Program-made: the position numbers and the translations under genes | Notes under the pieces: generated by a model | What the model saw: only the letters and a program-made list of their open reading frames with translations | The model's database searches: none | Told to the model about the DNA's origin: nothing | In this document: one piece after another, positions 1 to 64,000 of the stretch | Layout: every line of letters starts with the position of its first letter | How positions within the stretch are numbered: position 1 is the stretch's first letter | NCBI RefSeq assembly: GCF_963675165.1 | Contig: NC_087379.1 | Location: forward strand, 5,349,442-5,413,441 | Source: Halichondria panicea | Taxonomy: Eukaryota > Porifera > Demospongiae > Suberitida > Halichondriidae | Length of the DNA stretch: 64,000 nt | Direction of reading: 5' to 3'

Positions 1-62
1 TTCCTGCTGCTGGTGTTCTTAATCATTATGTCATGTGGAAACAGATCAATGAATAAAGCTAG

Positions 63-1225
63 AGCCCCTCCCTAGCGAAAACAGGATTTGACTGCCAGCT
101 TGTACTTGTGGAGACTCCACCTGATCACCTTCTACAGACAGAGTGTCCAGTTTGTCTCCAGATCCTTCGAGAGCCCCATCAGGTTACATGCTGTGGCTAC
201 AGCTACTGTCTGTCTTGTATTGAGCACATCAGAAACAAACCTTGTCCGACCTGCAACGAAAAGAACTTCGCTGTATATCCGAACAAAGGGCTAAAACACA
301 GTCTTTACGCATTGAAGGTTCACTGTAGCTACCAGAAAGACGGGTGTAAGTGGACGGGGGAACTGGGGCAGTTTGACAAGCACCTTAATTAACTCAAATT
401 CTACACCTGCGAAACAACTGGATGGATGTCAGTTTGTTGAAATAGTTTGCCTTGATTGTGATGCCATCGTAAAACGATGCGATTTTGATCGTCGTATTTC
501 AATTGACTGCTCTGTTACTGTTCTCTGTGATTTTCACCACGTTGGATGTGCCTTAAAACTTCCTCGTAAAGACATGCCAAAACACCTGAGAGAGAACCTC
601 CTCACACACATCTCTCTATTAGCCACCAGTCATGCCAAACAACAGGATGAAATCACCAGGCACAAAGTTCAAATTGCTGAACTGACTAAGCTCACTGCAG
701 ACCAGCAAAACCAAATTGTTTCGCTACATACTGAGAATAAAAGCCTGAGAAGTGTGGACCCAGAAATTGAAATTGCTCGAGAAATAACAGTGCCAGTAGA
801 AACTTCTGAAATAGTTACCTTGACAAATTTCCAACAACAAAAGGACGAAGACACTGTGTGGTTCTCCCCTCCTCTCTCTCAGGGCTACAAGATCTGCTTT
901 GCTGTGTACCCTAATGGAGACGGCGCCGGCAAGAACACTCATATCTCTGTGTACTCATATCTCATGCCTGGGGAGTTTGATGATACACTGACGTGACCAA
1001 TTCGAGGGGAGATTCGATATCAGCTACTCAACCAAGAAGATGGAGAAGGAGTGATCGAGTACATATCATGAGAGAAGGAGTGACAAGAGTTGTGCAAGAG
1101 TTCTCTATGCTAAACGCTCTGGAGGGCTAGGGATGGGAAGGTTCCTCCTGCAAGGTCTTCTCCCAAAATACCTGCAAAAGGATTGTCTCAAGCTTCGTAT
1201 CTATGGTGGCAATGTTAGAATGTAA
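63..1225 (+). pseudogene. TRAF-like RING/zinc-finger/MATH gene, broken
   Basis: A TRAF-family ubiquitin-ligase adaptor relic. The open frame starts after a stop at 60-62 and reads a RING finger (CPVC...CCGYSYCLSC...CPTC, about 140-260), then a TRAF-type zinc finger (CSYQKDGCKWTG, about 330-360). A one-base insertion near 391 shifts the frame. The next frame (to 996) carries a second zinc-finger region, a coiled coil (about 610-750) and the first half of a MATH/TRAF-C domain (FQQQKDEDTVWFSPPL, then GYKICFAVYPNG). An in-frame TGA at 994-996 stands where the family usually has Trp. Recognisable MATH sequence resumes afterwards (RGEIRYQLLNQ, then KYLQKDCLKLRIYGG) and stops at 1223-1225. With at least one frameshift and several stops it is read as a pseudogene. 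A sequencing error could explain one break but not all. The AG at 61-62 could be a splice acceptor from an upstream exon. Confidence 0.8.
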
Positions 1226-1421
1226 TGGACCTGTGTTTTTACTTGTGAAGTGTTATCTCTCCATGAAAATTAATGGTCATCTACCTCAATAACAGGCCGC
1301 CCTTAGTATATGATATCAGCCTTGGCAAGTTGATGACCTTTACCAAGACATTGTTTCAAGAAAAGTAAGTGTGTAGATGTGCTGTATAATTTTAATATTT
1401 ATGTGTCTATCTATTCAGATA

Positions 1422-2366
1422 ATGCCCTCTGATCAACCCCAAAGTGATCTTCTGGGTGCTCTCAGACCATGGACCTTCTCAGCATCCACCACACCTGTCG
1501 TATTGGGAGCTGTCCTATCCTATCGTAGCGATGGACAGTTTCGACTAGACCTTCTCCTACTCACACTAGGCGCCGTACTCTCGGTGAATGGAGCTGGAAA
1601 CATGGTCAATAGTTACTTTGAACTCATTCGAGGCTCTCGCTCGACTGCTGTCGTGACTACAGATCCAAGAATCGATCGCAGACGACGTAGATCCAGTGAC
1701 TCTGACGATGAAATCGATCACTCTAAACTCGTTAATTTTGCGGCTTATTTGTATTTTTTTGGAATGATCTGTTTGTGGTTATTGATGATGTTCTCCCCTG
1801 CCAAGAGTCAGTTCTTGGCCGCACTATTCTTTGGAGGTCTCTCAAGTTCGTTTATATACACAGGGGGCATTGGACTCAAGTACTACATTATTGGAGACAT
1901 TTTAGTGATGTTCACATTCGGCCCCCTTGCTGTATTGTTCTCGTATGTTGTTCAAACTGGTACCGTCTCGATGGGTCCCTTACTATTGGCTCTGCCGCTA
2001 GCTATCAGCACTGAGGCCATTCTACATAGCAAACACATACGAGACTTGGAAAAAGACAAGTGTGCTAACATGGTGTCTCTAGCAGTTCTCCTCGGCAAGC
2101 AAGGCTCTTACTTCCTCTTCACCATGCTCCTGTTTCTACCCTACTTGGCATTTGTCATATTTGGCACCCAATATTCGCTATCCCTTGCACTGCCTCTACT
2201 CAGCATGCCCTATGCTTTCAGACTCGAGAGAACGCTAAGAGAAAACGGGATGTCTAGAAGCATCTCTACGAGTACTGCTAAGCTGAACCTTGTTATTAGT
2301 GTGTTATTCACAATTGGTTGTTTGTTCACTAAACAGATTCCATTCATCGATCTTTGGGTGTTTTAG
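1422..2366 (+). CDS. UBIAD1: UbiA prenyltransferase domain protein (UBIAD1-like)
   Basis: 314-residue polytopic membrane prenyltransferase. The family makes menaquinone-4 (and possibly coenzyme Q) at ER/Golgi membranes by moving an isoprenyl chain onto a quinone ring. The sequence shows an N-terminal helix (LRPWTFSASTTPVVLGA), the first metal/diphosphate loop NMVNSYFEL (residues 60-68), a basic-acidic linker (about 85-97), the conserved stretch GGLSSSFIYTGGIGLKY, and the second loop HIRDLEKD with Asp208 and Asp212. From memory of the family, vertebrate UBIAD1 has Asp in the first loop where this protein has Glu67. The start is the ATG at 1422, four bases after a CAG acceptor (1416-1418). With the donor GTAAGT at 1365 this defines a 54-nt intron in the 5' UTR. 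The coding part is one exon. The next gene is convergent and ends 83 bp away. Confidence 0.92.
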   Translation: MPSDQPQSDLLGALRPWTFSASTTPVVLGAVLSYRSDGQFRLDLLLLTLGAVLSVNGAGNMVNSYFELIRGSRSTAVVTTDPRIDRRRRRSSDSDDEIDHSKLVNFAAYLYFFGMICLWLLMMFSPAKSQFLAALFFGGLSSSFIYTGGIGLKYYIIGDILVMFTFGPLAVLFSYVVQTGTVSMGPLLLALPLAISTEAILHSKHIRDLEKDKCANMVSLAVLLGKQGSYFLFTMLLFLPYLAFVIFGTQYSLSLALPLLSMPYAFRLERTLRENGMSRSISTSTAKLNLVISVLFTIGCLFTKQIPFIDLWVF

Positions 2367-2448
2367 TTTTTAATTTCATGCAGCAATGCATAGTCATTAT
2401 TCTTGATCAATTTCAAAATATTTTATGTTCCCCAAAAAATGATTACGT

Positions 2449-4310
2449 TCAAAACATCAGCAACTGCTGTAAGCTATGAAACCATCCATGTACGATGGCT
2501 ATTGTGTAAATTTTAAAAGTTTTATAGATGATAACAAAGTCTTGTGTGCTAAACAAAGAGTCAGACAGTGCAAATCCTAGTGTGGACGGGATAAAGCCAC
2601 GCCCATATTCAACGGCCCAGAAGGGGGCGGTCCACTGTACTGCTGTGGTCTCCCCTACACCATGTAGCACTGTGTCTCCAGCGTAATATACATTCACTTC
2701 TGTAGTTCCCTCCTTCCATTGGACGAACTTGCCAGCAATGATGGTGTCGGATATCTCAGCCCAGTACCGTCCTGCACATAGAGATACAATCTAGCCACAC
2801 ATAAGAGATAATATCTTAATCGTTATCAGACGTTCTTAAAGGGCATTTTGGGACCACTTATACATTTTGCTCTTTGTAGGTGTCTTTGATTCGGAGGTTA
2901 AGTTTTTAAAATTGCGAACAAAACATTGTCCTTGAGAAAATACTCAATGGTACTAGATACCACAGGTACAATGTCTGAGGATGCGTAGCGCACTAGGAGG
3001 AGTGTGTTTAATCGCGATACATCCCTTGTGCACTGAAGTAAGTACACTATATCCATTGGCAATCATTGATGTCAAGTGCAGCAGAGGAAAGTTAGCTAGC
3101 TAACCCTAACCCTAACCCTAACCCTAACCCTAACCCTAGAGCTAACAAAACAAGTGTGTTTATAGTCATAGCTCCAAGGATATAAGGTCTTATAGGTTTG
3201 TTAGCTGTCATGTTGAAAGGTCTGCTTCCCCTGGCCCTGCTGCTCTGGCTCTCTGACTGGCTACAAAGTATCACTAGTGTATAATATGCAAGTCACAGCT
3301 CTTACCTACAAGCTCACAGAAGCAACAGCTACAAAAAAATTGATTCAATTCATACACTACATGTAGTCTACCAGGCATCTCTCAATGCAATGTATCAAAC
3401 AATGACTATTACTATTATTCGACATGGTATGTTGCTGTTGTTATTGTATTTGTGTGTGTAAATACTCGTCAATCAATCTACGGAAGTTATACTGTCTGGA
3501 AACTAGATGGGTGTGGGCGTATTGTGGCACTGGAGTGGGCGTATTTATTAGAGCACGACGCGTGGCTTTACGAATTGGTTAAAGCCCTTGCAGCCATAGG
3601 TCAGTGAGTTCTGTCTCATTTGTAGTACTCGGAAATGTTATGTCATAGAAGTGACACAGTGTCTTATTCCATATTAAGAGGTTCCGCTGCATGTGCAACT
3701 GACAATAACTAATTATTACCCTAGAAATGCACTAATCACTACATACCAACCACAAGTAATGTACTGATCTCACCCACCTGAGTGGCCTGAAGTATCTATA
3801 ACAGTCCCAAAGAAAAGCACATACTCCGTAAGGCTGGCATGGAGCAGGTACATGGCTCCCATCCATCCTCCCGCATTCACGAATATCCACTCAGTCTGAG
3901 AGGAGGGAAGGATGTGATCAGGATATCGTTCTCGTAGCAATTCCTCCACAGCCCTGAAAGTCTCATTGTGGCCTTTACCTATGTACAAAGTATAGAAGTT
4001 ATTTTTTAGTACAATAGAATATTTGGAAACTTTTCCGTAAGGATAATTATACTACTATACTGTGCGTGTGTGATTAATGTCAGGATAGTAACGTATACTC
4101 ATATATCCCAAGCCTTTATTGATCTCTAGGTGCTTGCAATGTACCTATAGAGGTATTGAGCACTTCATTGGTGAGTCTGGCCATTTTGTCAGCAGAGAAC
4201 ACATAGGACTTCTCCTCCAGCCAGAATCTGACTCCTCCAACAAACAGTGCCCCAACCACCAGTAGCACAGAGCCCCACTTGATCACCCTCTCACAGCTAC
4301 AGCACATCAC
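2449..4310 (-). CDS. SIGMAR1: Sigma non-opioid intracellular receptor 1-like, paralog A
   Basis: Complement of exons 2449-2771, 3778-3978 and 4145-4310, giving 229 codons (vertebrate protein 223). Sigma-1 receptors are ER membrane chaperone-like proteins related to fungal ERG2 sterol isomerase. One N-terminal membrane helix is visible (about residues 10-30), then the ERG2/sigma1R cupin fold with the signature NAGGWMGAM. The two acidic ligand-pocket residues known in the human protein appear conserved: Asp in EISDTI (about 131) and Glu in WAVEYGRG (about 177). All splice sites are GT..AG and both introns are phase 1. Intron 2 (2772-3777) is long for this region and carries a telomere-type repeat. 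Exon borders and the 201-nt middle exon are identical to paralog B, which lies head-to-head 218 bp away, so the pair arose by inverted duplication. Confidence 0.9.
3101..3138. repeat. Interstitial telomere-type repeat (TAACCC)n
   Basis: Six perfect tandem TAACCC units plus two bases, inside intron 2 of sigma-receptor paralog A. On the minus strand this reads TTAGGG, the animal telomere unit. Confidence 0.97.
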
Positions 4311-4528
4311 AGCTAGCTATAGCTTTGGTAGATCTACAAACTCAAAAGGCTGACCCACTTTTTGGCAAATGTTGTTTCTATGGTTTGACAAGGGAATCCC
4401 CAAAACTAGCTTCTGGCTTTGGGGGTTCCCCTTGTGTAAAGTATGAAGGCGTGGCTTGTACTCTGTAGCTGCACTGGGAGACTCAACTCAGATCAGAGTC
4501 TACGTCTATGGTCTAACTTCCTCATCCA
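4311..4528. promoter_or_regulatory. Shared divergent promoter of the two sigma-receptor paralogs
   Basis: The 218 bp between the two divergent start codons must hold both 5' UTRs and promoters. I see no clear TATA box or CpG-rich core. The assignment rests on position only. Confidence 0.5.
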
Positions 4529-5717
4529 ATGTGTGTCTGTAACTGTGTGAGACTGATCAAATGGGCCTCCATTACGGTGGTGGTAGGGGCTCTATTTATT
4601 GCTGTGGTCAATTACTGGTTGGAAAACAAATCGTATGTCTTCCAAGCGGAGGACATCGCTCGACTCACCAATGAGGCGTTAACAGCTACAAAAGGTGGCC
4701 TCATCAATTTTTTAGATTGTAGTAGCCTTCGTTTACTACGTACAAACTTATTATAAATCAGTGACAACAGCATGCATTCCTGTGTTTTTTTGTGAGATTA
4801 CAAACAGTGTAGGGGTTACCTTGAACCTTGTAAATACAATTAATCCGCCGAGATGATTTTCTTGCGTTTGGCAGCTCTCAAAGTTCCAACGAGAGCTTCG
4901 GAAAGATTTGCAATTAATTTTTGAGCAATTCGCGAAAAGTTAGTGCCTCGAAAATAACCCGCTATACGGTATCATGTTTTAATAGTGTCAGCACATTATT
5001 TTTTTTATGCAGGGAAAGGTCACAATGAGACTTATCAAATGATGGAGAAGCTACTCCGAAAGCACTACCCCTCTCACATTCTACCCCCCTCTCAGTTGGA
5101 GTGGATTTACGTCAATGCTGGTGGATGGATGGGAGCAATGTGTGTTCTTCATGCTGGCGTGAGTGAGTACCTCATGTTTTTCGGCACAGCCATAGACACA
5201 TCTGGCCACTCAGGTGAGTACCAACAAGGTTATGTATGCTGGCTTTAATTCAGTAAACTTCATTCTTTACCTTGCTTATTCAAATTTATTAACCCATTTA
5301 CAATGAATCGACAAGTTGTGAAATCTGTACAAGTCACACTGCCTGTCATTTGCTCCTGTCAACCTTGTGAGAATAATTGTTAGCTTACAAGTATATTTTA
5401 TTCTTGTAGGGAGATATTGGGCTGAATTCACTGATACCATCATCTCTGGCGAGTTTGTTCAGTGGAAAGAGGGTACCATTCATGCTGATGTCTATCATCC
5501 CGGAGACACAGTATTTCATGGAGTAGGAGAAGCAGCTGCTGTTCAATGGACTGCCCCACTCTGGGCGGTGGAGTATGGACGTGGTTTCATACCCTCTGCT
5601 CTGGGATTTGCACTCTCAGATACTGTGTTTAGCACACAAGACTTTGTCGTTATGTATAAGACCATTAAAATGTACACTATAGCACTATTTTACGAATGGT
5701 ACAATACTCTATTCTGA
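4529..5717 (+). CDS. SIGMAR1: Sigma non-opioid intracellular receptor 1-like, paralog B
   Basis: Exons 4529-4694, 5013-5213 and 5410-5717, giving 224 codons, all GT..AG with phase-1 introns matching paralog A. N-terminal membrane helix (about residues 10-28), NAGGWMGAM signature, acidic pocket residues in EFTDTI and WAVEYGRG. The middle exon is exactly 201 nt as in paralog A. Intron 1 (4695-5012) contains a relic of the CCCGCTATACGGTA foldback family (about 4840-4972). A poly(A) signal AATAAA lies at 5818, inside the spacer before the convergent forkhead gene. By family the product is an ER membrane ligand-binding protein. Whether the two paralogs differ in ligand or expression cannot be told here. 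Confidence 0.9.
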
Positions 5718-5817
5718 TGTTCTTTAATCTGTAGCTCTTATGCATGATTTGTATTAAAATAGTGTTGAAAGAAAATCATAATCTTGTTGACCACCATCAA
5801 ATCAAAATGTATAATGT

Positions 5818-5823
5818 AATAAA
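5818..5823 (+). promoter_or_regulatory. Poly(A) signal AATAAA
   Basis: Canonical hexamer about 100 bp after the stop of sigma-receptor paralog B. It is only 28 bp before the stop of the convergent forkhead gene, so the two 3' ends probably overlap. Confidence 0.6.
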
Positions 5824-5851
5824 AACTACATGTACGCTTTTTTTGAATGTC

Positions 5852-7878
5852 CTAGTTCATGTTCATAGCTTTTGTGATACCCACGATACTTGCATCTCCC
5901 AGATCAAGAAGGCTGTTTAGAGCTGGGATCCTGCCACCATTGGCTTTGTGTTCGCTTTCATCGGCAGAGCTCTCTTGAGGTGAGACGCAATCAAGTACAG
6001 AAACGGCCTTGAATGGTTTTCGACGGATAGCTTGAGATCTGAAAGCTGGTTTGCTGTAGGATCGAGCCCTCATTGCATCGTTTAGGCTCATGTCCGATGT
6101 GTTTCCGACCAGTCCCTCAGCTTCTTGGATTTCTTCGCTCAGTCCTTGGAAATCTCTATCATAGAAGCCAGTCGTTTTGCTTGTGCTTGACAGAGAAGAA
6201 AAATGATCAATGGAATCTTCGTTGTCACTCTCTACCTCAACATAAGAGTCTTCATTTTGCACCACAACTTTAGTTGCAGCTTTCTTTGGAGGTCGGCCTT
6301 TCTTTTTGGGTGGCCTAGATGATGACACATTGGAAGATTCTTCATTGAATTTTAATTTCCTGGTGCACTTTGTGGTTTTCGGTTTCTTGTTAGCTGTTTT
6401 TTTTGCTGTTGTTGTCTTTTTTCTCTTTGTGCCCTTGCAGCTACAGTCGCCAATAGAATTCTCCAATGGATCTTCAGTGTCACATGTGGAGCCTGGTGAT
6501 ATCATTGGACTGTTTTGATGCCCGCATTTTTGACAGGCAAACATTGCATTTGGTTGGCCATTGACATCCATAACATATGGTGGGAACATGGCTACTGGGA
6601 CCAGCGGCATGAAGGGAGGGGTCATGCATGGTGTTGCTCCTCCTGGTGATACCGGACTCACTCCATTGATAGGACTAGGTGTTCCATATCCGTAACCAAC
6701 TGTAGGGTATCCATAGATACTGTAGATTGGGGTTGTTGAGAACGGGATTATTTCTCCATGATTTGTGGTCTTATAAAGTGGACATGGAGAGTTTGTTTCG
6801 GAAGTGGAACCACTGTTGAAGAGCTCCTTGGCAGCACCAATATCATCAGTTTGGGGGGTGTGAATGCCAGCAAATTCAGATGGTTTGTTGCTCGTATCAA
6901 AAACTTTGTTTGTTTGGTCTGTCTTTGCTTTGATAAGAATTCTGCACATTTTGATCAGTTGTTTCTGTGTGTAAGTTGATAAAAGTAATGTATCAAAGTG
7001 GCACTATATATGTATATACACAGCTATACAATACGTACGTACCCGCATTTCTGGAGAATAAATTGCAACTTCGGATGGGTCTCGGAGTACCTCAGCTGGT
7101 TTCTCTCTTGATGGAGTGGCCACTTGTTTGCGTTTGTGTATTTTTGCCAACTGCGGTGATGGTTTTGCTAAAGGAACCATGTATAAAATGTTTGTTGAAC
7201 ACATAGTCTGATATCGAACGTACTCCATTTCCTCAAAAGTATGGCTCTCATTTCATCCAGTGAAAACCGCTCAGCATTCAAGTATCGAAATAGTTCTTTG
7301 TTAACCTTTTCTAAATGTTCAGGATTTATCTCCCAAAAGTACCCTTTCTTTCCTTCCCAACCTTCTTCGTGAAGCATTTTTCTGAAACATGGGTTTAGAG
7401 AGAGGTTGTGTCGTACAGAATTCTGTTGAAAAAGGAATCATGTTCTTATTAACATTAAATCAGTGAAAAACTTACCTTCCACCCCTCTACATTCTTGTAG
7501 AATGGAAATAGTTCTCTGCGGAAAAGAAACTGCTATTAAATTGCACACATTGAACCATAACTAATATCCTTGAACTCACTCGATGCAGCTGTAAATCTCC
7601 TGAACTGGCAAACAAGCGCCACTATCTGTGATCGTAGCAGCTTTAAGTGCCAATGCAGTCAGACAAGAGTAGGAGCATGTAGGTCTCTTGTTTCCATAAC
7701 TGTCTACATAGGGGCAGAGTCCCCTTTTCTTGCATTCAATGGCGATCTGATTCTGCTTTTGAAGAAGATAGTTGTCTCTTGATGAGGATGGTGGAGATAG
7801 GGAATAGTTCATGGGTGCTTCTGCTCCTGACACCCAGTTTAGATTTGTCAAATCACTGTCATCTGCAGCTCGATCCAT
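5852..7878 (-). CDS. Forkhead transcription factor, FOXN-like
   Basis: Complement of exons 5852-6964, 7043-7167, 7224-7422, 7476-7515 and 7580-7878, giving 591 codons with every junction GT..AG and in phase. Introns are 53-78 nt. The forkhead DNA-binding domain spans about residues 65-155: RPTCSYSCLTALAL opens it, the recognition helix is WKNSVRHNLSLNPCF, and the wing region is KKGYFWEINPEHL. SYSCL and the SLPV-like segment before EIYS resemble the FOXN1/4 branch more than FOXA/FOXO, but I cannot run a phylogeny. The long C-terminal exon has a Pro/Gly/Tyr-rich stretch, a CxxCGH pair, Lys-rich nuclear-localisation-type sequence and an AT-hook-like core (KKGRPPKK), then an acidic Ser-rich tail. 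The ATG at 7878 follows a poly-A run on the coding strand. The frame is open further upstream to 7968, without another ATG. Confidence 0.85.
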
Positions 7879-8152
7879 TTTTTTTTTTAACTGTGATGAT
7901 TCAAACTTCAGAGCACTGTTGCTTGCATCCACAATGCAAAACGTGGGTGGTGGGCATTGCGTCAGCATGGAAACCGCAAATATGCGTATGTACGTTAATA
8001 TTATAATAGAGAAGAGTAGTTTGTGTCATTAACGATCTTTACTTGTAGCCTTGAAAATTATTATTGCTCTGCTTCTCACTATAATTTATACAGCTCTAGT
8101 CTATGAAAATCATTAGTAGCACATCTACAAGTATCACAATCAACAGTCAATG

Positions 8153-9448
8153 TCATTGTTTATGCATTACATTATTCACAGTCCAAGGCCCTAAACTGTC
8201 TCTCGCATAATAGTCCATAGGGTAATCTTGCACATCCCATGTAGCTAAATTGAGGGCTACAGCAGCCTCATAAGGAGTCAGCAGAGGCTGTTCAAATGCT
8301 GTCCCCCAGTCAATCGACAATCGAGGACACGCAACTTGTATCCAGGCATCCACATTGCGAAAAAGTGTCAACTTCTTAGGAAATATTTCAGACAGCATCA
8401 CTACAATATGCTCAATCCCAGCAACTTTCATTTTCTCTTTTAGGAAATCGAGTATCTTGGGGCTCCCTTGTCTCCCAAGTGTTCCTAGGATCAGTCCGTA
8501 GCATTTAGCCGAAGCTGCTTTAGCAATGGCCTCTTTTCGTGTGCTCCTCATCCTGGCATGGTTGTATTGCTCATGAGTGAACTTCTTGGAGTACGGATCG
8601 TAGCGGTACGCCTTCACAGTAGGATTGGCAATCATAATAGACTCTAAGTGAAATCGTCCGTCTCCAATATACACCAATGCTTGTGCTTCAGAGGGTAGTT
8701 TCGGAGAGGTGCAGCCGAGAATTTCCCCGGGAGAAAGCGGCTTCGATCGAGGAATTATCACATTGTACTCTCCAAGCAGGAACTGTTGGACGCTCTGCAA
8801 AGCTGCCACAAATTGAATGGTACTGACGATCCCAATAGTTGCACCAGACGTAAAGTTGCGTCTCAGAGTAGCCAGTAGGTGCTGGTTGTCGATTTTTATG
8901 TCCACAAATACGTAAAGCATTTTGATGGAGGTGGTATCAATGGGAACAAGGCAGCTGTGTCCATAGTGTACTAGCAGGTCTGCCTCCAGGGCTCTGGCAG
9001 TATAGTCATCCACACAACAAGCACCGTACGTGACATCGCCCATGATGATAGTCTCTGCTCCACTGAACTCTTCAATGATGTCCGCAATCGTGCAAGCAAA
9101 CATGAGAAGGCCTTCCGGAAACTGTAACGCAACTTTCTTCGAGTTAGACTGCTTGATTCTCCAGATTGTTTTATGAAGCTCGAAGTTGTAGTTGCTTGGC
9201 AGAACATTAATTGCTGCATTCAAGTCGGCATTGTTCAATATTTCCTCGGGTATTTGTGATGTGTATTTTCTCGCACCACCTCTCTTAGCAATCTCTTTTC
9301 CCCCGTCTGTTCGACTCTGACTAGCTCCAACAAAACGTCTGCGCTTGCCATCTTTTGCCGACACTTGCTTCGGATGTGTGGAAGTCTCAGGTACAGGTAC
9401 AACTTCTTGTGCATCAGGTGCAGGGATTTCCAAAGCTGGCTCTGTCAT
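8153..9448 (-). CDS. DPH1: Diphthamide biosynthesis protein 1
   Basis: 431-residue intronless gene. DPH1, as a heterodimer with DPH2, starts diphthamide synthesis on elongation factor 2 in the cytosol. A radical-SAM type [4Fe-4S] enzyme moves the 3-amino-3-carboxypropyl group from SAM to a histidine. Family hallmarks are plain: [21 protein letters not shown] (in two parts), [46 protein letters not shown] and [11 protein letters not shown]. The three cluster cysteines map to about Cys144, Cys246 and Cys374. Length and motif order match the family. The start is the ATG at 9446-9448. It is divergent from NTMT1 with 274 bp between start codons, and 274 bp separate its stop from the forkhead start. 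Confidence 0.96.
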
Positions 9449-9722
9449 CCTGAGTATGAAAGTGAGAGAGATTGAGTATCTCCAAGCTAAATCTATAGTA
9501 CCTTATAGTTATGCCTCAACTCACACACTCAGGATATAGGTATACGATGTGTCTTTGCCATTTGCCTTTGCTATAATTATATTGAGACTTGAAGCCAATT
9601 AACCACGTCAACACGTGGACATGATTTACTACATGTGCACTTCCTCGAGGCTAGCTGGTGAAACTGATGCTATTCTGAGCTAGCTAGAAGCCTCCCCTGC
9701 TAAGATTTGGCTGGCTGTGACC
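9449..9722. promoter_or_regulatory. Divergent promoter between DPH1 and NTMT1
   Basis: 274 bp between the start codons of two divergent housekeeping genes, both acting on protein modification. Called from position. No specific motif is claimed. Confidence 0.5.
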
Positions 9723-10318
9723 ATGATGGCAACCCCTACATTTGAGGAAAGCAGTGAGAGTATGTCAGAGGATGGCATTGGCGACCAGAAGTTCTACAGT
9801 GATGCTGCGAAGTATTGGGAGGTACGTACGTGTGCTCAGTGATATCTACACTACCTCAGACGTACTTAACGTATCCCTATATTCGGTCATTTTGTATAGA
9901 CAACAGTACCTGATTATGACGAGACTAGAGTGTCTCATCCAGCATACGTACTTTACTTGTAGTGCTAGTGGCAGGGAAAACCCCTAGCTTTGGGCCAGCT
10001 GGTAACGATATCTTGTACTGGGAAAACCCCTAGCTCAGGTTTGGTTTTTAGTACGTGTTGATGTATTTGATTGTAAATAGTCACCATCATTATTTTTATC
10101 AACGCTCAATCGGAGTCAGTAATGACCCTCTTTCATACCTCATGTACGCGTGCAGGCTGTCCCGTCCACTGTGAACGGAGTGATGGGTGGTCTCGGTCGC
10201 ATCTCCTCCACTGACGTTGCTGGCTCAAGAAAGTTTTTGTTGCCATTCATACAGGTATGTGAGAGGCTGATTAGAGATTGTATGTATGAGCAACACTGGG
10301 GGGCAGCCTGCGAATGTT

Positions 10319-10384
<66 letters not shown>

Positions 10385-13300
10385 TGCACAACAAGAATGT
10401 AACTAACAGCTTTCATGGCTATTGTAGTTATCTTTGTGTGCGCGTATTAGTACTTACTACAAATATTCGAAAAACAAAGATTTTAAGTAAGTAACAGGCA
10501 CCTTTATTTTAGGGCGAAGGTGCTACAGTCTCTCCCAATAGAGCGCTGGACTGTGGGGCAGGTATTGGGAGGATATCCAAACGACTGCTAGTACCACTCT
10601 TTGCACAGGTAGACCTAGTGGAGCAGAACCCGGCTTTTCTAGAGCAGGCAAAGACCTACCTGGTGAGTCCTTTTATGCAACGTGCAGCACTGGTGTAGGT
10701 AGGCTAGGAAGTTTATGAAGTTTTATTACTTAACAGAAAAACGTGGAGCGTGTATTGTATATAATTATGTCTCAGGCATAAGCAAGCTATTAGGTGCATC
10801 TGTGTGTTGTATGGTTCTATTTATCTTCCAACAAAACGATGGGAATTCACACATTCTGTGGTGCTAGTATTCATAGCATCTAGTGGGTTGGAAACCATAA
10901 GCAAGTGAGATTGTTGTTGAGTATAAAAGGGCTACCTTGTCAAAGGATTGTTAGGACTGTACTTACTAGGATCATTTCTATAGTACATGTCAAATCCTCT
11001 GTACCAAAACAGAGGCAAACCTAAAGCCACCATGAGGACTAGCAATGGTCTCCCCTGAGCACGAAGTTTCCCTGCAGTGAGTGCCCTCTGGGCCTGTGCT
11101 GCGGGGTTGATGACTGTTCCTAACCCTCCTTGGAGGGAAGGGAGGGGGAGTGCCATATTCTGAGTGGTTTTTTGACATTAATTTTAGACAAAATCAAAGC
11201 TATGATTTTTATTCTTTTCATTTAATTAACAACAGTCATTAATTTGTTATTGGGATGCACATTGTTCAGAGGAGGTTGGACGCGCGTCATCCACCAGTCA
11301 GGTTTTATGACATGCGCTCATAAGAATCTAATTAAAATGGCCGATTAGGCACCTCGATGCTCCACTGTTTTGTAGGCTGTACAGAGACACTGCAAGTAGC
11401 CAGAAGTGGTCTAGGAGCATTCCCACCGCCCTCTCACCTTCCCTACAATGCTGAAAAGGTTCCAAGATGGATCTAGACTAGTATTTAGATTTTTCACTTT
11501 TCCAATTTTTGTTTAACAGGATTATGATCTATATGAGCAGAGGAGGTCAGAGCACCATTAATCTGTTTCTCTTTAGCGTTCTCTAGCTCTTACTTGCACT
11601 TACATTCTCACCTTTGACCTCAAAGGAATTCTATAAAGGTTTATAACTAGAGCACTAAAGTGCAAACCCTCGGCTGGTGACATGATAATAAAGAAACCAG
11701 AAGAGTGATATAATGCAGTGCATGTAGCATGTATGAGCAACTCAAAAGCAATAAAACTAAACCAGACTGGAGGCATGCTGAAACTTTGAGTGCTAGTGGT
11801 ACATGGTATGCATGTCACATTAGACATGTACTGTGGACTAGACTGGGATCACAGCAAAGAAGCCTGTAGTGTTAGACTTAGAGAGGTATGGCTCCTGCCA
11901 GGCTGGAGTATAGGATCCAGAGTCAGCCAACAACCAGTCACAATTTTAGCTTTCTACTATAATTATATCAATTGTTCCTGGTACGGATCACTTCAGCTGC
12001 AACTACGTAATCAAGGCCACGTGAGAAGAAGTAGCTAGTTATATAGCTGCTTCAAGCTTCTTAGCTTTTGCTCGACAATGAAGCTTTAACATCAAAATCT
12101 GCCACTATTTAAACCAAGATATTGTTGTGTGAAGGCTATCTATGCTGTAAACGCAGCGCTGTGGCATCCAGGTGAGTAGATATACCTGTGACAAACAAAC
12201 AAACAAACAGACCAACAGACTACTATACCCGTGGCTGCCCACGCGCCTCGGGTAATTATCACATGACTGAAGACGTCATGGTCCAACCTCCTCTGCACAT
12301 TGTTGAATGTGATTAAAACATGGCGTCATGATGATGCGTGTCCAACCTCCTCTGCACATTGTTGAATGTGATTAAAACATGTCAGCTGAATGAAAAAGCT
12401 AGACTCATAATTATTGCACAGTCAGCATATCAGATAAGATTCTAAGTGGCAGTGGTTTTCGTGACGTCATTTACTGCATGTGATACGTAGAGTTTTCTAG
12501 TGATATGTCACTATCAAAGATCTTGCAGTACATACAAATATCGTGGTAAACCTTACACGAGTCCCAACACGGAGTTTGACCAGTCTAGTCGACTGTTCGC
12601 CTGCAACAGTGACGGGCTTGCGAGTCTATGAAAAAGCAAGCTGAGGCCAAAAAAACTGAGTTAGTTTGTACATAGGAATGGTGGCAGGCCTAACACAGAG
12701 TATATGCGTGTAGTTTTGTTTGTGGAAATCCACCCTATTTAACATGAAAGAACTACGTACAGTAGACTCTCAGTTTACCCCTGGGATGGTGTAGCTACTT
12801 TGGCTGTATTAGCGAGGTGGCCGGAATTCAGAAAGTGTCCATGCATGGCTAATTTGCGGACATGCCTCGAATCTAGTGACTCATTTATTGGCTCTGTCTC
12901 TATATTTAAATTTTATTTGCCAAACTACACCCTAACGTTAAATCTGGTTTGGGGTTGTCAGAACTGACCAGGATAGTGAAGTGACTGCTTTTAAGGGCGA
13001 GTTTTGTGAAGTAATTATGATCAAGCTAGCGATGTGTGCCTAACGAAACAACCGGTATTAGTATCGAGGTGACCGTACTTCAGAGAGCCAGATTAGTGAC
13101 AAGTGTCACCTTTTCCGTTTTATCTCCACACTTAATTACACTATTACTGCAATTCAATTTACTGCAATTCAATTTTTTGCTGGAGAATAACCTTGCGATC
13201 TGGTGATGTACTGATTATTTGCAAGACCATTAATTTTATTGATACTCGTATATATCGTGTTTCCAGGGAGACCGAGCTGGCAAGATTGGTGCCTATTACC

Positions 13301-14119
13301 CAGTGGGGCTGCAAGGCTTCACTCCACAGGAGGATCACTACGATGTCATTTGGAACCAGTGGGTACTCAGTCACCTCACAGATGGTGGGTTATAGTTTGC
13401 TGCAACCAACCGATTATGTAGCTATAGATTGTGACTGCCTATAATCAGTGTTCTAAAAAGGGTTTATTTCAGTGCAGGTTAGCGGGTGATTTTCCACCCG
13501 CTTAAAATGTGTTGTCACCTTGCACCTAATTATAGCTTGAGAAAATAATTAAGTTAGACACTGTTTTTGAGGTGTCTGGGATTTAGAAGTCCAAAGGCAC
13601 TGATTTAGTATCGATCTCGAGCGTAGCGAGGGTACTACAAGTGGCTGAGGGCTTCTAAATCACATGAACACCGACAAAACAGTGTCTTAGACTAGATACT
13701 ATAGTGTGCATGCGCAAACTTTGCCCTCGAGGCTTGACTACAATGCAACAATTGCTTGACAACGGGATACTAACTTGCAGGTATACTAAGTCTCATAGTA
13801 TACCTCCTCTGAGGCACTTTTCCCATGTACTTCCCATGTAGATCTGTTAATACATTATTTGGGGGGCCAAACCAAATCTAAAAATTTGGGTTTTTATGAC
13901 CTATAGTGTACTTGAGTGCCCAGTAGAGTTAGAGTGCTCTTTATATACCACCCTCTATAAAAGGGTTGTTGTTGAGGGTAGTAGTGTTCTGTAGGGGTGG
14001 TCACTTAAATGTGTGTAAGCATGCTTTGTGGCTTTGTGATTCCCCCTCAAACGCGCGCACACACACACACACACACGCACAAACGCACACACATGCACAC
14101 ACACACACGCACACATACG

Positions 14120-14165
<46 letters not shown>

Positions 14166-14490
14166 GCACACACACACACACACACCCGCACACAGTCCCA
14201 TACACACGCACAAACACACAGACGACCTAGTGTCCTACTTTCAGCGATGCTCTCAAGGGCTTACTCCAGATCGGGGGCTGATTATTGCCAAGGAGAACAT
14301 AGCATCTGATGATGAGGATGTCCCTGATGAAGACGACTCGTCAGTGACACGCTGCAGGGAGTCCTTCCTGCGTGTGTTTGAGAGGTCGGGGCTCAGTGTT
14401 GTCAGAGAGATGGACCAGGAAGGGTTTCCCCCTGAGCTGTTTAAAGTTACAATGTATGACTTTCTTAAAATGCAGCAAAAATTCTTATAA
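9723..14490 (+). CDS. NTMT1: Alpha N-terminal protein methyltransferase 1
   Basis: Exons 9723-9821, 10156-10254, 10513-10662, 13267-13384 and 14222-14490, giving 244 codons. All junctions are GT..AG. The first three introns are phase 0 and the last is phase 1. The enzyme methylates the alpha-amino group of proteins starting X-Pro-Lys/Arg after Met removal. Seen: QKFYSDAAKYWE near the N-terminus, GVMGGLGRISSTD, the SAM-binding loop LDCGAGIGR (about residues 78-86), VDLVEQN after strand 2, GLQGFTP, YDVIWNQWVLSHLTDDDL, and IIAKENI. Twin ATGs stand at 9723 and 9726; the first was chosen. Intron 3 (10663-13266) contains a 1.09-kb hAT-like element and a minus-strand ORF. Intron 2 contains a (CA)32 run. 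Intron 4 ends in about 160 bp of CA-rich repeat right up to the acceptor AG at 14220-14221. A possible poly(A) signal AATAAA lies near 14791. Confidence 0.93.
10320..10383. repeat. (CA)n microsatellite in NTMT1 intron 2
   Basis: About 32 uninterrupted CA dinucleotides. Confidence 0.98.
10932..11156 (-). CDS. Hypothetical small single-pass membrane protein nested in NTMT1 intron 3
   Basis: 74-codon ORF starting at a real ATG (11154-11156). I do not recognise the family. The predicted product has an N-terminal Pro/Gly/Ala-rich part, a basic stretch (KLRAQGRP), one hydrophobic segment (about residues 38-53, LLVLMVALGLPLFWY), then a polar tail (YYRNDPSKYSPNNPL). That layout is common in small mitochondrial inner-membrane proteins, but this is only a resemblance. 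The ORF is longer and more protein-like than other intronic ORFs nearby. It lies wholly within an intron on the opposite strand. It ends 36 bp before the polymorphic part of the intron, and the hAT-like element begins 110 bp upstream of its ATG. Confidence 0.4.
   Translation of the reverse strand: MALPLPSLQGGLGTVINPAAQAQRALTAGKLRAQGRPLLVLMVALGLPLFWYRGFDMYYRNDPSKYSPNNPLTR
11267..12354. mobile_element. hAT-like non-autonomous element, 1.09 kb, 8-bp target duplication
   Basis: Starts CAGAGGAGGTTGGACGCGCG and ends with its near-perfect reverse complement (..TGTCCAACCTCCTCTG). Flanking 8-mers CACATTGT at 11258-11265 and 12355-12362 are identical. No transposase ORF is present. The 3' terminus plus flank is duplicated: an earlier CCAACCTCCTCTG end at 12283-12295 is also followed by CACATTGTTGAATGTG. 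Its interior (about 11640-12260) is similar to 58540-58865. Confidence 0.85.
13552..13692. repeat. Short hairpin element with CGAG loop, NTMT1 intron
   Basis: Arms beginning AGACACTGTTTT and ending AAACAGTGTCTTA with imperfect pairing inwards (GATTTAGAAGT against GCTTCTAAATC). The centre is GATCTCGAGCGTAGCGAGG. No ORF. Confidence 0.65.
14059..14219. repeat. CA-rich microsatellite abutting the NTMT1 exon-5 acceptor
   Basis: Interrupted (CA)n with CGCA and CCGCA variants. It runs to the acceptor CAG (14219-14221), so the last ~160 nt of the intron contain no real polypyrimidine tract. Confidence 0.95.
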
Positions 14491-14821
14491 AGGATTCATG
14501 AAGAAAATGCTATAATTATAAAAAATTATATGCAGTAGAGAATTTTTTTATGATATTACATGCACACTGCATGTGATTTGTGATTTGAATGTGCAAATCA
14601 CATGTATTTTTTGTCATGTAGGTTTGCCCTGAGGTGATCATAATAGGTGAACTCTATAACCCCTTCAATTCCATCATGCAAGTTCAAGCTGCATGTGCAT
14701 GGATACATTGTACCTTTTCTTTTTTGTACAATTTGCAATTCAATTTTTATACATGTACTGATTGTAATTCTCACTTAAAATTTCTGAACAATAAATAAGC
14801 ATAACGACAGCTAGCTATTGA
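14491..14821. other. Spacer between convergent NTMT1 and PINX1
   Basis: 331 bp of AT-rich 3' flanking sequence. It includes AATAAATAAG near 14790 (a candidate poly(A) signal on plus). No gene seen. Confidence 0.6.
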
Positions 14822-15789
14822 TTAGTTTGTTTTGTGCTTAGTTCTTTTTGACTTTAGTTTGCTCATTTTCTCTGAGAAATAGTCTGAGACTGATTGAGAT
14901 TTTGTGATGGTCGTTATACCGTGTGATGTCACCTCATTTTCTACTTGGGTGTCAACTTTCGTTGGAGCCTGCGGTGTGGGGGGGGGGGGGGGTGTAACGG
15001 TAAGCAACAAGGACTACATGCTACAGACTAGTGTAATGCTAAGCCAGCTAGTAATGATGCATTACAGACACCTACAGGATGAGCATTAAATTTTGTATCC
15101 AAACTACAATAATACATTAACAAATAAATTCTGTCACACAGGCTATAATCAGAGGAGGTACAACACGCGTGCCTCGATTAGGCTAATTGCCTCTGCAATA
15201 ATGTTGAGTGTGGGCGTAACCACGCCTCGATTATCCGCCCACGCTATTGCAGAGGCAATTAGCCTAATCGAGGCACGCGTGTCGTATATACCTCCTCTGG
15301 GCTATAACGCTTGATTTACATGTATATGTGACTACTAGACCACACCTCCTGTTTGGTCTCAGGCTCTGTGGCTTTCCTCCTCTTCCTGCCCAGCACACAG
15401 TCCATCTCCTCACTGCTAGCAGCAGACAGGTCCTTGCTCTTCAGGAAGCGCTTGTACCTGCACAGAAACGACAATACTCTAATCGTTAGCAAGAAATGAT
15501 TCATTGGGCTAGCTAGCTACGTGTATCAGGCAGTATCAATATGTGAGGAATGGTGGTGTCGGAAGAGGAAATGGATTGAGTTGGTAATGGACATACACAT
15601 TTCAAGGGGTTAAATTGTGTATCTATTTAGTGTCCTTGTAAGGTATGCAAGGTATGCACATGCATCCACACAGTAAATTTGGTAATGACGGCCGGCCGGT
15701 CTGTGACCCTTGCAGAAAAGCCAAGCTTGGAAAATAGATAAATGAAAATAGATAAATGAAAATAATATTTATGCCTTGGTGTGCATGCC

Positions 15790-15830
<41 letters not shown>

Positions 15831-18083
15831 CGTGTGTGCGTGCGTGTGTGTGGACTGCTTCAGCTGCTCATGAAGTGCAAGTACGAGTTTCTATAGGCTT
15901 CTAGTCACACTTTCTGAGTGTATACAAACGTCTAAAATTAATGGCTGCTGCATCATACAGTTCTCTTCTCACTCGTGCAGCTACCAATAGCTAGCGTTCT
16001 AGTGCAGAGCTAACTACTAAGTAGAGTACGGTGAGGAATATAACAGTCTGTCATCGGTCAAAAACCGACCAAATGGCTCGAATGACAGGCCCACCATCAG
16101 CTTGAGCGGACACTATTGACCGACCAAATATGCTGAGCTGGCTAATCTAAAGAGCATGCGCACGACATAGAATAAAAATTAATCTGCCACATGTAAGAAA
16201 AGTAATAGTTGTAAGGCTACTGGTTTGAAGCAGTGCTACTGTAGCTCTTTAATTTTAGTGCTGGTACAGAGAGAAAAATAAGTAACAGTGACTGACTACC
16301 TTCAAGCAGTGGCAGTCTCAGATCTGAATGTTGAAGGACTTGAACTCACAATAATATTATTTTTGTGCTAGTAGAAAATCGATCAGCGACACACTTCGAT
16401 GGTGTTGACCACAAAAATCAACAATAGTTTAGACCATTGGATTAACAAACGTGTTTATAACATTTTTTTCCGTTGTAATTTTGAGATGCATGTTGACCTA
16501 GCATATGAAGTTAAGGAACGATAATTTTGCAGCATGGTCTGACGAATGTCAGCTAGAAGAAAAAAATTATAATCCTCACTGGAGTAGCAGCAGCACTCCA
16601 TGGACAAGTTTTGCTACGCACTTTTCTGAAAGGCACAATGGCATTCCAAGTAGGCAACTCGAGAACCAAGTAAAATATGACTATAGAAGCTGAACTTATA
16701 TAGACAGACACAAATATACTACCGTATACCTCGCTTGCGCATGCGCACCGAGGCATAATTATGTCTTGAATGATGAACTCACATGATCCTCTTGGACTCT
16801 TTAGCATTCTCCACAATGGACTTGCTTCCTGTTGCTGTCTCCTCACCCCGCCCACTTGTCGCCACCTCCTCGCCATGACCACGGTTCAATCCGGCCAGAA
16901 GCTGGTCAAACGTGTCCTGGTGTTGGATCCAGTCTTCATCTCTCCCTCTCTTAGTACCCACCCCTGAGGACATACAGAATACTCCAATGAATAAAACCTA
17001 CCATAAAGACGGTATACCGTATAGCAGGAAATTTTCACGGTTCAGCCCTAGAGGCCTCAGCAGAAATGTTTGTGGTTTCTAATATTTGCGTTTCAATGCC
17101 AGGAAACCACACCCACCAATATATAGCTTTGCAGGTGAAAATACCAGTGCGTGGGAGATTATCCCGGTTTCATTACTGCCCTGCCCTCGAAAAATACGAA
17201 ATTTTGCACCCCACCCGCTATACGGTATGTCATTGGTTGACCATTAAAAGTCGAGACCAAAAATCACATAGATATATTTGTCATTTGTGTAACCACGTGC
17301 TAATGCAAATGATAATACTGGCAAAGCAAAATTAAGGCTACATAGCAACTGTTTTCACCTCAAGCAAGACTTGCTACATACACATTATTATACAACAACA
17401 AGCAATGTTACAACCCCTAATTACAGCAGCCAAAAAGATTTTCCAATGGCACACAATCATTGCGCTTACATGGGAGTAGCACTTTGATAGCGTTAGAACG
17501 AGTGGATCATTTGTGAGTATAGGCTCGATTTCAGGCCGTGTTTATATCAACCTACCGTAAAATTTCGATTTAAGGCAACACTTCTAAATAAATTCCTTTG
17601 CTAATTTTTAATGTGGTGCTATAATTATGGGCGAAATGTCCAAGTGTCACATATTTAGAGGGTAGACTTAAATTGAGGCTTTACGGTATAAAGCGCCAGC
17701 AAAAAATAAATTCCAGAATTTTACTTGGGCGTAAATACACTTTTTTTGGATGTGGCCTTGTAATTAGTAATTAGGATGGCGCTGTAAGATGGCAGGCAAT
17801 AAAATTCAATTGAGTGAACTAATATTTTCACCTGAGTTGTCTCTCTTTTTTTGTACCCTGATGTGGTCAGTGCGTCCGTGGCCCTCCCTCCCTAGGCCAT
17901 CGTCCTCACTCCAGCCCATTCTCTCGAGCATTCGCCAGCCAAACTTGGACTTGTCTGTGTACGTGTAGTACAATGACAAATAAAACTCATACAATACTTC
18001 GTGTAGGTGTACGTACCTCTGCTCCAGAATGTGTTTCTAGGATCTTGACTCCATTTCTCTTTGGACTTTCTTTCCGCTAACAT
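14822..18083 (-). CDS. PINX1: PIN2/TERF1-interacting telomerase inhibitor-like (G-patch)
   Basis: Complement of exons 14822-14968, 15346-15457, 16783-16963, 17832-17954 and 18017-18083, giving 209 codons with all junctions GT..AG and in phase. PINX1 is a nucleolar G-patch protein that inhibits telomerase and helps rRNA processing through the DHX15 helicase. The N-terminus MLAERKSKEKWSQDPRN and SKFGWRMLERMGWSEDDGLG form the G-patch (about residues 24-60). Then come the DEDWIQHQDTFDQLLAGLN block, the conserved KRFLKSKDLS..DCVLG box, and the SVSDYFSEKMSKLKSK box. The human protein is about 328 residues, so the basic C-terminal tail that binds telomerase in human is much shorter here. Intron 4 (14969-15345) is largely one MITE. 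The acceptor of exon 5 is preceded by a poly-C run. Confidence 0.9.
15150..15299. mobile_element. hAT-type MITE, 150 bp, in PINX1 intron 4
   Basis: Nearly perfect palindrome with ends CAGAGGAGGTA...TACCTCCTCTG and arms of about 60 bp (CACGCGTGCCTCGATTAGGC). 8-bp target duplication GGCTATAA at 15141-15148 and 15300-15307. Confidence 0.92.
15769..16757. repeat. Rearranged copy of interspersed repeat 'R' in PINX1 intron 3
   Basis: Has a forward left end (TATGCCTTGGTGTGCATGCC, a TG run, CAGCTGCTCATGAAGTGCAAG, TTTCTATAGGCTTCTAGTCA). Inverted internal segments follow (AGCTAGCGTTCTAGTGCAGAG at about 15990), then an inverted left end at 16600-16757 (CCTCGCTTGCGCATGCGCACC). Clean copies lie at 24616-25190, 39330-39861 and 52274-52858. 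Confidence 0.7.
17553..17692. repeat. Foldback element, ACCGTAAAATTTCGATTTAAGG ends
   Basis: Left end TACCGTAAAATTTCGATTTA and right end TAAATTGAGGCTTTACGGTA are inverted repeats about 140 bp apart, within PINX1 intron 2. A second family member is at 18378. Confidence 0.75.
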
Positions 18084-18377
18084 TATTTTTGCTTTGGTTT
18101 TTTTTTACAACACATGGCATTTTGATATTGAAACTCAATGATCTTTACCATACCACAGTAAAAATTCTGAAATACTGACATGGCACTACTGCTGCATGGC
18201 GCATGCCAGGGCCTTTAATAGGCTATAGGGATGGTGACTTGAGTGCTGGAGAGCTGCCATCAAGAGAAGAGATTATGTTAACAGTTGGAATGAGGTGTAG
18301 AGCCATAGTTCAATCTATGGTAAGAGCTGAACATCTGTTTTTTTGCTAGCCTGTTTGAATGCCACTTGATTCCATGC

Positions 18378-18738
18378 TACCGTAAGACCTCGATTTAAGG
18401 CGATCCGACCCTCCAAATGTGCGACACCCAGGAGCTTTAGCAATTTTCTGACCTCTAAAAGTAGCGACAGCTGCGTTGACAATTATTTTTTGATGTCGCG
18501 TTCTAAATAGAGGTAAATGTAGCCACTCCCTAGCCTCGATCGTAGCCCACTGGAAAATCAGTGTTTTTAAGCGGCCTGAAATCGAGGCAAGTAGACTCTG
18601 TAAAGTTACCTCCAATTAGATGCGACCCTCTAAATATGCGACACCAGGACTTCAATATAATTTTTCAACCTCCAAAAGAAGCAACCTCTGGCTTCGTAAT
18701 TATTAAAAAGTGTCGCTTTAAATCGAGGTCTTACGGTA
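18378..18738. repeat. Foldback element, TACCGTAAGACCTCGATTTAA ends
   Basis: 21-bp terminal inverted repeats (TACCGTAAGACCTCGATTTA and its complement at 18718-18738), upstream of PINX1. Internal sub-repeats include GCGACCCTCTAAATATGCGAC. No ORF. Confidence 0.85.
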
Positions 18739-18882
18739 TACCGTTATCGTTCTAATTATAGAACCAGTAAAAAATAATTATTTTTCTAGAAACAATGTAA
18801 ATGATTTTATATGGTGGTATATGGGCGTTATAAAAGAGGGCGTCCTAACCGATGTTGGTTCTATAATTTGAACGCTTACGGT
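18739..18882. repeat. Foldback element adjoining the previous one
   Basis: ACCGTTATCGTTCTAATTATAG near 18741 is inverted as CTATAATTTGAACGCTTACGGT at about 18860-18881. Confidence 0.7.
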
Positions 18883-19339
18883 ACTCTTGTCAGACCAAGT
18901 GGCATATACGGCACGGCCGGATGTAATTGTGGAAGGGTGGGGTTTGGGTTAGCAAAGGAAAAGTAGGGCGTTTCCACATCCGGTGCTGCAAGCGTGGGTG
19001 ATAATTCCTGTGCTAATAGTAAAATGATAATAAGCAGCGTTATTGAAGTCGCCTCGGTTGCTTCTGTATAATCAACCCGAGGTGCGTAGGCGGCATAAGA
19101 CAATCTGTGGTGTCACAGGCTGTAACACAGTACGTGTGTTGTAGCCTAATCCCACAGGGATGGGGGGCGCTCCCGAGTTTAAATAGTCTATCAATGCGTT
19201 GATCTGCCTGTCTCTGTGTTTGTGTGCTTAAAGCCGCCTCCTAACAGACAAATTGCTGCCTGTCTCTGTGTTTGTGTACTTAAAGCCGCCTCCTTAACCT
19301 TTCCTTGAATGGTGCCTACATGTGGTAGATCTAGCCTCG
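18883..19339. other. Gene-free stretch
   Basis: One unrecognised minus-strand ORF (18876-19103, 75 codons, single hydrophobic segment) and a direct duplication of CTGCCTGTCTCTGTGTTTGTG (about 19206 and 19258). No gene is supported. Confidence 0.4.
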
Positions 19340-19395
19340 TTCCCAGGCTCTCCTTTTTCTGTTCTTTCGTTAAATAAGATAAAATATGGTATTAA

Positions 19396-20251
19396 CCCTT
19401 TAACTGTCGGATTCTTAATTAACAGTGAAGTGAAATGTCTGTAAATTCTCTATTGGGTTTCCAGAGCAATAAAATGCCTAGCAACCATATACCAATAGAA
19501 TGCCCATACAACAAGGAATAAAATGATGCAACACGTGTTGCCATAACAACCACGGTTATTACGCTCACCCGTTTTTATCAATTTAAATGCTCGGCCAGCG
19601 GTGAGATAAAATCCAAAAATTTTTTTTTATGGATCAGCCTATCATATGGTATAAAGGCTTGACTAAGCTTGATTTTCACATCATATGAATGTAACAGTGC
19701 TAAGATATATCAATTTGAAGTACAATACGTACATGTATTACTATATCGGTGAACGATCTATGAAATTTACAAGCTCACATAAAGACTGTTCATTACTGCT
19801 AATTCTATTTTAGCTATACTATACTCACTACTGATATTCTAGCTATACTATACTACTTGCCAGAGTCACACAGTGAGCCCTCTCCTGGTCTTTCACCGTC
19901 TTGGTCCATGTCATGCATGTCCTCAGTCCCAGACAGTTCATCAGCGTCTGGCATAAAGCTGGTAGCCTTTGGGAGGTATCCTACTATCCCCTCTCCTTCA
20001 TAGGCACTGTCATCACCAGAGGAGACATCGCCATTGCTGTCCTCAAGCTGTTTAGGCACATCGGAACAAGTAAACAATCTAGCCATAGCTATAAACTTCG
20101 TGCGGTAAGATGCTAATGAAATTTTAATATAGCAACGTGGCTTGGAAAATTCTAGACTAAATTGCACGTGATTCTACAGCTCTTCCTCTATACAGGGATG
20201 TGCGTAGTTCAAGCTACTTTCTATCGCAGAATTAGAGTGACGGTTAAAGGG
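19396..20251. mobile_element. piggyBac-like element, 856 bp, flanked by TTAA
   Basis: 13-bp terminal inverted repeats CCCTTTAACTGTC (left) and CCCTTTAACCGTC (right, complement), each flanked by TTAA (19392-19395, 20252-20255). TTAA targeting is the hallmark of the piggyBac superfamily. The paralogous unfilled site at about 52010 carries a single TTAA in the same context. Confidence 0.88.
19853..20086 (-). pseudogene. Remnant of a piggyBac-type transposase N-terminus (inferred)
   Basis: 77-codon ORF from an ATG at 20084-20086, reading inwards from the right end of the piggyBac-like element. It is strongly acidic (EDSNGDVSSGDDSAYEGEG; DADELSGTEDMHDMDQDGE), as piggyBac transposase N-termini often are. 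The catalytic DDE domain is missing, so the element is a deletion derivative. Identity is inferred from composition and position within the element, not from a recognised domain. Confidence 0.45.
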
Positions 20252-20493
20252 TTAATTGGAGGAATAAAGAAAGAAATAGAGGTGAAGTTAAGAAAAAGGA
20301 GAGCCTGGTATGCGAAGTCGCGTGATAGTAGAAGGGTGAAATTGAGCGTGGGCATGTAGAGATTGAGATATTGAACTGCCCAACTCGCTAATAAATTATA
20401 AACTGTGTGCAGGACTGGTAATAAGCTGAGCGGTAAATGAGTGACCGCCTTCCCCTCTAAAAGTAGATATTTCTGCATGAAGCACACATAGTT

Positions 20494-20891
20494 GCCGATA
20501 GGGGTCACCCGCCTCCGCTTGCCACCAACGTTTCATCCCTAAGCCTTGGAGAGTAGTATGGCTCTTTGTGAAGAGAGTTCTCGATCTCCTGGAACTGTTT
20601 TAAGTGAACAGCTAAACAAATACTTCCACACAGATGCTGCAGACACACAGGTGCGCTCTTTCTCTTTGGGATTGTTACAGCTGGCGGTGGTTCAAGAAGG
20701 CGGTAACTCATTTACCCCTCGCGGTATTTGAACGCTGTCACTCTTTACTGCTCGTGGTATTTTCGGGCGGGTAAAGGAGGCGGCATTTGTTTACCGCTTG
20801 CGGCTAACTGAGGCGGCAACCCTTACCGCTCGCGGGTAAATAGTTTGCCGTTCGCGGTATTAATTGGTGGAAGCGGGTGATCCCTATCGGC
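20494..20891. repeat. Foldback element, GCCGATAGGGGTCACCCGC ends
   Basis: About 25-bp terminal inverted repeats (GCCGATAGGGGTCACCCGC and GCGGGTGATCCCTATCGGC). The interior has repeated 'GCGGTAA / TTACCGC' motifs (20690-20860). Small ORFs inside on both strands look non-coding. Confidence 0.8.
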
Positions 20892-21886
20892 CACCGTACA
20901 CCGTAGTAGTCAAGCCAGTTGCAGCAAATTGCAGTTAGCTCTCTGTTAGTGTGTATTTTTAGTGTATATACTCGTAGCTTTTACTCGCCCGTGTGAACTT
21001 TTACAACGGATATCATTTCGTCTGGCCCTCTGGAAGGTACTTAGTTACGTGTAGATACCAATAAAGCTTGCTTACTGCTCTTATAAATTGACTCAAAAAA
21101 TTGTCTATAATATAGCTATATACTTGCGGTTTTGATGCCCTCTTGTCTCATAATTATCATAATCATGGCATTCTTACACAAAACAGTATCAATTCATGCA
21201 ATATAAGCACAGCAGACTTCTTTGAACCTAGAAAAAGCTGACAAAATAACCTTAAACATGAATTGTTAATTATTGAGGCGCATGCACGTGATGCATGTCC
21301 TACCTCCACCGACTGCACGTGATGCATGTCCTACCTCCACTGACACCAGTTAAAGCGTTCAGTATTATTTGTTCCTTATACATGTAATTATGTGCATGTA
21401 CACACTGTCTGTTTTACTCACTTGCAATGAGTGTACGCAGGGCTGCATTGAGGGCGAGGGGGTATTTTGCCCCCCTAGGATCTGACAGATTCATTAATAG
21501 GCATTTGTACTGCTATAATTCTGATAACTTCGCCCCTCCTACATTTTTCATTTGCCCAATTCGCTCCCCCTGATCCAAAATCCTGGATGCAGCCCTGGTA
21601 CGTTCCATATAAGGAACGCACAATGCTCAACACTTTTATTTATGATTATGTTGCAAATATCCTGCAAACTCTAGTATAGTACAACACTCCTCTTGTATAC
21701 GTGATTGATGTAGAACCACACCTCTGGTCGAGAATTGAGCATTCAGTGATCTAGTATTCTATATGGGCGTGAATTTAATTGAGTGGATCATTAAAAATGG
21801 GTGTAACTTTGCATAATGTACATTTTTTGTTTTGCCTATTATACTATAGCTATACACACTGCACTCACTATACAAGTAAAGCTATA
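20892..21886. other. Gene-free stretch upstream of the transporter array
   Basis: Holds a tandem duplication of GCACGTGATGCATGTCCTACC (about 21284 and 21314). Also holds a hairpin-like pair around 21440-21600 (AGGGCTGCATTGAGG against GGATGCAGCCCTGG). No coding evidence. Confidence 0.5.
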
Positions 21887-23830
21887 ATGGCTATAGTTTT
21901 GAGCAAGGAACTATAGATCAAGCTTCCCTTCATGAAACTCCTGCACCAGATGTCAACAGAGATGCCACTGAATCCACACCACTCGTGACAAGTAATCATG
22001 GGAAACATGGCAAAAAGAAAAGTGTGCTGATCAAGTCAAAGGCTGCAATAATGATTCTCGTTTGGACTGCCTTAATGTCTTTCATCTATGGTAGTTTTCT
22101 AAACCCTGAAAATTATTTCTTGTTCACTTACATATTGACGAGAGTAAACCCAGTAGGGCCAGTACTTAACAGTGAGGTGATAGATAGTGGCATATACGCT
22201 GTGTTTGCTATCTGGCTTCTCTTCTATCCTCTAGCCGGATACTTGGCAGATGTTCAATATGGCAGATATAAAGTTGTGAGATGTAGTATGTGCACCATGT
22301 GGTGTGGACTCTTGACTATTGTTGTTATGCATGGGTATTGTGAACGCCATTTTTTGGCCTCTGTTATTCTTAATTTGGTCTCCCCCTTCCTTCACAGCTC
22401 TATATGCTTTTTTCGGGATAGGGATGGGTATGCTTGTACTTCTCCTACTTATCTCCCTGTTGATTGCATTTGCTGGATTTTTAGCCAATGTTATTCAGTT
22501 AGGGGTTGACCAATTAAATGAGTCTCCTTCTAGAGACAGCTTTCTTTTCATTCATTGGTTTCTCTTCACATTATACATTGGAATAAGCTTTGGGAAACTG
22601 GTATGGAGTACAATTAATGTCACTGGTCTCTCAAGCCTTTCTACATTAATTTTTGGACTTGTCCTGATAGTTGTGCTAATTTGTATGCCAGTAACTTTCT
22701 GTGTTGCTAAGCGCAGGTGGTTTGTTATTGACACTGGCATTGGTAATCCTTACAAAGAGGTTGCAAGAGTTGTCGGCTTTGCAAGAAGAAACAAGATTCC
22801 TATTCAACGCAGTGCCTTTACATTCTGGGAGGATGACATACCCACTGGACTAGATCTAGGCAAGGACAAGTATGGAGGACCATTCACTACTGAGCAGGTG
22901 GAGAATGTGAAATCATTTTTTGGAATCGTTATCTTTTATTTTCAGTAGGACCATTTTTTACGGCTGATATTGCTGCAGCACCTTTTCTCAGTATTCTTAA
23001 AGATCACATGAAGGCTGAGAACATTTCGTTTAATACTGATTCAGGCAACATAGTTGACTCGATCTTCGCTAATGGTGGCACACTGTACCCTGTCTTTCTT
23101 GTTGTTTTTGTTCCTATTTTTCTCAAGTTTATTCATCCTCTGTTTCAAAAGTTCTTCCCTGGTATTCTGAAGCAAATTGGAATTGGTCTTTGTCTTGTCA
23201 CTGTTAATCTGTTTTGCTCACTGTTTATTGAGACGTTTGCTATAATGCTAATATTTCAATGTTTACTCCTGGACATTTTATTGATTATGTATATTATGAC
23301 TCATATTATAATGTTACATATGATGTTACTTATTTTATTGCTGCTCCCTCACTTAATGTCAACCCGTACATTCTCATTATTCAGCAAATCCTTATTGCTA
23401 TGGCCTATGTCTTTATCTATGGTGGAGTGTTTGAATTCATGTGTGCTCAAAGCCCTCACTCTATGAAAGGATTTCTCATTGGAATTTTCTTTGCTATTAA
23501 AGGACTATTCCAATTGATCGGTGTTCTTGGAATTCTTTTACCTTTTAGTTTCTGGTGGCACTCCCCTTTTGTTGGACTGGTTTATTTCCTAGTGAACATT
23601 GTTATTTCAGTCGCAGGTGTTGTAGTTTTCAAAATAGCAGCAAAGAGGTATCAGTATATCGTCAACGTGATGAACTGTGCAATGAACGAAAGTACATTGA
23701 AGAGTTTTACAAGAAGGCTGTTAATCACAATCGTGAATTTGAAGATCTAGATGTTCACTTTGAGAGTGATTCTGACTCAGAGACCCAAGACTGTGTAGTG
23801 ACTGTGATACGGATAGTTATTTATACTTGA
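21887..23830 (+). pseudogene. POT/SLC15-like transporter, decayed copy 1
   Basis: Closely similar to the copy at 25560 but broken. The start region (ATG 21887) reaches a stop after nine codons because of extra bases. Frameshifts follow near 22330, 22935, 23240 and 23655. Across the three frames the parts of a proton-dependent oligopeptide transporter can be read: YPLAGYLADVQYGRYKVVRC (TM2-3 loop), GVDQLNESPSRDSFLFIHW, NPYKEVARVVGFARRNKIP, AFTFWEDDIPTGLDLGKDKYGG, and EFMCAQSPHSMKGF. The proton-coupling ExxER signature of TM1 in classical members is absent in this stretch (WTALMSFIYGSF). Coding potential is lost. Confidence 0.8.
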
Positions 23831-23970
23831 GTAATTGGTTTGTATTACGTGTAATGTAAGTGGAAATTAATTGTCTATTAGTAGTAATCCACCCCCTTCC
23901 TTCTTGTAAATTTAGTAGTGAAAGTACTTTTTGTGGTATATATACTGTGCTTGCATTGGTGGCTTGTGGT

Positions 23971-24130
23971 CACCTTGAAGCCTGGTTGTCACATTGAAGC
24001 CTGGTGGTCACATGCATTGAAGCCTGGTGGTCACATTGAAGCCTGGTGGCCACATTGAAGCCTGGTGGCCACCTTGAAGCCTGGTGGTCACATTGAAGCC
24101 TGGTGGCCACATTGAAGCCTGGTGGCCACA
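23971..24130. repeat. 19-bp minisatellite
   Basis: About eight tandem copies of a 19-bp unit CATTGAAGCCTGGTGGCCA with C/T variation in the GGTCA/GGCCA part. One copy has four extra bases (CATG). Located just downstream of transporter copy 1. Confidence 0.95.
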
Positions 24131-24615
24131 GGTTCCGTCCGACCACAATGCCACCTGTCGCCACAGGCTCAATAGTTACTGTACGTGCATGGCACTCCAA
24201 GTATATAGCTATACCACCCCGGTTTAAAATAACGACCTTAACACATTTCATTATTGGGAATGATAGTGAAATCTATAAAGCAACAATTAGAAGTGTTTTT
24301 TGTTGCCTTCGAAGATTGCCTACAAGTTTCAACTATAACTAGCCTAAAATACTGTCTCTCATTAACAATTAAAGCAGTCAATGAAAGTGTCTACTTCGCT
24401 CTATAACAGCTCATTTTTGTGTCACACACACACCAATCGTGCACTCTACCCCTGCTGCGCACCGCACGCACAGGGTAATGAATTTAATTTTGGTGCTTTC
24501 TGGGTGCATGTTGTAGGGCTCCTCTAAAATTCTATTATTCTTGCCACAAAAATGTTTTGATCTTCTGATTAGAGGTGGCTATACACTCTGACAGTAAGAA
24601 TACAGTCACAGTAAG

Positions 24616-25190
24616 AATGAAAGCACCGCAGGTGCTGATGCCTCGGTGGAGGTGCCAAAGCTACATAACATAAAACTACTAATAGCTAGCTTTTATTATA
24701 CACACATTGATTATGATGAATCAGTTTGCTGCATGCAATCAACCGAATAGTGGGTAATGATCGACCATGATTGTTGTTAAAAACGATCGATGCCAAAAGT
24801 TCAAGTCTAAAATTAATGGCTGCAAGTCAGCAGAGCCTTGCAGCTCTCTGCTCACTCTTGCAGCTACCAATAGCTAGCGTTCTAGTGCAGAGCTAACTAC
24901 TAAGTAGAGTAGTAACACTCGGTGAACAAGTTTTGCTACGGACTCTTCTGAAAAGGCTGCAATAGCATTCCAAGTAAGCAAAACTAGGCATAACTCGAGA
25001 ACGAAGCATTATTTTGCAAATCCACGAATTAAAATCCAAGTAAACATGACTAGAAGCCTATAGAAACTCTTACTTGCACTTGATTCATCCTTGAGCGCGA
25101 GCAGTTGTAGCGGTCTACACACACACGCAGACACACAGACACACAAACACACTACCGTATACCTCGCTTGCGCATGCGCACCGAGGCAAA
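24616..25190 (-). repeat. Interspersed repeat 'R', full-length reverse copy
   Basis: Runs from AATGAAAGCACCGCAGGTGC to CGCATGCGCACCGAGGCA. Shares its whole body with 39330-39861 and 52274-52858 (GGCTTCTAGTCATG, AACGCTAGCTATTGGTAGC, GGCATCGATCG). It carries an internal ACAC/TGTG run. No ORF of a known transposase; possibly a MITE or SINE-like element. Confidence 0.8.
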
Positions 25191-25193
25191 ACA

Positions 25194-25550
25194 TAGACTC
25201 GCTGGCCACTCCCATCATCACTATCTTGAGGATTGGGACTGGTCAACTGCCAATCTGCGAGTTGTTCTTGTGGAATTTTAATTCGTTGCATGACATCATC
25301 TTGTGGTTTGTGCGGTTGACCAAAGTTGCGTAACTATCAAGTGAATGTGGGTTATGTCCCGTGGTTTATCTAACACAACATAAGACCCAGCCCAACTACA
25401 ACGAATTACGTGGGCGAAATATGTCACATGACATTGCTTCTGCACTGTGATTGGTCATTACCGATTTCGGTAATGAGAACAACTCGCAGATTGGCAGTTG
25501 ACCAGTCCCAATCCTCAAGATAGTGATGATGGGAGTGGCCAGCGAGTCTA
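25194..25550. repeat. Foldback element with 75-bp perfect arms next to transporter copy 2
   Basis: TAGACTCGCTGGCCACTCCC...(75 bp) is repeated exactly in inverted orientation up to 25550. The element ends 9 bp before the ATG of transporter copy 2. Confidence 0.95.
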
Positions 25551-25559
25551 GGCATAACA

Positions 25560-27436
25560 ATGGCTAGTCGTGAGCAAGGAACTATAGAGCAAGCTTCCCT
25601 TCATGAAACTCCTGCACCAGATGCCAGCAGAGATGCCACTGAAGCCACACCACTCGTGACAAGTAATCACGGGAAATATGGCAAGAATAAAAGTGTGCTG
25701 ATCAAGTCAAAGGCTGCAATAATGATTCTTATTTGGACTGCCTTAATGTCTTTCATCTATGGTGGTTTTCTTAACCCTGAAAATTATTTCGCATGCTCCA
25801 CTTACCTATTGATGTTAATACCTATTTCATTTACCAGTGAGATGATGAATAGTTGTATTTATGCTGTATTTGCTTTCTGGCTCCTCTTTTATCCTCTAGC
25901 CGGATACTTGGCAGATGTTCGATATGGTAGATATAAAGTTGTGAGATGTAGTGTTTGTACTATGTGGTGTGTACTCTTGACAGTGGTTGTTATCGGTGTC
26001 ATTGTGAATGCCATTGTTGTACCAATCATGATTACAAATCAGAGTTACTTTGTTAGTGCCGTATCTATTTTACTAATAGTGGTGAATTGTGCACTTGCAC
26101 TTTTTCTACTCATCTCGTTGTTGGTTGTGTTTGCTGGATTTTTAGCAAACGTTATTCAGTTTGGAGTTGACCAATTAAATGAGTCTCCTTCTAAAGACAG
26201 CTTTCTTTTCATTCACTGGTTTTTCTTCACACTCTATATTGGAGTAAGCCTGGGGAAACTGATATGGAGTGCAACGTTTGCCGCTAATAATGTATTAGGC
26301 CTTTCTATTTTTGGACTTGTCATGTTAGTTGTGCTAATTTGTGTACCAGTAACTTTTTGTGTTGCTAAGCGCAGATGGTTTGTTATTGAGACTGGCATTG
26401 GTAACCCTTACAAAGAGGTTGCAAGAGTTGTTGGCTTTGCAAAAAGAAACTATTCAACGCAGTGCCTTTACATTCTGGGAGGATGACATACCCACCGGAC
26501 TGGATCTAGGCAAGGACAAGTATGGAGGACCATTCACTACCGAGCAGGTGGAGAATGTGAAATCGTTTTTTGGAATTGTTATCATTATACTTTCAATTGG
26601 ACCATTCTTTACAGCTGATATTGCTGCATCACCTTTTCTTATTATACTGACGAATCACATGGAGGTGGAAGATCCCTATTACCTACCTGATAATATGGTA
26701 AGATACATTTTTTACTCGATCTTCGCTAATGGTGGCACACTGTACCCTGTCTTTATTGTTGTTTTTGTTCCCATTTTTCTTAAATTTATTCATCCTCTGT
26801 TTCGAAAGTATTTTTCTGGTATTCTGAGGCGAATTGGAATTGGTCTTTGTCTTGTCACTGTTAGTCTGTTTTGTTCACTATTTGTTGACACCATTGGTCA
26901 CCTTCTTCCTAGTGGCCATAATGCCACTTCTGTGTTTGCTCCTGAACAGGTCAACAATAATGGTCGTGGCCTATTTGTTGTTAATCAATCCCTTAATCTT
27001 AGCCCCTACATTCTCATTATTCAACAAGTCTTTGTTGCTGTGGCCTATGTCTTTATCTATGGTGGAGTGTTTGAATTCATCTGTGCTCAAAGCCCTCACT
27101 CTATGAAAGGATTTCTCTTTGGAATTTTGTTTTCCATTAAAGGACTTTTTCAATTGATTGGTGTTCTTGGGATTCTTATACCATTCAGTTTCTGGCAGGA
27201 CTCCCCTAGAGCTGGACTGGTTTATTTCCTGGTGAACATTGTAATCTCAGTCGCAGGTGTTGTGGTTTTCATAGTGGCAGCAAAGATCGAGGTATCAGTA
27301 TCGACAACGTGATGAACTTTGTAATATAAGAAAGTACATTGAAGAAGTCTACGAGAAGGATGTAAATCACAATTGTGAATTTGAAGATCTAGATGTTCAT
27401 TTTGAGAGTGATTCTGACTCAGAGACCCATGTATAG
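25560..27436 (+). pseudogene. POT/SLC15-like transporter, copy 2, with frameshifts
   Basis: Best preserved copy of the array: open from the ATG at 25560 to about 26440 (MASREQGTIEQASLHETPAPD start, first six membrane helices, LADVRYGRYKVVRC, GVDQLNESPSKDSF). Relative to copy 1, eight bases are missing after AAAAGAAAC near 26448, which shifts the frame. The second frame (to 27312) carries AFTFWEDDIPTGLDLGKDKYGG, the later membrane helices and the POT signature EFICAQSPHSMKGFLFG. A 4-base insertion near 27287 breaks the final cytosolic tail, whose old frame reads RYQYRQRDELCN...SDSDSETHV and stops at 27434-27436. By family it would move small peptides or related solutes with protons. As written it cannot encode a whole transporter. 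Confidence 0.78.
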
Positions 27437-27509
27437 TGATATACAGATAGTTAGGTAGTCATGTTTGGTTTGCATTTGAGTGAAGACTTGATGATTATGC
27501 CTCGGTTAC

Positions 27510-28545
27510 GCATGTGCAGCGAGATATATGCTGCACCTTTTCTTAGTACACTGAAATATGAAAGCGGAGACTTTTTGTAGTTCAAAAAACATTTTTTACT
27601 CCATGTTCCTAATGGTTTATACCACTTCGTTTTGGTTCCTCAAGTTGCATAACCTTACTAAGATTTACCACTATTGTGGTTAACGAGCTAGGGTCTGTAA
27701 TAGGCTCAAAGCCTTTCTAGACAGACCCCCCGGGACCTCGGCTTTACATCCCATCCGTCAGGGTGCAGTGGTAAACACCTACTCATTATTTTAGGGCAGA
27801 GCTGAGTCGACTCATGAGAAATATCTCGGTTTTGGTGAACGCAAGCCTAACTTGACCATAAACAGAAAACTTTTCTGCTACTGATGGGACTCAAACTCGA
27901 AGTTTATGTTTTTATTCATCCTCTATTTCAAAAGTCTTCCCTGGTATTCTGAGGAGAATTGGAATTGGTTTTTGTATTATCACTGTTAGTCTGTTTTGCT
28001 CACTTTTGTCGACACAATTGGGCACATTTTCCATAGTGGCCATAATGCTATACTTCTGTACTTGCTCCTCAGTTGAATTTTAACAATAATACTTGCTGAT
28101 GAATCCCTTCATCTCAGCCCAAACATTCAGCAAATCCTTGTTGCTGTGGCCATTGTATTTATCACTACTGCATGAGCAGGTGGAGAGTGTGAAGTCATTT
28201 TTTGGTCATTTTACTTTCAATTGGACCTTTCTTTACGGCTGATATTGTTGCAGTACCTTTTCTCAATATACTGGGGAGTCACATGGAGGCAGAAGATCCC
28301 CTTTTCTTACCTGATATAATAGGTTCAGATACGTTTTTTACTCGAGCTGTATAGTGTTTGAATTCATCTGTACTCAAAGCCCTCACTCTATAAAAGGATT
28401 TCTCTTTGGAATTTTGTTTTCCATTAAAGGATTTTTTCAATTGAATGTATTTTTGTACCGTTTAGTTCTGGCAAGACTCTCCTTGAGCCGGCATATAATA
28501 CATGTAGTTAATCCTCACAGAGGGTGTCATGCAGAATTTTGAAGT
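27510..28545 (+). pseudogene. POT/SLC15-like transporter, scrambled fragments (copy 3)
   Basis: Blocks match copies 1 and 2 out of order. 27915-28130 corresponds to the HPLFQK..GIGLCLVTV region and beyond, 28170-28330 to the earlier EQVENVKSFFG..GPFFTADI region, and 28350-28445 to EFICTQSPHSIKGFLFG. No continuous frame. A shuffled relic of a third tandem copy. Confidence 0.75.
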
Positions 28546-28979
28546 AAGGCGGGAATTAAATATTGGGCACCGCCAAATAATAATAGGGAACATTAATTGT
28601 GTGTTAATTAGGTGGCCTGATTAGGTGGCCTGAGGTAGGTTTTGGGATTACCTTTGCATTACATATATTTAGGGGGGGGTATATATCCCCCTCCTCCCCT
28701 CTGGTATTGCAGTTATATTATGTGTATTGTAAGCCGTGTACTGAGCCTGTTGTTAATCTGCTATCTAGTGCTAAAATGTATGTATGATGCTAACAAATGC
28801 AATTTACATGTATGCAAGCAGCTGCCATGTCGCACAACTATTTGAGGCCTATTGAAATCGCGGTGTTATTGAGGAAATTAATTAATCATAAATTTCGTAG
28901 CCTTAAAATTAGTCAAAATGCGCATTAATCTAGCTCTACATTGTTCAATAATCCCTCCCACTTTCTCCTTGACCATGTG

Positions 28980-29370
28980 CTCCTGCTACAACTCATATAC
29001 AGTGTATTGTACAGTCATGTACATGCATGCAGTTCACATTACCTGTATACTCTCCGGTGTGTGCACGTGGGCGTATCATTGCTTTAACCATTTCCTCAGT
29101 GAGAAGATAGTCCAGTCACTCTCTGAGAACCTGAAGGCCTTGGCCCTCCACCTCCTGTCAGCTGGGCTCATCACTGTGTCCATTCTTGAGAAAACCAACG
29201 AGTTGAATGAGACCAAAAGAGAGAAGGCCACCAGACTGTATACTGCCCTGCTGGGTGGGGTCAAACACTACCCCCAAAAGTACCACCAGTTTGTCTCAAC
29301 TCTCAGACTCAACCCACTACATACTGACTTGGTCAAAGAATTAGACAAAAGTACAAAGTCATGCATGTAG
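28980..29370 (+). pseudogene. Orphan CARD-like exon of the ankyrin-ZU5 family
   Basis: 29099-29370 is about 90% similar to the last exon (47899-48197) of the first ankyrin-ZU5 gene: SEKIVQSLSENLKALALH, then TKREKATRLYTALL and HQFVSTLRLNPLHTDLV. The upstream intron is also related (TATACAGTGTATTGTAC; GTGGGCGTATCAT). A deletion removed the original acceptor and the first ~15 codons, so that TTTCCTCAG now joins TGAGAAG. The resulting ORF runs 28918-29370 without stops. No ankyrin or ZU5 exons are found upstream, so it is a leftover of a third family member. Confidence 0.75.
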
Positions 29371-30390
29371 TTTGTCTACACGTATACATACGTATGCATA
29401 ATAATGATTGATTGCATGTGCATACATGCATGCATGCATGCAGTCTTTTGATTTGTTTTGGATTTTATATTGAAGTTAGTATAATTATAGCATTTGCAAA
29501 CGGCCTGTATACTCGAGGCCAATGAATAAAGTCAGGTCTAAGATAACAGACTAATCTAGTTTTAGTGTTGGCATAAGGAATTTAAGTCAATGGAAAGAGT
29601 GAAAAAGATACGCTGAAAAGTCGAATTAAGAGCCTGTATTAGCAATCTACCTCTGTATTACATGCACGGGGTATCTCTATTCACTGGACTTGAATGACCT
29701 AAAACCTAAACAGTGTAGGTTATTTATATAGCATAAATTATTAGCATGTTATGTCTATATCCTTTATAGACAGCCACTTAAGTTCATCACAACATTCTTG
29801 ATACGATTTGGACCATTGCATGATACATAATTATTTTTGTCCCATTTTGCGGTAATCCATCTCGATGCTCTTTTTTGCTTAGTGCGTTGACAAGTTGCTT
29901 CTTGTACTTTGACCAAGTTGCGAGGTGACTTGCTTTTTTTAATTCAGTGAAGAGTTGGTGTTTCTTACGTTTGTGGTACGGGAGGTTGTTTGTACGCTTT
30001 ACTCGTTCCAGGCAGGGTCAATAGGTGAAGACCGCTTTTGTTCGGCTTTAACTGGGACATTTTCTGATAGGAGAAGTTCGTTTATTCACACCTGAGTGTG
30101 CGTGCATCGGAGAATTGTACACATTGTATTAGCTGTGCTTACTTAGTAAGAACAGCTTAATACAATAATAATTATTATATGATTTCTATACTCTGCCATC
30201 AGCTAGTAAGTTACTAGCTGATGGCAGATACTAGCTGATGGCAGAGCATAGAAATCATCTATAGAAATCCCCTTTAAGCTGCATATTTTAGAGTTTAGCC
30301 AGTTGCAATTGGGTCTCCATTCTTTGAGATGCATGTAGTCTAGGTAACCATAATTATAGATAGTGTATTACCATAGATAGTGTAGTAAGA
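29371..30390. other. Gene-free stretch before the P-like element
   Basis: AT-rich. Contains (CATG)n near 29425. Also contains a compact inverted pair at 30181-30259 (GATTTCTATACTCTGCCATCAG against CTGATGGCAGAGCATAGAAATC) with an extra internal GCTGATGGCAG copy. No coding evidence. Confidence 0.5.
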
Positions 30391-33300
30391 GGGATTGGAA
30401 ACGGGATCACGTGGGCTTATCAATGCAATGTAATGAACTTGGGGCCTTGCGGACAATCCAGGCTGCGCGTAACGCAGCTATAAGCGCTAAATCACGCCCG
30501 TCCAGAGATACAAAGACAAGGTTTTCTCCTGTTCTAGGACAAAGGTAAAGCACTAAAACTAGTAGCAGTATTTATTAGAGCCTCTCTTACCATGTAGATA
30601 CTTATTATTTATTGGGACCTTATTTACCAGTCCTATATCAGAAATTGGCGGCATTTTCAAACTGGAATGACTTTCTGTACCTAGACTATATCTTTTTTGT
30701 TATACAAGCAATATTAAAGATTGATGATGTTGTTGATGGAGAATTAGGTAAGGAATGAAATGGTGTTTAGTTGGCCCTGCTAAGTACTAAGAAAAGTTCA
30801 CAACATGGTGATAAAATGACAAATTGACCTAAATTTATGTCCACTTTTCTGTACCTCTCTTTGGCATATAATTTGTCGTGAGTATTTCTAAATGCCTTTA
30901 TATTATAGTGAGTGCTGTATATTGTGCAATAGACACCTTCATTTGACTGAACAAAGCCTTATTTTGGCAGTAGCTGTGATGTTTGGTCCACATGTATATT
31001 TATTTGTGCCAGAATGACGTTATGAATGTTTTTATAGCAATGGGACGCAAGTTTAGACTTTACCACCAAAAAAAGAAATACTCTACCTCATCGTCAGATA
31101 AGGCTCCACTCTCTCTATGTGTATCATTGCCACTGGAAGTGTACGTCTCAAGCCTTGCAAGTAGCCTTCAAGTTCTTCACAAAAGAGATTGGCCCTTGCT
31201 GATGTAAAACCTGATGGTAAGTGCAAACATTATATAACATAAAAGTCATATCTGACTCATTCTGTAGGATGGAGCTGTATCTTAGAGTCTGACGAGCTTA
31301 AGTACTACAAGCTTTCTGAAGGCATTCCTTCTGTTCAATTCAACTTGACCATTGGATCAAATTTTTCTTGGCGGCTACACTATTACAGTCTTGAAGTATT
31401 GCCGGAAAATTGCCCCCTACTTTTAACTGTGCCTCAATCTCTTTCGTGTGTTTCTCGTGTGAAAGAGGTGTTCGCCCTTCTGGTTTCTTTAACACCTTGT
31501 AGAGGTAACTCGGACGAGCGATTTCTGTCACTGTCAGCTAATAGGGACGGAGGCTTTTGGAATGCAGCAGGTATATGTGACGTTATTACATACTTATATG
31601 AACTTACCCTATATCATTCAATGCAGGTACTTCAATTGTGGCACGCAAAGAGTCCGATATAATTCCCTTTCCAACTATTCGACATGTCAGGTGTGAGCTT
31701 CTTTGTATATCACCAGCTGAGAGATGTGCTGAGTGCACACGTTACAGGAAGACATTACGAGCTAACTGCAGCAAACAGTCTCGACAGACCACCCTTCGTA
31801 TCGAATCAAGCAGTCATGTAAACCATCGATATCTCACAAAAGATGAACTTAAAGAGCGTTTACAAGAAGTGCACAGACGTGAACGAACAATTGCTAAGAA
31901 GTTCGAAAGGCTTAGTGTAAAAATTGCTGCCTCGATCGAAAAGGATGGAATCAATGTGGATAATGTGTTACACGAGGATGTAAAACAGGTTATGGAACAT
32001 TATGGTGATGAGATTCTCTCTAAACATCCTCCTGATTCGTTTCCACACATCTTTTGGAAGCAACAGCTTCAGTCTGCCTCTCTACCTAATGCTCGTCAAC
32101 GAAGATGGCATCCTCTGATGATAAAGTGGGCTTTGTACCTCCGTCATCTATCTGGAAAGGCTTATAATACCCTCCAGCAGTCTGGTGTTCTTGCCCTACC
32201 ATCCCAGCGCACACTCAGGGATTACACCTACTTTGTCGAAAGTACCCTTGGGTTTTCTAACGCTGTAGACACGCAACTAATGGAAGTTTCCAAGTTTGGT
32301 GAGCTGCAAGATTTTCAAAAGTGTGTGGCTGTAGTCCTAGATGAGATGCACATCAAGAAAGAACTGGTATTCAGCAAGCATTCTGGTGATCTCATTGGAT
32401 TCTGTAATCTTGGGCCGATAAACGACCTTCTTCTGCGACATGAGCGTTCTCTGGAGTCCGATGCTCCATCCTCTTCTCTATTGGCTATAAATCAATGCTT
32501 GTGTTTCTTGTGAGAGGATTATTCACTAGTCTGCGATTTCCGTATGTGCAATTTGCCACCCGCTCTCTTAGTTGTGATGTCATCTTCAAACCTTTTTGGG
32601 AAGTAGTCTTTCGCTTAGAAAGGATGGGGTTCAAGGTCATAGCTGCCACTGCCGATGGTGCTTCACCGAATCGCAGTTTTTTCAACTTGCATTCAAGCAC
32701 GGAGTACAAGACGCTGAATCCATACTCTGCTGATGAAAGATACGTTTATTTCTTTTCAGACCCCCCTCACCTATTGAAAACAGCGAGGAACTGCCTAGCA
32801 AGCACGAAACGTAGCTTGAAGGTACTTGTTCATGGGTGTACGTGTACATGTAATTATGCGTGCTTTTTACAGTTTGAAGATAGAGCTATTTCCTGGAGCC
32901 AAGTGGTTGACCTCTACTTCCGAAACAGTACAACAGGACTGTCAATTGTACCTAAACTCAAGTACGAGCACATTTTTTTAACATCGTTTTCAAAGATGCA
33001 TGTTGACCTTGCCGCCCAGGTGAGTGTGCTTTTTTCTGCTAGTATGCTTTTAAATATTATTTCACCCTAGGTGTTAAGTACATCAGTAGCTGAAGCTCTG
33101 CGGCTAACAGGAGGTGAAGGTGCTCGGGAGACAGCTCGATTCATTGAGATGATGGATCGTTTCTTTGACTGTATGAACGTAAACAACTTCGTTTCAGGCA
33201 AGCACAAACGAAAGCCCTTTCAATATCCTTACAGGAGTGCCAGTGACCTTAGGATAAAGGTATGATTAATTAGTGTGTTCAGATTTAACGCATGAGTGTA

Positions 33301-34473
33301 ATTATATATAGTGGTTGGAGAATGAGTTCCTTAAGTATCTGGATGACTGGGAGAAATCTGTTTCTAGCCATAAGGAGCTTAGGGCAATTCACCGCAACAA
33401 GATGCTATTGAGTGATGCCACAAGAACGGGACTGAGGTTCACAGGTATGCTGTGTATATTATGATAATTATAAACCTTAAAACTCTCCTCCTCCCTTGCA
33501 GTTAAATCATTCATTGAAATGGTAAAGTATCTGTTCACCCTCCCTGGCGTACAGTGCTTTTTGAGTGAGCGGATCAGCCAGGACCCTCTAGAGAAATTCT
33601 TTGGCTGCCAAAGGCAAAGAGGTGGGGTTAACGAAAACCCAACTGTCCAAGAGTTCTGCCAGAATACTCAAGCACTGAGAGTGATCAACGGCTTGTGCAG
33701 AGACGTGAGGGGTAATTGCCGTGGTAATAAAGGAGAACAACAAGTTAATGATGATACTCCACTGCACAAAAGAAAAGCCGTGTGCAGAAAGCAAAAAGAA
33801 GGGAAACATTAATAACTATATTATGGCTTTGTGTTGTGCTTGATCGAAAAAATTATAAATATACCCATCAATATAAATTTGTGAAACATATATTTGTATT
33901 AATATAGGAGCATAAATAATATAAAAACGTGATCTATATAAATATACTTATAGTTAGTTCATGACAACAGAGTTTTTCTTAGTCCCTTCGTTTTTTGAGT
34001 TGCTTTCTTCATCGATTCTTTATACAATTCCATATTAAAAGGATTTTGCAAAGGAGAAACCTCGAATAGTTACGTACAGATCGACTATCATTGAAAGTAG
34101 AATATTTCCAGTTTCCGTGTCGATATCAGTAGTTAGTATATACCAATAAAAGATGACATCTTCATCTTTTAGAGCGCTGTGTTTCACTTTTTCTCTTAAG
34201 CCACTAGTCACTTCATGGGCTGACTTGACATTAAAAACGCTACGCACAACAATCTCGATTTGAGCAAAAAAAACCGTCTCTCATTTATGCAACACAATCC
34301 GCCTCGGTCAATCGCACCCAGCCAGCATACCCGGTACCCATACCACACTTCTATGACCGTACAAACCCGGCCTAGCCGGACCACGCCCATCTACAGCTTT
34401 AGCTTGTTGACACAGCCTCGATTAAACCGCAGATAAAGCGGATGTTACACGAGGGTACTTCCGTTACCAATCC
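30391..34473 (+). mobile_element. P-element-like DNA transposon (about 4.1 kb)
   Basis: The transposase gene at 31022-33812 is bracketed by a candidate inverted pair GGGATTGGAAACGG (30391) and CCGTTACCAATCCC (ends 34473). That spacing suits a P-type element. I could not find a clear 8-bp target duplication, so the exact ends are tentative. Confidence 0.55.
31022..33812 (+). pseudogene. P-element/THAP9-type transposase, nearly intact
   Basis: Exons 31268-31570, 31627-about 32490, 32495-32821, 32873-33019, 33071-33259, 33312-33444 and 33502-33812 join in phase with introns of 51-57 nt. The RNase-H-like catalytic core is clear: VVLDEMHIKKELVFSKHSG (first Asp), LIGFCNLG, MLVFLVRGLF, KVIAATADGASPNR (second Asp), YFFSDPPHLLKTARN, and SERISQDPLEKFFGCQRQRGG near the acidic third position. 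The first exon (ATG 31022, MGRKFRLYHQKKKYSTSS) cannot be joined without a frameshift near 31190. A one-base loss near 32495 separates two halves of the core. No THAP zinc finger is visible at the N-terminus. It is a recently active element that has lost an intact frame, or one with undetected splice variants. Confidence 0.8.
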
Positions 34474-34718
34474 CTAGGCGCTAGGCCCTCTTCCTCTTCT
34501 CAGTGCAACCATAGATAATAGCTCTGGTGCAACTTACAGAGCGAAGCTCCTAAGACTTACATAGTACATGTGTAGCGTAACATAATCTGTTTTGTGATGG
34601 ATCCGTGCTGTAATTTATAGTAAATTTATAGTACAAATCTATGAGATAAGAGTACAGATCCTAACCGGTGACAGAGTAAAGGGCAAACAAAGGCCGTGCG
34701 TGTCTACTCTCGAGGAAA
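33813..34718. other. 3' part of the P-like element and upstream region of the first ankyrin gene
   Basis: AT-rich tail of the transposon to about 34473, then about 245 bp before the ATG at 34719 that must hold the promoter of the ankyrin-ZU5-CARD gene. No other gene seen. Confidence 0.5.
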
Positions 34719-37700
34719 ATGGACATACACGATGCTGCCAGTGCTGGTGATTTAAGTGGTTTACAAGATGCCGTCAGGAGGGGAGATGATGTCAACAGTG
34801 TGGATGAAGTAAGCTGCATGTGGGTATGTAGAGCTGAAGCCGCTGTGAAAGTCTGTTTTTGCTAGCGCTAGCTGTTGTGCTAATCAATAATTACACGAAT
34901 TTACGAGGTCGCTTGATTTCATGCTTTAATTAGTCTTGTCCCGACATATTCTTAGACAGTGTACCTCTCATTTGAGAGGTAAAGTCGTTCGTCACCATAC
35001 AGCCGTATTTCAGGCTATATAAAATATTAAATGAGGGAGCAAACCACTTCAGAACCATACTGTGGTGATATAGTTGATGCATGTGCTCTGTCACCGGAAT
35101 AACTGTGGACAAGAAATTCCATGGAACATTGAATTGGGCGGCCATGGGACTATTATTTGTGTTCGTGTGTGGATTTAATCTGCCATCCGAGCTAAGGTTA
35201 TAGATGTGTTTTCAAAACTCTCTCACTCTTGTAGATTGGGAACACTCCACTCTTGTTGGCAGCCAGTGGAGGTCACACTGACTGTGTTACAGAGCTGCTC
35301 TCCTCAGGAGCCGTGGTGGACCTGGCTGACAAGGTGAGTATCTGATACTAAACAGATGTGTCTATAGGACTGATGTGTCTATAGGCAGCATGTTCGTGAC
35401 CATAATATCACTCATTAGGAATTATTTACTACTAGTAGCCCAGAATCCAGCAATCTGATTGGTCAGTACAGGGTTTATATTATAGTTGTGACACATGCAC
35501 GAGTGCCACATGGGATATATTGGCTCAGTATAGTGACTTAGGCCCGAGGGCCGCAGGCCTCGAGGGCAAAGGCACTACTGAGCCAATATATCCCATGTGC
35601 GCAGGAGTGAGCTGTATAACAACTGATTTGTTGCATTCCTTGTGCATTCCTTTCCGCCGTACACATCACTCCTTTTATAGGACAACTAGTTTCAACTACT
35701 TGTGGTGGCTGTGGAATGCACCAGACGCATGAAAAACGTTTTCTGCCTACCACTGAATCTGTTTAACAGTGTTATACTTATAAAAGGGACCGTTTCAGGT
35801 TACTGGGTGGAGGATGGGCACTTTAGTCATACTATGCCAGTATCTAGATAGTGGCATAGTTCAAGGCTTGACCTGTGCCATAATTATGGCAGATATTTAT
35901 GGAACGCCGTTTGCAACAAAATTCAGGCAGAATGTGAGGCGTGTGCATCCAATATAAAATCGATTTTTGAAGATTGATTTTTAATAATCGATTTTTTACA
36001 GTTGATTTTCGATTTACACGTGAACGATCTTTGACAATCGATCTGATAATCGATTTTTGAAATTCGATTTTTGATAATCGATTTTTGATAATCGATTATT
36101 GAAATTCGATTTTTGATAATCGATTTTAGAACTGCTCTGAAGGTGGGCTGGGGGGGCCCCTGTCTAAAGCTGTATCACATGATACTATCCTTAGAGAAAT
36201 TTTGCATTGAAGAAGCCACTATTCATGACTTCTATTCTATCTGGAATCACCAAACTCTTTCTCAGCTCTTTCTCTAAGCAAGCTCTTTCTCTAAGCACAC
36301 ACAAGATGGCCAAATAAAACAGTGCTGGCGAGAAAGCATACAAAAATGGGTGCACAAAGAAACTAAATAAGTAGCACCAACTGAACAGTTCTGATTTTTA
36401 CTGTGACTTATGGCCCTCCTTTTTAATGGTTCCAAAAACAATAATGTTTCGCTCTTGCGTTATAGTCTATCATGTGAGATAGCTAACCAAGCCAAGCTTT
36501 GATTCCAGGCCGCGGAGAAGGAGTTTGTGCATGTTCTGAGTTTCAAGGGCGGCCTAACTGTAGCCTTGAATCCATAATCGGCCTGGATTCGAGACTAGTA
36601 TCAATCAATTGCGATTTTTGTAATCGATTTTTAAAAATCGATTATCAAAAATCGAATTTCAATAATCGATTATCAAAAATCGAATTTCAAAAATCTATTA
36701 TCAGATCAATTGTCAAAGATCGTTCACGTGTAAATTGAAAAAATCAACTGTAAAAAATCGATTATTAAAAATCGATCTTCAAAAATCGATTTTATATTGG
36801 ATGCACACGCCTATCACATTCTGCCTGAATTTTGTCGCAAACGGCGTTCCATAGATATTGGCACAGTGTTTCCTTTGATCTGCCCACTCAAAATGCAACA
36901 AATTTCCCATATTAACCTGTAAATTCTCATATGAACCTGTAATTTTCATGTTCACAACAACCATTCATTATTTTGTGTTTTTCAAACATGTTTTTTGTAG
37001 ATTGTATTATAAAAAACAATGAGAAGTAACTGTTCTGTTTTTGGTAATGACATAAAATTATAATGTTCAGTCGCTGTTAATACGTTGGTTGTTGGATGTA
37101 GGCATAGAGAGATTGATGGTAACGTTGCAGGTACTAAAGGTAAAGTTTGGAGGCATAAATTGACAGCAGTTGGTTTGTGAGTTCTGTTGCACTGCCATCT
37201 GTGAGTGATCAGTGTGTGCCAGTATGTTAATTGGCTTTACGTTGAGGATGTCTGAAACTGACTTCTTTTGACACTCAGAAGTTCTCTTGTAGCTGCGAAC
37301 TCCTTCCAAGCTTCGGTGTCCAGTTGTTTCCATTGTCATTTGTTCGTCCACTCCAGCGTTGTAGAGTCTAGTAGAAGCAGTTGCACGGAGAGAATGATTC
37401 GTTAGGTATTCCTTAATACTAGCTGCAGAGCATATAGTCGAGCCACTGTTTGGTCCAGTGTATTGTGGCCAATTGGTTTGTTCGAAAACCAAGTAGTTAG
37501 TAGGTGTTGGGTTTTTCAAGGCTCGAGAATTTTTAGGACAATCTTTTGGCAGGAGCTGCATGTTGGTAAAGCTGGAATAGCCGAACGAAGCATCTTTCAG
37601 GGTTTTCAGGATTGTTGTAGTGAGACACTACTTTTGGCTTGAGTTTCTTGCCTTTCAAGCCTCCTGCATGGTCGATTTTTAGATACGTCTTCTGTGTATT

Positions 37701-40700
37701 TCAAATACGACCGCTGTCCTTTTCAACTTCAATTACTTGAATTTGGCATGTTTCTGACCTCAATTGACGATGTTCGCTACCACTTCGTAGAGCAAAGTAG
37801 ACACCATTCATAAAAAGTACCGTATCAACCAGTGCTTGTGGAGTTTTGCATCCAAAAAGACCTTTGTTCCATAGAAGTTCTTCTTCTTCTTCTGTTAGAG
37901 GTTCAGCCTTCTTCTTTTGTGACCCTAGTCCAGCTCTCTGCAAGCGCTTCATTTCGGAGTCTAGGCACATTCGAAAGTCAGCAAAACAAGCATCCTTGAA
38001 CAGGTCAATCCCGGGATTTCCATTCCATCGCATATACCTCTGTATGCATGCCACTCACAATGTGGTGCAGTGTGTCAGGGGGAAATTCTGAGCCATCGTT
38101 CTTCCGAATCTGAAAAATGAAGCATTTCAGGTTCTCGGATAGTTCCTCGGATTTCAGGTCACTCAATAGTGGAATAACATCCCCATGGCACTTTAATCGG
38201 TACTCACACCAGTCATTCCATAGCTTGAAGCAGTACTTTGTATCTGAAGTTGTGCTATTAGGAATAGCACTCTTCTTCAATTTTTCCATCTCATTTTTTG
38301 TTAACTGAAGTGCAAATGCACGCACTTGCTTGGAGGTAGAGGCACTGCTTGAAGAAAGCTTCATTCACTTTGAGTTAGGTAGAGAAGATTGTGTAGGTTC
38401 TGTTGGCTTGTCCAGCTCCTCCTTCTTTCTTTGTTCTGTAGAAAGAGTAGCCAGCTCCGCCTCCACATTTATGTCGTAGAGGGCAGGGTCTATGGGCTCG
38501 GTCATTATTATGCCAAGTACTTCTTCAGAAAAGAGCTTGTCTAGGCCTAGGTCTTCGTCCGCGTCCATTCTTTCGGTTAGTTTTTGAAATGAACCTAGCA
38601 ACTAAACTCGTTAGATACTGTTTATCGGTTATCTATGGGAATTATAAGCCCGCAGGCACTCGTAGTACCCTCGCTTTGCTCGAGATACTACAGCAGGCCT
38701 TTGGGCTTATAATTCCCATAGATATCTCCTAAACAGTATCTAACTATTATGTACCGTACTCACCTGAAAATACGCTCCCTTAAAATTTACCCCCCCCTAG
38801 CCAGAGCAGGAAATGTATTGCAGATCTAACAGGAGCTATATTATTGGTTAGGGGGGCGTATTATAGATAGAAAATACCTCTGTTTTATCAGAGGAGGTTG
38901 GCCACGCGTCATCATTCATGTGACGTCTCTTCTCACGTTACCATAGATACTGAACAACTGTAAAGAAAGTTATGACTTCTCTTACTTCGCTGAATTTATA
39001 ACACCTGACTAGTTGTCTAGTTGGTCCAGAATTAGCTAGGCTTCAGCGATGCTGTATATGTAGCTTGCACTGTACTGACTCACAAGAATCTAGTAATTTA
39101 ACACTGTATGCACTGATAACTTGTCAGAATTAATGGAGGGGATCGCTGGGGATCAGGTTAGTTAATGAAAGTTTTATATTCAAAGTAGCCAGAGAGACAC
39201 ATACATTTTTCCACGTGTATGTGATGGAGACAGAATATAACATCTTTTCATGAGGTCCAGGACTAAAGTAAGCCATGAAACACTACAATGCAGACTATGC
39301 TATTTTTCTAAACACAATTTGTATAATTATTATGCCTCGGTGCGCATGAGGTATATACGGTAGTGTGTTTGTGTGTGTGTGTCTGTGTGTCTGTGTGTGT
39401 AGACTGCTACAGCTGCTCAAGGATCAATGAATTTAAGAGTTTCTATAGGCTTCTAGTCATGTTTTCTTGGAATTTAAATTGTGGATTTGCAAAATACTTA
39501 GTTCTCGAGTTATGCCTAGTTTTGCTTACTTGGAATGCCATTGCAGCCTTTTCAGAAGAGCACGTAGCCAAACTTGTTTACCGAGTGTTACTACTCTACT
39601 TAGTAGTTAGCTCTGCACTAGAACGCTAGCTATTCGTAGCTGTAAGAGTGAGAAGAGAGCTGCAAGGCTCTGCTGATGGCAGCCATTAATTTTAGACTTG
39701 AAATTTGGCATCGATCGTTTTTAACAACAATCATGGTCGATCATTGCAGCATGCAAATTAAAAAAATGTTCATCATGTGTATAAAATTAAGCTATTAGTA
39801 TGTATGCTATGTAGTTTTGGCATCTCCACCGCGAGGCATCAGCACCTGCGGTGCTTTCATTAATATTATTATTCATTTGGCAGGAAATGCAAAATACTGA
39901 AACTTCTACATTAATTGTACATCTACAAAAACATGCAGTTGCTTCTATCCTTGAAGATCATTCAACAAGCCATCTGATAGACTTCTGTTTCCATTCAGCT
40001 CCTCGACGGTGTGGAATTTCACTCATTCATTGTCAACAATTGCAATCAACAATAATAACATCATTATACGAAGCAAACTATAATAACTACCTCTTCTAAT
40101 AGATTTTGAGCGAAACAAAACATGGCGAGAGGCATTAGCACAGCGCAGCTTGCAATTAACACTCGTTTTGTATGGACAAGCAAGAGTTAGCTAGCTACAG
40201 ACAGATCTACCGGCAGTTAGTCGTTACGGTGGCCGAGAAGAGTCACCTGCCTTCGCCTACCACCACAATTAGTTGCGCGCGCTTAAAACTAATTTAATCT
40301 GCACACGGTCAAAGGTCAACGAATCATTCTACATTATAATTAACGCAACTTGTTGAAGTGTCCATTGATGCAGGTGGGTTGGTCCTACTACTATCCTATA
40401 TTATAGTGATTCATTTATTTAGACACTCTTCAAGAGTAGCTCTAGGACCAAATCCAACCTACCTGCACTGTGGCCATTTCAGCAAAAGGAATACGTTGCG
40501 TTAATTAGAATGCAGACAAGATTCTTTGACCTTGTGCAGACTGACCTGAACATTTGTTGGTTGTTCTTTTACTTTATTTGTGTTGTTAAAAGTTACTCTC
40601 ACTCTTGTAGAATGGGCGTACTCCACTCTATTGGGCAGCCTGGGGAGGTCACACTGACTGTGTTAGAGAGCTGCTCTCCTCAGGCGCCGTGGTGGACTTG

Positions 40701-43700
40701 GCTAACAAGGTGAGTGTCTGATACTGAACTGATGTGTCTATAGGCAGCATGTTCGTGACTATTTACATGTATTGCACTCACCTAAAAATACGCCACCTTC
40801 GAATTTAGACGGAACAAACTAGCTAGCTAGCTACAGATCTAGATTTACCTTAGAGTTAATGTTCCAGTATTTCCTTTGAAGATGTGTTTTGTAGTACACT
40901 GATGTGATAATTTTACTTGTGTCTTGCACTGCACTGGAGGTCTGAGAATGTTTTTGCGAGGAGTAAAGGAGGGCGTCTTTTCGAAACAGTTTTCTTAATT
41001 ATGATTGCGCATCACAGATAGCTGCATTTTTTGCTCGTTGCCAATCCTCTTCCTTTACTTTATTTATTCTATCACACAGATGTGCATGTTGTTAAAAGTT
41101 ACTGTATATGCTCTCACTCTTGTAGGATGGGTACACTCCACTCTTGTTGGCAGCCATGGGAGGTCACACTAATTGTGTTAGAGAGCTGCTCTCCTCAGGA
41201 GCCATGGTGGACCTGGCTAACAAGGTGAGTATCTGATACTAAACTGATGTGTCTATAGGCAGCGGACTTTAGGAAAGGCAATACAGTGGAACCTCCATAA
41301 AACGGACACCATTGGGGAACAGCCTTTTTTGGCCGTTATAAAGATGTGTCTTCCTTGGGAGGTTTCAATTGCCAGCTATGTATGCTCTATGAGCCATTTC
41401 TTGCTGCAAATAGATCTTGGAGCTTTGCTAACTGCTTCTTTAGTAGCTCATATAAGCTTTGAAAAGGCTGTAGGGACAAGCTACAGCTAAGTTTTCACAA
41501 TAATTACTATATCTCAGCTGTTCCTAATAAACTTTTGATACTGTGTAATGAATAACATCTATCACTATAATTATTACCAAGAGTGCATAAGAAGAGAAGA
41601 GTATCGAACTACTGATACCTCTACACAAACACTGTGCATAAAGTAACGTGACATCCTGTCAATTGCACGTGAGCAACTCGCAATTGATGACGTTTACGCA
41701 ACGCACAGAATTTGTTAATAGTGAATGAAGAGAAGAGGATCAGCTCGACTATATTGTCTCTATTTAGATGATTTTTGTGAAGAGATCGTCTCCTATCAGT
41801 GTGCAGTGAGCGCTCCATGAGCTCTGAACGTTAAACGCGAACAACTAGCTAGATTTGTTCGACACCACACCCCTAAAAACGTCACGGTTAACATTTACTA
41901 GGAGATTACTAGTAAGTTTACGATATACTTTATCACGTGCGAGTCATGTTACTTTGTGCACAGTGTTTGTGTAGAAGTATCAGTAGTTCGACACTCTTCT
42001 CTTCTTATGCACTCTTGATGTTATTCATTGTAAATTTGATTCACAGTTTATACAACAGCATGTGGTTTTAAGTGGAGTAGCGTACTCTTCCTAATGAACT
42101 CTTAACAGTATAATTATACATGCAGTTGTATAGGTGTACAATGATTAGTACATTCATGTGCTGAAAAAATTATATGTACATTAATTGATTCATAATTCTC
42201 TGTGAATTTTTAATTGTTTAATTTAAACTGCGTACTAGCCATTTATGTGTACTGCATTAGCTGGCTTAATACGTATGACTGTTGCGCTTTGGAAATGTAG
42301 AGCATGCAGTGAATGTCTGTATTGTTCAATGTACATTCATATTGTGTTGTCACTGTCTCCACTCTTGCAGGGTGGGGACACTCCACTCATGCTGGCAGCC
42401 CTCTGGGGTCAGAAAGATGCAGTAAAGGAGCTTCTCTCATCAGGGGCTCCCGTTCTCTGCACTAATAATGTGAGCACATTTACTTTATAGAGTACATAGT
42501 TACGTAGCAAACAGCTTTACATGTACTGTACACCTATACCTCTTACAGTAGTTAATGACTGAATAGAACTGTCATTTGTACCTAAATAGAAATAACCAAC
42601 TTCTTAACATGCAATTACCGTTGCCAGTATTGCTCTGTCAGCAAAGTACATGTTATATGCATTAGACCACTTTACCTCTTACAATGTATGATCACCATCA
42701 CAGGATGGAGACACTGCTCTGATGAGAGCCAAGGAATCACATCACCCTAATCCTTCAATAATAAAGTTGCTTGAGGAAGCTGCTGAATCACATGTGAGTC
42801 CGTACCTCAATAATGTATACACTGATCATGATCGAGTGTTTTAGTTTAAGAGCTTTTTCGTGTGGAATAAGTATAGGATAGACTACACCTAAGAGTAGAA
42901 TATGCGTCTACGTAACCTCCGCGGTTGCGGTTAGCCCGAGGCGCAAAGCCGAGGGAATCTAACCGTAACCAAGGCGGTTACTAAGACGCATATTCTACGA
43001 GTGGGTGTGGTCTATCTAACTTGGACTTCATTGCGCATGCGCGAGGCGTGGTTATAAAAAAATAAAAAAAAAAAAAAAAAAAATGGTTATAAAAAGCCAT
43101 GTTTGGTGCGTAGCAACAGAAATTGAATTTGTGCGAGCTGGACGAGCTGGAGAGCTGTGAGAGACACCAGTTGACAGAAAAAGACGGCTTCAAAACAATG
43201 AAAAACTACAGTAAAGCTTGTGAAACGCTTCTTGAAGATAACTGGAAAGAACAGACAAGTAAAAAGAACCTAGAACTATGCTAGAACTGACTGCAACACT
43301 ACAAGAAGAAGAATGAAGCTCTGTGGTGGAGTGGAGGGGGGTATAGAGCAGACTGGACCGGCATGGAACCTTAAAAAACTCAATAGAAAGTGTCAAGCGA
43401 CTGCTAAAGTGTTTTTGATGCTTCCTGGCCCCCCTTGCCCATGCCCAACTAGAAAAAGCAATACAAAGCAACAGTGGACATGGATATTGACTGAACAGAC
43501 TATTGCATTCTGTGTTTTTTATAATGTTTTTGTTATCTTCTTGTCACTTTCACTAAAAATTTCATTCCAACTTTTGAGAACTTCCTGCAAATTATTTGTT
43601 ACTTCCTGTAGAATATGCGTCCATTTCCTGTAGAATATGTGTCCACTTCCTGTAGAATAAGTACCTTCCTGTAGATTATGCTTCCATGTAATCTACTGTT

Positions 43701-43982
43701 TTTAGCCAATCAGATCAATTACAGATGATGTAATGTAGTCTAAATTAAATATACAGTATACATACATGTACACTATATAAGTGTCTTACATGTGTTTACT
43801 TTTATTTAAGCACTGATAACCTCAGTACTTTTCTATGGGAACAAACTGATACATTAATACTGTCAATGATGTAATTTAGTGGTCTTAACTGTATGGAGTG
43901 CAAACTACAGTTCCAATATTACACACACCCGAATAAACATGAAACCATTACATGTGCTCACCCCCCCACACACTCACACACA

Positions 43983-44048
<66 letters not shown>

Positions 44049-47000
44049 CACAGTCACGTGTACCAGTCCTTCCCAAGAACTGGACTGTTGTCACTGACAC
44101 AGAAACGTGAGTGACGATTGCACAGTTGAGTCACTAACTTTATGAATGTGAGTCAACTTTAGGAAGAAGCCAGTCTACCAGAACAAGGCAGCAGGGGAAA
44201 CCCTTTCCACACCACCTGGATGTAAGTGTGTGCTTGTGCTGTATCTAGCACATGGTTCTGTGTGTTTATCTCCTGTGTATAGATCCCCTGCACCAAACCT
44301 CTGCACACCCTGATGTCACTTTCTATGGCGTGCCTCAAGAGAAGGAGTTCACCTCCAGTGGTGGCCATGCTGACTTTGATAGTGGAGTGCAAGTGACTGT
44401 TCCAGCTAATGCTGTCCCATCAGGGACCTCTGTGAGCATTAAGGTACAACCCAGTCTCGCTCCCAAGGATGTGTTTGTGATGCCTGAGGGCATTCAGTCT
44501 GCCAGTCCGTCCTACTTGATCTCTGGTGAAGGTCTAAACGGAGAGGTGACCCTGAGCATGGAGCATCATGTACGAGTGTCCACCCATCAAGAAGCTGATG
44601 ACCTCCTTTTTCTCCAAGCTGACTCGTCTCCCAAGAGATCTGGTACAAAAAATGTGTACGAGTACCAGGAGATACAAGAGGCAAGGTCAGTGTTCACTCC
44701 TGGAGGGAATACCGGGAGACTGACACTGGGCACACGACTGAAGAAGTTCTTTAAAATTGGCCAGAGGAGGAAAAAAGGTAAGTATTTGGAAATGTGAATC
44801 ACTTCCAATTCAACAAAATGCATGTACATGCAGGCAAGACCGACAGTAATCTCTACACTGTCAGAGTCTACCGGTCTCCTCCACACACAACTGGTGACAG
44901 GATGGCTCTTGTCATTGTCAGCTACTTTAACCGTCTGTTTCTTGATGTACGTACATTGCAGTTTTGTGATTGTACGTGAATAACTGTTTACCTCCATGTG
45001 CAGTTCTTGCAGAGGTTTGAGGTTGACATCATTCCCCGAGAGTATCCACACTTGTCAAGTAGCCCTGCTGATAAGACAATTAAACAACCTCTTTGCTTTG
45101 TCCAAGTTGATGCAGTACTGGAGCTAGTCTGTGATCCAGCCTGGAGGAGTGTGCCTGACCAGAGAATGGTGAGTGCTTTCAATAGTTAGAAGAAAAACCC
45201 TTATATCGTATGTGACTTTTCCACACTTTTTTGTGTCTCCTATTAATTCATTTTGCCGTGTTTGCAGATTTCCCAAGAAGAAGTGGACCTGCCAGTGATT
45301 GGTAAGTTCTCGCCAGAGGAGCTTCAGTGCTACCCACCCAGGATAGTGTGTCGGTTCTTCCCTGAGCAAGGAGCTGCCTCCTGCACCACATGCACTCTCT
45401 CACTGTATGGCTTTGACAAGCCAGTCAGTATGGACATGGCACTGCTCACTCCTCAGAGATCAGTGGACACTAAACAACTCAAGGTGTCTCACTCAACCTC
45501 TGTTAAAGTCAATATATGAATGTTAGATACACTTCACTTGTGCCATCAACCCAATGTTCTGCATCATCCTACACTTGTTAAATTTTGGCTAATGGATGTC
45601 TGTAAAATGTCCTTTACAGTATATGTTGCTTCCTTGAGACCTACGTCTGTACTGTGTGTACTGCATGTGGACATTCTCAATTCGTTATAATGCATGTACC
45701 GTATAGCAGGTTATTTTCGTACGGTAGAAGTTTTCGTATTTTTCATATTGTATACATGTACATAATAACATTATCATTCGAAATTAAAACTGAGCTACCG
45801 CGATAGGTTCAACGTCACTATCCTGAGCTGTACGAGTATTTAGAATACGAAATATTTGATTGGGCAGTTCATACGAACATTTACCCGTATGTATGTGATT
45901 GTAGGAAGCCACTGAAGTACTGAGGAGAACAGTTGGGGAGATGACCACCTCACAGCTTGGCTCTACTGTGGAGACTGTACTGTCACTAATGGAGAAAATG
46001 ACAACTGCGCTTCAGTGAGATGTCTACTATCTTAATGTAGCACTGTATTTACAATATCTCCCACCTCAGGTCATCTTCTCTGAGTGAGCTGACAGCCCAC
46101 ACTGACTCCATACGGACAGAGATAAAGGCTGTCCTTGTAGTGACCAGGAGGGTTGTCCAGGAGTGCACAGTACAGAGCATCAGTGAGAACATTGAAGCCA
46201 GTCTCTCTAAGATGGAGACTTTATCTCACCAGCTTTGTAAGGTTGCCAAGGTCAAACTCAGATACTGTCAAGAAGGTGAGAACGTGTGTTTATGATATCA
46301 AGTGTTAGCTCTCATTCTCAATGGTACAGACCAGTCAGAGGAGACAGCTGCTCTTGTTGACCTGGTGGAGAATGGAGCTAATCTGTTGAGAGCTGTGGAC
46401 TGTCTACTCAGGGACATCCACACGCTCAGTGGAGTCAGTGGTGAGTGTATTTCAAAAGGGGCAAACCAAACCCAAAGAGTGGGCGGGGAGGAAAAAACTT
46501 AATTCTGTAATGGCAGTTTTTTGCTCTTCCCAAAACTTTGCTTTATCTAGAGGTAATGACGTCCTGAAAGAATTTAAATGCACAATGCTAATAATTATAG
46601 CCCATGGTATTTTGTCGAAATCGACAGTTTTTTGGCTACTCCCAGAACTTTACCAAGACGAAGTGATACGCCTTGAATGTTTTAGTTTTGATATTGATTG
46701 TGAAGTTATGTATGACCTCCCAAAAGAAGCTTGCTTAACTGGAAAATATACATTCAGAGGCGGCACAATGCCAACCTTCAAATTTAGATATCATAATTAT
46801 TTGAATTTCTAAGAGGGAGCCACATCCAAGGGGGGGGAGCAAAAGTCTAACTTCCTCCTGGCTGTATTATAATTATGTTCCATAATCCTTTCCACTTCCT
46901 CCTATTGTGTACTACCAGCCATATACAGTGTATTGTACATGTATTGAGTCTATTTGTTCACATTACATGTACTTAGTGCTGATCACATGATCTCCAGCCA

Positions 47001-48197
47001 ATCAGCTTATCTGAAAGTAGTCAGGTGACCATGGATTAAATAACTTAATTCACACTTAAGTGTGCTTTAAGTTGGTTTGTTAATGCACACTTTTATCAAA
47101 CAATCATAATACAAGCAGATTGAATCTGAATGTCATCATAATAATACAAGCAGATTGAATGTGTACATACAAGCAAAGCTGAAAAGTATTAGAAAGTTGA
47201 ATGTTATTGTTTCGACTTGTTTCATGTGTAGTAAGTGTACCGAATTGCTGACTTGACCATAGCATCGCTTTTTCGTCTGGAGAAATAGGCTCAGCTTGCT
47301 TCGAAGATGTACATACCTGTACCTAAGCCAGATCCATATAATCGTTTCATCAAAGCTTCGAATATCATAGCTTTCCAAAAGAGCAAACCAGATACTCATT
47401 GCCATATAGTTTGCGCACAAAGTTTCCCATCCAGTAAGCCAGATCAGCTGGAGGCATATCCAGTAGTGGGATCGGGACTGTTGGTCAGCAAGAGAAATAA
47501 GTCGAGAACATGCCCAGTCAGTCCAGATAGCTTTAGATCGTATCTCCTTCTTCTTTGCATCAGTTACTGGATCTACAAACCTACTAAAACTTACTATTAC
47601 GTCTAGCTAGCTAGCTAGCCACCAGCAACTGATTTAAAATGTAGCTAGATCTAGCTGCCACGAGGCTAGAGCTCACGTGACAGCACTAAATCCTTTAGAA
47701 CACACCTAGCCAAGTCACGTGTTTTAATGCTGGTGCACTCGGATGGCCTCTCGGTTACGTAATGCACTCGGCTGCGCCTCGAGCACCATCCTCGGCACGC
47801 AGATTAAAACACTTAATCTTGGCTAGGTGTGTTCTAAATAATACTTAGTCTCCAGTGTGTGGGCGTATCATGCTCTAACCATTTCCTCTCTCCTGCAGGT
47901 AACGCTGGCTACAGTGTGCTTATGAGCTGCAGTGAGAAGATAGTCCAGTCACTCTCTGAGGACCCGAAGGCCTTGGCCCTCCACTTCCTGTCAGCTGGGC
48001 TCATCACTGTGTCCATTCTTGAGAAAACCAACGAGTATGTGAATGAGACCAAGAGAGAGAAGGCCACCAGACTGTACACTGCCCTGCTGCGTGTGGTCAA
48101 ACACCACCCCCACAAGTACCACGAGTTTGTCTCCACTCTCAGACTCAACCCACTACACACTGACTTGGTCACACAATTAGATAGCAAGTACATGTAG
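34719..48197 (+). CDS. Ankyrin-(WW-like)-ZU5-UPA-CARD-like protein
   Basis: Sixteen exons: 34719-34808, 35235-35333, 40611-40709, 41125-41223, 42371-42469, 42704-42793, 44048-44106, 44163-44221, 44283-44777, 44834-44946, 45004-45168, 45268-45483, 45905-46014, 46070-46275, 46330-46440 and 47899-48197. They give 802 codons with every junction in phase. Residues 1-192 are about six ankyrin repeats, one per exon. About 197-231 is a WW-like motif (LPKNW...VYQN...STPP) lacking the second Trp. 232-397 is a ZU5 domain (FTSSGGHADFDSGVQVTVPANAV). 397-561 is a UPA-like region (LYTVRVYRSPP, PLCFVQVDAVLELVCDPAW). 562-704 is a helical region of unknown type. 705-802 is a CARD-like fold (KIVQSLSEDPKALALHFLSAGLI..EKATRLYTALL..FVSTLRL). 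No HFS-type self-cleavage motif is seen. By domain logic it is a cytosolic adaptor or sensor for death-fold signalling. Confidence 0.82.
35507..35599. repeat. Short hairpin element
   Basis: CACATGGGATATATTGGCTC and its exact complement frame a GC-rich centre (GGCCCGAGGGCCGCAGGCCTCG) in ankyrin gene 1 intron 2. Confidence 0.85.
35888..36862. mobile_element. Large foldback element with ATCGATTTTT-rich arms
   Basis: About 270-bp arms in inverted orientation, from TATTTATGGAACGCCGTTTG to CAAACGGCGTTCCATAGATA. They share GCATCCAATATAAAATCGAT, ACACGTGAACGATC and a series of ATCGATTTTTGATA repeats. The centre (about 36130-36590) has no transposase ORF. Confidence 0.88.
37067..38601 (-). pseudogene. 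Crypton-like tyrosine recombinase (DUF3504 type), decayed
   Basis: Three frames on the minus strand together show a tyrosine-recombinase protein. An acidic N-terminal part (38601-38365) ends in an in-frame TGA directly before ATG 38364. A helical core-binding part follows (YCFKLWNDWCEYR). A one-base shift near 38040 leads to IQRYMRWNGNPGIDLFKD..., an in-frame TGA at about 37700, then GGLKGKKLKPKVVSHYNNPEN and RCFVRLFQLY. A further one-base shift near 37565 leads into the catalytic end NHSLRATASTRLYNAGVDE, TGHRSLEGVRSYKR, which has the Arg, His and Tyr expected of the active site. It lies inside intron 2 of ankyrin gene 1 on the opposite strand. Related domains occur in domesticated animal genes (ZMYM, QRICH1 families), but the breaks here argue for a dead copy. 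Confidence 0.82.
38611..38743. repeat. Short hairpin element
   Basis: TTAGATACTGTTTA...TAAACAGTATCTAA with inner arms CTATGGGAATTATAAGCCC. The centre is CCTCGCTTTGCTCGAG. It lies 10 bp upstream of the recombinase relic. Confidence 0.85.
39330..39861 (+). repeat. Interspersed repeat 'R', forward copy
   Basis: Starts TATGCCTCGGTGCGCATGAGG with a TG/TC run and ends CACCTGCGGTGCTTTCATTA. Body shared with the copies at 24616 and 52274. Confidence 0.8.
40338..40507. repeat. Foldback element directly upstream of an ankyrin exon
   Basis: TAATTAACGCAAC...GTTGCGTTAATTA outer arms and GCAGGTGGGTTGGTCCTA...TAGGACCAAATCCAACC inner arms. It ends about 100 bp before exon 40611. Confidence 0.75.
41547..42029. 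repeat. Foldback element in ankyrin gene 1 intron 4
   Basis: Arms of about 100 bp: AATGAATAACATC and AAGAGTGCATAAGAAGAGAA on the left, inverted on the right, including GTATCGAACTACTGATAC. No ORF. Confidence 0.85.
42881..43740. mobile_element. Element 'G', long copy (860 bp)
   Basis: Ends GACTACA...TGTAGTC, flanked by TA on both sides. Contains a palindrome bounded by GTAGAATATGCGTCT at the left and a repeated CTTCCTGTAGAATATG motif at the right. Its relative lies inverted at 53379-54033. Inserted in the intron before the WW-like exons of ankyrin gene 1. Confidence 0.8.
43967..44047. repeat. (CA)n microsatellite abutting an ankyrin gene 1 acceptor
   Basis: About 38 CA units ending in the acceptor CACAG at 44043-44047. 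The following exon (44048) encodes the start of the WW-like motif. Confidence 0.95.
46441..47898. other. Last intron of ankyrin gene 1
   Basis: Contains two sense ORFs without recognisable domains (46429-46812 and 47307-47606, the latter with ATP/PEST-free basic sequence) and a hairpin at 47695-47837. Parts (46480-46990 and 47855-47890) align with the last intron of ankyrin gene 2 at 63350-63665. Confidence 0.6.
47695..47837. repeat. Short hairpin element
   Basis: TTAGAACACACCTAGCCAAG and its complement at the right end. The centre carries CTCGGATGG and GCGCCTCGAGC, the same architecture as 35507 and 38611. Confidence 0.8.
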
Positions 48198-48366
48198 TTT
48201 TTCTACACGTAACGTACATGCAAAATTATAATTGTGCATACCATCATTCTTTTTTTGTACTTAAGATTGAACAAAAAATTCTTATCTCATAACATTTTGC
48301 ATGCATGCTGGATGTCATTAAGGAGGGGTCCAAATCAAAGGGGTGTGGCTAGTATCAAACTTGAAA

Positions 48367-51300
48367 ATGGACATACACAAGGCTGCCAGGGCTGGTGACT
48401 TGACTGCTTTACAAGATGGCATCAAAGGGGGAGATGATATCAACAGTGTGGATGAAGTAAGCTAGTTTGTGGGTATGTAGAGCTGAAGCTGTGAAAGTCT
48501 GTTTTTGCTAATTAAAGTAATAATATTATTTATACCAATTTACGATGTCGCTTGACTTGATTCCATGCATTATTCTTGTCCCCAAATATTGTGTGTCTAC
48601 CTCTCCAAGACCATACTGCCGTACGTATTTCAGGTGACATAAAACCACTTCTTGGTTGATGCGTGTATTCTGATGTAGACATGGAATATTTGGTGGGACT
48701 ATATTAATTTTTGTTCGTGTGTGGATTTTAATCGGCTGTCACTCAATTACGAGCTAGCTAGCTTGCTGAATGGTTTCGGTTACATGCGTGGGTGGATGAT
48801 GTCAGATGCACTCTCTATTATGTCAATCATGTGTCTTTACTATTATTATTTATGTTCTATCATACAGATGTGTTGTCAAAAGTTACTGTATGCTCTCACT
48901 TTTGTAGGGTAGGTGTACTCCACTCTATGTGGCAGCCAGGGAAGGTCACACTAACAGTGTTAGAGAGCTGCTCTCTTCAGGAGCCATGGTGGACCTGGCT
49001 AACAAGGTGAGTTCTGATACTAAACTGATGTGTCTATAGGCAGCATGTTCGTGACCATCACATCATTAGGAATTATAACTCACCCGAATTTACGTCCCCC
49101 CTAGCCAGAGCAGGAAATGTATTGCAGAGGTATTTTCTATCTCAATAATACGGCCCCTAACCCCATCTAATTATGGCAGGTTCAATAATAGCTCCTGTTA
49201 TAGTTTTTATATACTGTCTAAATAAGGCGCCGCTTTTTACTTGTCAAAACACGCGGGAAATTTGAGGGAGCAAAACGGATGGTTTTTAGCAAGTCTATGC
49301 CTATATATAGAGTTTATATAGAGTTAGTATTTTCTTCGAAGATGTATGTGTTTTGTAGTACACTTTTGTCATAATTTTACTTGTGTCTTGCACTGCACTG
49401 AATGTCTGAGAATGTTTTTTGTACGTCAGCACTAAAGTAGAGCGTCTTTTTGTAATAATACAATAGCGCATCACGGATAGTTGCATTTTATGGTTTGTCA
49501 CAAGTTACTTATGCTCTCATTCTTGTAGGATCGATGGACTCCACTTTATGTGGCAGCCAGGGAAGGTCACACTGACTGTGTTAGGGAGTTGCTCTCCTCG
49601 GGAGCCGTGGTGGATCTGGCTGACAAGGTGAGTATCTGATACTAGGGTCATTCCATATCAATTCAACGAAATTTAAAACGTGACGTCTTCAGAATTGCAC
49701 GAAACTTGGTATATGTATCTCAGAAAAATTTTGGGTTTGTAAACAATAATGGCTTCTGAGATTGAAAAAATGCACCCACTTTTAGAAACTGGCTGCTGTT
49801 AGTTAAACTGTAACTTTCTAACCATTAACATTCAAAACTAAAAATGTATATCATCTTGTTGCCTAAGAAATTCCGCATCATTTGGTATAGTTAATTGCAT
49901 GTACACGTACAATTATGGACATCACCGGGATTTTATGTTTTGGTATGTAACAATGTTAATTGTACACTAAAGCTAGTGCTTATAAATTTGTTAAATGGAG
50001 GCTGCAAAAACTAAAAATGAAGTTGTACAGTTTATAATAATTATAACAATAATTATGTAGCACATCGCAGATATCCCTTTATTTATGGTCTATAGCACAC
50101 AGATGTGTTATCAAAAGTTTTTGTATGCTCTCACTTTGTAGCGTGGGTGGACTCCACTCATGAAGGCAGCCAGGGGAGGTCGCACTGACTGTGTTAGGGA
50201 GCTGCTCTCCTCAGGAGCCGTGGTGGACCTGGCTGACAAGGTGAGTTATCTGATACTGATGTATCTATATAGGCAACATACTGGAATTATTATTCATTTA
50301 AGAATTTGTTGCATATACATACAATTATGCATGGACATGGCCGTCATTTCCACCTATAATTATGTGTGGACAAGAATTCCATTATGAAAATTAATTGGGT
50401 GGGACTATTATAATGTTTATGTGTGCATTTTAATTTGCCGTCGCTCAACGACATGTAACGAGCTAGCTTGCTGAAAGGTTAGGTTAGGTTTAGATCGAGT
50501 TAGTGTTATGTATACTTTCGTATGTGGGTGGATGAGGTCAGATATAATGCCAATCCCGTTCCTTTATTTTTATTAACGGTCTATCTGTGTTAGCAAAAGT
50601 TACTGTATGCTCTCCCTCTTGTAGAATGGGTGTACTCCACTCTATTGGGCAGCCAGTGGAGGTCACACTGACTGTGTTAGACAGCTGCTCTCCTCAGGAG
50701 CCGTGGTAGACCTGGCTAACATGGTGAGTATCTGATACTAAACTGATGTGCCTATTATATATCAAAACTAAAAAACATTTGCAATGTGAACGTTGCTAGG
50801 ATTGCCAGGAAAAGGAAAGCGCGAAAAAGCGAAGAAACAAGAAATTCGGCAAGTGCATAACTCCAATCCGTTACAACTTCATTCACATGTACTGTTTTAA
50901 GCAATATTTTTTTGTTTGTTTTTGTGCTTTTCCTGGCAAATCCTTTAGTAATTTTTATGAATCTTTTGCAAGGTATATATGTAATGTGTTTGTGATGTTT
51001 TCCCTTACAGTGTTGAGCAAACATGCAAGTGTTGGATGTGTGGGTGGATGATTGTGAATTCTTATTTCTTATTCTCGGTTTATTTTTACCTAACTTGTGT
51101 TTTGATTCTAAAATTGTTATCAACAGTAGGCCACTCGACTGTACATGTTCATGACATTGTAACGGATTGGAGTTATGCACTCGCTGAATTTCTTGTTTCC
51201 TCGCTTTTTCGCGCTTTTCTTTTCCTGGCAATCCTAGCAACGTTCACATTGCAAATGTTTTTTAGTTTTGATTCCCTTTCTTTTTCATTACAGTAGTACA

Positions 51301-54300
51301 TTAATGATAAGATAAATGTGACGTTGATTAATTTTAGCCTCGTTCCCAGGCCTTACTTTTTCTTGCTGTTGTCACTGTTCATCCATAAACATAAGAAAGA
51401 CATAGTGAGGCAGCAAAGAAAGAAATGGGCGTACAGTTAAGAAAAAGTAAGGCCTGGTTTGGGAAATCGCGTGATCCACAAGGATTTTTATGAACGTGGG
51501 CGATATGTAGCCCACAATCGTGACGTAAGGTATTCTCCCACGCATTCAGAGTAAGACTGTACTGCACTGTACTGCACTGTACTGAGACAACCACCAAGCT
51601 GTGCTGCAAGTCAGATCAGAGAACCAGCGTGGCCAGCTCTGGTGGCAGTAGCTACCTGCTATATGATAATGATGACTAAGCTATTCTACTAGAAAGACAC
51701 AAGAAAAGGTAATAGTGATAGAATCTAAACACACAATCTAGACTAGTAGATCATCTAGCTAAGCCTAAGGTATAGCTAGCTTAGTGCTTGCAAACTTCCA
51801 GTTCCAAGTCCATGTCCAGCTTGCTGCAGGCAAAGTTTTATTAGTCGTAGACCTCTGCGTGGGCAGTCCAACATCTCTAGCTCAGTATGCCCACGCTCAT
51901 TTTCACCCTTCTACCACCCTTCTACCCTCACGCGACTTCCCGATACAGGCTCTCCTTTTTCCTAACTCTACGTCTATTTCTTTCTTTATTCCTCCAATTA
52001 ATACCGTATTTTATCTCATTGAACGAATAATACAGTATTTTATCTTATTGAACCATTGTGATAAAGAACAGAAAAAGGAGAGCCTGTGTAGAGGCTAGAT
52101 TAATTTGTCATCGTCCTGTAATCAGTCTTAATAAAGTTGAAGATAATATAATTATAAAAGTGGTCGTTGGACAGAAGTAATAAATCGAAAGTGCAATACC
52201 TAAGAGGAACAAGAGGAACATCAAGAAGCAAGAGAAGTTCAAAAAGTACTGGAATAAACATTATTATAATATTTATGCCTGGGTGCGCATGCGCAAGCGA
52301 GGTATACGGTATAGTGTGTTTGTGTGTCTGTCTGCGTGTGTGTGTGTGTGTGTGTAGACTGTTTCAGCTGCTCAAGGATCATTGAAGTGCAAGTAAGAGT
52401 TTCTATAGGCTTCTAGTCATGTTTTCTTGGCTTGGTATTTGTGGATTTGCAAAATAAAGCTTCGTTCTCGAGTTATGCCTAGTTTTGTACTTGGAATGCC
52501 ATTGCAGCCTTTTCAGAAGAGTCCGTAGCAAAACTTGTTCACCGAGTGTTGATACTCTACTTAGTAGTTAACTCTGCACTAGAACGCTAGCTATTGGTAG
52601 CTGCAAGAGTGAGAAGAGAGCTGCAAGGCTCTGCTGACTTGCAGCCAGACTTGAACCTTTGGCATCGATCGTTATTAACAACGATCATCGTCGATCATTA
52701 CCCACTCTTTGAGTTTTCCTGGATTCTGCATGCAGCAAAATTAAAAATGTTCATCATGATAATTAATCAATGTGTGTATAAAAGCTAGCTATTAGTAGCT
52801 TTATGTTATGTAACTTTGGCACCTCCACCGAGGCATCAGCACCCGCGGTGCTTTCATTTATTCATTTATCGATGTGGATAATAATTATGGCAGCCATGTT
52901 TATACTGTACTATACTGTAGATATGTGGTAGTCAGTGCATACGTCTATAGCATAAATAGCATACCTGAAGTGAGAGAATGGAGAGCTGAGCTGAAGAAAG
53001 TGTTTATTGATGTCACAGCCACGCCCACCTCATAAGTTGCCATGTGCGTTGCTGTGGCAGTCATTTAAAGATGCGGAATTGCGTAGGTAAGAAAAGTGGA
53101 GCCTGAGAGGTCATCTGCCTCTTGGAAGCGAACGCAATTCTGAGAAAAACGCCCACGGTCCGGGTTCTAGTCGACTAGAGGCTGTATCTAGAATCTTCTG
53201 AACATGTCTGTACAAGGAGGAAATGCTTTCCAAGAATGTTACTTACTTACTTACTTACTTAGTCAGTCAGACGAAACACGGTGAAATATGAAAATAGTGC
53301 AATTTTTCAAATATCAATATTAATGCATGTGAATATTCATTGACTATAATATCACACATTACACAGATAAAAGCTTTTGACTACATTACATCATCTATAA
53401 TTGATCTGATTGGCTAAAAACATTAGATTACATGGAAGCATAATCTACAAGAAGGTACTTATTCTACAGGAAGTGGTACAGGAAATGGGTGCCTATTCTA
53501 CAGGAAGTGGACACATTCTACAGGAAATGGGCGCATATTCTACAGGAAGTGACAAATAATTTGCAGGAAGTTCTCAAAAGTTGGAATGAAATTTTTAGTG
53601 AAAGTGACAAGAAGATGACAAAAACATTATAAAAAACACAGAATGCAATAGTTTGTTCAGTCACTATCCATTCTTTCCATGTCCACTGTTGCTTTGTATT
53701 GCTTTTTCAAGCGTTTCACAAGCTCTACTAAGTTTTACTGTAGTTTTTTGTTGTTTTGAAGCCGTCTTCTTGTCTTTTTCTGTCAACTGGTGTCTCTCAC
53801 AGCTTTCCAGCTCCGTCCAGCTCGCACAAATTCAATTTCTGTTGCTACACACCAAACCTGGTTTTTATAACCGCGCATGCGCATTGAAGTCCAAGTTAGA
53901 TAGACCACACCCACTCGTAGAATATGCGTCTTAGTAACCACCTTGGTTACGGTTAGATTCCCTCGGCTTTGCGCCTCGGGCTAACCGCACCGCGGAGGTT
54001 ACATAGACGCATATTCTACTCTTAGGTGTAGTCTATATTCTATACATCTATCCAGTTAGTTTCTTGATGTGGCCTTTCCCTGCAGAAATAGAGCAGTCTA
54101 AACACGAGTCAAAATTTGTGCAATAATTGAAAACACACACTACTGCACTGTCAATCCTATGTACAACCTACTGGTTGTACTAATGTTCGTGACATTAATT
54201 TTAAGGAATTGTTTGCATGTATGTATAGTCGACATTTTATCTTGCTGAGCTGCATACATTTTCTATGTGTTGTACACTAAATGAATATACATGTATTAAA

Positions 54301-57300
54301 AAGAATTACTTGTTAAACGAGGCCTACAAAAAATTTGTGCAGTTTAATAGCATAGTAAATCACAGATACTGTATATATATGCTTGATCAGAGGCCGTGGC
54401 TACTAAATTTTTGCTGGCAGAGGAGGTTACAATTCAAGAGAGGCATTTATTAGGCTTACTAACACCCCATGCAGCTAATTCAGTTTGTCATCAAAACTTA
54501 CTCCAACTCTGCCATGAGACTAACCAGCTGCTACTGTATGACTGCCACCAGAGGATGCGTGCACGAATCACCACAAGTTCAGTGCATTGATGTCATTGGG
54601 GTCACATCATAATGTCCTGGCCAATATTACACTAAGTACTTGTAGTGATTCGTGCACGTATGTCGGACCTACTGTGGGCTGCCACATGCAGAGACATAGC
54701 CTCAAAGTTCACTGAGGCTATACTATTTGAGCGATTACTATTGCACTGAAGATGGGCTGTAGAGAGAGGCTATACTATTTGAATGCGGAAAAAGCGGCCT
54801 CTGATCAAGCATATATGGTTGTTGCATTTTTTGCTCGTTGCCAATTCCCTTCCTTTACTTTATTTATTGTCTATCACCAGAGGAGGTCCGACATGCGTGT
54901 ACGAATCACTAAAAGTTCAGTGCAATGTGGCCAGGACGTTATCACGTGACCGCAATGACATCAATGCACTTAACTTGTAGTGATTCGTGCACGCATGTCG
55001 GACCTCCTCTGTCTACCACACAGATGTTAGGGTCTCACTCTTGTAGGATGGGTGGACTCCACTTTGCTTGGCAGCCAGGGAAGGTCGCACTGACTGTGTT
55101 AGACAGCTGCTCTCCTCAGGAGCCGTGGTGAACCTGGCTGACAAGGTGAATATCTAATACTAAACTGATGTGTCTATAGGCAGCATGCTGGAATTATTTG
55201 CATGCACGTACAATTATGCATGAATGGACATTAATTGCCTTCATTTTCATAAAATTCTGTGGACAAGAATTCGGTGTGACTATTATTTGCTTGTAACAAT
55301 CTGCTGTCGCTTAATAACTACGAGCTACATGTACGTAGCTTGCTGAAAAGTAGGGTTAGTGTTATGTATACTTTCGTATGTGACGTCAGATGCAACCACT
55401 CTATGAAAGTAAAAAATACCAATCCCCTCCTTTACCGTATTTAAATGTCAGATGTGTTGACAATAGTTACTGTATGCTCTCACTCTTATAGGGTGATGGT
55501 ACTCCACTCTATTGGGCAGTCAGGGGAGGTTACACTGACTGTGTTAGAGTGCTGCTCTCCTCAGGACCCGTGGTTGACCTGGCTGACAAGGTGAGTATCT
55601 GATACTAACTGAGCGGTCTATAGGTAGTATTTTCGTGACCATCACATCATAATTATGCTACATGTAGTGATGGTTGTGGGTGGTCCCTATGAGATTCCTA
55701 AGGCACTAACATTGACATTATACGTACAAATACAGCATTTTCAGTATAGGTTAATTACCAAAAAAAAAAAAAAAAAAAAATTACGTAACCTACATATAGC
55801 TGCGGAGAATTCTTTCAGCGTAATACCTAATTTGATACTGTAAATAACCACAAATACCGTATCGGATGCAAAACTCCAATGGTACATGTACATGTATAGT
55901 GTGGTGCTTTAGGTGAAAATCGCCTCCTGCATGGGTGTAGACTCGCAAGCCACTTTGCTCATCATTGAACAGGGGCGGGAGAAAAAGGACTGCCTGGTGA
56001 CTCTGGGACAGCTTGTGTATCTCAAAAATGCTATTACGTAATAATGTCACATGCAAATGATGCGGAGTTATAGTCAAGAGTTCAGAGTCAAATTTAGTTA
56101 AAGACATGCATACAGATCTATCTATAGCTAGCCAACAATGTAGGTTTTTTATGAGTATGCTCTGTGAGGAAACAATCCTCCTCAAAGTTTCGGAAGCACC
56201 GACTAGTTTTATATCATTTCTTGAGCTTGAGCATGTCATTTCTTTCACACAATGTGCTATCTTACCCTTATAGGTAAATTTGCTCGATCCTTGTGCCACA
56301 ACTTGTGGATTAGCATGCATGGAACAGCTGATGGACGTAGAAATCTTGGCAGCCCTTCTTTGAACCGAGTGACAGCAATTTGAGACAGCTTGTGTCTGAC
56401 AACTACTGTATGACTGTAGCAATTCAACTGCATGCTGCCCTCTGCTGGTCTCTTATATGACTATTATATCCTATATAATTATAGCTGAATGCCTGATGTT
56501 GTCATCAATCTTCCCTTTTCTAGCACTAGCATCCATTCTCAATCTGTATAGCTAAGAATCCCGCGAGCACTTGTACATGTTGTAGGCTACGCAATTCTAC
56601 TACTTTACACTATGTTTGGATCAGATAAGGTAGAAAAACAACAGAAGTGGTTCATGTGATTTCTACATTGAAGTCAATCTATACATATACTGGCTCTGAA
56701 GCAATCTTGTGTTTCGCTCTGAAACTCCCGTGAAACCCGGAAACTTATTGTATCCAATGCATGCTTCTTAAAGACCCCTCCAATTAACACTTAACCTAGT
56801 GCCCCCTGATGGTGAGTATCATTTGGAAAATGTTATCGTGAAGTACATAAACATGTAGCTAGAGGTGTACACACAGAATCCTTGTGTACAGAGCAGATTA
56901 CAAAAGGACCGTCTTACGCTGGGAATCACATCTCGTGCAAGTTTGCAAAGCATGACCTTATATGCAAAACCGATAAAGTGGGTCTGCGGGCGAGTGTTAA
57001 TTGAGCTGACGGTGCACTTTTACTAGCACATAGGTGAATAATTAAGATTTAAAAGCTACAGCTAGCTAGTTAGCTATAGGCCTGGTAATAAGCTCTCTCT
57101 TCTAAGAACCCCAGTAAGACTCCCTATATTGCAAAAACAGAACGCCTAGTATGTTTTAGTGTAAATTTGCAAACTTTCTCCGTACAAAGTGACTGGATAT
57201 GCTCCATGGAGCTATAGTAGGGGATATCCCCCTTTCCTGTATGACACCCTGCTGTTGTGCTTGTGTTCTCACTATTGGATGTGGTTGAAAATGTAGAGCA

Positions 57301-60300
57301 GTAAATGTCTGTATTGTGCAATGTACATTCATATTGTGTTGTCACTGTCTCCACTCTTGCAGGATGGGGACACTCCACTCATGGAGGCAGCCTACGCTGG
57401 ACAGGAAGATACAGTAAAAAAGCTTCTCTCATCAGGGGCTTCCGTTCTCTGCACTAATGAAGTGAGCACATGTACTTTATAGACTACATAATTATTGCAG
57501 TACCCATGAATAAAAAGTTCCCGTTCCTGTTTAATCGCATAAAAAAACCAATGAACTCATTGTTGTATTATGCAAAAACGCTACCATTTCCACGCATGTG
57601 CAGAAAAATTGCTGAGTAAGCAGAATCGTTAATTTGTGATTGTGCATGCGTGTGTACAGTGTCGTTAGCTTGTGTATACTACAGTATAGCTGATTGTGTA
57701 GTGCTTTAATCCTCTTAGTTAGCCGTTTCCCCAGTTGTTCTCGGTCTCGCATCAGAGGAGGAATGCCAGGGTCAAAAGGTCACTAATTAAAACACCACGT
57801 GGCCCTATGTTTTATATGTAAAACTGAGTTACCCTCGCGCCACTGAGTTTATACACCACCAATAGCTTGATCCTCTTTATAATCACAACAGAAATCGGTT
57901 GAGCTATCGCGCCCCAGAGGAATCAGCTTGAGAGAGGATATCCGGCCAGGATTTAATTGCAACCTTTGACCTTTTATTACATCCTTCGAAACCACAAGAT
58001 ATGGAAATTAGCCTTCCATGGCTAGGGTATAAATTTTGATGTACTGGCTTGCTGCACTTGATAGATCTAGGTATGATAAGCTTTCCAAGCAGACAAATAA
58101 AGAACAGAAGCGCTAAGCTGCTATATGCAGCAAAGGTCAAGAACCCAGAACAAGAATGTGTAATCTTTCATTAAATGTGACCCTATTGACCCTGGCGTTC
58201 CTCCTCTGGTCTCGCATCAGCTTCAAGACTAAGTTGCCTTCATGCAAGTCATCTGTGACCTGGAATGACCGTTTTTGAAGACCATGCATCGTCAGTTACT
58301 GACTGTCTGTGTACATTATACTATAATAGTACCGTATAGCGGGTATATTTGGAGGGTAAAAATGTTCATGGTTTTCGTGGATTAGACATGTACCCAAATT
58401 TAATATTGCAATACTGTGCAAAAAGGCACTATATTCCACGAAAATTAAATCCGCGAAAACCTTTCTTAAGGCATTTCCGCGAAAATTTTTACCCTTGAAA
58501 TATATCCGCTATACGGTAGCTAGCTCATTGTACAAAACTAGAGCACTGAAGTGCTAACCCTCAGCTGTTGACATGAATCTACAGTAGCAACAGACTATTA
58601 TAGGATCACTTCAGCTGTAAATATGTAGAGTTACCTTGAATAAAGGTCGCGTGTACTAGCTGTGCAAGTTTAGCTTTGCTCGCTTTTTTTTTGACAACGA
58701 AGCTTTAACATCGAAAGCTGCCACTATTAAAAGTAATAACTTGTTGTGTGTGGAGGCTATCCATGCTGTAAACGCAATGCTGTGGCATCCAGGTGAGTAG
58801 ATTCACCTGTAACACCAACAGACTACTATACCCGTGGCCGCCCACGCACACCTCGGGTAATAATCATACAGTTATTGTATCATTGTGTAAATAATTTCAA
58901 TTTTTCATGATGACGTCACCGTTTTATTCTATAACGAAGGAAGTGGCCGTTTGCATCCGGTTTAACGTTACTGTTTAATACATGCATTTTAAGGAACAGG
59001 AACGTTTTATTGATGGGTACTGTAGTTGCGTGACAAACAGCTTTACTACCTTTTACAGTAGTTAATGACTGAACAGAGCTGTCATTTGTACCTAAACCTA
59101 AACCTGTGTTGCCATGCAGTATTGCTGACAGAGCAATTAAAGTACACACGCCATACGCATTAGACCACTTTACCTCTTACAATATGTACGTCTCATCCCT
59201 TCATATGATCATCATCACAGGATGGACAGACTGCTCTGATGAGAGCCAAGAGATCATATCGCCCTGACCCTTCAGTAATAAAGCTGTTGGAGGAAGCTGC
59301 TGAATCACATGTGAGTCCATACCTCAATAATGCACACATGCACTGCATGATCATGCATGATGGTGTTTTAGTTTATTGTGCCGAATAATTAAATAGTGCA
59401 TACATTATTATGTACATCGAATAAACAAGATTTCCGAGCATTTTGCTATTTTGACAATTTAAGATCATAATTATAAGCTCATACGTACTTTCAAATACGA
59501 TTATTTTGTAGATTATTTAGTAGATTATTTAGTGCAAACTACAGTTCCAATACCTTATAGCTAGTAATTTCATAGCAGTTTTAATAAAATAACACAGACA
59601 TTTGCAACATTTACCTAGACAGTGAATTGCTTCTACTTCTCTTCTGCTCTTGCTCATGCACGCTCTCTCCAGTGTTGAAAAGTCAGGTTTTGTCTTCTTT
59701 TGTACTGTGGTAGAGTGGTGGGCGTTTTCTGTCAGTACCGACAGGCTCTGGTAAGTCTACTTGCTTCCAGACGCTTGTTTGATGCCATCTCATGCAGTAA
59801 AATCAGTGCTCCTCGTATGAGCCTAGAGTTGTGATGGCGATTTCTGTCTCTTGACACTAAAAGTTTAATCAACCACGTGGGTGATCGTAGTACAGTAATG
59901 AACCTCGATTATCCGGCTTGGCAGTTTTCTTTTTAGAAAATGGGCATGTCCCTCAAATGCGCGTGCGCGGTACAGCTGTTACCATGGATACATGCCTGCT
60001 TATCTTCTGCGCATGTGCAGACAATCATGTGGCACTGCTGTTTATCAATAAAGTGGATGATTCAAGGCGTGGTTTATCTATTAGATTATCCGGCATATTC
60101 ACTTATCCGGCCTGCTTCTGGAACCAATTAAGGTGTCCGGATAATTGAGGTTCTACTATACTGATAAATTACAAAGAGTTTTACTAACAAATTTACTATT
60201 GAATCCACCCACGCACAAATTGTGGTTACCAGGCCCTCTAGTGAGAGGGGCTGGGATCGAGGCTACATGGATATCTGCGTGTGTATTGTTATTGTACTAC

Positions 60301-63300
60301 CGAGGGCAGTTCTATGTATTCCCTCGAGTTCTATGTATTCCCCGAGGGAATACATAGAACTGCCCTCGGTAGTACAAATCCAATATACACCCTTGATAGC
60401 CATGGTACAACTATTGTATGTACATCAAATAAACCTTACGATAATTTTTTGCTATTTTGATAATTTCAGATCATAAACTCATATGTACTTTTAAATAGTG
60501 TCAATTAACTGCAAACTACAGTTCCAATGTTACACAAATCCAAACAAGCATGAATACCATTACATGTGCCCCCCCACACACACACACACACACACATTCA
60601 GTCACGTCCGCAGTCTGTGCAGGTCCTACCCAAGAACTGGACTGTTATCACTGACACAGAAACGTGAGTGACTATTGCACAGTTGAGTCACTAGCTTTAT
60701 GAATGTGAGTCAACTTTAGGAAGAAGCCAGTCTACCAGAACAAGGCAGCAGGGGAAACCCTCTCCACACCACCTGGATGTAAGTGTGTGCTTGTCCTGTA
60801 TCCAGCACATGGTTCTGTGTGTTTATCTCCTGTGTAGATCCCCTGCACCAAACCTCCGCACACCCTGATGTCACTTTCTACGACGTGCCTCAAGAGAAGG
60901 AGTTCACCTCCAGTGGTGGCCATGCTGACTTTGATAATGGAGTGCAAGTGGCTGTTCCACCTAATGTTGTCCCAGCAGGGACCTCTGTGAGCATTAAAGT
61001 CCAACCCAGCCTTGCCTCCAAGGATGTGTTTGTGATGCCTGAGGGCATTCAGTCTGCTAGTCCGTCCTACTTGATCTCTGGTGAAGGTCTAAACGGAGAG
61101 GTGACCCTGAGCATGGAGCATCATGTACGTGTGTCCACCCATCAAGAAGCTGATGACCTCCTCTTTCTCCAAGCTGACTCGTCTCCCAAGAGATCTGGTT
61201 CAAAAAGTATGTACGAGTACCAGGAGGTACAAGAGGGGAGGTCAGAGTTCACTCCTGGAGGGAACACCGGGAGACTGACGCTGGGCACACGACTGAAGAA
61301 CTTCTTTAAAATTGGCCGGAGGGGGAAAAAAGGTGAGTATTTGGAAATGTGAATTACTTCCAATTCAGCAAAATGCATGTACATGCAGGCAATACTGACA
61401 GTAACCTCTACACTGTCAGAGTCTACCGGTCTCCTCCACACACAACTGGGGACAGAATGGCTCTTGTCATTGTCAGCTACTTTAACCGTCTGTTTCTCGA
61501 TGTACGTATATTGCAGTTTTGTGATTGTACGTAAATAACTGTTTACCTCCATGTGCAGTTCTTGCGGAGGTTTGAGGTTGACATCATTCCCCGAGAGTAT
61601 CCACACTTGTCAAGTAGCCCTGCTGATAAGACAATCAAACAACCTCTTTGCTTTGTCCAAGTTGATGCAGTACTGGAGCTAGTCTGTGACCCAGCCTGGA
61701 GGAGTGTGCCTGACCAGAGAATGGTGAGTGCTTGATTTTGATCAATAGTTAGAAAAAAACAACGTTATATCGTAAGTGACTTTTCCGCACTTTTTTGTGT
61801 CTCCTATTTGCCATGTTTGCAGATTTCCCAAGAAGAAGTTGACCTGCCAGTGATTGGTAAGTTCTCACCAGAGGAGCTTCAGTGCTACCCACCCAGGATA
61901 GTGTGTCGGTTCTTCCCTGAGCAAGGAGCTGTCTCCTGCACCACATGCACTCTCTCACTGTATGGCTTTGACAAGCCAGTCAGTGTGGACATGGCACTGC
62001 TCACTCCTCAGAGATCAGTGGACACTAAACAACTCAAGGTGTCTCACTCAACCTCTGTTAAAGTCAATATATGAATGTTAGATACACTTCACTTGTGCCA
62101 TCAACCCATTATCCTACACTTGTTAAATTTTGGCTAATGAATGTCCGTAAAATGTCCTTTACAGTATATGTTGCTTCCTTGAGACCTACGTCTGTACTGT
62201 GTGTACTGCATGTGGACATTCTCAATTCGTTATAATGCATGTACCGTATAGCAGGTTATTTTCGTACTGTAGAAGTTTTTGTATTTTTCGTATTGTACAT
62301 AATAACATTATCATTCGAAAATTAAAACTGAGCGATAGGTTCAACGTCACTATCCTGAGCTGTACGAGTATTTAGAATACGAAATATTTGATTGGGCAGT
62401 TCATAAGAACATTTACCAGTATGTATGTGATTGTAGGAAGCCACTGAAGTACTGAGGAGAACAGTTGGTGAGATGACCACCTCACAGCTTGGCTCTACTG
62501 TGGAGAGTGTACTGTCACTAATGGAGAAAATGACAACTGCACTTCAGTGAGCTGTCTACTATTTTAATGGTAGCACTGTATTCACAATATCTCCCACCTC
62601 AGGTCATCTTCTCTGAGTGAGCTGACAGGCCACACTGACTCCATACGGACAGAGATAGCGTCTGTCCTTGTAGTGACCAGGAGGGTTGTCCAGGAGTGCA
62701 CAGTACAGAGCATCAGTGAGAACATGGGAGCCAGTCTCTCTAAGATGGAGACTTTATCTCACCAGCTTTGTATGGTGGCTAAGGTCAAACTGAGAAACTG
62801 TCATGAAGGTGAGAACGTGTGTTTATGATATCAAGTGTTAGCTCTCATTCTCAATGGTACAGACCAGTCAGAGGAGACAGCTGCTCTTGTTGACTTGGTG
62901 GAGAATGGAGCTAATCTGTTGAGAGCTGTGGACTGTCTACTCAGGGACATCCACACACTCAGTGCAGTCAGTGGTAAGTGTACATTATTGTCAGAGTCTG
63001 TGCATGTATTGAGTATCTACCTATACCGTATAGCGGGTATATTTCGAGGGTATAAATTTTCGCGGAAATGCCTTTAGAAATTAAGGTTTTTGCAGATTTG
63101 ATTTTCGTGGAATAGCAGCCTTTTTTCAGCATGCATGCATGCGATATTAAATTCGCGGTACATGCTTAATCCGTGACAACCATGAACATGTATACCCTCT
63201 ATAGAGGGTATAAAATCAAAACATAATACCGTATAGATACGGTATTATGTTTTGATTTTAGATCAATGATCTCTGCTGCTCAACTGCAACCCCCCTCCCT

Positions 63301-64000
63301 CCGTTTCTTTTAGCTTCCATAACATGGCAGTTACAGTAGGATAACATGTTTGAATTTTAAATTTCAACAGGGGCAAACCAAATCCAAAAGGAGGGTGGCA
63401 ATTAAAAGCCTCCCTAATTTCCCCCTGAGATTAATGAGATTAATATCCACGTACAGTCTTTTGTCGAAATTTGCTGTTTTTTTTCTTCCTCCCAGAACTT
63501 ATAGCCAATGTATGTAGAGCTACAAAATGCATTTTTTTGTTTTGAGTTATGACCTCCTGAAAGAAGCTAGTGCCATATTCCTTTCCACTTCCACTGTATT
63601 GTACATAGGGTTCACATTACATGTACTGTACTTAGTGCTTCAGTGTGTGGTCGTATCATGCTCTAACTTTCTCTATTGTCATTGTATTGAACTGCATGCA
63701 ATCCACGTACACCATTTCCTTTGCTGACCCTCACCCTATCCACACTACAGGCCTGGCAGAGAGGATAGACATTGAACACCCTCTACTCAACAACGAGATT
63801 GAGACAACAGAGTTCGTATATTTGGCGGCTCATTTTGACAACGTGATAATGTACTCTCAGATGTTGGGCCTCAATCGTTCTCAGCAAGCTAGTGTGAGGC
63901 AGCTCCTAGTTTTATATGACATGCAAACGGCCATGATGGAGTGCTTATCTCTGTGGCAGAGGAGTAACCCAGCTGCTGCAACTTATAGAACTCTTCTGAA
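48367..64000 (+). CDS. Ankyrin-(WW-like)-ZU5-UPA-Death domain protein, 3' end beyond window
   Basis: Nineteen exons in phase: 48367-48456, 48908-49006, 49529-49627, 50142-50240, 50625-50723, 55047-55145, 55492-55590, 57363-57461, 59221-59310, 60602-60663, 60720-60778, 60838-61332, 61389-61501, 61559-61723, 61823-62038, 62437-62546, 62603-62808, 62863-62973 and 63751 to the window end (886 codons so far). Residues 1-291 are about nine ankyrin repeats, seven of them in 99-nt exons. About 292-331 is the WW-like motif. 332-496 is ZU5 and 497-661 the UPA-like part. 662-803 is the helical region. From 804 a Death domain begins (FDNVIMYSQMLGL..MMECLSLWQRSNPAAATYRTLL). From ZU5 to the helical region it is nearly identical to gene 1, with the same exon lengths (495, 113, 165, 216, 110, 206, 111). 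It differs in repeat number and in the terminal domain. It starts 170 bp after the stop of gene 1. Confidence 0.82.
50761..51272. repeat. Long foldback element, about 130-bp arms
   Basis: ATCAAAACTAAAAAACATTT...CCAATCCGTTAC on the left is repeated inverted to 51272 with few mismatches. Each arm happens to be open in a shared reading frame, but that is a mirror of the inverted repeat, not a gene. Confidence 0.93.
51338..52090. repeat. AGGCTCTCCTTTTT family copies, with the empty piggyBac site
   Basis: 51338-51480 and 51925-52090 carry ends of the same foldback family that hosts the piggyBac-like element at 19396. Around 52000-52015 the sequence CCTCCAATTAATACCGTATTTTATC is the inverted, uninterrupted equivalent of the two flanks of that insertion, with one TTAA. 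Confidence 0.85.
52274..52858 (+). repeat. Interspersed repeat 'R', forward copy
   Basis: TATGCCTGGGTGCGCATGCG start, TG run at about 52316-52356, CACCCGCGGTGCTTTCATTT end. Same body as 39330-39861. Confidence 0.85.
53379..54033. mobile_element. Element 'G', short inverted copy (655 bp)
   Basis: Reverse-orientation relative of 42881-43740 with the same GACTACA ends and terminal palindrome. It lacks an internal stretch of about 200 bp present in the long copy. Confidence 0.82.
54549..54676. mobile_element. hAT-type MITE, degenerate copy
   Basis: CAGAGGATGCGTGCACGAATCA at the left and TGATTCGTGCACGTATGTCGG..CCTACTGTG at the right. Flanks ACTGCCAC and GCTGCCAC form a 7/8 target duplication. 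Same family as the next entry. Confidence 0.7.
54878..55011. mobile_element. hAT-type MITE, 134 bp, 35 bp before an ankyrin exon
   Basis: CAGAGGAGGTCCGACATGCGTG and its near-perfect complement as ends. Target duplication TCTATCAC/TCTACCAC at 54870 and 55012. Confidence 0.9.
57753..58208. mobile_element. hAT-type MITE, 456 bp
   Basis: CAGAGGAGGAATGCCAGGGTC at the left and GACCCTGGCGTTCCTCCTCTG at the right. Perfect 8-bp target duplication GTCTCGCA at 57744-57751 and 58209-58216. Confidence 0.92.
58330..58518. repeat. Foldback element, TACCGTATAGCGGG ends
   Basis: TACCGTATAGCGGGTATATTT and AAATATATCCGCTATACGGTA are inverted ends. The interior pairs ATTTTCGTGG-type motifs. Relics of the same ends are seen at 4967, 17018, 17217, 45699, 62241 and 63026, making this the commonest repeat of the window. 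Confidence 0.88.
58540..58865 (+). repeat. Partial copy of the 1.09-kb hAT-like element interior
   Basis: CTAGAGCACTGAAGTGCTAACCC..., GCTGTGGCATCCAGGTGAGTAG and CCCGTGGCCGCCCACGC match 11640-12260 in order. Terminal repeats were not found here. Confidence 0.75.
59893..60163. mobile_element. Tigger/pogo-like MITE
   Basis: CAGTAATGAACCTCGATTAT at the left (after TA) and ATAATTGAGGTTCTAC...ACTG at the right. Such CAGT..AACCTCGATTATCCGG ends with TA targets are typical of pogo-type elements. No transposase ORF. Confidence 0.75.
60281..60390. repeat. Short hairpin element
   Basis: GTGTATTGTTATTGTACTAC and CTACCGAGGGCAGTTCTATG are mirrored almost exactly around a CCCTCGAGTT centre. Confidence 0.88.
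60573..60601. repeat. Short CA run at an ankyrin gene 2 acceptor
   Basis: About 12 CA units, then TTCAG at the acceptor before exon 60602. It is the orthologous position to the long CA run of gene 1. Confidence 0.85.
63211..63260. repeat. Perfect palindrome
   Basis: TAAAATCAAAACATAATACC is followed, after a few bases, by its exact complement to 63260. A smaller palindrome (TATACCCTCTATAGAGGGTATA in two halves, 63191-63212) adjoins it. Both lie within the last intron of ankyrin gene 2. Confidence 0.9.

Follow-up and report, generated by a model that had tools for sequence, protein, structure and literature searches.

Animals that lack adaptive immunity pose the question of how large numbers of specific recognition surfaces are produced, and it is raised here by a 64,000-nt window (the whole stretch of DNA that was analysed) from Halichondria panicea, NC_087379.1, positions 5,349,442-5,413,441 of the forward strand, where two genes, A and B, carry hypervariable ankyrin (ANK) repeat exons. 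A single germline genome provides natural replicate experiments for this question, with near-identical introns and framework and differing binding codons. The explanation that we prefer, and consider probable, is a diversified recognition family in which binding faces are kept different by selection while introns and framework are homogenised.

Layout of the window genes and their terminal domains

The repeats follow the 33-residue ANK pattern TPL..AA..G....V..LL..GA, with Pfam matches to Ank_2 (2e-38) and Ank (9e-35). Hypervariable ANK exons number three in gene A (34719 onward) and six in gene B (48367 onward), so repeat number differs between the two genes of this one genome; each exon is an intact phase-0 repeat with AG upstream and GT downstream. 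All nine 99-nt repeat exons listed in the initial annotation are present and open in one frame, with the third starting at 41126 and not at 41125. Beyond this class, each gene has an N-terminal cap and two more ANK-type exons, and the features are arranged as follows.

34719..34808, + strand: gene A exon 1, N-terminal ANK cap; open frame from ATG, GT donor
35235..35333, + strand: gene A hypervariable ANK exon 1; 99 nt, AG/GT, phase 0
40611..40709, + strand: gene A hypervariable ANK exon 2; 99 nt, AG/GT, phase 0
41126..41224, + strand: gene A hypervariable ANK exon 3; 99 nt, AG/GT, phase 0
42371..42469, + strand: gene A penultimate ANK exon, less variable class
42704..42793, + strand: gene A last ANK-like exon, C-terminal cap
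44283..44777, + strand: gene A ZU5 exon; marginal Pfam ZU5 match, 23.6 bits against a cut-off of 21
44834..46440, + strand: gene A linker exons, common to gene B
47899..48198, + strand: gene A terminal exon, domain type A; without convincing Pfam or PDB match
48367..48456, + strand: gene B exon 1, N-terminal ANK cap
48908..49006, + strand: gene B hypervariable ANK exon 1; 99 nt, AG/GT, phase 0
49529..49627, + strand: gene B hypervariable ANK exon 2; 99 nt, AG/GT, phase 0
50142..50240, + strand: gene B hypervariable ANK exon 3; 99 nt, AG/GT, phase 0
50625..50723, + strand: gene B hypervariable ANK exon 4; 99 nt, AG/GT, phase 0
55047..55145, + strand: gene B hypervariable ANK exon 5; 99 nt, AG/GT, phase 0
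55492..55590, + strand: gene B hypervariable ANK exon 6; 99 nt, AG/GT, phase 0
57363..57461, + strand: gene B penultimate ANK exon, less variable class
59221..59310, + strand: gene B last ANK-like exon, C-terminal cap
60838..61332, + strand: gene B ZU5 exon; aligns with the gene A ZU5 exon
61389..62973, + strand: gene B linker exons
63751..64000, + strand: gene B terminal exon, cut by the window end; Death-related as judged via paralogues

From the pre-ZU5 exons on, the tails of the two genes are 93.7% identical over 508 aa. The order is ANK array, ZU5, linker and then the terminal exon, and comparison of the paralogues demonstrates that they end in one of two dissimilar domains, one of them apparently Death-related. 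For the Death-type domain, the Pfam Death profile hits six of the seven paralogues aligned (best E 9.8e-7), while the first member of the alignment scores 20.2 bits, below the cut-off of 22.6, and the truncated terminal exon of gene B gave no Pfam match on its own. PPR homology of this alignment was rejected, its PDB profile matches being mainly to designed or natural PPR proteins and sums of very weak repeats. The type A domain is the first downstream terminal exon for 15 of 40 scored ZU5 exons. In gene A this domain has no Pfam Death match, and searches of Pfam, NCBIfam and PDB by sequence or profile gave it no convincing family, its weak Pfam and PDB matches being dismissed as chance level; it may resemble a CARD fold. 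Among the Pfam matches of the 796-aa gene A model there is no UPA after ZU5 (remote homology being still possible), no NACHT or NB-ARC and no TRADD-N, and the ZU5-to-linker stretch has no PDB match by sequence.

Variable codons are under diversifying selection

A 27-base framework word has 260 matches genome-wide, where the control has none, and the family is bigger than first reported; 128 intact exons, 87 of them distinct, were collected from the genomic loci analysed. Among the 87 distinct exons the most variable of the 33 codons are 1, 3, 7, 8, 11 and 12 (entropy 2.2-3.0 bits), followed by a second tier at positions 17-20, 32 and 33. When all pairs of these exons are compared, 17648 of 39271 codon differences (45%) fall on the six codons, 29% on the second tier and 26% on the remaining 21 codons. 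The variable set proposed in the initial annotation (1-3, 7-8, 11-12 and 14) includes all six, but positions 2 (G in 78/87) and 14 (H in 82/87) are mostly fixed; its near-fixed framework is well conserved, but not silent, given the share of differences outside both tiers. The third base is nearly constant at codon 1 (T, 86/87) and codon 8 (G, 83/87).

Within the window, the nine exons show a pN of 0.438 for the six codons and of 0.079 for the remaining 27, with similar pS in both sets (0.146 and 0.137, respectively). Silent divergence is ordinary, about 0.1, like that of the gene tails (dN 0.028, dS 0.092), and the six codons show replacement change at roughly 4 to 8 times this level. One refuting condition of the initial annotation, silent sites diverging as much as the variable codons, was checked and did not hold. 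Bootstrapping (60 replicates over 19 genomic clusters) gave a ratio of pN at the six codons to framework pS of 4.8 (4.2-5.7), and a framework pN/pS of 0.31 (0.18-0.39). Site tests on the exon tree identified codons 1, 3, 8, 11, 12, 18 and 33 as diversifying, and a flank tree built without the six codons identified 1, 3, 7, 8, 11, 12, 18 and 33, so that the two trees agree on 1, 3, 8, 11, 12, 18 and 33; on the exon tree codon 7 fell short of significance, and codons 3 and 7 have a high pS. Together, these results show that the variable codons are under diversifying selection and that the strict framework is conserved. A mutation hot-spot was rejected, since the six codons show no parallel rise in silent change.

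The ANK numbering and the concave/core classification were taken from PMC8415598, whose numbering matches the 99-nt exon. On this scheme all six variable codons except 7 are concave-face positions, as are six of seven diversifying sites on the exon tree and six of eight on the flank tree; the exceptions, 18 and 7, are core positions, of which 7 has nevertheless been reported as contact-enriched (PMC8415598). The earlier suggestion of a recognition face is borne out by this mapping, which predicts the variable sites to lie mostly on the concave face and not scattered over buried sites. The mapping yields a defined list of putative contact positions and predicts that the concave face binds variable ligands.

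Young repeat units and rival explanations

Ten 786-bp units have near-identical 687-bp introns (pi 0.0057), while pi at their six codons is 0.421 and none of 186 codon differences there is silent. Similarly, 75 pairs of distinct exons share identical 120-nt flanks (45 of these pairs come from a single group), and 1 of their 264 differences at the six codons is silent, as against 66 of 264 at codons outside the six. In the ten exons, 3 of about 23 silent sites outside the six codons segregate, compared with 15 of 687 intron sites (Fisher P 0.018), which points to intron homogenisation. A divergence peak at a selected exon that is flanked by converted introns has been described as a signature of selection against homogenisation (PMC3924837). 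Exons are identical in 8 of 20 identical-flank groups, which counts against selection. A PHI recombination test on sites outside the six codons was null (P 0.555), so codon-block shuffling is argued from examples, such as three adjacent units at C3:7877257-7878829, and from the mismatch between exon and intron divergence; the codon blocks form complete four-gamete squares, which recurrent change could also make. Whole-exon cassette transfer between intron contexts was rejected, as a search of full-flank exons at most 1 nt apart with dissimilar distal flanks returned one pair only, belonging to a segmental duplicate of the window. The flanks of that duplicate have 0-1.7% mismatches, and two framework residues but none of 54 variable codons have changed, which counts against selection.

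It could be argued that constraint is merely relaxed, with the exposed face drifting neutrally while folding holds the framework, and diversity at positions 1, 3, 11, 12 and 33 is indeed generic to ANK repeats (PMC8415598), which speaks for drift and counts against selection. The penultimate ANK class is also most variable at the six positions (pN 0.336 as against 0.126, nine exons); ordinary ANK repeats of the same genome, a control of only six repeats at locus L001, have an entropy of 1.48 at the six positions and 1.33 elsewhere, showing no concentration there but being too few to carry weight, and a regular-expression search of locus L002 found none. However, neutral codons would change silently too, which the counts of 1/264 and 0/186 do not reflect, codons 1 and 8 hardly vary at their third base, and the six codons undergo replacement at rates (6-34) above the average for the intron flanks (0.9-1.05, with single sites reaching 3.7), although these flank-tree rates are inflated if flanks are homogenised, as our preferred model itself holds. 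Relaxed constraint is thus considered decidedly unlikely, and it fits poorly, as do mutation hot-spots; selection on binding faces with intron homogenisation fits best.

Many unit pairs with 0-2 intron differences per 687 bp differ at 3-6 of the six variable codons, frequently with 2-3 nt changed in a codon, as might be expected if a targeted mutator or templated copying rewrote these codons. Other such pairs (7956644/7957430 and 8055425/8056997) differ at no variable codon, the segmental duplicate has retained all 54 of its variable codons, and untargeted hypermutation would not leave the third bases noted above nearly fixed; with the excess silent divergence of the ten exons over their introns also pointing to homogenisation, a mutator is very improbable. 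Diversification might instead serve internal partners, such as cytoskeletal or membrane adaptors, and not non-self recognition. ANK-ZU5-Death is the layout of ankyrins too, whose ANK arrays bind many partners, and the PDB entries that best match the ANK array of gene B include Ankyrin-1 and Ankyrin-2. Tandem expansion, replacement in excess of silent change and differing terminal domains are, however, judged unusual for housekeeping adaptors, and this alternative is regarded as unlikely.

Proposed role and related systems

The window genes are two members of an expanded animal family with an ANK array, ZU5, linker and terminal domain, in which each repeat is one 99-nt phase-0 exon combining a conserved framework with about six variable codons, mostly on the concave, predicted ligand-binding face. 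In the selection and homogenisation model, selection would maintain difference among paralogous binding faces, while unequal exchange and gene conversion would homogenise introns and much of the framework, leaving the family as a germline repertoire of distinct binding surfaces. A non-self (or self/non-self) ligand would be bound inside the cell, with signalling via the Death or other terminal domain. By analogy, the likeliest role would be that of an intracellular recognition receptor.

ZU5-Death proteins include UNC5, PIDD1 and vertebrate ankyrins. The present genes resemble these in having ANK followed by ZU5, plus an apparently Death-related domain in gene B, but differ in their young near-identical repeats, hypervariable face, type A ending for 15 of 40 ZU5 exons and lack of a UPA match. 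PRDM9 is a single gene whose repeats, DNA-binding zinc fingers, lie inside one exon. Its arrays, with a horizontal dN/dS of 2.7 (PMC5120217), are likewise tandem near-identical repeats under positive selection.

The nearest precedent is found in fungal NLRs with ANK, WD or TPR repeats, as in Podospora anserina (PMC4986451; PMC12222747), which have near-identical repeats with few positively selected positions on the concave or interaction face; here, too, the repeats are near-identical and their concave positions show positive selection. Proposed concerted evolution, varying repeat number and combinatorial signalling domains are further likenesses. In contrast to the fungal genes, those described here are of animal type, with ZU5 and an apparently Death-related domain; the gene A model shows no NACHT or NB-ARC, every repeat sits on a separate phase-0 exon flanked by introns, and many paralogues in one genome share the pattern. 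This would extend to animals an ANK-repeat mode known from fungal NLRs. The likeness to immune receptors noted in the initial annotation is drawn by analogy from the apparently Death-related end of gene B, the differing terminal domains of paralogues and the fungal precedent (PMC4986451). Sponge and invertebrate Death-TRADD-N-ankyrin expansions (PMC8195603) are alike in their lineage-specific expansion of Death-fold and ankyrin domains, whereas here the Pfam matches of the gene A model include no TRADD-N, the order is ANK-ZU5-terminal domain, and diversification is shown at site level. No prior report of this ANK-ZU5 family was found in the literature searched, which covered few subscription papers.

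A more specific reading, offered tentatively, is that of a NACHT-free germline repertoire of intracellular ankyrin receptors, resembling a natural DARPin library, with interchangeable single-repeat exons, some six selected contact codons, some 40 ZU5 genes, at least two alternative terminal domains and an immune or allorecognition output. The ANK exons are all symmetric, so alternative splicing perhaps combines the repeats further.

Gene layout and extent of the family

On contig C3 of the 131 Mb genome, the window holds two tandem genes, A and B, whose models were built here on splice signals and open reading frames.

Features in the window
1377-2366: conserved gene, UbiA prenyltransferase family (Pfam)
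8153-9502: conserved gene, diphthamide synthesis protein (Pfam)
28882-29370: second copy of the gene A (type A) terminal exon, upstream of gene A, 86% identity over residues 11-94
31602-33067: reading frames resembling a transposase, with the Pfam domains TNP-like RNase H and GTP-binding insertion, shortly before gene A
34719 to about 48198: gene A
35893-36858: long inverted repeats, nested, with arms of 73 nt (99% complementary) and 120 nt (91%), sharing a gene A intron with the next feature
37067-37627, minus strand: frame resembling a tyrosine recombinase (Pfam Phage_integrase, 4.4e-9), in a long intron within the ANK array of gene A
48367 to beyond 64000: gene B

Within the window, no ANK or ZU5 exon of the family was found in front of the 28882-29370 copy, which is perhaps a remnant. 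Gene A begins with an ANK cap, followed by three hypervariable ANK exons of 99 nt, the penultimate ANK exon and a final ANK-like one; then come two short exons, the ZU5 exon, more linker exons and the terminal exon. Gene B has the same layout, but with six hypervariable exons. From the pre-ZU5 exons onward the two tails share 93.7% identity over 508 aa, beyond which the terminal exons are completely different. The internal splice sites that were checked proved to be AG/GT, apart from the first short post-ANK exon of gene A, whose acceptor is provisional. The initial annotation's description of nine 99-nt exons was borne out, save that the third starts at 41126, one base from the position it gave. 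All nine are in phase 0 at both ends, so that any number could be joined in frame.

With up to 3 mismatches allowed, a 27-base word covering framework codons 18-26 matched the genome 260 times (194 on the forward and 66 on the reverse strand, against 0 for the control); with up to 2 allowed, a 21-base word of the downstream intron matched 119 times. The ZU5 exon matched 43 times, and 40 of these matches were used after a fragment of 52 aa and two hits of 28-30% identity had been set aside. In the loci read, which are part of the family, 141 exons score 30 bits or more, and 132 of these form a core class (>100 bits). An open frame and both splice signals are present in 128 (119 on C3, 9 on C6), which reduce to 87 distinct sequences at the DNA level and 85 at the protein level; the four excluded lack a GT donor, and one is also frameshifted. 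A literature search, with most subscription papers outside its reach, found no report of this ANK-ZU5 family.

Selection at the variable codons and their place on the repeat

Among the 87 distinct exons, variability is highest at codons 1, 3, 7, 8, 11 and 12, followed by a second tier (17-20, 32 and 33), and over all pairs the six most variable codons account for 45% of codon differences, compared with 29% for the second tier and 26% for the other 21 codons, the strict framework. Silent sites proved not to be as divergent as the variable codons, where pN is 0.516 and pS 0.174 (second tier 0.214 and 0.077; strict framework 0.026 and 0.097); in the nine window exons the values are 0.438 and 0.146 at the six, and 0.079 and 0.137 at the other 27 codons. 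The common tail of A and B has a dS of 0.092 (dN 0.028), which indicates that the silent divergence of the exons is of normal size. Once corrected by Jukes-Cantor, the ratio of replacement divergence at the six to framework silent divergence is 8.4 (87 exons) or 4.3 (nine). In a bootstrap over 19 genomic clusters (60 replicates), the ratio of pN at the six to framework pS was 4.8 (4.2-5.7), and framework pN/pS, computed without codons 18-26 as conservation there is biased by loci having been picked partly through that word, was 0.31 (0.18-0.39).

In a purpose-written fixed-effects codon test on the exon tree, codons 1, 3, 8, 11, 12, 18 and 33 were diversifying (1, 11 and 12 after Bonferroni correction) and 6, 13-16, 26 and 30 purifying. 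On a tree of 93 sequences built from the remaining 27 codons plus the intron flanks, 1, 3, 7, 8, 11, 12, 18 and 33 were diversifying (1, 8, 11 and 12 after Bonferroni correction). Replacement rates at the six were 6-34, compared with means of 0.9-1.05 in the intron flanks (up to 3.7 at single sites); these rates would be overestimates if the flanks had been homogenised or separately exchanged, as we think happened. Such homogenisation would raise silent rates too, yet these are zero at codons 1, 11 and 12 (1.8 at codon 3, 2.6 at codon 7).

The proposal that variation clusters on one ligand-binding face was upheld under the ANK numbering of PMC8415598, which puts TPLH at 4-7, as in these exons, concave positions at 1, 2, 3, 8, 11, 12, 32 and 33, and core positions at 4-7, 9, 10, 17, 18 and 21. 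By that assignment, concave positions account for 6/7 diversifying sites on the exon tree and 6/8 on the flank tree (hypergeometric P 1.7e-4 and 6e-4), with a mean entropy of 2.06 bits vs 0.17-0.59 on core and other surfaces. Position 7, usually His, varies here; the same source describes it as core, yet contact-enriched and in part reachable from the concave face. Since it also lists 1, 3, 11, 12 and 33 among the most diverse positions of ANK repeats generally, the variable positions are generic, and what is special to these exons is the conserved framework together with an excess of replacement over silent change. A milder version of the pattern, at the same positions, is seen in the penultimate ANK exons of these genes (nine distinct; pN 0.336 vs 0.126).

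Divergence of exons and introns, and its possible origin

Among 124 exons with full flanks, there are 20 groups with identical 120-nt flanks (60 per side), of which 8 hold a single exon sequence and 12 two to ten. The latter yield 75 pairs (45 within a single group), with 264 differences at the variable codons (one base 100, two bases 107, three bases 57), 1 of them silent, and 264 at the other 27 codons, 66 of them silent. Ten of 66 measured units, in several arrays at 7.78-8.06 Mb, are exactly 786 bp long; 15/687 of their intron sites vary (pi 0.0057), and pi at the six codons is 0.421 with 0/186 differences silent. In these units 47% of all differences fall in 18/786 bases, and some pairs have an identical code (the residues at the six). 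Elsewhere in these exons 3 of about 23 silent sites segregate vs 15/687 in introns (Fisher P 0.018), and exons thus seem of older ancestry than the intervening introns. Introns would then have been homogenised and exons not, and in primate opsins an exon divergence peak between converted introns is treated as a mark of selection resisting gene conversion (PMC3924837).

A mutator as the source of the variable codons is argued against by third bases that are nearly fixed, T in 86/87 at codon 1 and G in 83/87 at codon 8. Fast change at every locus is likewise countered by the window's segmental duplicate (C3:5555359-5573284, with the ANK exons of both genes), in which all nine codes are unchanged, two replacements fall in the framework of one exon, and the pieces read show 0-1.7% mismatches. 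Mosaic-looking exons are present (units 7877257, 7878043 and 7878829), but a PHI test for recombination on sites other than the variable ones was null.

In an array at C3:8353769-8362709, hypervariable exons are spaced mostly at ~477 bp and show few codes, mainly DCMAFG, DRYVFG and DRMAFG, of which the third has the look of a recombinant between the first and second.

Precedents, terminal domains and likely role

The closest precedent is the repeats of fungal NLRs, for which concerted evolution has been proposed (PMC4986451; PMC12222747) and whose five positively selected positions in Podospora ANK repeats all but one map to the concave face (PMC4986451). The sponge family works like them but is not a member, as no NTPase was found in the gene A model and the genome is animal-like, which its ZU5 and Death domains indicate. 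In sponges, genes with ankyrin, Death and CARD domains go up on exposure to microbial molecules (PMC6208332), and in Amphimedon Death-TRADD-N proteins, frequently carrying ankyrin repeats, are greatly expanded (PMC8195603); an intracellular recognition receptor is therefore, by analogy, the favoured role for the proteins of genes A and B.

Neither a NACHT nor an NB-ARC domain was found in the gene A model. The terminal exon of gene A gave no convincing domain match, and a suspected resemblance to CARD was supported by no search. The gene B terminal exon, cut by the window end, had no Pfam match when searched alone; 6/7 aligned sequences of its type match Pfam Death (best E 9.8e-7), the first member falling below the cut-off (20.2 vs 22.6 bits), and through these relatives the exon is predicted to be Death-related. 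Relatives occur in at least 102 places (type A) and at least 150 (Death type). Of the 40 ZU5 exons, 15 have type A as the first terminal exon within 7 kb downstream, 15 the closer Death type and 6 a more distant one; the 4 without any may reflect misses, the tally having used 38/102 type A and 41/150 Death rows. In three Death cases a type A exon also lies a few kb beyond, so that one gene might conceivably have a choice between both.
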